A DNA stretch of 32,993 bases from Chloroflexota bacterium (lineage in GTDB: Bacteria; Chloroflexota; Dehalococcoidia; DSTF01; RBG-16-68-14), in contig JACZYW010000006.1 in assembly GCA_022570885.1 (NCBI GenBank), forward strand, positions 1 to 32,993. The letters are read 5' to 3'. A program made the position numbers and the translations under genes. Of the stretch, positions 1 through 32,993 are shown piece by piece; position 1 is the stretch's first letter; each line of letters starts with the position of its first letter. Below the pieces are notes generated by a model that saw nothing but the letters and a program-made list of their open reading frames with translations, did not search any database and was not told where the DNA came from.

Positions 1-1822
1 GGTCGCCCGCTTCCGCGAGCAGCAGAGCAAGGTTGGCGTAGCCGACGGCGCTGCGCGGCTCCAGCTCGATGCCACGCTCCAGTTGGGCGATGCCACCGGC
101 GAGCAACGACGGATCGCCGGTGGCCTGATACGCCTGGCCCTGGACAGCGCCGAGTTGTAATCGATAGATGCCAAGCTGGGGATCGAGATCCACCGCCCGT
201 TGCGCCTGCTCGACAGCCTCCGGCCACCGGCGATGGTTCGCCTGCACCAGGCCGTCGTCGTAGTAGTAGTGACCGAGGTCGATGCGGCCCCAGGCGATCA
301 GCAGCCCTACCATCGCCACCGGCACGACGATGCGCGCGGCGAGCTGCAGCGCACGGCCCGTCCGCAGCCAGCCGAGCGGCACAATGCTGCCGATCTCGTC
401 TCCATTGCCGTCCGCACTGCCACTGCGGGCACTGCCGCCGCGAGCGCTGCGCTCTCGATAGCTCAGCACTGCTATGGCGCCGACGGCGGCCAGCGCGACG
501 AGCGGCCCCTTGAAACCGTTGGGCGCTTCCATCAGGCTGAAGACGCCGAACACGACGAACGCTCCTCCGCAGGCGGCCATGCTCAGCCGCGCATCGCCTT
601 TCGTGTCGCGCATGCCGCGCAGGACGAGCCACGCCAGCGCGCCCGCCAGCGCCAGCATCGCCAGCACCCCCGGCACGCCCATATCGATGGCCGTCTGCAA
701 GAAGCCGTTGTGGGAATGGATGGCGTGCACCCCGAACCTGCCGCTGTACTCTGGATAGAGGAGGCTGAAGAGACCGGGGCCGGTACCGAGCAGCGGGTAG
801 TCGGCCAGCATCTCCGCGCCCGCCCCCATCACGTCCAGGCGGGCCGTGCCGGACTCCCGAAAGAGCCAGATCGGCCGCGCCTCTGTTGATTGCGCCACGA
901 AGCCGGCCGCCAGCAGAACGAGGGCGAACGCGAATCCTGCCGCGCCAACGATGAGCTGCCGGCGCGGCGTCGAGGGACGCAGGCCGGCCAGCCATGCCCG
1001 CCCGCCCGGCGTGCCAACGACGAGCGCCAGCGCCATAGCGAAGGCGCCCGCCGCGCCGCCCAGCCAGCTCGAACGCGCCAGCGTGAAGAACATCGCCAGC
1101 AGCACGACAACCGTCGCTAGCCCCATCAGCGCCCGCAGCGGCCAGATCATCTTCCGCAGCATGCCGGCGAGAAAGAACGGCAGCGTCATCGCCAGGATGC
1201 CGCCGAGCAGGTTCGGATGATCGCCAACGTCATGCACCTTCGGTACCGTCGGCGGTACTAGATCGCCGAACAAGCCGCCGCTGCGAACGGCAGCGCTCAA
1301 CTGCAACCAGTCCAGGTAGTCGCCGGCCACCACCCAGAGCGCATACACGGCTGCCGCCAGCGCCGCCAGCATGAGGATCCACTCCGCCTGCCAGCGCCGG
1401 AACAGCCGGTGATCGGACAGCACGTAGAAGACGCCCATCGCCATCAGTACGGTGAGCGTCACCTCCAGGCTGACGCGCCAGTCGAGCGATGTCGCCGTCG
1501 TCAGCAGATAGACCCCAAGCAGCGCCATCAGCGGCGCGTCCAGGGGGCTGCCGCCGGGCAACCGCCGGCCCGCGAGCAGCGTTGCCAGGTACGGGATGAA
1601 GACGAGGCCCGTCACCGCGTGCAGCGTGATCGTGGCGCGAAAGGCGTCAATGTCGAGGAACGGTAGCGCTGTGATCAGGTAGAAGCCGAGCCAGGATGCG
1701 CCGAGCGCGACCATGGCCACGCGCGCCGCCCAGCGCACATCGTCCGCGGAGACCCCGATCCAGGCTACGAGCGGCAACCGGCTGCTGACCGGCTTCACCC
1801 ACGGACCCGATGTATCTGGCAT
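1..1822 (-). CDS. O-antigen ligase/polymerase-like membrane protein with C-terminal TPR repeats (3' end outside window)
   Basis: The reverse strand is open from an ATG at 1822 to the window edge (607 codons visible, no stop), so the gene is truncated by the window. The protein opens with a long series of hydrophobic helices. At about residue 355 a Wzy_C/WaaL-like loop follows, with DYPLLGTGPGLF and then HSHNGF, the pattern typical of O-antigen ligases and polymerases. After further membrane segments, the last ~80 visible residues form TPR-type helical repeats (AVEQAQRAVDLDP and LERGIELEPRSAVGYANLALLL). By family it should join or polymerise lipid-linked glycans, or glycosylate a surface protein, at the outer face of the membrane. 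The frame stays open a few codons upstream of the chosen ATG, so the start is uncertain. It is divergent from the HAD gene. Confidence 0.85.
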   Translation of the reverse strand, partial: MPDTSGPWVKPVSSRLPLVAWIGVSADDVRWAARVAMVALGASWLGFYLITALPFLDIDAFRATITLHAVTGLVFIPYLATLLAGRRLPGGSPLDAPLMALLGVYLLTTATSLDWRVSLEVTLTVLMAMGVFYVLSDHRLFRRWQAEWILMLAALAAAVYALWVVAGDYLDWLQLSAAVRSGGLFGDLVPPTVPKVHDVGDHPNLLGGILAMTLPFFLAGMLRKMIWPLRALMGLATVVVLLAMFFTLARSSWLGGAAGAFAMALALVVGTPGGRAWLAGLRPSTPRRQLIVGAAGFAFALVLLAAGFVAQSTEARPIWLFRESGTARLDVMGAGAEMLADYPLLGTGPGLFSLLYPEYSGRFGVHAIHSHNGFLQTAIDMGVPGVLAMLALAGALAWLVLRGMRDTKGDARLSMAACGGAFVVFGVFSLMEAPNGFKGPLVALAAVGAIAVLSYRERSARGGSARSGSADGNGDEIGSIVPLGWLRTGRALQLAARIVVPVAMVGLLIAWGRIDLGHYYYDDGLVQANHRRWPEAVEQAQRAVDLDPQLGIYRLQLGAVQGQAYQATGDPSLLAGGIAQLERGIELEPRSAVGYANLALLLAEAGD

Positions 1823-1953
1823 GCAGCTATGAACGCCTTGCCTTCGTGCGCATGTTTCCGAGATGTACGGTAGCTGGGCGCGCGCGCGCCCGTCAAACAG
1901 ACCGGCTCTCCTCGACCAGGATTCGCCGCACCCGCTATCATGAGTTGCCACCC

Positions 1954-2649
1954 ATGAAGTCTGTCCGAGCCATCATCTACGACGCCGGCCGCACGCTGCT
2001 GAGGCCCCGGCTGGAATCGCCCGATATCTGGGAATTCCTCAGCGGCCAGCTCGGCGTCGAGTTCGCGCGGGAGCGGCCGCTGCCGGACGTCGGCCACTAC
2101 TTCTACCAGAACATGATGGGCAAGTACGACTCCGACGCCCGCGCGCGGGGGTTTTGGCGCTCCTACTACGTCAAGGCGATGCACGAGGCGGGCGTCGACG
2201 AGACGAACGACCGTTTGGAAGCCGCGGCGAACGCGCTCTACGACTGGTACCAGCGGCCGGAGCACTGGGTGATGTATCCGGAGGTGCCGGAGATGCTCCA
2301 GCGCGTCCAGGCGCTCGGCCTGCGCCAGGGCGTCATCTCGGACTGGGGCACCGACCTCGTCCCCATGCTCCACGCCCACGACGTCAGCGACTACCTCGAG
2401 TTCGTCGTCGCCTCCGCCGCCGTGGGCGCGGCCAAGCCCCATCCAGATATCTTCCACTACGCCCTTGCGCGCGCCGGCTTGTCGGCCAATGAAGTGCTCT
2501 ACATCGGCGATTCCTACATCTCGGACGTGCTGGGCGCGCGCACCGTCGGCATCGCCGCCGTCCTCATCGATCGGGAGCAGCGCGCGCCTGAAGTCGATTG
2601 CCCCGTCGTCACGTCGTTGCTGGACGTGCTCGAGTTGATCGAGCCGTAG
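1954..2649 (+). CDS. HAD-superfamily hydrolase with an altered catalytic motif I
   Basis: 231 aa, cytoplasmic HAD fold. The nucleophile Asp lies in YDAGRTLL near residue 10. Motif II is the Ser of GVISDWG, motif III the Lys of AAKPHPDIF, and motif IV GDSYISDVLGA. Length and cap-domain position fit HDHD3/REG-2-like subfamily I enzymes. The usual DxDGT of motif I reads DAGRT, so the second Asp (general acid/base) is Gly and the following Gly is Arg. This makes a normal phosphatase mechanism doubtful; haloacid-dehalogenase-like or binding roles are possible. ATG 1954 is preferred over an in-frame start at 1810 because homology begins at once after it and the longer start would run into the divergent gene. 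Substrate unknown. Confidence 0.85.
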   Translation: MKSVRAIIYDAGRTLLRPRLESPDIWEFLSGQLGVEFARERPLPDVGHYFYQNMMGKYDSDARARGFWRSYYVKAMHEAGVDETNDRLEAAANALYDWYQRPEHWVMYPEVPEMLQRVQALGLRQGVISDWGTDLVPMLHAHDVSDYLEFVVASAAVGAAKPHPDIFHYALARAGLSANEVLYIGDSYISDVLGARTVGIAAVLIDREQRAPEVDCPVVTSLLDVLELIEP

Positions 2650-2663
2650 CTCGGAGTATCGGC

Positions 2664-2798
2664 GGACAGACCTTCCGCCAGAGGCGGACCCGCTTTCAGC
2701 GGGAAAGGTCTGTCCCTACATCTGGCCTTGCAGCCCCAACTTCTGGCCATGTAACTCCAACCTCGTAGGGGCCGACCTTAAGGTCGGCCCAGGCTGTT
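2664..2798. repeat. Composite palindromic repeat, unit 1, with nested hairpins
   Basis: The outer arms ggacagacctt (2664-2674) and aaggtctgtcc (2705-2715) pair perfectly. Their loop carries two further complete hairpins: tccgcc-aga-ggcgga (2674-2688) and cccgct-ttc-agcggg (2689-2703). Downstream is a perfect 20-bp palindrome (ggccgacctt/aaggtcggcc, 2770-2789). The block 2755-2798 recurs at 2938-2981 with a single mismatch. There is no plausible gene here. The unit sits between the convergent HAD and lipoprotein genes and could end transcription from both sides. Confidence 0.85.
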
Positions 2799-2897
2799 TG
2801 CCAGGCCATTCGATAGAGAGAACAAAACTTGTATTGCTAGCCCGCCAGCCGACCGGCGCAGCTCAAAGGAGTTCGGATTGGGCCGCGTCTGACCGGT

Positions 2898-2981
2898 GGA
2901 CAGACCTAAAGGTCTGTCCCTACATCTGTTCTTGCAGCTCCAACCTCGTAGGGGCCGACCTTAAGGTCGGCCCGGGCTGTT
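2898..2981. repeat. Composite palindromic repeat, unit 2
   Basis: Second copy of the unit at 2664-2798, without the nested hairpins. Arms ggacagacct (2898-2907) and aggtctgtcc (2910-2919) enclose only two bases. The perfect 20-bp palindrome is repeated at 2953-2972. The short sequence after the first hairpin (tgtccctacatctg) and the 44-bp block 2938-2981 match unit 1. The rest of the 2650-3022 spacer shows no gene. Confidence 0.85.
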
Positions 2982-3022
2982 CGATAAGAGAAGAAACCTG
3001 GCTTCGCTAGCCCGCCAACCAA

Positions 3023-3625
3023 CTATTCGTCCACCGCGTCCACAATCTCGATGCGGAATACGAAACCCATGCGGCCTCCCGGCCACTCAGCGTTGAGTTG
3101 GAGAAACCACTCACCGGGCGCCAAGGCACCCAGTTCGATCTTCTGCTCCACCGCCGCCTGCAAATCGAACGCTACCGTGGGGTTCGCGTAGAGGTCGTCG
3201 ATAAAGATATGAATGCCGCTGGCGTAGGACGCTATCTTGTCGACAGGCAGCGGCCTAGCGATTCCGACTGCGGATATCGGGATTTCCGTAAACGCCAGCA
3301 CCGGTCGAGCGCCAGCCGGAACCATCAATATAGACGTAGGCAGCGGAATGGTGTTGAACGGATGAGCGCTGACATTACAGCCGTCGGCGGACCAATTGGT
3401 CGAGATGCGACGCCCATCATCCTGCTGATCGTTGTATCGAAGCGATACGGAGGGCGTATTCGGGGGGCACGGCTGAGGGCTCGAGAGTTTGCCGCTCTCT
3501 ACCGTCGCGGTTGCCTCCACCGTATCCGTAGCCGCGGGCTGCACAAGGGCAACGCCGCCGCCGCAGGCCAGCAGCGAGACGCCGCCTGCGATGCTGAGTG
3601 CAAGGATGATTGCATGTCGCCACAA
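3023..3625 (-). CDS. Putative lipoprotein, function unknown
   Basis: About 200 aa. A basic N-terminus and hydrophobic stretch lead to a lipobox (SLLAC) followed by GGG, giving a lipid-anchored Cys at about residue 21 and a low-complexity Thr/Ala/Val linker. The C-terminal ~140 residues look like a small beta-rich extracytoplasmic domain ending FVFRIEIVDAVDE. No family was recognised. The start chosen is TTG at 3625, nine bases after an AGGAGA site; a TTG at 3652 would add nine residues but has a weaker site. It follows hisI by a short gap on the same strand and may be co-transcribed with the his block. Confidence 0.7.
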   Translation of the reverse strand: MWRHAIILALSIAGGVSLLACGGGVALVQPAATDTVEATATVESGKLSSPQPCPPNTPSVSLRYNDQQDDGRRISTNWSADGCNVSAHPFNTIPLPTSILMVPAGARPVLAFTEIPISAVGIARPLPVDKIASYASGIHIFIDDLYANPTVAFDLQAAVEQKIELGALAPGEWFLQLNAEWPGGRMGFVFRIEIVDAVDE

Positions 3626-3656
3626 ATTCAACGTTCTCCTACGTGGTTCCAAGCCG

Positions 3657-3992
3657 CTACGCTAACTCCATCGGGTTGTGGAAGCAGGTGCGCTCGCCGG
3701 TGTGGCAGGCGGGGCCGACGGGGTGGACACGGACGACGAGCGCATCGACATCGCAGTCGGCGGCGATGCTCTCCACGTGGAGGACGTTGCCGGACGTATC
3801 GCCCTTGCGCATCAGCTTGTTTTCGGCGCGGCTGAACCGCCAGACCTGCTTCGTCTCGCGAGTGCGCTGCACGGCCTCTTCGTCCATGTAGAAGAGGGTC
3901 AGCACCTCACCGCTGTCCGCGTCCTGGATAATCGCCGGGATCAGGCCATCACCCTTGGCGAAGTCCAACTGAATCGGTTGCTCATCTGCCAT
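3657..3992 (-). CDS. hisI: Phosphoribosyl-AMP cyclohydrolase
   Basis: Cytoplasmic zinc/magnesium enzyme that opens the purine ring of PR-AMP in histidine synthesis. The 111-aa protein is the single-domain HisI type, without a HisE fusion. Visible motifs are GLIPAIIQDADSGEVLTLFYM, the RKGDTSGN loop, the metal-binding DCDVDA and the C-terminal GPACHTGERTCF, whose Cys and His complete the metal site. ATG 3992 has AAGGAAGGG eight bases upstream; a GTG at 4001 overlapping the thioesterase stop is the alternative. It is the last his gene of the block hisH-hisA-...-hisF-thioesterase-hisI. Confidence 0.95.
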   Translation of the reverse strand: MADEQPIQLDFAKGDGLIPAIIQDADSGEVLTLFYMDEEAVQRTRETKQVWRFSRAENKLMRKGDTSGNVLHVESIAADCDVDALVVRVHPVGPACHTGERTCFHNPMELA

Positions 3993-3997
3993 GCAGA

Positions 3998-4432
3998 TCA
4001 CCCTTCCTTGCTACGCGCCCCGCTTGGACGCGGTAGGATACGCCAGGTAGATGTCGCGGTGGCGACGAGTGCCCCATCTTCAGCCAGCAGCGACCCCTCC
4101 GCGAAAATAATTGACCGGCCCTTATGCACCACCCGTCCTTTGCCGATGAGCTTACCCGCTTTCGCCGGCTGGATGTAGCTAATCTTCATTTCGACCGTCA
4201 GTGGGGTCATAGTCGGTTCAACCACTGATCTAGCTGCCTCGCCCATCGTAAAGTCGAGCATCACAGCGAGAAACCCACCCTGAACAACGCCTGCGGGGTT
4301 ATAGAACTCTTCCCGCGCCTGGAACTCCACACGGCTGAAACCCGGCTCCGCCTCGAACTGCTGCATCCCGAGCAACCTGCCCGATGGAGCATCCGCCCCC
4401 GGGGAGGACACCGCGTCTCCAGCTTCAGCCAT
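3998..4432 (-). CDS. PaaI-type hotdog-fold thioesterase
   Basis: 144 aa, size of a single hotdog domain. The segment EFYNPAGVVQGGFLAVMLDFTMG matches the central helix of PaaI/YbgC-type acyl-CoA thioesterases, where the conserved N/G and D residues act on the thioester. The strands TPLTVEMKISYIQPAKAG and the A-T-A-T-STWRI end are typical. Start ATG 4432 is chosen because a strong GAGGAGGAG site lies between the hisF stop (4449) and this ATG; longer in-frame forms would overlap hisF. Its place between hisF and hisI is unusual. Nothing links it chemically to histidine synthesis, so a housekeeping acyl-CoA clean-up role is the best inference. Confidence 0.85.
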   Translation of the reverse strand: MAEAGDAVSSPGADAPSGRLLGMQQFEAEPGFSRVEFQAREEFYNPAGVVQGGFLAVMLDFTMGEAARSVVEPTMTPLTVEMKISYIQPAKAGKLIGKGRVVHKGRSIIFAEGSLLAEDGALVATATSTWRILPRPSGARSKEG

Positions 4433-4448
4433 TGCCACGCTCCTCCTC

Positions 4449-5207
4449 TTACAGCCGCACAGGGATGCCGGCGGCGGCCAGCTCCTGTTTCGTCGCGCGG
4501 ATGCTGTACGTGCCGAAGTGGAAGATGCTGGCGGCCAGCACCGCGTCCGCCTTGCCTTCGATAATCGCATCGACCATGTGGCTAGGCTCGCCGCAGCCGC
4601 CGGAGGCGATCACCGGCACCGGCACCGCCTCGGAGACGGCGCGGGTGAGCGGCAGGTCGTAGCCGGTCTGGTGGCCATCGGCGTCCATCGAGGTGAGGAG
4701 CAGCTCGCCGGCGCCGATCTCGACGATCCGCTTCGCCCACTCGACCGCGTCGAGGCCTACCGGACGGCGGCCGCCGTGGGTGTAGACCTCCCACGTGCCG
4801 TCCGGCTTGCCTTTCGCGTCGATGGCGACGACGATGTTCTGGCTGCCGAAGCGCTCCGCGCAGGCGGAGATGACTTTAGGATCATCGATGGCGGCGGTAT
4901 TGAGCGACACCTTATCGGCGCCGAGTTCCAGCAGGAGCCGGACATCGTCGGCGCTGCGCACGCCGCCGCCCACGGTGAAGGGGATGAACACCTGGTCGGC
5001 CACCTGGGCCACCATATCGTACACCGTCTGCCGGTCGTCGGAGGAGGCGGTGATGTCGAGGAAGACCAGCTCGTCGGCGCCCTGCTCCTCGTAGATGCTG
5101 GCGAGTTCGACCGGGTCGCCGGCGTCGCGCAGCTCGACGAACGAGATGCCCTTCACCACGCGCCCGCCCTCGACGTCGAAGCAGGGGATGATCCGTTTCG
5201 TCAGCAT
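4449..5207 (-). CDS. hisF: Imidazole glycerol phosphate synthase, cyclase subunit
   Basis: 252-aa (beta/alpha)8 barrel of usual length. It uses ammonia from HisH to close the imidazole ring of PRFAR. Catalytic Asp11 (IIPCFDV) and Asp130 (VVAIDAK) are present, with phosphate-binding loops FTVGGGVRS and [11 protein letters not shown]. The start codon follows a TAG by one base (TAGC-ATG) inside a 37-bp sequence that is repeated upstream at 5919-5955 and, with two mismatches, at about 6208-6248. The first 8-12 codons therefore exist in two further copies. HisH and HisA lie upstream but are separated from hisF by ~1.3 kb of toxin-antitoxin-like genes, whereas hisA and hisF are normally adjacent. 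Confidence 0.97.
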
Positions 5208-5218
5208 GCTAGACCTCG
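5182..5218. repeat. Direct repeat at the hisF start, copy 1 (functional)
   Basis: 37 bp spanning the first nine hisF codons, the ATG and the leader gaggtctagc. It is identical to 5919-5955. Extended on the hisF side to 5173-5213 it matches copy 3 (6208-6248) in 39 of 41 bases. The gaggtctag just before the hisF ATG equals the last codons and stop of the HicB-like gene at 5946, so that gene probably once abutted hisF here. Confidence 0.95.
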
Positions 5219-5224
5219 GAGGGC

Positions 5225-5596
5225 TTAGCCATGTCGGTCATCAGCGTTACCGATCGGAGGGTGCGAGAGGCCGAGCGCCCACGTTAGCTTCGTCTCTAAT
5301 GCGTATGCATCACGATCTGAGATGCGGCCGGGCGAGAATTGAATCAACCGCCGCTCCAGGGTAGCAAGCTTGGTGCGCACCCACGAAGGGTAGATCAGGC
5401 CTGCTTCTCGCCAATCTTGCAATCGAACGTCGGCGGGCCCGCTCTGCGGCTTGCTGGTGACCATGGCGACGATGAGCTCGTCTGTCTGAGCGTTGTACTC
5501 CTCGGAGCTGACGACGACGGCTGGTCTGACGCGGGCGGCGGAGAGATCGGTAAAGGGGAAGGGCACGAGAACAACATCACCCCTTGCGTACGCCAT
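5225..5596 (-). CDS. MazF/PemK-type mRNA interferase toxin
   Basis: 123 aa, normal size for the family. The N-terminus [31 protein letters not shown] has the conserved GD-V-VPFP-TD and RPAVVVS elements of the CcdB/PemK barrel, and VTSKPQSGP and the [10 protein letters not shown] segment follow. By family it is a ribosome-independent endoribonuclease held inactive by its antitoxin. Its start overlaps the upstream antitoxin gene by 20 bases, indicating translational coupling. The module lies inside the his block and is bordered by two copies of the hisF start sequence. Confidence 0.88.
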
Positions 5597-5867
5597 AGAG
5601 CTCTCTCCAGTTGTCGTACGCCGCGTCCTTCTCGTTGTCCCAGTCGCCGGCGAAGCTGGTCTCTGAAAGCCTCGTCCACGTATTGGCGCTGGCCTTTTCT
5701 ACGAGCATCCGGTCCAGATCGGCTCGCTTTACGCGGGTCGCTCTGCCGCCCAGCTTGAAGAGGGGCAAGCTGCCTTCACGTGCCCATCGATAAACGGTGG
5801 CCCTTGCTACTCGCAGATAGGCGCATGCCTCGGCGATGGTCAGCCACTCGTTCTGAGCGGTCGTCAT
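5577..5867 (-). CDS. Antitoxin with excisionase-type HTH and MazE/PemI-like C-terminal tail
   Basis: 96 aa. Residues ~5-55 (WLTIAEACAYLRVARATVYRWAREGSLPLFKLGGRATRVKRADLDRML) are a helix-turn-helix of the MerR/excisionase (HTH_17) type. The C-terminus, [26 protein letters not shown], is an acidic-aromatic tail of the kind that inserts into MazF/PemK toxins. Most MazE proteins bind DNA through an AbrB or ribbon-helix-helix fold, so this is the less common HTH version. Immediately upstream is a twin atgatac repeat that could be its operator. It overlaps the toxin gene by 20 bases. Confidence 0.85.
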   Translation of the reverse strand: MTTAQNEWLTIAEACAYLRVARATVYRWAREGSLPLFKLGGRATRVKRADLDRMLVEKASANTWTRLSETSFAGDWDNEKDAAYDNWRELYGVRKG

Positions 5868-5882
5868 GATACACTATGATAC
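5866..5882. promoter_or_regulatory. Twin atgatac repeat, likely TA operator
   Basis: Two atgatac heptamers (5866-5872 and 5876-5882) lie ten bases apart, one helical turn, directly over the antitoxin start. On the coding strand they contain TATCAT sequences that could serve as a -10. By analogy with other TA modules, the HTH antitoxin would bind here and repress its own operon; this is inferred from position and spacing only. Confidence 0.5.
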
Positions 5883-5917
5883 AACGTGGGAATCTGGCAG
5901 GCAACTTCCAAGGTCTG

Positions 5918-5944
5918 TCAGGGGATGATCCGTTTCGTCAGCAT
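5918..5944 (-). pseudogene. hisF start remnant, copy 2 (8 codons)
   Basis: An ATG at 5944 encodes MLTKRIIP, identical to the HisF N-terminus, then hits TGA. It is part of the 37-bp direct repeat 5919-5955. The ATG lies one base after the stop of the HicB-like gene at 5946, exactly as the functional hisF ATG lies one base after a TAG. It marks the point where the toxin-antitoxin cassette entered. Confidence 0.85.
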
Positions 5945-5945
5945 G

Positions 5946-6164
5946 CTAGACCTCGACCGTCGCCAGCTCGACCGGCTCTTTCACCTGGGGTACCGGCTCG
6001 CCGGCTTCCTCGAGCGCCCTGATGAAGCCAGCGATCGCCTCGCGAGCGTTGGCGAGCGCCTCCTCGCGAGTTCGGCCCTCCGCCGTACAGCCAGGCAGCG
6101 CGGGCACGCGAATGGTGTAGCCCTGCCCCTCTTCGACAGGCTCAAGGACGACCGTGTAACGCAT
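5946..6164 (-). CDS. HicB-like antitoxin-fold protein, orphan
   Basis: 72 aa. MRYTVVLEPVEEGQGYTIRVPALPGCTAEGRTREEALANAREAIAGFIRALEEAGEP is the standard HicB partial-RNase-H-like domain (beta strands, PALPGC turn, helix). The usual C-terminal DNA-binding domain is absent, and no HicA-sized ORF with a dsRBD-like fold lies on either side. It begins three bases after a 24-codon remnant of hisF that would act as a leader. Its final codons and stop (gag gtc tag) belong to the 37-bp repeat found again before hisF. The family often acts in toxin-antitoxin pairs, but solitary members of unknown role are common. Confidence 0.8.
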   Translation of the reverse strand: MRYTVVLEPVEEGQGYTIRVPALPGCTAEGRTREEALANAREAIAGFIRALEEAGEPVPQVKEPVELATVEV

Positions 6165-6167
6165 GAC

Positions 6168-6242
6168 TTACCTCACAACAGTTCTCGGAGCTCCCTGACC
6201 AAAGTCCACGTCAAAGCAGGGGATGATGCGTTTCGTCAGCAT
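6168..6242 (-). pseudogene. hisF start remnant, copy 3 (24-codon leader ORF)
   Basis: From ATG 6242 the strand reads [12 protein letters not shown], identical to HisF residues 1-12, then continues DFGQGAPRTVVR and stops at 6168, three bases before the HicB-like start at 6164. The two mismatches to the functional copy make it older than copy 2. The fragment has no start-to-stop HisF function; it may couple translation into the HicB-like gene. Confidence 0.85.
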
Positions 6243-6268
6243 GCTAGATGAGCTTCCTGACCTAGACC

Positions 6269-6320
6269 CTTCGCTTCGCTCAGGGTGACAGAACTATGCG
6301 TCATTCTGAGCGAAGCGAAG
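6269..6320. repeat. Inverted repeat of the gcttcgctcag / ctgagcgaagc type
   Basis: Perfect 15-bp arms (6269-6283 and 6306-6320) with a 22-base loop that itself pairs partly (gtgac/gtcat). The same word family (ttctgagcgaagcgaagaat) is a familiar dispersed intergenic repeat of Chloroflexi and other bacteria. Here it lies just downstream of the second HicB-like gene and could form a transcript hairpin. Confidence 0.8.
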
Positions 6321-6345
6321 AATCTCGCCACTCTCTCGATAGCTC

Positions 6346-6546
6346 TTACGACGCGCGGCGCTCATCTGTGATCTCTGCCCACGTGGCATGCCAGGTAAGG
6401 ATGGCGTCTTGAATGTTCTGTAGCGCCTCGTCTTCGGTCTCACCTTGCGACACGCAGCCGCGAAGCGCGGGCACGTACACTGTGTAACCACCGTCTTCAG
6501 AGGGCTCTAGGATCACATCGTAGATCTGGGAACGTTCGTCTGTCAT
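6346..6546 (-). CDS. HicB-like antitoxin-fold protein, orphan (second)
   Basis: 66 aa. IYDVILEPSEDGGYTVYVPALRGCVSQGETEDEALQNIQDAILTW is a compact HicB domain lacking a DNA-binding tail. It starts after a GGAAGGAG site 27 bases downstream of the hisA stop, so it is read from the his transcript. It resembles the HicB-like protein at 5946 in layout (PALPGC versus PALRGC) but differs in most residues, so it is not a recent duplicate. No HicA partner is adjacent. Confidence 0.8.
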   Translation of the reverse strand: MTDERSQIYDVILEPSEDGGYTVYVPALRGCVSQGETEDEALQNIQDAILTWHATWAEITDERRAS

Positions 6547-6573
6547 GAGTCGCTCCTTCCAGCTTATTGTACC

Positions 6574-7296
6574 TCACGAAGCGCGACGCACCGCCGCCAG
6601 CGCCTCCGGCAGCGCGACTCGACCGTCGTACAGGGCGAGGCCGACGATGGCGCCCTCCGCCCCTAGCTCGGCCAGCCGCACCAGGTGCGCGACCTCCGCC
6701 ACGCCGCCAGCGGCGATCACCGCCGCCTCGGACGCGGCGACCATCGTCTCGATCGCTTCGTAGTTCGGCGACTGGAGCATCGCGTCGCGGTTGATGTCGG
6801 TGTAGACGAATCGACGCACGCCCAGGTCGGCCAGCCGCCGCAGCAGCGCCTCCGCCTGCTCCTCCGTCGCCTCGCGCCACCCCTCGACGGCGACGACGCC
6901 ATCGCGAGCGTCGATCGAGACGACGATGCGTTCGCCGTGGCGGCGGCAGGCCTCGGCGGCGAGGCCGGGGTCGCGCACGGCGGCCGTGCCCAGCACCACG
7001 CGGTCGGCGCCGGCCGCCAGCCAGCCCTCGATCGCGTCGAGATCGCGCACGCCGCCCGCGACCTGGACGGGCAGATCGACGGCCTCGATGATCTGCCGCA
7101 CGATGCCGTCGTTGACCGGGCGTCCCTCGCGCGCGCCGTCCAGATCGACGACGTGGAGGCGGAGCGCCCCCTCCTCCGCCCAGCGGCGGGCGACGGCGAC
7201 CGGATCGTCGGAGAAGACCGTCTCGCGGTCGTAATCGCCCTGCACCAGGCGGACACAGCGCCCGCCCCGCAGATCGATGGCGGGGATTACGTCCAT
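6574..7296 (-). CDS. hisA: ProFAR isomerase
   Basis: 240-aa (beta/alpha)8 barrel that isomerises ProFAR to PRFAR, the substrate of HisF/HisH. Catalytic Asp8 (PAIDLRGG) and Asp129 (VSIDARDG) are present, together with QVAGGVRD and the C-terminal phosphate loop VIAAGGVAE. Specificity-loop context VDLDGAREGRPVN fits HisA rather than the bifunctional PriA, though PriA cannot be excluded from sequence alone. It follows hisH by 32 bases. Confidence 0.95.
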   Translation of the reverse strand: MDVIPAIDLRGGRCVRLVQGDYDRETVFSDDPVAVARRWAEEGALRLHVVDLDGAREGRPVNDGIVRQIIEAVDLPVQVAGGVRDLDAIEGWLAAGADRVVLGTAAVRDPGLAAEACRRHGERIVVSIDARDGVVAVEGWREATEEQAEALLRRLADLGVRRFVYTDINRDAMLQSPNYEAIETMVAASEAAVIAAGGVAEVAHLVRLAELGAEGAIVGLALYDGRVALPEALAAVRRAS

Positions 7297-7328
7297 CGGG
7301 TATCGCCTCGCGTCACGGACCGCGCCGG

Positions 7329-7964
7329 TTAGCCACAGCAGGCCGTGAGGAAGTTGCGATAGAGCTGCAGGCCAACCTGGCCGCTCTTCTCCGGGTGGAA
7401 CTGGGTCGCGACCAAACCGTTGCGGGCGATGACGGAGGCGAACGGCACGCCGTACTCCGTCCGGCCGACGACCAACGACTCGTCCTCCAGCTCCGGGTAG
7501 TAGCTGTGAACGAAGTAGAAGTAGCTCTCGTCCGGGATGTCCGCGAAGACCGGGTGGGGGCGAATCTGCTTCACGCTGTTCCAGCCCATGTGCGGCACCT
7601 TCAGATCACCATCGGCCGACTCCCGCTCCAGGCGGCGCACACGGCCAGGCACGATGTCCAGGCAGGCGTGCTCGCCCCCTTCTTCGCTGACCGAGAGGAG
7701 GGCCTGCATGCCCATGCACACGCCCAGGAAGGGCCGGCCTGCCTGGATGTACTTTCGCAACGGCTCCACCAGGCCGCTCTCCCGTAGGTGGCGCATCGTA
7801 TCGGCGGCGGCGCCGACGCCGGGCATGATGGCGGCGTCCGCCGAATCGAGCGCGCGCGGATCGGCGGTCACCTCCGGTTGGAAGCCGACGTGCTCGACGG
7901 CGCGCGCGACGCTGCGCAGGTTGCCACCGCCGTAATCGAGGACGAGGACACGCTTGGCGGCCAT
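7329..7964 (-). CDS. hisH: Imidazole glycerol phosphate synthase, glutamine amidotransferase subunit
   Basis: 211-aa class I glutamine amidotransferase that supplies ammonia to HisF. The catalytic triad is visible: Cys83 in GVCMGMQ, His190 and Glu192 in FHPEKSG. LDYGGGNLRSV and PHMGWN are family hallmarks. It is the first gene of the his block. The nearest promoter-like sequence (TGCTACAAT) lies so close to the ATG that the predicted 5' leader is only a few bases. Confidence 0.97.
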   Translation of the reverse strand: MAAKRVLVLDYGGGNLRSVARAVEHVGFQPEVTADPRALDSADAAIMPGVGAAADTMRHLRESGLVEPLRKYIQAGRPFLGVCMGMQALLSVSEEGGEHACLDIVPGRVRRLERESADGDLKVPHMGWNSVKQIRPHPVFADIPDESYFYFVHSYYPELEDESLVVGRTEYGVPFASVIARNGLVATQFHPEKSGQVGLQLYRNFLTACCG

Positions 7965-7973
7965 AGCGCGGTC

Positions 7974-7982
7974 ATTGTAGCA
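7974..7982 (-). promoter_or_regulatory. Extended -10 promoter for hisH (near-leaderless)
   Basis: TGCTACAAT on the minus strand, i.e. a TGn-extended -10 box, with its last base ten bases before the hisH ATG. No good -35 is seen at 17 bases. Transcription would start about three bases before the start codon. It is back-to-back with the plus-strand box at 7992. Confidence 0.6.
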
Positions 7983-7991
7983 CGGTCGCGG

Positions 7992-8000
7992 TGCTATACT
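7992..8000 (+). promoter_or_regulatory. Extended -10 promoter (TGCTATACT), divergent from hisH
   Basis: TGCTATACT lies in a 16-bp stretch (7986-8001) identical to the ligA promoter region at 8949-8964. It would drive a 13-codon ORF at 8032 with a strong GAAGGAG site and the HicB-like gene at 8126. Confidence 0.6.
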
Positions 8001-8031
8001 CGCCTCGACGATCTAGCGAAGGAGACGCTCG

Positions 8032-8073
8032 ATGGCTGGCGAGAAGAGTGTACTCGTCCAGAAACATTGGTGA
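8032..8073 (+). other. Possible 13-codon leader ORF
   Basis: ATG with GAAGGAGACGCTCG upstream, encoding MAGEKSVLVQKHW then TGA. It sits between an extended -10 promoter and the HicB-like gene. It may be a leader peptide or the truncated start of a lost gene; no family can be assigned to so short a sequence. Confidence 0.3.
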
Positions 8074-8125
8074 CACGTAGAATGGTGTCGCTATGCGTAT
8101 TTTCAGCGGAACAGGAGTAATCGCG

Positions 8126-8452
8126 ATGGCTGCCCCTCGTAACAAGCAAGCCCATTTCGTGGTGCTTACGTGTACCTTCCAGCGAGAAGGCCAATCGGTC
8201 ACGGCCAAATGCCAAGAGCTCGGGACGACGGCGTTTGGCCGAAATTTGAACCAGGCAGAGAAACGATTGCGAGAGGCGATCCTGCTCCACTTAAACACGC
8301 TGGAAGACGTCGGAGAGCGAGCGCGCTTCCTCAGAGAACACAAGATCAAGATGTACACAGACTACCCAGAAGCTGTGCATCCGACCATCCCGACAGAAGT
8401 CCTCTCCAAAGCGCAGGTGGTTACGGTCGACAAGGAATTCGCCTTCGTCTAG
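8126..8452 (+). CDS. HicB-like antitoxin-fold protein (third)
   Basis: 108 aa. FVVLTCTFQREGQSVTAKCQELGTTAFGRNLNQAEKRLREAILLHLNTLEDVGERARFLREHKIKMY is a HicB-family domain of the longer subtype with the LNTLEDVGERARFLREHGI-like helix. Start ATG 8126 is preferred to 8093 because GGAG lies eight bases upstream and the domain begins soon after. No HicA-like ORF follows. Its base composition is lower in GC than its neighbours, consistent with later arrival. Together with 5946 and 6346 this makes three solitary HicB-like genes within 2.5 kb. Confidence 0.75.
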   Translation: MAAPRNKQAHFVVLTCTFQREGQSVTAKCQELGTTAFGRNLNQAEKRLREAILLHLNTLEDVGERARFLREHKIKMYTDYPEAVHPTIPTEVLSKAQVVTVDKEFAFV

Positions 8453-8505
8453 TAGGCTGTTGCGAAACTCCCCTTCACCCTAGCTCGGTGGGGTGCGGAC
8501 GCTAC

Positions 8506-8859
8506 TCAGTCGTCGCAGTAGCCGGGACTCGGAAATGAAACGTAGTGAGTGCATGCGTTTTCGGCCATTAAAATGATCACTAGGGGAACGATCAGGATCG
8601 CGAAGGTCACCACGAGAGCAGCGACGGTAGGATAGATGGGTGCCCGCGTCCAGATTGTCAGGGCCCCAGCTGCTCCGAAACTACCTAGCAGATGCACCAT
8701 GAAGGCGAAATAGAAGAGCACTTGGCTGGATGGAGTGCCGTCTGTAAAGTTTGTGAAGTACAGCCAATACTCGAAAAATCCGAGCACGATGAATGTGACG
8801 GTGCTCCCTAGCACAACAGGCAATACACGCCACCGACTGGCCGCCCGTTGGACTCGCAT
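8506..8859 (-). CDS. Small 3-TM membrane protein, function unknown
   Basis: 117 aa with three hydrophobic spans (about residues 13-36, 46-67 and 75-97) and a short Cys/Pro-rich C-terminus (ACTHYVSFPSPGYCDD). No conserved motif was recognised. Codon use is less GC-biased than in ligA or hisH. It is convergent with the HicB-like gene; both are bracketed by duplicated promoter sequence at 7986 and 8949. Confidence 0.6.
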   Translation of the reverse strand: MRVQRAASRWRVLPVVLGSTVTFIVLGFFEYWLYFTNFTDGTPSSQVLFYFAFMVHLLGSFGAAGALTIWTRAPIYPTVAALVVTFAILIVPLVIILMAENACTHYVSFPSPGYCDD

Positions 8860-8948
8860 GGCCTCATTATCACACGGTCACAACCGTCGCGGTAGACGAC
8901 GCGCGCCTCTACCACCAGGACCGCCGCTCTCAGAGCGCCCGACAGTAA

Positions 8949-11033
<2,085 letters not shown>

Positions 11034-11112
11034 AGAGGGGCCGCCAGCAACGCTTCGAGAAGGGCGGCGAAGCCTTTCCAAGCACAAAAGGCTATCTTTT
11101 TCGTCCACCCTC

Positions 11113-11141
11113 TTCACAGATGACCGGCGCTCCGCTATAAT
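11113..11141 (+). promoter_or_regulatory. Sigma-70-type promoter of the mreBCD-PBP2-rodA operon
   Basis: TTCACA (11113-11118), a 17-base spacer, then a perfect TATAAT (11136-11141). This is the best -35/-10 pair in the window and lies about 50 bases before the mreB start. The expected 5' leader is ~45 bases. Confidence 0.8.
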
Positions 11142-11192
11142 CGCTTCGCGCACAGTTCTCTGGTGGATCTATCGCAAGCGTAGGAACGCGTC

Positions 11193-12257
11193 TTGTATAA
11201 CCCGTTAACCGCTCTGCTCGGCATCTTCTCCCACGATATCGGCATCGATCTGGGGACGGCGAACACCCTGGTCACGGTGCGGGGCCGCGGCATCGTCATC
11301 GACGAGCCCTCCGTCGTCGCCATCGACAAAGTCTCCAAGAAGATCCTCGCGATCGGTTCGGAGGCGAAGCGGATGGTCGGCCGCACGCCAGCCAACATCG
11401 TCGCCATCCGCCCGCTCAAGGACGGCGTCATCTCCGACTTCGAGGTGACGGAGCGGATGCTCCACTACTTCATCCGCTCCGTCCACACACGCTTCGGTCT
11501 CGGCTTCCCGCGGCCGCGCGTGGTCATCGGCATCCCCAGCGGCGTGACCGAGGTGGAGAAGCGAGCGGTGCACGACGCGGCGATGAACGCCGGCGCCCGC
11601 GCCGTCTTCCTAGTCGACGAGCCGATGGCGGCCGCTATCGGCTCTGGCCTGCCGGTTATGGAGCCGCACGGCTGCATGATCGTCGATATCGGTGGCGGCA
11701 CCACGGAGGTGGCGGTGATCGCGCTCGGCGGCGTCGTCGTCAGCACCTCCATCCGCGTCGCCGGCGACGCGATGGACCAGGAGATCATCGCCTACGCCCG
11801 CCAAGTGCACAACATGCTCATCGGCGAGCGGATGGCGGAGGAGATCAAGCTCGAGGCCGGCTCCGCCTATCCGGCGGAGGAGGAGGAAGATACGATCGAA
11901 CTGCGAGGGCGCGACTTGGCGACCGGCCTACCAAAGTCGGTCGAAGTGAGCACGGTAGAGCTCAGAGACGCGCTCTCCGGCTCAATCGGCGCCATCGTAG
12001 AAGCGGTCCGCTCCACGATCGAGATCACGCCGCCAGAGTTGGTGGCTGACCTCATGTACCGAGGCATCGCGCTCACCGGGGGAGGCGCGCTTCTGCGCGG
12101 CCTGGACCGGCGGCTGGCCCAGGAGACCAAATTCCCGGTGTACGTAGCGGAAGACCCGCTCGGCAGCGTCGTGCGGGGTACCGCTGAGATGCTGGAGGAG
12201 ACGGAGATGCTGGCCAAGGTCCAGGCCAGCCTGACAGCCCGCAAACCGCCTAGGTAA
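11193..12257 (+). CDS. mreB: Rod-shape-determining actin homologue MreB
   Basis: 354 aa, actin/Hsp70 ATPase fold. Phosphate loop 1 is DIGIDLGTANTLV (near residue 15), phosphate loop 2 is MIVDIGGGTTEVAVI, and the adenosine motif is ALTGGGALLRGLD. It forms membrane-bound filaments that guide the elongasome, implying a rod-shaped cell. The start is TTG at 11193 with AGGA eight bases before it; no ATG is placed better. The N-terminus MYNPLTALLGIF is a plausible amphipathic membrane anchor. First gene of a five-gene operon. Confidence 0.97.
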   Translation: MYNPLTALLGIFSHDIGIDLGTANTLVTVRGRGIVIDEPSVVAIDKVSKKILAIGSEAKRMVGRTPANIVAIRPLKDGVISDFEVTERMLHYFIRSVHTRFGLGFPRPRVVIGIPSGVTEVEKRAVHDAAMNAGARAVFLVDEPMAAAIGSGLPVMEPHGCMIVDIGGGTTEVAVIALGGVVVSTSIRVAGDAMDQEIIAYARQVHNMLIGERMAEEIKLEAGSAYPAEEEEDTIELRGRDLATGLPKSVEVSTVELRDALSGSIGAIVEAVRSTIEITPPELVADLMYRGIALTGGGALLRGLDRRLAQETKFPVYVAEDPLGSVVRGTAEMLEETEMLAKVQASLTARKPPR

Positions 12258-12336
12258 CAGCGCGAAGCAATCAGTTCGTCATCACAGGGCGCGCCGCGCG
12301 GGCGCGCTGCCGTCGGCGTTCCAGGGAGACGAAACC

Positions 12337-13161
12337 ATGCACGTCCGCACCCGCACCTGGCTCAGCTTTGTCGTCGCAGCCGGCCTCCTCCTCATGGTGA
12401 GCAGCCGCTTCGCCTTCTTCGAGCCGCTGGAGAACGCCGCGCTCCAAGTGGCGGATCCCGTGGAGACCGCCCTGCGCGACGCCACCCGGCCGGTGGCCGA
12501 CTTCGTCAACAACTTCACCGACGTCAACCGTCTCTCCGATGAGAACCACGCGCTGCGGACGGAGAACGAGCGGCTGGCGGCTGCGAACGCTCGCCTCCAG
12601 GAGGTGGAAGGCGAGAACCGGCAGCTACGCGCGCTCCTGGATATCCGGCCGTTACTGACGGGGCAAGATTTGGTCCCCGCCAACGTCTTCGCCCGCGAGC
12701 CCAGTAACCTCGAGGAGCTCATCGCCATCGACCGTGGACGCGCCGATGGGCTGCGAGAGGGGATGGTGGTGCTCACCAGACAGGGTAGCCTGGTGGGTAC
12801 CATCTCCCGCGTACTGGAAAACGCCGCGTGGGTCACGCTGATCACCGACCCCACCAGCGCGGTCAGCGCCCTCATCCAAGAATCGCGGGCGCAAGGGGTC
12901 GTCGTCGGCGCGCCCGATGGCACGCTCACCATGGAGTTCGTGCAGGAGACGGCCGAAGTGAAAGAAGGCGACCTGGTGCTGACCTCTGGCCTTGGCGGCC
13001 GCCACCCTGCGGGTGAGCTCATCGGCCAGGTGGTGGAGGTAGAAGGAGCATCGCAGGAGCTATTCCAGACCGTGCGCGTGCAGCCGCTGGCTGACCTATC
13101 GCGATTGGAGGCGGTGCTGGTGCTGGCAAGCTTCCTGCCTCAGGAGACACTCGAGCCGTGA
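12337..13161 (+). CDS. mreC: Rod-shape-determining protein MreC
   Basis: 274 aa. One N-terminal membrane span (about residues 8-26), then a periplasmic/extracytoplasmic coiled coil (DENHALRTENERLAAANARLQEVEGENRQLRALLDI), then the two beta-barrel MreC core (VFAREPSNLEELIAIDRGRADGLREGMVVL to GQVVEVEGASQELFQTVRVQPLADLSRLEAVLVL). It links MreB/MreD to PBP2. GGGAGACG lies ahead of the ATG. Its TGA overlaps the mreD GTG start (GTGA), indicating coupling. Confidence 0.95.
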   Translation: MHVRTRTWLSFVVAAGLLLMVSSRFAFFEPLENAALQVADPVETALRDATRPVADFVNNFTDVNRLSDENHALRTENERLAAANARLQEVEGENRQLRALLDIRPLLTGQDLVPANVFAREPSNLEELIAIDRGRADGLREGMVVLTRQGSLVGTISRVLENAAWVTLITDPTSAVSALIQESRAQGVVVGAPDGTLTMEFVQETAEVKEGDLVLTSGLGGRHPAGELIGQVVEVEGASQELFQTVRVQPLADLSRLEAVLVLASFLPQETLEP

Positions 13162-13655
13162 GTACTGCGGTAGGATTCGTGCTCGTCGCGATCGCCGTGG
13201 TGCTGCAGGTCTCGGTACTGCCGGCGTTCTCGATATTCGGCGCCACGCCCAACCTGCTGATCGTCCTCCTCGTCGCCTGGATGACCGTTCGCAGCCAGCA
13301 GGAGGCGCTGCTGCTCATCCCCGCCGCCGGATTCGCGCAGGGGCTGCTCGACAGCCAGCCGCTGGGGCTGGCGATGCTGGCGCTGGCGCCGCTGATCCTG
13401 ATGACGGAGGTGCGCGAGCTTAAGCTGGTGGAATCCAACCTGCTGCCAGCGGTGATACTGACTGCACTAGCCACGCTCGTATACGAAGGCGTGATGATGC
13501 TGACGTTGGCCGTGACGGGCGAACGCATGGACTGGCTGGCCGGGCTTCGCGATGCCTTGCTGCCGGCGGCCATCGCGAACGTACTGCTGCTACTCCCAGT
13601 GTACGGTCTGGTGCGACTCGCAAGTCTGGACCTCCGACGCCAACCAGCATTCTAA
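13158..13655 (+). CDS. mreD: Rod-shape-determining protein MreD
   Basis: 165 aa, about five hydrophobic segments, the usual size for MreD. Begins with GTG overlapping the mreC stop by four bases. The sequence FSIFGATPNLLIVLLVAWMTVRSQQEALLLIPAAGFAQGLLDSQPLGLAML contains the family's conserved PN and G-x-x-x-D features. Integral membrane part of the elongasome. Confidence 0.93.
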   Translation: MSTAVGFVLVAIAVVLQVSVLPAFSIFGATPNLLIVLLVAWMTVRSQQEALLLIPAAGFAQGLLDSQPLGLAMLALAPLILMTEVRELKLVESNLLPAVILTALATLVYEGVMMLTLAVTGERMDWLAGLRDALLPAAIANVLLLLPVYGLVRLASLDLRRQPAF

Positions 13656-13694
13656 CGCCACCGCGGCAAGGACGCGGCGGAAAGCGCAGGCAAG

Positions 13695-15614
13695 ATGCAA
13701 CTGCCCTCCGATAACCGGCGCCGCTGGCGCTCGCGTGGCCGACATCGGCCGCAAGGCGAGATCTTCCGCCAGCGCTTCCTCCTGCTGAAGATGCTGATCG
13801 TCTTGCTCTTCGGCGTCCTGGTCCTCCAGCTAGTACGCATGCAGATCGTCGAACACGACGCCTACCAGGAGCGGGCGGAGTTCAACCGGCTGCGACTGAT
13901 CCCCGACTTGTCGACCCGCGGCCTGATCTTCGATCGGTACGGGGAGCAGCTCGTCTACAACGTCCCGATCTTCTCCGCCGCCGTGATCCCCGCCGACGTG
14001 CCCAAAGACCAGTTGGGGACGGTTGCGGCAGCGCTCTCGAGTATCACCGGCGTGCCTTCCCAAGAGATCACAGAGCAGATCTTGGCGGGGCAGGCGGGAA
14101 ACAACCCCTTCACGCCCGTGGTGGTGCAACAGAATGTGGACGAGGAGACGGCCTTCCTCCTGCGAGAGCGGCTGCCGGAACTGCCCGGCGTGCAGGTGCT
14201 GGTAGAATCGATGCGCTCCTACCCATCGGGCACCCTCGCGTCCGTGTTGCTCGGCTACGTCGGCCGGATCAACGCGGACGAGTACGCATCGCTGCAGAAC
14301 AGCGGCTACCAGCTCAACGATCGGCTGGGCAAGACCGGCGTAGAGCTCATCTACGAATCGACGCTGCGGGGCACGACCGGCTACCGTCAGGTGGAATTCG
14401 ATGTCACCGGCCGGGAGATCCGCACCATCCGCTCCGTCCCGCCTCGCCCTGGCAGCAACCTGGTGCTCTCGCTCGACCTCGACCTCCAGCGCCAAGTCGA
14501 AGCGATCCTCCAGGATGCGATGGGCGACTCCACGAACGGCGTCGCCGCTGTCATGGACGTGAACACCGGCGAGATGCTAGCCATGGTCTCGCTCCCGTCG
14601 TACGACAACAACCTGCTCACCGATCCGGTCGACGAGGAGGCGTACTTACGACTCCTCAACAACCCGGCGAAGCCGCTCGTGAACCACGCCATCGCCGAGG
14701 TGTACCCGCCCGGGAGCACTTTCAAGGAGGTCACGGGCACCGCCGCCCTGCAGGAGGGGGTGGCGACGCCCGATACGCGCATCACCAGCCGCGGCTACAT
14801 CACCGTCCCCAACGAGTACAACCCCGGCGAGGTGTATATCTACCGCGACTGGGCCGTCCTGGGCACGCTCGACTTCTACGGGGGGCTGGCCCAGTCGTCC
14901 GACGTGTACTACTACTATCTCTCAGGCGGCTACTTCCAGGACGGCGTGCAGGTCTTCCGCGGGCTGGGAGCGAAGCGGCTGGCCGCCTACGCCCGCGAGT
15001 ACGGCCTGGGCGCGATCACCGGCATCGATCTGCCGGGCGAGGCGGCGGGCCTGGTACCGGACCCCACATGGAAGCAGGAGACCCTCCACGAGCCCTGGAC
15101 CCTTGGCGACACCTACAACTTCGGCATCGGCCAGGGATACCTCGCCGTCACGCCGCTGCAGCTCCTGCGGGTGACGGCGGCCGTCGCCAACGGCGGCGAT
15201 GTGCTCGTCCCACACGTCCTCCGTGGAGTGATCGACGAAGATGGCAATATCCTCCGGCGAGTGGAGCGAGAAGTAGCTCAGGCACTCAGCATCTCCGACC
15301 GCAACCTGGCAGTCATGCGCGAGGCGATGCGGCAGGCGGCGGAGACGGGTACCGCCCGAAGCGGTGCGAGCCGGTTCGTCACCATCGCCGGGAAGACGGG
15401 TACGGCGGAGTTCGGCCCGCAGCCTGACGAAGGCGAGGATCACCCGACTCACGGCTGGTACACCGGCTTCGCCCCCTTCGCTAATCCAGAGATCGCCGTC
15501 GTGGTCTTCTTGCAGCAGGGCAAGGGTTCGCGCGACGCCGGGCCAGTCGCCAGCCAGATCTTCGACTACTACTTCGGCCGCGAGCGTCTGGCAGAGGAGC
15601 GCCTGACGCCATGA
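13695..15614 (+). CDS. mrdA: Penicillin-binding protein 2, elongation transpeptidase
   Basis: 639-aa class B PBP. Short cytoplasmic N-terminus, one membrane span near 33-49, then a PBP dimer/pedestal domain with STRGLIFDRYGEQLVYN, and a transpeptidase domain with SxxK at Ser341-Lys344 (PPGSTFKEV), SxD at 401-403 (SSDVYYY) and KTG at 567-569 (AGKTGTAE). It cross-links peptidoglycan during elongation together with RodA, which starts four bases before this gene ends (ATGA). Known in E. coli as mrdA/pbpA. Confidence 0.96.
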   Translation: MQLPSDNRRRWRSRGRHRPQGEIFRQRFLLLKMLIVLLFGVLVLQLVRMQIVEHDAYQERAEFNRLRLIPDLSTRGLIFDRYGEQLVYNVPIFSAAVIPADVPKDQLGTVAAALSSITGVPSQEITEQILAGQAGNNPFTPVVVQQNVDEETAFLLRERLPELPGVQVLVESMRSYPSGTLASVLLGYVGRINADEYASLQNSGYQLNDRLGKTGVELIYESTLRGTTGYRQVEFDVTGREIRTIRSVPPRPGSNLVLSLDLDLQRQVEAILQDAMGDSTNGVAAVMDVNTGEMLAMVSLPSYDNNLLTDPVDEEAYLRLLNNPAKPLVNHAIAEVYPPGSTFKEVTGTAALQEGVATPDTRITSRGYITVPNEYNPGEVYIYRDWAVLGTLDFYGGLAQSSDVYYYYLSGGYFQDGVQVFRGLGAKRLAAYAREYGLGAITGIDLPGEAAGLVPDPTWKQETLHEPWTLGDTYNFGIGQGYLAVTPLQLLRVTAAVANGGDVLVPHVLRGVIDEDGNILRRVEREVAQALSISDRNLAVMREAMRQAAETGTARSGASRFVTIAGKTGTAEFGPQPDEGEDHPTHGWYTGFAPFANPEIAVVVFLQQGKGSRDAGPVASQIFDYYFGRERLAEERLTP

Positions 15615-16747
15615 ACGCCCGCACCATGCGGCTCCGCGACCTCGACCCGATCCTGATGCTGGCAGCGCTGGCGTTGGTGACCCTGGGCGCGCTTCTCATC
15701 CACAGCGGCACGCTCAACCGCTTCGGGCCGCCCAGCGTCTCCGATTTCTCCCACCCGGTAGTGCGCCAGGGGGTCTTCGCCGCGGTCGGCCTCCTCCTCG
15801 CGCTCGTCATCGCGCGCATCGACTATCGGGCGCTGGGATTCCTCACCCCCACGCTCTACGTCGTTAGCATCGCCTCACTGCTCTTCGTGCTCGTCGTGGG
15901 CGAGGAGACGTTCGGGTCGCGACGCTGGATCCTGGTGGGCGGCACGCCGGTGCAGCCGTCGGAGATCGCCAAGCTGGTCGTGATCATCGCGCTGGCGAAA
16001 TACCTATCTGACCATCAGGAGTCGATCGGCACGCTGCGGGTATTCCTCACCTCGCTCGCGCTGGCGGCGGTGCCGGCGGCGCTGGTCCTTGTCCAGCCGG
16101 ACCTGGGTTCGACGGTGATCTTCGCCGTGATCTGGCTGGGGATGGTGACCGTGGCCGGGGCGAACTGGCGGCATCTGCTGGGCCTATTCACCACCGCGGT
16201 CATCGCCGCGCCGTTTCTGTTCGTCGCGCTCCGAGGCTACCAGCGAGAACGCATCTCCCTCTGGTTGGACCCCGAGAGCGACCCGCTGGGCGCCGGCTTC
16301 AACATCCTCCAGGCCAAGATCAGCATCGGCTCCGGCGGCGTTTTCGGGAAGGGGCTGACGGAGGGGAGCCAGACGCAGCTCGACTATCTGCGCACGGAGA
16401 CCACCGACTACGTATTCAGCATCCTGGGCGAGGAGCTGGGCCTGGTGGGAGCGCTACTGCTCTTCGGGCTGTTCATGCTGCTGCTCTGGCGAGGGCTGCG
16501 CGTCGCGGAGCTCTCCCGCGACCTCTTCGGCCGGCTGATAGCGATAGGGATCGTGGTCTTCATCCTGCTTCAGACGTTTATTAACGTGGCCGTGAACATC
16601 GGGATGTTGCCGGTGACGGGCATCCCGCTGCCGTTCGTCAGCCAGGGAGGCAGCTCGCTCATCACCTTCTTCATCGGCCTGGGCATCATGCAGAGCATCT
16701 TGCTGCGCCACCGTCGGCTCAGCTTCCGCACCTTCTACGAACCGTAG
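15611..16747 (+). CDS. rodA: Peptidoglycan glycosyltransferase RodA (SEDS family)
   Basis: 378 aa, polytopic (about ten membrane spans). SEDS signatures are visible: KLVVIIALAKYL, VLVQPDLGSTVIFAVIW, the loop before GLTEGSQTQLDYLRTETTDYVFSILGEELG, and the C-terminal VTGIPLPFVSQGGSSL. It polymerises lipid II strands with PBP2 as partner. The last 54 bases of the VTGIPLPFVSQGGSSLIT coding segment (16613-16666) are repeated without change at 19977-20030. Confidence 0.97.
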   Translation: MNARTMRLRDLDPILMLAALALVTLGALLIHSGTLNRFGPPSVSDFSHPVVRQGVFAAVGLLLALVIARIDYRALGFLTPTLYVVSIASLLFVLVVGEETFGSRRWILVGGTPVQPSEIAKLVVIIALAKYLSDHQESIGTLRVFLTSLALAAVPAALVLVQPDLGSTVIFAVIWLGMVTVAGANWRHLLGLFTTAVIAAPFLFVALRGYQRERISLWLDPESDPLGAGFNILQAKISIGSGGVFGKGLTEGSQTQLDYLRTETTDYVFSILGEELGLVGALLLFGLFMLLLWRGLRVAELSRDLFGRLIAIGIVVFILLQTFINVAVNIGMLPVTGIPLPFVSQGGSSLITFFIGLGIMQSILLRHRRLSFRTFYEP

Positions 16748-16886
16748 CGCGAGCGCCACTCCAAGCCGTCGTTGTAGAAATAAGGCCTCTCGGAGCTAAG
16801 CGAGGAAGTATCAACTTCGATGTCTACCGTGGCAGGACGACTAATTCCCCGATCATGGCAGGGCGAGTTGGGCTAAGACGAGGCAC

Positions 16887-16926
16887 GCCTCATGGCGCCC
16901 AGGGGAGGGCCCGGGCGCCATGAGGC
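16887..16926. terminator. Strong 14-bp hairpin after the rodA operon
   Basis: gcctcatggcgccc (16887-16900) and gggcgccatgaggc (16913-16926) pair perfectly with a 12-base loop. No T-run follows on either side, so this may act as a bidirectional or factor-assisted terminator between convergent rodA and the cupredoxin gene. The rest of 16748-16957 shows no gene or RNA. Confidence 0.6.
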
Positions 16927-16957
16927 TGTGCGCTGCACTAATCGGGTAAGGCCGCAG

Positions 16958-17539
16958 TTAACCCCCTGGCCTGGGCAACACGACGATCTCGGCCGTCATT
17001 GTCGGTGCGTGAGTGCCGCAGATGAGCCGGTACACGCCGGCCTTCTCCAGACTCACAGAGAGGTCGTATTCGCGTCCCCTGTTCATCACCACAACGTCGC
17101 CAACGATGTTGCCGTCTGGGTCTTCAATCCATGTCTCGTGCGTGTTTCCGTTGAGGACGAAGATATGCAGGCCCAGCGTATCACCCTGGCGGGCGACCAT
17201 CTGTCCAGGTGTCCACATGTATGACGCAACCTGCCACTTGTCTGGATTGTCCGGGTCGTAGTCACCCGGAGCCTTGTATCCAAAGCCAGCGGACAGCGTC
17301 GAGGGGTCGACATCCGGCGGGGCAAGATCGTCAACGCTCGTCGAGCCCTTGACCTCGAATGCCGTAACTTCGATCAGATGATTGGTGGGTGGCGGTAGCA
17401 GAGCCGCCAGAGCGGCTTCGACTTCCGCAGCGGTGTCGCCGTTGTCTGCCCCATCAGCGCACGCGACGAACGCAAACGTGAGAGTCAGAGCCAGAGCGAG
17501 AGCAGCGAAGATCATACCTATTCGCCATGTACGTTTCAT
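16958..17539 (-). CDS. Cupredoxin-domain lipoprotein
   Basis: 193 aa. A hydrophobic leader ends at FVAC, giving a likely lipidated Cys27 (Phe at -3 is atypical). After a linker, the domain has LHIFVLNGNTHETWIEDPDG, and near the C-terminus VYRLICGTHAPTMTAEIVVLP. Type-1 copper ligands would be His134 or His125, Cys174, His177 and Met181 (C-x2-H-x3-M). The double-Cys CuA pattern of cytochrome oxidase subunit II is absent. A membrane-tethered electron carrier, comparable to Chloroflexus auracyanins, is a reasonable inference. AAGGAGG precedes the ATG. Confidence 0.82.
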   Translation of the reverse strand: MKRTWRIGMIFAALALALTLTFAFVACADGADNGDTAAEVEAALAALLPPPTNHLIEVTAFEVKGSTSVDDLAPPDVDPSTLSAGFGYKAPGDYDPDNPDKWQVASYMWTPGQMVARQGDTLGLHIFVLNGNTHETWIEDPDGNIVGDVVVMNRGREYDLSVSLEKAGVYRLICGTHAPTMTAEIVVLPRPGG

Positions 17540-17672
17540 CGGTTTGCCTCCTTGTCCGAACTCGTTCTACTTATGGATCATAGAAGCCATCCCGCGATGC
17601 AACTACGGACGAAGGGCGGGAATGAGTCCCACCCGGGAGGGGACTAAAGTCTGGGGACCGGCTAGTCCTGCG

Positions 17673-18308
17673 CTAGGTCGCGCGCTCGGCCGCGCGGGCC
17701 TTGAGGGCGGCTTCTACGCGGTTTCGCACCTGCAGCTTGGTGAGGATGTTGGTCACGTAGTGCTTGATGGTCTTCTCACTCAGGTAGAGCTCGGCCGCGA
17801 TCTCCTTGTTGGTTTGGCCCTGGGCGATCCGCTCGAGGATTTCTTGCTCCCGCGCCGACAAGTCCGGCAGGCCCGCCGGGCGGTTCTTTGCCATTTCGGT
17901 CAAGATCCGACCGGCCATCCCTGGCGCGACGTACGTTTCTCCAGAGTGTACTGCCTGCACGGCGGCGACGAGGTCGTCCGCCGTCACCCCCTTCACGATG
18001 TAACCACGGGCACCTTGCTTCAGGGCCAGGAACAGGGTTTCTTCGTCCTCGCTCACCGTCAGGATCACGACCTTGCAGATCGGTACTTCTGCCTGCAACT
18101 GGGGCAGGATATCCAGGCCGCTTCCGCCCGGCATGCTGACGTCCAAGAGGAGGACGTCGGGGAGCGTCTCGCGGGCCTTCTCCAGGGCTTCGGCGGCGGT
18201 GCTGGCCTCCGCTACGACCGTCATCTCGGGCGTGTTGAGAGTCTGAATCACGCCCCGACGGAAGAGCGCGTGATCATCGGCGACGAGCAACCTGATGGGT
18301 TCGGTCAT
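17673..18308 (-). CDS. NarL/LuxR-family response regulator
   Basis: 211 aa. The receiver domain has acidic pair Asp11-Asp12, phospho-acceptor Asp56 (VLLLDVSMPG) and Lys106 (GYIVKG). A C-terminal LuxR-type HTH follows (LSAREQEILERIAQGQTNKEIAAELYLSEKTIKHYVTNILTKLQVRNRVEA). It should bind DNA when phosphorylated by the histidine kinase, whose stop it overlaps by four bases (ATGA). Its regulon is unknown; the cupredoxin and lipoprotein genes nearby are candidates only by position. Confidence 0.95.
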   Translation of the reverse strand: MTEPIRLLVADDHALFRRGVIQTLNTPEMTVVAEASTAAEALEKARETLPDVLLLDVSMPGGSGLDILPQLQAEVPICKVVILTVSEDEETLFLALKQGARGYIVKGVTADDLVAAVQAVHSGETYVAPGMAGRILTEMAKNRPAGLPDLSAREQEILERIAQGQTNKEIAAELYLSEKTIKHYVTNILTKLQVRNRVEAALKARAAERAT

Positions 18309-19759
18309 GGCATGTACTCCTCGTCTGCCGGGATCCGGGCAACTACGCGGGTGCCAGATCCGGGTTGTGATTCGATGCTCAAGGAGCCGCCCAGCAGCTC
18401 CGCGCGCTCTCGCATGCCGCGGATACCTAATCGTGCTCGTTCTCCTCGCTGTCGTTCCCGCACTTCATTCGGATCGAAGCCGATCCCATCGTCGGTGACC
18501 TCTATTTCGAGCCAACCGCTTCGCAGCGAGACGCTCACGGTCTGCGTCGCGGCCTGGCCGTGGAGGAAGGAGTTGTTCAGCGCTTCCAGGATGATGCGGT
18601 AGGTCGTGGCTTTCGACGCGACAGAGAGCTGTGCTCCAGAAGCTTCTGTCCGGCAGGAAACGGCGCGGCCCGTCCTTTGGCTGAAATCGGCCAACGCCCG
18701 CGAGACGATGGCGGCCGCGTCGAGTTCCTCCAAGTCAGGGATGCGGATCTCACTGGAAATGTTCCGCAAGTCGGCTAGGGCGCTCTCGACGGACTGGCGA
18801 AGCAACGCCCAATCCTCTTGCTGCTCCGGACGAGATGCCCCAGAGAGGTGATCCAGCCGCAGCAGTGCCACGGCCAGATTCTGAGCCGGTGCGTCGTGAA
18901 GATCCTGGGCGATGCGCCCCATCACTTGCTCTTCGGTCTGAACGTTGGAAGCGCTCGCGGCGCGCACCTGCTGTGTAAGCTTCCGAAGCCCGGCGTTCTG
19001 CCTGCGGATGGTGACGCTGGCCTGGCGCACCATCCCGTTGAGGATCAGAAACATGACCAGCGTCGCAATGGCGACGATGATCCAGCCCTTAATCTGCGAA
19101 GTCCGCAGCTCGCTCAGGATCTCATCTGGGAGCTGGTAGAACTCCGAGACAGCGATGACGCGGCCGGTCTCGTGCGAACGCACCGGAGCGTAGGTCTCAA
19201 GGAGCTCGCTCCAGCGTTCCCGTTCAAACTGGTTCTCCGCTTCGTCCAGGTTGCTGATATGCGCGGAAACCTGGCCGTCCGCCGCGTCCTGATAGTAGCC
19301 CGTTACGGAAAAGGCTTGCCCCAGCAGCCGATCGTCTGTTGCGTAGACTACTTTTCCACCGAGAGTCCAGATCTTGTATGAGACGATCCTCTCACCAAGG
19401 GCGGTGTCCGTAAGCAAGCTGTCCAGTGCACTGACGCTCTCAGGTGGCAGCGTGGAGCTTCGTTCCAACGACTGGAGGAGCGGGCTCACGAAGCTATCAA
19501 CATACAAGGCGTTCGTCGCTGCAGCCCGCTGGATAACCAGGTTCTTAATTTCACCCACGGTCCAGCCACCAATGACCAGAGCGCCGGAGACGAGGACCAC
19601 GACGCTGAACACCAGAAATCTCAGCTCGAGAGGAGCGGACCATGCCCGTCGTGCGGCTGCCAGACCTCTGGTTCGCGCGCCCCGCAACCGGGCCATAACG
19701 CCGCGATCTCTCCCAAGATGCAGAACGCCAGTGCTCTGCGCCGTCTCCAGTTCGTGCAT
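18305..19759 (-). CDS. NarX/DesK-type sensor histidine kinase
   Basis: 484 aa. TM1 (about residues 47-67) and TM2 (225-242) flank a ~155-residue extracytoplasmic sensor with DTALGERIVSYKIWTLGGKVVYATDDRLLG, resembling single-Cache/PAS-like sensors. After a coiled linker the HisKA_3 box has His288 (RIAQDLHDAPAQNLA), then the ATPase domain: N box Asn395-396 (EALNNSFLHG), DDGIGFDP and GIRGMRERAELLGG. Start ATG 19759 has AAGGAAAGGG before it; the longer frame to 19837 has no such site and no homology. Signal not predictable. Confidence 0.93.
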   Translation of the reverse strand: MHELETAQSTGVLHLGRDRGVMARLRGARTRGLAAARRAWSAPLELRFLVFSVVVLVSGALVIGGWTVGEIKNLVIQRAAATNALYVDSFVSPLLQSLERSSTLPPESVSALDSLLTDTALGERIVSYKIWTLGGKVVYATDDRLLGQAFSVTGYYQDAADGQVSAHISNLDEAENQFERERWSELLETYAPVRSHETGRVIAVSEFYQLPDEILSELRTSQIKGWIIVAIATLVMFLILNGMVRQASVTIRRQNAGLRKLTQQVRAASASNVQTEEQVMGRIAQDLHDAPAQNLAVALLRLDHLSGASRPEQQEDWALLRQSVESALADLRNISSEIRIPDLEELDAAAIVSRALADFSQRTGRAVSCRTEASGAQLSVASKATTYRIILEALNNSFLHGQAATQTVSVSLRSGWLEIEVTDDGIGFDPNEVRERQRGERARLGIRGMRERAELLGGSLSIESQPGSGTRVVARIPADEEYMP

Positions 19760-19918
19760 AAGAATCGCCCTTTCCTTAAGCGTTACACGAGCGCAGATAC
19801 AATCGAAAGGGCCGAGTGCCCCAGAACGAGAGGACAAACGGCCCCTTCAGCCGGAATAGGGCAGGCCTAGCAGTGTTTCGCTTGCCGGGAATGACGCGCC
19901 TGCCGGGTGTGTACCCCC

Positions 19919-19985
19919 TTACTTCGCCGCGCTCTCCTCAACGACGCCGATGTGCAACGTCCGCAGCTGCCCCTTCGTGACGGGC
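19919..19985 (-). pseudogene. aspS 3'-end remnant
   Basis: On the minus strand this encodes PVTKGQLRTLHIGVVEESAAK plus stop. The end of AspS (23832 onward) reads [21 protein letters not shown]: same length, 15 of 21 residues identical, about 82% of bases. There is no upstream aspS body. It is joined to a rodA fragment through the shared sequence cgtgacgggc. Confidence 0.9.
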
Positions 19986-20099
19986 ATCCCGCTGCCGTTC
20001 GTCAGCCAGGGAGGCAGCTCGCTCATCACCCCACTCATCGGCCTGGGCATCCAGCTCCGCCACCGGCACCTCAGTTTCCGCACCTTCTACGATCCGTAG
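19977..20099 (+). pseudogene. rodA 3'-end remnant
   Basis: Encodes VTGIPLPFVSQGGSSLIT (54 bases identical to rodA 16613-16666), then PLIGLGIQLRHRHLSFRTFYDP and a TAG stop. Compared with RodA it lacks four codons (MQSI/LL region) and carries several substitutions but keeps frame. No upstream RodA body exists; before the shared gtgacgggc the sequence is aspS-like. Confidence 0.92.
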
Positions 20100-20139
20100 C
20101 GGACAGCAAGACGCCTACATGGCCCCCGCTCGCAGGGCC

Positions 20140-20167
20140 ATTCGGCCCCTTGGTCAGGGGGCCGAAT
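20140..20167. repeat. 10-bp stem hairpin in the spacer before the lipoprotein gene
   Basis: attcggcccc (20140-20149) and ggggccgaat (20158-20167) are perfect inverted arms with an 8-base loop. It lies between the rodA remnant and the lipoprotein gene. It could end any transcript reading through the remnant, or belong to the window's palindrome families. The rest of 20100-20276 shows no gene. Confidence 0.6.
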
Positions 20168-20276
20168 GTCGCTAACATCGATATGCGCACGCCGGTATGT
20201 AATCCCGGTCACAATACTCAGTAAGTAGCGGCGCTATGGTTCCTCCTAGCGAGTTCAAAGCAGAGGAGGTAACAGC

Positions 20277-21821
20277 ATGAGACGCCCATTGTACCTAGTT
20301 CTGGGCCTTCTCGCGGTTCTGGCGGTCGGAATCGCGTGCGGCGACGACGGAGAGCCGGAAGTCCCGACGCCCGGCGCAACCGCGGCTCCCACCGCCGAGG
20401 TAGGCGGCGAGATCGACTTCGCTGCCGCCAGCGGCATCGAAGGGGGCGACGCCGAGTTCAACTTCGCGGCGCTCATCTGGCAGGGGTACTGGCTCTCGCG
20501 AGACCATTTCGGGCCCTTCGTCATGGCCTCGGGCATGGGCATCCCATTCGAGCCGCCCATGGACCAGGTGATGATGGCGATCGGGATGATAGCGCAGAAC
20601 CCAGATGACCCCGTCACCATCCCGCAGAACATGATGCCGCTACAGGCAATCTTCGCCTCCGGCAGTCCAGATCTGGTCAACGACCCCAGGGACTTCGATC
20701 CTCTGGACTTCGAGGCCTTCCGTCTCGACCCCAGCACCTTCAACGAGACGGTGACGGTTCGAGGCCAGGCGGAAACGATGCTCAAGGAGAGCCAGTGGGC
20801 CCACAACTTCGCCTCCGCCCATTTCGGAGACCCAGCGGACGACTTCGGCGCCCTGCAGCGCTTCATCGGGATGATGGTCTCGATGCTCGCCCAGATGCAG
20901 GGCCAGTACGCCATGCAGAACTTGCTCGGTGACGACGGTCTCTACCTGGACTCCGACGGCACGCTGGACTACACCGGCAACTGGGTCATGCTCCACACGC
21001 TCTCAGACATCGCTGGCCTGACCGGAGAGCAGGGCGGCCGCTACGCGAACCCGGACGTTCACCCCATGTTCGAGGACGCGGCGAGCCAGCTCTTCCGCAC
21101 CCTGGAGGAGCGCCAGCCGGAGTCCGCTCAGGAAGCGGCAGCCGCCATCCGGGCCGTCATCTACCGCGCCTCGACCGCCACGGACAGCGATGTCCGCGAT
21201 GACGCGCTGGCCAAGGCGAGCGCCATCGCCGACGGTCAGCTGCTGGACGTGAGCTCCGGCGACGTCGTCGAGAACGCCGCCGCCATCGCCGGCCTCATCG
21301 CCGTCGCCGCCGTCGAAGACAGCGGGCTGTACCGGGACGCGGCGGACTTACTGTTCCAACGCCTCTCCGATGATTTCGACGCCGACCTCGGGATCTTCAC
21401 GTCCAAGGACGTCTACAACGTGGACGAAGTAGGCTGGATCATCGGCGGGCTGAACGCCCTCGTGCAGGAGGGCAACGACGCCAGCAGAGGGCCGGCCGGC
21501 CGGATGCTCCTCGCCTTCTACGAGAACACGATGAGCCTGGCCGGCATGCAGCTCTCCGCCCCGCCGGGCAAGAGCGGCGCTATGGCGGGCGAGTTCGAGA
21601 TGAGTCTGCCCAGCGTCGTCTACTACCACCCGGCTGACACGCCGCCGCCACCCATAGCCGGCAAGCTGACGGTGCCCGCCGAGGAGATCACCTGGGACGG
21701 CAACGCATGGGAAGTGACCAGCGACCGCTTTGTCACCGGCGGAGCCATGCACCTGGCGAACGAGCTGAACTGGCTCGGGCCACACCTGGGATCGATCCCC
21801 TTCCCGTCGGTGAGCCCTTAG
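20277..21821 (+). CDS. Large lipoprotein of unknown function
   Basis: 514 aa. An AGAGGAGGT site precedes the ATG. The signal peptide ends with a lipobox GIAC (Cys21), then an acidic and Pro/Thr/Ala-rich linker. The mature part is mostly helical. It is Met-rich between residues ~80 and 215 (VMMAIGMI, NMMPLQ, GMMVSMLAQMQGQYAM). From ~290 to 420 repeated helix pairs (AAAAIRAVIYRASTATDS, AAAIAGLIAVAAVEDSG, GWIIGGLNALVQEG) suggest an alpha/alpha toroid-like domain. No catalytic motif or known family was recognised. It lies in the segment bounded by the aspS/rodA scar and aspS. Confidence 0.8.
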   Translation: MRRPLYLVLGLLAVLAVGIACGDDGEPEVPTPGATAAPTAEVGGEIDFAAASGIEGGDAEFNFAALIWQGYWLSRDHFGPFVMASGMGIPFEPPMDQVMMAIGMIAQNPDDPVTIPQNMMPLQAIFASGSPDLVNDPRDFDPLDFEAFRLDPSTFNETVTVRGQAETMLKESQWAHNFASAHFGDPADDFGALQRFIGMMVSMLAQMQGQYAMQNLLGDDGLYLDSDGTLDYTGNWVMLHTLSDIAGLTGEQGGRYANPDVHPMFEDAASQLFRTLEERQPESAQEAAAAIRAVIYRASTATDSDVRDDALAKASAIADGQLLDVSSGDVVENAAAIAGLIAVAAVEDSGLYRDAADLLFQRLSDDFDADLGIFTSKDVYNVDEVGWIIGGLNALVQEGNDASRGPAGRMLLAFYENTMSLAGMQLSAPPGKSGAMAGEFEMSLPSVVYYHPADTPPPPIAGKLTVPAEEITWDGNAWEVTSDRFVTGGAMHLANELNWLGPHLGSIPFPSVSP

Positions 21822-21835
21822 GGAGGCAGCGGTAG

Positions 21836-21917
21836 CCCTCACCCCCGTCCCCTCTCCCACTGGGAGAGGGGCGATCAGGAGATCAGTCAGCACTCTCGAT
21901 AGGTCGGGGTGAGGGCG
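21836..21917. repeat. Nested palindrome (ccctcacccc...ggggtgaggg type)
   Basis: Outer 11-bp arms gccctcacccc (21836-21846) and ggggtgagggc (21907-21917) enclose a second perfect hairpin, cccctctccca-c-tgggagagggg (21850-21872). The inner element is a widely dispersed bacterial intergenic palindrome. It separates the lipoprotein gene from the next gene and may reduce read-through. Confidence 0.85.
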
Positions 21918-21990
21918 AGCCGTGACAGAGGCTTGACCCCCCCCATGCGCTGTGGTAAACCATAGTCCCTCAGGAGAGGAGCGCAGCGCG

Positions 21991-22755
21991 ATGCTCTCCA
22001 GCCCATTGGCCGGCATTCTACGAGTAGGCGTGGTTCTGCTCGCGGCGGGCGCCCTAGCGGGAGGCGTCTACCTGCTCGCCCAGGCCGACGACGAGCGAAC
22101 CGCCTCCAGCCTCGAAGCGCCCACCGCCATTGCAGCCGCGCCCGGGCCGCTCTCGCCGCCCGCCGACATCGGCACACCACCAGCGATCGATACCTCCAAC
22201 TGGCTGAAGTACAGTAGCACCTACGGATACTCCTTCAGCTACCCGCCCGATTGGATATTACTGGAGTTTCCTGAGACGGACTCGCCAGTACCCGACGGAC
22301 AGCCGGGGCAGTCGATCTGGCTGATGAATCCAGCATTCGAGAATGCGCGTCGGATTGCTCTTGCCGAGAGAGGCGGACTACCGGGCGGTTTTGAACCCCC
22401 TGCAAGATCCGTGAAAGTAGAGATTAACGTGCTTCCCACAGGTCCCGTAGTTGGCGGGCATTTTGATGCGGCTAGCTTCTCCGAATTCTGCGAAAACAAT
22501 ATTGTTCCGCCAGAACACCTGAGAGGGGCCACGCTCAGAGCACTGGAAGGGGCCGCCGCCGGTCGGCAGGCGGTCCACTGCCTACCCATCGCCGCAACAA
22601 TCGGAGACCTAGAGGCACCCGCTCTCACGGTCTGGTTTGAACTCGCCGAGAAACGAACTCTACGAATTAACCCTCGTATGGTTCAACCCACAGCAGAAGA
22701 GGCGGCACAGGTGCTATCGATCGTCGCTTCCATCTTGTTTGAACCAGCGCCATGA
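21991..22755 (+). CDS. Membrane-anchored protein with PsbP-like domain
   Basis: 254 aa. ATG 21991 is chosen for its GGAGAGGAG site; a GTG at 21952 would add 13 residues. One N-terminal membrane span (residues ~7-29) is followed by a disordered Ala/Pro linker. The domain from ~71 (WLKYSSTYGYSFSYPPDWIL) matches the start of PsbP/MOG1-like and related exported domains (YGFSFxYPxxW), and its end (TAEEAAQVLSIVASILFEP) matches their last helix. Function unknown. Its TGA overlaps the next gene's ATG, so the two are coupled. Confidence 0.75.
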   Translation: MLSSPLAGILRVGVVLLAAGALAGGVYLLAQADDERTASSLEAPTAIAAAPGPLSPPADIGTPPAIDTSNWLKYSSTYGYSFSYPPDWILLEFPETDSPVPDGQPGQSIWLMNPAFENARRIALAERGGLPGGFEPPARSVKVEINVLPTGPVVGGHFDAASFSEFCENNIVPPEHLRGATLRALEGAAAGRQAVHCLPIAATIGDLEAPALTVWFELAEKRTLRINPRMVQPTAEEAAQVLSIVASILFEPAP

Positions 22756-23600
22756 GACGAGTGCTAGTAATCCTAGTCGTAACTGTAGCTACGGTGAGCG
22801 TGTTACCGCGCGACGCACTCGCAGCTCAGTCCGGAGACGGCCAGCCACACATCGCCCGGCTGCCATGGCTTGCAACCGAAGGCCGTGTGCTGACAACAGG
22901 ATGGGGCGGATGCACAAGTTTCGGCAGCCACTGTCCAGGAAACCCAGATCAATATGCTGTGGACTTTGCTGCAGCCGGCTCGCCGTCCCCGCCATTCAAC
23001 GCGTACGCTGCTACTGAGAGCGACGTTGCGTCATGTCAGGATACGTCCACCGGCGGTCACATCGCGGTTGTGACTCGCATCGACGGAAAGACGGAGAGGT
23101 ATGTCCACTTAGCTGGTTGTCCGTCGGCTGGTACTCACTTGGAACAGGGTGATTTGATAGGACTTGCGGACGGCTCAGGCTCCTCATCCACCGGAGCACA
23201 TCTCCACTTCGAGCTACGAAATACTTCCTCAGGTCCAACTGTCAAGTTCGAACTGTCAGGTCTGGAGAATAAGTTCTGTGCATTTGCCCTACGCGCCCAG
23301 TGCGGTGGGGTGACCTACCAGGGCCAAACGTACACCTCCGACAACGCTGGCCCGGGGGTGGGCGCGCCGAGCCCGCAAAATGGCAAGATGCGCTTCTCCT
23401 ACATCGCCGGCGGGCACAACGCCGAGGACTGCGCGCCGGGAGAGGAAGCCTGGGACTGCTACGGCTCCAGTGTGGAAGCTGGCGGCGTTGGGCCCAAGGC
23501 CTTCCACGCCGCCAGCGCCGGCGACTGGGCCTGGCACCAGTGGTTCGTGTCCCCAGATCTGGTCTGGCACGCCCTCAACATGCCGGACGCCTGTTCCTGA
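22752..23600 (+). CDS. Secreted M23-family peptidase, ending at an in-frame TGA
   Basis: 282 aa to the TGA at 23598. Signal peptide with cleavage near ALA-AQ (residue 24). The LytM/M23 domain has His60, Asp71 (QYAVDFAA), His119 (YVHLAG) and the HxH pair His150/His152 (GAHLHFEL). The first zinc ligand is ten residues from Asp71 rather than the usual four, an arrangement seen in some M23 branches. A C-terminal domain begins at about residue 185 and is cut by the TGA. The same frame then continues 67 codons, without another stop, to 23804. It probably cleaves peptidoglycan or peptides outside the cell if active. Confidence 0.85.
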   Translation: MRRVLVILVVTVATVSVLPRDALAAQSGDGQPHIARLPWLATEGRVLTTGWGGCTSFGSHCPGNPDQYAVDFAAAGSPSPPFNAYAATESDVASCQDTSTGGHIAVVTRIDGKTERYVHLAGCPSAGTHLEQGDLIGLADGSGSSSTGAHLHFELRNTSSGPTVKFELSGLENKFCAFALRAQCGGVTYQGQTYTSDNAGPGVGAPSPQNGKMRFSYIAGGHNAEDCAPGEEAWDCYGSSVEAGGVGPKAFHAASAGDWAWHQWFVSPDLVWHALNMPDACS

Positions 23601-23804
23601 GCGCCCTTCGCCTACGTGATCCCGAACCAGTACTTCATCTCGTGGCTCAATAACGCCAGTCAGCTAGGCCAGCCTCGCTCCCAGGTGGTCTTCACGTGGC
23701 CCGGCATCTGGAGCCAGACCTTCCGTTTCGGCTACATGTGGTCGGCCCAGTACGGCGCGAACCCCACTATCGTCTTCAATGTCGACACTACTACCTGCTT
23801 CTGA
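23601..23804 (+). pseudogene. In-frame C-terminal continuation of the M23 peptidase gene
   Basis: Directly after the TGA the same frame encodes APFAYVIPNQYFISWLNN, then an aromatic-rich domain end (SQVVFTWPGIWSQTFRFGYMWSAQ) and TGA at 23804. Composition and frame match the upstream domain, so this is the rest of the same protein. A TGG-to-TGA change (reading ...DACS-W-APFAYV) would explain the break; a sequencing error or read-through are alternatives. Confidence 0.8.
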
Positions 23805-23831
23805 TACGCGGTCCTAAGCCGCTCGCGCCCC

Positions 23832-25661
23832 CTACTTCGCCTCGGGCTCCTCGACGACGCTGATGTGCAGCGTCTGTAACTGCTCCTCCGTGACGGGCGA
23901 GGGGGCGCCGGTCATCGGATCGGAGGCGTTCTTCGTCTTCGGGAAGGCGAACACCTCGCGGATGTCGTCCTCGCCGGCGAGCTGGGCGACGATGCGGTCG
24001 ATGCCGGGCGCGAAGCCGGCATGGGGCGGCGCGCCGTACTCGAACGCCTCCAGCATGTGGCCGAAGCGAGCGCGGACATCCTCCTCGCCGATGCCGAGCA
24101 GCCGGAACACCCGCTCCTGCTGCTCCCGTTGGTAGATCCGCACGCTGCCGCTGCTCAGCTCGTAGCCGTTGCACACCAGGTCGTAGGCGCGGCTGCGGAT
24201 GCGCGCCGGGTCCGACTCGAACAGGTGCAGGTCCTCCTCCATCGGCGCGGTGAAGAGGTGGTGCGAGGCCTCCCAGCGGTCGTTTTCGTCGTTCCACTCG
24301 ACGAGGGGGAACTCGGTGATGTAAGCGTAGTGGAGCGTCTCCGGATCGGCCAGCTTGAGGCGCGCGGCGACCTCGCGACGGAGGCCGTCGAGCGACGGCT
24401 TCACCCGCTGCACGGAGCCCGGCTCCAGCTTGCGCATCCCGCCTCCGCCCGCGACGAGCAGCAGCAGGTCGCCTCGCTTCGCACCGGCGAGTTGGGCAGC
24501 GCCTCGCAGCAGCTCCGGCGAGAGGTACTTGGCCACCGGCGAGCGCACGTCCTCCACCGTCAGCGAGCCGATATCGCCTTCGCCCAGCAGCGCGATCGAG
24601 ACGAGCCCCTTGGCGCCGTAGCCCTGGACGAACGTGGTGAGCTTATCGATCTCCTTGCGGGAGAACTCCGCGCCGCCGGGGACGCAGATGCCCTCTACGG
24701 ACCCGCCGCTGCCGACGGCGTTGCTGAAGACGCCGAACTCCGAGGAGGCGGCGAGCTCGCTCAGGTCGAAGAGCTCCATCCCATAGCGTAAGTCGGGCTT
24801 ATCGGTGCCGAAACGGCGCATCGATTCCTCGAACGTGAGGCGGGGGAACGGCGTGACCAGCTTCAGGTCCGGCCGTACCGCCCGCGCCAGGCTGGTAAAC
24901 AGCTCCTCGAAGAGCGAGAGGATGTCCTCTTCGGAAGCGAAGCTCATCTCCAGATCGAGCTGGGTGAACTCGGGCTGGCGGTCGGCGCGCAGGTCTTCGT
25001 CGCGGAAGCAGCGGGCGATCTGGAAGTAGCGCTCGAACCCGGCCACCATGAGCAACTGCTTATACTGCTGCGGCGATTGAGGCAGCGCGTAGAAGCTGCC
25101 CGGCTGAAGGCGGCTGGGCACCAGGTAATCGCGCGCGCCCTCCGGCGTGCTGTTCGTGAGAATGGGCGTCTCGATCTCGATGAAGCCGCGTTCGCCCAGG
25201 AAGCGGCGGATGAAGGCGATGACGCGATGCCGGAGCCAGAAGTTGCGCTGCATCCGCTCGCGGCGCAGGTCGAGGTAGCGATAGCGGAGCCGCAGCAACT
25301 CCTCCACCTCGGTCTCCTCGTTCACGGGGAAGGGCGGCGTGCGAGACGCGTTCAGCACCTCCAGCTCGCCGGCGCGCACCTCGATCTCGCCCGTGGGGAG
25401 CCGCTCGTTCTCGGTGCCGGGCTGGCGCGCGACGACCTCGCCCCGCACGAGCAGCACGAACTCGTTCCGCACGTCGCCGGCGACCGTGTGCGCTTCGGGC
25501 TCCTCCGGGTGGACGACGACCTGCACCAGCCCCTGGCTATCGCGCATGTCGAGGAAGACGAGGCCGCCGTGGTCGCGGCGGCGATGCACCCAGCCGGCCA
25601 GCGTTATCTGCTGGCCAATGTGCTCCTTGCGCAGCTCCCCGCAAAAGTGGCTCTTGAGCAT
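23832..25661 (-). CDS. aspS: Aspartyl-tRNA synthetase, probably non-discriminating
   Basis: 609-aa bacterial-type class IIb synthetase that charges tRNA with Asp. N-terminal OB anticodon-binding domain ([19 protein letters not shown]), motif 1 region ([16 protein letters not shown]), motif 2 ([23 protein letters not shown]), a GAD insertion domain, and motif 3 ([13 protein letters not shown]). His31 in RRRDH and the following loop PGTEN are the residues associated with tRNA(Asn) acceptance in non-discriminating AspRS, which work with the GatCAB amidotransferase. GGAGGGGAG precedes the ATG. Its 3' end is partly duplicated at 19919-19985. Confidence 0.96.
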
Positions 25662-25738
25662 ACTCCCCTCCGTTCGCTATCGCCTTCGAGTGTGGCACGG
25701 GCGGGCGGAGCGGGCAAGGGCAAAGGGGAGAGAATAAC

Positions 25739-26614
25739 CTACTTGTTGAACACCAGATAAAAGCAGCAGGACTGTCCCGTCTGTCTGCCGGTTGAGGCGT
25801 CGATCAGGTAAGTCATGCCATACTCCTCGCCGAGGCGCTTCGGGCCCAAAGCATCGCCTGCCGCCAGCATGATCGACCACACCACGGGGTCGGGGGTGCT
25901 GCTGCCGCCGAACACCCTCGACACGCGGTCGAGGGTGGCCCTGACGGGCCGGACGCCAGCCGGCAAGCGGCTGGTGACGATCTTCATCGCCTCTTGGGCC
26001 GACAGATAATCGCCTTCTTCATGCACGATGATCTCAGGCAGGTCGGCCGGCAGCCGAATCGTACTCCCGAATACCCTGCCGCCTGGCAATGGGGAACCGT
26101 CCTCCTGATCGCAGAACCCGGCGGAGTAACGGAAGAGGAGGGCTGGCTGATCCAAGCGGCGCAAGAACTGTTCGGTCGGGACACGGCCGATCGGGCCGCT
26201 GCGAAAGCCGAGGGATGCGCGACCGCCAACCTCCCACCCGGCAGGCGATGGGTCATACGATCCGACGCCTACCTGGGCGGGCACGTACTCATACGGCATC
26301 GCCTCCAGCCCGAGAAGAACGGTTTTTTCTAGCGTTACCTGCCCTGTGTACGCGAAAATTCGCAGCACCATGGGTACGCCATACGTATCCGCCGTAGCGG
26401 CGTCCCCACAGCTACTCGGCTGCTCGGAGACCATGCGGAAATCATTAAAGAATTCGCTCTCCCAGACCAACGCATTGGGAGGCTCCGGCTCCGGTACCGT
26501 CGACGGCGCGGCCACATCCCCGTCGCGCAGCAGGAGCAATGCGAGGAGAACCAGGCCAGCCAGCATCGCCAGCAGGCCCGCTTGCAGCGCGACGGTTCGC
26601 CCTCGGTTCGTCAT
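25739..26614 (-). CDS. Membrane-anchored protein, paralogous N-terminus to the 26674 gene
   Basis: 291 aa. The N-terminal TM anchor (RTVALQAGLLAMLAGLVLLALLLLRDGD) is nearly the same as that of the upstream gene (STVVLQAGLLATLAGLGLIAFLLLRDGD), but the rest differs. The extracytoplasmic part (about residues 45-291) has several Cys (SSCGD, AGFCDQ, QSCCFYL) and no recognised motif. Start ATG 26614 follows a recJ 3'-end remnant by 5 bases; a GTG/ATG at 26635 is less likely because it lies inside that remnant. Confidence 0.75.
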   Translation of the reverse strand: MTNRGRTVALQAGLLAMLAGLVLLALLLLRDGDVAAPSTVPEPEPPNALVWESEFFNDFRMVSEQPSSCGDAATADTYGVPMVLRIFAYTGQVTLEKTVLLGLEAMPYEYVPAQVGVGSYDPSPAGWEVGGRASLGFRSGPIGRVPTEQFLRRLDQPALLFRYSAGFCDQEDGSPLPGGRVFGSTIRLPADLPEIIVHEEGDYLSAQEAMKIVTSRLPAGVRPVRATLDRVSRVFGGSSTPDPVVWSIMLAAGDALGPKRLGEEYGMTYLIDASTGRQTGQSCCFYLVFNK

Positions 26615-26619
26615 ATTCC

Positions 26620-26679
26620 TCAGTATGCCGGGCACGGGTCCAGCACCCGCAACTCCAGGCCGTCGTCCCTCGTTTATCG
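26620..26679 (-). pseudogene. recJ 3'-end remnant
   Basis: On the minus strand it reads DGLELRVLDPCPAY then TGA; RecJ ends GGLELRVLDLRPAD then TGA. About four in five bases match recJ 27715-27775. It overlaps the stop of the beta-propeller gene (26674) and lies just before the next gene's start, just as recJ lies just before the beta-propeller gene. Confidence 0.88.
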
Positions 26680-27687
26680 CCCCTCCGTCCAGGAGATCAT
26701 GGGTGGCCGGTAGTCACAGCCCGGCAGATGCTGCGGGACGCAGCCCGGCTGCTCCGCGAAGTGGCGGTCGCGGCCCCCCAGCGGCGCCAGGTCGACGATC
26801 TGCTCGTCCACCGTGCCATCGACCGAGGCCACCCGCAGCGTGTCGCCGAGGAAGTAGGCGAAGGAGCGCCCGTCCGGCGAGAGCGCGGGGCTGCTGCCGA
26901 TGGCCACTTGGCGCATGTCGCCCGGCTCGCCGTACAGGATCGGCCCCTCGTTGATGAACGGCCCCACCAGCCAGCGACCGTCTGCCGCGCGGGTGGCCGT
27001 GAGCGCAGGGCGCTCTTCATCCGAGATGAGAACGTTGGGTTCCTCCTCGCCCGTCCGGCGGAACACCAGCACCTGGCCGGCGCCCTCATAGGCCCCGATA
27101 TAGGCCGCGATCTGTTCGTCATCCAGCCACGTAGCCTCTAGGAAGCCGCCACCGATGGGATATATCTCCTCTCGCTCGGAGCCGTCGGGCCGCATCACCC
27201 AGATATTGCTCGTACCAGAGCCACTGATCCGGGCCACCACGTACGCGATATGCTCGCCGTCCGGTGACCACGCCGCGCTCTGCGCTCCTAAGGATGAGTT
27301 GGAGGCGCCCCCGCCGGTAGGCGTCGCGAAGTTGCCAACGTCCGCCAGGAGGCGGATATCCTGCCCATCGGCGTTAGCGACCCAGAGATCGAAATCGCGG
27401 ACAAAGATCAGCTTCGCGCCGTCCGGCGAGAGGGCGGGCGAGGCGTTCCACATCGAATCGCGGTCGCCGGGGATGACCTCCCGCAGCGCAGAGCCATCGG
27501 CGGCCACCGTGTAGATGCTGCCGCCTGCCGAAAAAGCCAGGGTGTTTACGAGAGCGGTGTCGCCCGCGGGCGACGCAGAGCCGTCGCCGTCGCGCAGCAA
27601 GAGGAAGGCGATGAGGCCGAGTCCGGCCAGCGTCGCCAGGAGGCCGGCTTGCAGCACCACGGTGCTGGCGGCGCGTCCTCTCAGCAT
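26674..27687 (-). CDS. Membrane-anchored TolB/WD40-like beta-propeller protein
   Basis: 337 aa. N-terminal anchor (residues ~8-32), then TolB/PD40-type repeats with the signature ALSPDGAKLIFVRD, AAWSPDGEHIAYVV, NIWVMRPDGSER and ALSPDGRSFAYFLGD. Such propellers bind protein or peptide partners outside the membrane. No catalytic domain is attached. It begins right after an extended -10 box at 27697-27705, so its mRNA would be almost leaderless. It is separated from recJ by 27 bases. Confidence 0.85.
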   Translation of the reverse strand: MLRGRAASTVVLQAGLLATLAGLGLIAFLLLRDGDGSASPAGDTALVNTLAFSAGGSIYTVAADGSALREVIPGDRDSMWNASPALSPDGAKLIFVRDFDLWVANADGQDIRLLADVGNFATPTGGGASNSSLGAQSAAWSPDGEHIAYVVARISGSGTSNIWVMRPDGSEREEIYPIGGGFLEATWLDDEQIAAYIGAYEGAGQVLVFRRTGEEEPNVLISDEERPALTATRAADGRWLVGPFINEGPILYGEPGDMRQVAIGSSPALSPDGRSFAYFLGDTLRVASVDGTVDEQIVDLAPLGGRDRHFAEQPGCVPQHLPGCDYRPPMISWTEGR

Positions 27688-27696
27688 AACATGGCT

Positions 27697-27705
27697 AGTA
27701 TACCA
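27697..27705 (-). promoter_or_regulatory. Extended -10 promoter of the beta-propeller gene (near-leaderless)
   Basis: TGGTATACT on the minus strand, with its last base ten bases before the ATG at 27687. Predicted transcription start is within about three bases of the start codon. No -35 is evident. The layout matches the hisH promoter. Confidence 0.6.
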
Positions 27706-27714
27706 GTATTCGGC

Positions 27715-29388
27715 TCAGTCCGCCGGACGCAGGTCGAGCACGCGCAGCTCCAGGCCGCCACCCCTGAACTTATCGACCGAGAGCGTGTAGACGAGGTCGG
27801 CCCGCGCGCCCTGCTCGATGCCCTCGCCTCGCTGGCGGAAGGCGATGGCCGGCCAGACGACGGCGCCGTCGCGCAGCTTCAGGCGCAGATGATCGCCGTT
27901 CTTCCCTAGCTGCCGTCGTTCGGTGACGACGACACCCCGGCTGAGGAACACCGGGTCCGGGTTGCCGACGCCGTAGGGCGCCAGCCGCGCCAACCAGCGG
28001 ATCTCCTCGCTCCGCAGCGCCGAGAGCGGCAGCTCCGCATCGATGTCGATCGCCGGCGTCAGCTCTCGCCCGTCGAGCTGCTCATGGGCGTGGGCCAGCA
28101 GCCGCTCCTTGATCGCGGGCAGCTGCTCGTTCTCGGCGGTGAAGCCGGCGGCGGCGCGATGGCCGCCGAAGCGCACGAACAGCTCCGGGCAGGTGCGCAG
28201 CGCCGCCGTCACGTCGAACCCCTCGATGCTGCGGGCGCTGGCGCGGCTCGTCTTCTCCCCGCGCTGGTAGATGATCGCCGGCCGGTGGTACTGCTCCGCC
28301 AGCCGGGCGGCGACCAGCCCGACGATGCCCAGCGGGAACTCCGGATGGCCGAGCATGATCAGCGGCGCGCCCTCCTCCTCGACCACCAGCTCGCCGGCCA
28401 AGGCGAGGGCGGCATCCGTCGCGCGGCGACGCTCGCGGTTGAGCGCGTCCAGCTCTGCCGCCAGCTCCTGCGCGCGCTCCTCCTCTTCGCAGACCAGCAG
28501 GTCGAACGCGAGGCGGGCGTGCCCCAGGCGGCCGGCGGCGTTCAGCCGCGGCCCCAGGCCGAAGCCGATCGTCTCGGTATCGACCGGCCCCCGGCCGCTG
28601 CCCGCGACCGCAAGCAGCGCCCGCAGGCCGGGGCGCTGCGTCTGCGCCAGCGCGCGCAGCCCGCGCCGCACCAGGCGACGGTTCTCGCCCAGCATCGGCG
28701 CCAGGTCGCACACCGTAGCCAGCGCGACGAGCTCCAGCATGCGCGCCTCATCGGCGGGACGGCCCAGCGTCTCGTGCAGTGCCAGCAGCACCTGATAGAC
28801 GATGCCGCAGGCTGACGGTTCGTTCGTCGAGTTCGGGTCGCGCTTCGGGTTGACGATGGCGTTGGCGCCGGGGAGCTGCGGCGGCACGGTGTGGTGGTCC
28901 AGCACCACGACGTCCATCCCCTGCCCGCGAGCGAAGGCCACCTCCTTGAGCGAGCTGGTGCCGCAGTCGACCGTAACCAACAGCGTCGCGCCCAACCCGA
29001 GCAGTGTCTCGATGGCCTTCGTGCTGAGGCCGTAGCCCTCGTCGACGCGATGCGGCAGGTACGGGACGGGGCGGGCCCCCAGCGATTCGAGGCCCTCTGT
29101 GAGCAGCGCCGTCGCCGTCACGCCATCGACGTCGAAGTCGCCGAAGACGGCGACGGTCTCGCCCGCACGGCAGGCCTGGGCGAGCAGCGACACGGCGCGA
29201 TCGAGGTCGGGCAGGGCTACGGGCGAGGCAGGCGCATCGACATCGAGGAACGCGCGCGCGTCGCTCGACGAGCGCACGCCTCGCAGCGCCAGCAGCCGTC
29301 CGATGAGCGACGGCCAGTCGCCCTCCGGCGTCGCCTCCGGCTCAGGCCGGAGACGCCAGCGCTTGGTGGCGACCTGGTTCGCGATCAT
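27715..29388 (-). CDS. recJ: Single-stranded-DNA-specific exonuclease RecJ
   Basis: 557 aa, 5'-3' ssDNA exonuclease for recombination and mismatch repair. DHH-family motifs: GDFDVDGVTATALL (motif I), VTVDCGTSS (II), VVLDHHTVP (III). The DHHA1 region carries FGGHRAAAGFT, and the C-terminal OB domain ends at GGLELRVLDLRPAD. Length fits the core RecJ. A GGAGAGGGGAG site precedes the ATG. Its last ~60 bases recur at 26620-26679. Confidence 0.96.
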   Translation of the reverse strand: MIANQVATKRWRLRPEPEATPEGDWPSLIGRLLALRGVRSSSDARAFLDVDAPASPVALPDLDRAVSLLAQACRAGETVAVFGDFDVDGVTATALLTEGLESLGARPVPYLPHRVDEGYGLSTKAIETLLGLGATLLVTVDCGTSSLKEVAFARGQGMDVVVLDHHTVPPQLPGANAIVNPKRDPNSTNEPSACGIVYQVLLALHETLGRPADEARMLELVALATVCDLAPMLGENRRLVRRGLRALAQTQRPGLRALLAVAGSGRGPVDTETIGFGLGPRLNAAGRLGHARLAFDLLVCEEEERAQELAAELDALNRERRRATDAALALAGELVVEEEGAPLIMLGHPEFPLGIVGLVAARLAEQYHRPAIIYQRGEKTSRASARSIEGFDVTAALRTCPELFVRFGGHRAAAGFTAENEQLPAIKERLLAHAHEQLDGRELTPAIDIDAELPLSALRSEEIRWLARLAPYGVGNPDPVFLSRGVVVTERRQLGKNGDHLRLKLRDGAVVWPAIAFRQRGEGIEQGARADLVYTLSVDKFRGGGLELRVLDLRPAD

Positions 29389-29423
29389 GCCAAACTGCTC
29401 CCCTCTCCGATTTTTTCTCCGAA

Positions 29424-29669
29424 GGCCAGGCCTTTAGCCTGGCCATGCTCCCGCGACAGGCTGAAGCCTGCCCCGCGGGTGGTGTTATTAGCCTGGCTGC
29501 GAAGCTCGATAGGCTAACGCCTTCCATTCATTTCGTAGGTCGGGGTCTTTCGACCCCGACGGTACGCTGCGAGGGTCTGAAGACCCTCGCCTACAACGCA
29601 GGACCGCTCCCCTTTTCTCGAAGGCCAGGCTTTAGCCTGGCCGTGCCCCGCGACAGGCTGAAGCCTGTC
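29424..29669. repeat. Cluster of six short palindromes
   Basis: Between recJ and the DinB-like gene: ggccaggc/gcctggcc (29424-29444), caggc/gcctg (29457-29470), gtcggggtc/gaccccgac (29539-29560), gcgagggtc/gaccctcgc (29569-29590), ggccaggc/gcctggcc again (29623-29642), gacaggc/gcctgtc (29652-29669). Loops are almost all tgaa, ttta or tttc. Two ggccaggc units share flanks, so the cluster has grown by duplication. No gene is visible in 29389-29698. Confidence 0.88.
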
Positions 29670-29698
29670 CTACGGGGTGATGATGCGCGGGCCGCGGC

Positions 29699-30178
29699 TT
29701 AGTTCAGCGGCCGGGACTGCGCGTGGTAGATGTGCGAGATGCCGTGCAGGACGAGCGCGGAGTCCATAATCTCGGCTACGGGCGCTTCGACCGCGCCGAA
29801 ACGCCGCCGCTGCTCAAGCTGCTCCTCCGGCATGCCCTGTACGAACTCGATCAGCTTCTCATAGGATGCCTGGAAGCTCGCCATCAGCTCCGGCCCGTCC
29901 AGCCCCTCGCGGTTGGCGATGCCCTGGGCGTTGATCGCATTGATATCGATGTTGGCCGCCGTGTTCTGCCCTTCCTCCGCCTGCGAGAGCGCGCCGACGA
30001 GACCGGGCACGATGTCGGCGGTGGCGGCCAGGTGGGCGTAGACCTGCTTCGCCGTCCAGCCTCCCTCCTCGTCGTGCACCAGGTACGTCCAGTCGTCCGG
30101 CTCGAAGTCGCGCGTCGTGCGCTCCCCCTCGCGCATGATCAGCCGAAAGCCGTCGATCAGCTCATCTCGTGTCGTCAT
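29699..30178 (-). CDS. DinB-family protein
   Basis: 159 aa, size of a four-helix DinB/YfiT-like bundle. WTAKQVYAHLAATADIVPGLV carries the first metal-binding His, and VLHGISHIYHAQSRPL the C-terminal His pair; all three putative ligands are present. The family includes metal-dependent thiol transferases and many uncharacterised members. Cytoplasmic; substrate unknown. It lies downstream of fabF on the same strand, separated by a palindrome pair (30199-30252). Confidence 0.8.
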   Translation of the reverse strand: MTTRDELIDGFRLIMREGERTTRDFEPDDWTYLVHDEEGGWTAKQVYAHLAATADIVPGLVGALSQAEEGQNTAANIDINAINAQGIANREGLDGPELMASFQASYEKLIEFVQGMPEEQLEQRRRFGAVEAPVAEIMDSALVLHGISHIYHAQSRPLN

Positions 30179-30198
30179 GGCAAGATCCCTCCTCTGCT

Positions 30199-30252
30199 AG
30201 CGACCAGCCGGTCGCTCCTATTCCTCTTCGGAGGGCGACCAGGCGGTCGCCC
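30199..30252. repeat. Pair of ggtcgcc palindromes
   Basis: agcgacc-agcc-ggtcgct (30199-30216) and gggcgacc-aggc-ggtcgccc (30233-30252), 17 bases apart. They separate fabF from the DinB-like gene. The second hairpin ends one base short of the fabF stop codon. Confidence 0.85.
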
Positions 30253-31527
30253 CTACTCCTCCATCCGCCGGAAGATCACGGTGGCGTTGTGGCCGCCCAG
30301 GCCGACGGAGTTCGAGAGCGCCGCCCGCACCTCGGTCCGGCGCGCCACGTTAGGCACGTAATCGAGGTCGCAATCGGGGTCCGGCGTCTCGTAGTTGATC
30401 GTGGGCGGGAGCACGCCCTCGTGCACCGCCTTGACCGCAGCCATCGCCTCCAGCGCGCCCGCGCCGCCCATCAGGTGGCCGACCATCGATTTCGTCGAGC
30501 TGACCGCCAACGTATAGGCGTGCTCGCCGAAGACGACCTTGATCGCGGCCGTCTCCACCCGGTCGTTCAGGGGGGTACCGGTGCCGTGGGCGTTGATGTA
30601 GTCGATCTCCTCGACGGGAAGGCCGGACTTGCGCAGCGCCATGCCCATCGCCAGCGCCGGCCCCCGCGCCGATTCGTGCGGGGCCTCCATATCGTGCGCG
30701 TCGTTGCTCGAACCGTAGCCGACGACCTCGGCGTAGCAGCGAGCGTCACGCGCCCGCGCGGAGGCGAGGCTTTCGAGTACCAGGGCCGCCGCCCCCTCGC
30801 CGACGACGAAGCCGTTGCGATTTGCGTCGAATGGTTTGCAGGCTTTCGTGGGGTCGGGGTCGTCAGCGATGCCGCGCAGCGCCTGGAAGCCAGCCATGAG
30901 CACGGGCAACAGCGGTTCGTCCGTGCCGCCGCAGATGATCGCCTTGGCGTCACCCCGCCGGATCGTCTCCATCGCCTCGCCGACGGCAGAGGTGCCGGTA
31001 GAGCAGGCGGAGCCGGGGCTGAGGTTGGGCCCCTGCGCCCCCAGCATGATGGCGATATGTCCCGACGAGGCGTCCGGCAGCATGTGCGAGATGAGGAACG
31101 GCGTGACGCGGCGGGCGCCTCGCTCTTGGAAGATGCGCTGCTGCTCCAGGATGAGGCCGTATCCGCCGCCGGCCGAACCGAAGATCACGCCCACCTCCGC
31201 CGCGTTCGAGGCATCGATCTGCAAACCCGCGTCGGCTACCGCCTCTTGGGCGGCGACGACGGCGTACTGGGCGGGCCGCGTCATCCGTCGCAACTGCTTG
31301 CCGGGGATGACCTCCTCCGGATGGAAGTCGCGCACCTCCGCGCCGATGTCCACCGCGAACGGTGCGGCGTCGAACTTGGTGATCCGGCCCACCCCTGAAC
31401 GGCCGTCCACCAGCGCCGCCCAGGCGCTGGGCACGTCGTTGCCGACCGGGCAGATGGCGCCCAGGCCGGTCACCACCACCCGTTGTTCATCGGGCAGCTC
31501 GGAGAACGGAGGATAGGCCGCCGTCAC
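30253..31527 (-). CDS. fabF: Beta-ketoacyl-ACP synthase II
   Basis: 424 aa, thiolase-fold condensing enzyme that elongates acyl-ACP with malonyl-ACP. The catalytic Cys175 (GSACSTGTS), His314 (NAHGTGTPLND), Lys346 (STKSMVGH) and His351 are all present, so it is an active KAS I/II rather than a KAS III. It overlaps the fabD stop by four bases. No acyl-carrier-protein or fabG gene lies between or beside them in this window. Confidence 0.96.
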   Translation of the reverse strand: MTAAYPPFSELPDEQRVVVTGLGAICPVGNDVPSAWAALVDGRSGVGRITKFDAAPFAVDIGAEVRDFHPEEVIPGKQLRRMTRPAQYAVVAAQEAVADAGLQIDASNAAEVGVIFGSAGGGYGLILEQQRIFQERGARRVTPFLISHMLPDASSGHIAIMLGAQGPNLSPGSACSTGTSAVGEAMETIRRGDAKAIICGGTDEPLLPVLMAGFQALRGIADDPDPTKACKPFDANRNGFVVGEGAAALVLESLASARARDARCYAEVVGYGSSNDAHDMEAPHESARGPALAMGMALRKSGLPVEEIDYINAHGTGTPLNDRVETAAIKVVFGEHAYTLAVSSTKSMVGHLMGGAGALEAMAAVKAVHEGVLPPTINYETPDPDCDLDYVPNVARRTEVRAALSNSVGLGGHNATVIFRRMEE

Positions 31528-32555
31528 AGAGCGACCTCGACTTCTGCCCCGTCCGCGGGCACAGCCGTTGCGAGCTCGCGCAGCTCCTCGGGCGAGATCT
31601 GCCCGGCGCTATGCGTCTGGGCGCCGTCCAGGATACGACGGATCATCTTCGAGAGCGTCTGGCCGGGCCCCAGCTCGAGGAAGGCTTCCGTGCCCTCGTT
31701 CGCCATCGTAGCGACGCAGCGCACCCACTGCACGGGGGCGCAGATCTGATCGGCCAGCTCCTGCCTCACCGCCTCGGCCGTCGTCAGCAGCGTGGCTGAG
31801 ATATTCGAGACGATAGGCGTCTTCGGCTCGCGAAACTGGAGCGTCGAGATGAAGCGCGAGAGCTCGTCCGCGGCGTCTCGCATGATCGGAATGTGGCCCG
31901 GCACGCTGATCGGCAGCCGCTTTGCGCGACCGCCCCGCTCGCGGACCAGCGTCATCGCTTGCTGGAGGGCATCCTGCTCGCCGGAGATGACGACCTGGCC
32001 GGGCGTATTGAACACCGCCACGCCCACCTTGCCCTCGGGCGAAGCCTCGCGGCACAGCTCGCTCACGATGTCGTCGCTCAGGCCCAGCACGCTGGCCAGC
32101 CCGCCGGGCCGCTTGCGCGCCCACTCGGCCATGATGCGCCCCCGCTCCTGCACGAGCCGTAGCCCGTCGCTGAAATCGAGCGCATCGGCGGCGACAGCGG
32201 CGGTGAACTGGCCGAGGCTGTGGCCAGCGATGAGCGCTGGCCGCAGCCGGCGGCCCTGCTCCTGCAACAGCTCTTGCAGATAGCCCAGGTGGGCGAGGCT
32301 GGTGGTGAGGATGGCCGGCTGCGTGTTGACCGTATCCGCAAGCTCTCGCTCGCTGCCCTCGAAGCAGAGGTGGCTGATCCGGATGCCCAGCACCTCGTCG
32401 GCCTGGGCGAACGTCTCGCGCGCCGCCCCGGAAATCTCGGCGATGCGCTTGCCCATCCCGGCGTGCTGCGATCCCTGGCCCGGGAAGAGCAGCGCCAAGC
32501 CACCCGAGGACGCTGGTGTGGTCGCAGAGAGGCGAGGCGAGGAGTCCTTGGTCAT
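31524..32555 (-). CDS. fabD: Malonyl-CoA:ACP transacylase
   Basis: 343 aa, moves malonyl from CoA to ACP. FPGQGSQHAGMG near the start, nucleophile Ser113 in GHSLGQF, and His221 in VPGHIPIM. The residue after GHSLG is Gln where most FabD have Glu (GHSLGE). The C-terminal ~30 residues after ELGPGQTLSKMIRR are an extension beyond the usual ~310 aa. It is the first gene of the fabD-fabF pair, with an extended -10 at 32609-32617. Confidence 0.95.
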   Translation of the reverse strand: MTKDSSPRLSATTPASSGGLALLFPGQGSQHAGMGKRIAEISGAARETFAQADEVLGIRISHLCFEGSERELADTVNTQPAILTTSLAHLGYLQELLQEQGRRLRPALIAGHSLGQFTAAVAADALDFSDGLRLVQERGRIMAEWARKRPGGLASVLGLSDDIVSELCREASPEGKVGVAVFNTPGQVVISGEQDALQQAMTLVRERGGRAKRLPISVPGHIPIMRDAADELSRFISTLQFREPKTPIVSNISATLLTTAEAVRQELADQICAPVQWVRCVATMANEGTEAFLELGPGQTLSKMIRRILDGAQTHSAGQISPEELRELATAVPADGAEVEVAL

Positions 32556-32608
32556 GGCGGGGCCTCTGGCCGCCGGCCTTGTGGGAGCCGCGCGACGTTC
32601 AACGCCCT

Positions 32609-32617
32609 ACTATACCA
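32609..32617 (-). promoter_or_regulatory. Extended -10 promoter of fabD-fabF
   Basis: TGGTATAGT on the minus strand, about 54 bases before the fabD ATG, giving a leader of about 47 bases. No clear -35. The only AT-rich element in the 116-base gap between fabD and the NifU-domain gene. Confidence 0.5.
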
Positions 32618-32671
32618 TAGGAGAACAACCGGTCGGAACGATACGGTGTCGCGGGGGTCGCGTTCGTAGCC

Positions 32672-32968
32672 CTACTCGGGCTCGATCTCTGGCCACTCGA
32701 AATCGTCGACGAACACCGCCTCGGCGCCCGTGAGCTCCGGCACCTTCTCCGCGAGCAACCGTTCGATACCGAGACGCATCGTCAGCATGCTCATTGGACA
32801 GCCGTTGCAGGAGCCGATCATCTGAATGCGCGCCACGCCCTCCTCGGTCACCTCGAGGACGTTCACCTCGCCGCCGTGGGAGTGGATGTACGGGCGCATC
32901 TCGTCCAGCACCTGGTCGACCCGGGCTTCCAGATCCGGCGTTCCGTTCGTTGCAGTTTCGCTCGTCAT
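32672..32968 (-). CDS. NifU-domain iron-sulfur scaffold protein
   Basis: 98 aa, a free-standing NifU C-terminal (NFU) domain. RVDQVLDEMRPYIHSHGGEVNVLEV is followed by the Fe-S ligand pair Cys54-x2-Cys57 (GSCNGCPMSMLTMRLGIERLL). It assembles or carries a Fe-S cluster for delivery to target proteins. No isc or suf genes lie nearby in the window. A short acidic tail ends the protein. Confidence 0.93.
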   Translation of the reverse strand: MTSETATNGTPDLEARVDQVLDEMRPYIHSHGGEVNVLEVTEEGVARIQMIGSCNGCPMSMLTMRLGIERLLAEKVPELTGAEAVFVDDFEWPEIEPE

Positions 32969-32993
32969 CTCGGTGCAATGGTAACACGGGCGG

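Follow-up and report, generated by a model that had tools for sequence, protein, structure and literature searches.

How can the ends of two essential genes come to lie fused together between the intact copies of those same genes, with unrelated sets of genes on either side? The question is raised by a chimeric sequence in the window, the stretch of 32,993 nucleotides analysed here, which comes from contig C112 of the Chloroflexota genome G000 (a metagenome-assembled genome of 2.34 Mb in 238 contigs, 90.8% complete and with 4.3% contamination). Intact rodA and intact aspS converge on a 7.1-kb interval, and in the middle of it an aspS end is joined to a rodA end (Table 1).

Structure of the chimera and its two slots

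Positions 19800-20250 were compared by blastn with the window, and the whole window was compared with itself. The aspS part of the chimera matched 23828-23898 at 59 of 71 positions (83%, E 2.5e-14) and the rodA part matched 16613-16749 with 84% over 137 columns (E 3.9e-37), so that the preliminary description of an aspS end and a rodA end fused through a shared short word is borne out. The chimera contains the final 67 bases of aspS and the final 123 of a rodA copy, equivalent to 135 in intact rodA. The geometry and positions reported earlier were right except that the aspS part starts at 19915 and not at 19919, and its divergence, put at about 18%, was measured as 12 of 71 positions (17%).

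Each of the two matches is a direct repeat of its parent, and they overlap in GTGACGGGC; with aspS alone the overlap reaches 10 bp (CGTGACGGGC). By our own arithmetic a 9-bp overlap at the junction has a probability of about 4e-6 per position and is not expected by chance. The aspS end comes before the rodA end and both keep their parental orientations. In other words the 9-bp word links the distal end of the segment head-to-tail with its proximal end, both in direct orientation, which is the tandem-duplication type of junction that had been proposed.

Table 1. Features of the rodA-aspS interval, in coordinates of the window
Feature	Position	Strand	Description
rodA	15611-16747	+	Intact, 378 aa; shape/elongation SEDS protein; Pfam FTSW_RODA_SPOVE, E 8e-100; source of the rodA part
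Slot 1	16748-19914		Cupredoxin-like and two-component cargo
Cupredoxin-like secreted protein (slot 1)	16958-17539	-	Named from reading the sequence; no Pfam match
LuxR-type response regulator (slot 1)	17673-18308	-	
Histidine kinase (slot 1)	18305-19837	-	
Chimera, whole	19915-20101		About 185 bases; aspS end joined to rodA end between two unrelated cargos
Chimera, aspS part	19915-19985	-	aspS 3' end including the stop codon (19919-19921)
Junction word GTGACGGGC	19977-19985		9 bp common to both parts; in rodA 16613-16621, in aspS 23890-23898
Identical block	16613-16666 = 19977-20030	+	54 bp, includes the 9-bp word
Chimera, rodA part	19977-20101	+	rodA 3' end including the stop codon (20097-20099)
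Slot 2	20102-23831		Lipoprotein/M23 cargo
Lipoprotein (slot 2)	20277-21821	+	514 aa
Protein (slot 2)	21952-22755	+	267 aa
M23 peptidase (slot 2)	22752-23600	+	Followed by about 67-68 in-frame codons to 23804
aspS	23832-25661	-	Intact, 609-aa aspartyl-tRNA synthetase; Pfam tRNA-synt_2, E 1e-115; source of the aspS part

Sequence comparison of slot 1 with slot 2 found nothing in common, in agreement with the earlier statement that they now hold different genes. The frame of the M23 peptidase gene reads as plausible protein beyond its TGA (23598-23600), which might be due to a nonsense mutation of recent date or to a stop codon that is read through. The 514-aa lipoprotein of G000 lacks a C-terminal blue-copper-like domain that its relatives in G001 and G004 possess, while in G000 a separate cupredoxin-like gene stands in slot 1.

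Decay of the gene ends

The rodA part begins with the 54-bp block that is identical to living rodA. A run of at least 45 identical sites past the 9-bp word has P=0.013 under uniform divergence; at the same 54 sites the relatives differ from G000 at 6-12. The identity pointed out in the preliminary description is real. The gene conversion that was read from it is no more than hinted at, a local conversion or crossover patch being one possible cause.

Beyond this block the rodA part carries 12 substitutions, and 12 bp are deleted in frame. The deletion is of the slippage type, can be placed as GCATCATGCAGA and is flanked by two GCATC words. It costs the final RodA membrane helix four residues, and a proline enters the same helix. 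Compared with the intact genes, substitutions are distributed over the codon positions as 5/4/3 in the aspS part and 3/3/6 in the rodA part. When the five other family genomes were used as outgroups, 15 of the 20 polarisable differences fell on the chimera branch and five in the living genes, and the chimera-branch changes, tallied from the alignment table, were spread over the codon positions as 5/5/5. These proportions, the deletion and the proline argue that the tails drifted as dead sequence, and because a quarter of the changes (5/20) occurred in the living genes, decay has gone on long enough for those to change too. Judged by its substitutions, the chimera (19915-20101) is a non-functional junction sequence whose tails are drifting neutrally as a dead copy. 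The idea that it is a small functional gene was rejected, since the open reading frame at 19907-20224 is one of a number of frames that overlap there, and relatives lack the chimera.

The rodA-aspS interval in relatives

In all six family genomes, G000 and five others, rodA and aspS are convergent neighbours. The spacing in the five others is 3.2, 4.3, 4.3, 4.3 and 9.1 kb, and the comparison of spacing suggested in the preliminary description thus found the expected neighbourhood in each of them. In sister families of the same order the two genes are widely separated or fall on different contigs. In the rodA tree G000, the only genome of its genus among those compared, branches first in the family as sister to the five others (support 100/98). 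Glycosyltransferase genes lie between rodA and aspS in G001, G002, G003 and G005, the genomes with listed open reading frames; the locus of G004 was compared by tblastn and spacing only. The relatives' cargo adjoins or overlaps the rodA stop codon. Cargo and spacing differ across the family, which marks the locus as a variable cargo slot, and the relatives show the arrangement rodA - cargo - aspS a single time. Two of the glycosyltransferase reading frames (L048 5605-7311 and L052 3205-4656) have 3' ends that enter rodA antisense by about 70-120 bp.

No relative has cupredoxin-like, histidine kinase, lipoprotein or M23 genes between rodA and aspS, and no genome with either of the G000 cargos alone in this place was found among them. 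Two relatives carry homologues of the G000 lipoprotein (71-74%) elsewhere in their genomes; the cupredoxin-like protein, the kinase and the peptidase have only distant relatives within the order. The chimera was not found in the five other family genomes, nor was a chimera seen without rodA and aspS nearby, the case named beforehand as speaking against a tandem duplication. A search for glycosyltransferase remnants in either slot of G000 gave nothing convincing. Because G000 is the first branch of the family, its slot may never have held glycosyltransferases. Relocation of the relatives' glycosyltransferase within G000 was also considered and rejected, the sole homologue (at C202) being only 36% alike.

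Origin of the junction

The explanation for the chimera may lie in the points at which its homology to the living genes ends. Homology ceases 2 bp past the stop codon of rodA' and 4 bp beyond that of aspS' (the prime denotes the copy in the chimera), and extension anchored beyond the two stop codons was no better than in shuffled sequences (P=0.51 and 0.24). A plain duplication predicts that the DNA past the dead stops should be as recognisable as the tails themselves (83-84%). This was not seen, and we therefore favour, over simple segment duplication, a fusion of two versions of the rodA-aspS locus through microhomology, to which we give an even chance. Because homology stops 2-4 bp past both stop codons, the two versions would have differed in cargo as far as the ends of the living genes; the slots probably differed already while the tails still belonged to living genes. 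The first reading, a tandem duplication of the segment from rodA to aspS, is upheld in its geometry and by the convergent neighbours in relatives, but not by the spacers and slots, which lack homology. It was right in geometry and probably incomplete in mechanism.

According to the favoured fusion, one version of the locus would have held the cupredoxin/two-component cargo and the other the lipoprotein/M23 cargo, and both would have been brought into one chromosome, possibly by import. One crossover, within rodA or aspS, would have been an ordinary homologous exchange. The other join would have been illegitimate, at GTGACGGGC, and since aspS' and rodA' are in direct orientation it would have linked the end of aspS in one version to the end of rodA in the other. 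Possible routes are homology-facilitated illegitimate recombination (HFIR), unequal exchange of imported and resident copies, or the insertion of a circularised fragment by a single crossover. The product would be rodA - cargo 1 - aspS'/rodA' - cargo 2 - aspS, in which the two essential genes are intact and neither cargo is lost, and the trapped gene ends would then drift neutrally. The variability of the slot across the family speaks for such a fusion. Against it, no donor has been seen, and the case depends on the points where homology ends, which later exchange of cargo could also fit.

If rodA-cargo-aspS was simply duplicated in tandem through the 9-bp word and cargo was afterwards reciprocally lost and replaced, this would amount to a small SNAP or duplication-random-loss event. 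The junction geometry fits, and bacteria often undergo tandem duplications, which decay as copies are inactivated at random and leave pseudogene remnants next to active copies (PMC7055797); the chimera is just such a remnant with matching active copies nearby. However, no second copy of the sequence lying between the two junction points was found, although replacement of cargo after duplication could also account for this. Spacer and cargo homology is missing on both sides even though the dead ends are still 83-84% alike, and deletions would have to have ended no more than 2-4 bp from either dead stop codon. Nor is there a rearranged order of genes once inside one duplicated segment, the cargo genes being absent from the relatives' slot. 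We consider this course of events rather unlikely. A smaller duplication, in which abutting rodA and aspS underwent a tandem duplication of about 200 bp through the 9-bp word and received two separate cargo insertions later, would explain why homology ends right past the stop codons. An empty ancestral slot is conceivable, G000 being sister to the glycosyltransferase-carrying genomes, and slippage between 9-bp repeats is easy at short range. Both insertions would, however, have to have hit spacers of a few bp and yet missed the dead chimera of about 185 bp, which makes this sequence of events improbable. It is very improbable that an assembly or library artefact joined two strain variants of the locus. 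The contig comes from a metagenome assembly in 238 pieces and the 54-bp exact repeat exceeds small assembly k-mers, but the 9-bp overlap is far below any of them; moreover a rodA' tail without four residues of the last helix and with an extra proline, together with the 5/5/5 changes, indicates that the tails are not living strain variants.

The event behind the chimera is of a known kind, ordinary in nature and well preserved. HFIR junctions show 3-10 bp of microhomology at the illegitimate end while the other end is homologous (PMC3240628), a range that includes the 9 bp of GTGACGGGC and thereby supports HFIR or unequal exchange. In HFIR products, however, the loss of DNA is usually about equal to the gain, whereas the G000 locus keeps both cargos. 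Imported DNA is known to give rise to tandem-duplication junctions in competent bacteria (PMC4287498). In transformation-induced merodiploids of Streptococcus pneumoniae it can set off a junction of this type (PMC3784515, PMC4287498), like that at the chimera, but those duplications span about 100-900 kb, arise via long repeats and belong to a living population; the chimera is a single old local footprint. SNAP resembles the present case in the dead gene ends near intact rodA and aspS, but predicts larger segments and homologous contents of the copies, unlike the two slots. In replacement flexible genomic islands different gene sets alternate between the same core genes, as they do in this slot, and the exchange is thought to occur by homologous recombination (PMC4033161). 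There the cargo is replaced; in G000 two cargos are stacked with a scar between them.

The chimera is thus a polarised footprint of how new genes settle between essential genes, and it is informative on the order of events. The end point of homology relative to the dead stop codons provides a simple test between plain duplication and merged cargo versions. Traces of past duplications could be sought, as the SNAP paper itself suggests, among pseudogenes that have a matching active copy (PMC7055797). Should scars of gene ends turn out to be common, insertions could be counted and put in order genome-wide with their help.

Other copies of gene ends

The process that copied gene ends may not be unique to the rodA/aspS site. 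The 5' end of hisF (5182-5218) is copied exactly at 5919-5955 (37 bp), and the region 5170-5213 is copied at 6205-6248 with three changes. Genes for a PemK-like toxin and an excisionase-like antitoxin lie between the exact copies and HicB-like genes beyond them; in the relatives G001 and G004 hisA and hisF are adjacent. A copy of the recJ 3' end (27707-27765) stands at 26614-26670, with a lipoprotein-like gene on either side. That illegitimate recombination of an additive kind repeatedly stacks alternative cargos between core genes in this family, with copies of core-gene ends (hisF twice, recJ, rodA/aspS) recording such events genome-wide, is a doubtful generalisation at present.

Local pairs of repeats more than 150 bp apart were direct in 26 cases and inverted in none (219 kb of G000 and 158 kb of G001 sampled; the pairs are non-independent). 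The direct pairs amount to 7.8 and 5.7 per 100 kb in the two family genomes and to 0-5 in other samples of the class, while a 50-kb control from E. coli gave 12 (rhs and repeats). A lineage-wide excess of local direct copies is not claimed, given the size of the sample, the dependence among pairs and the count in the E. coli control.

The leader sequences encoding the N-termini of the two lipoprotein-like genes flanking the recJ copy (26517-26596 and 27584-27663) are 81% alike and their bodies are different. Local direct intergenic repeats, partly palindromic (GGGCCGACCTTAAGGTCGGCCC), occur at 29413-29479/29613-29676 and 2735-2853/2918-3023. In L098 an intergenic patchwork at 17813-17987, adjoining a GMC oxidoreductase gene and an apparent tRNA, consists of three direct copies of nearby sequences (14488-14557, 15779-15824 and 15656-15723) in changed order.
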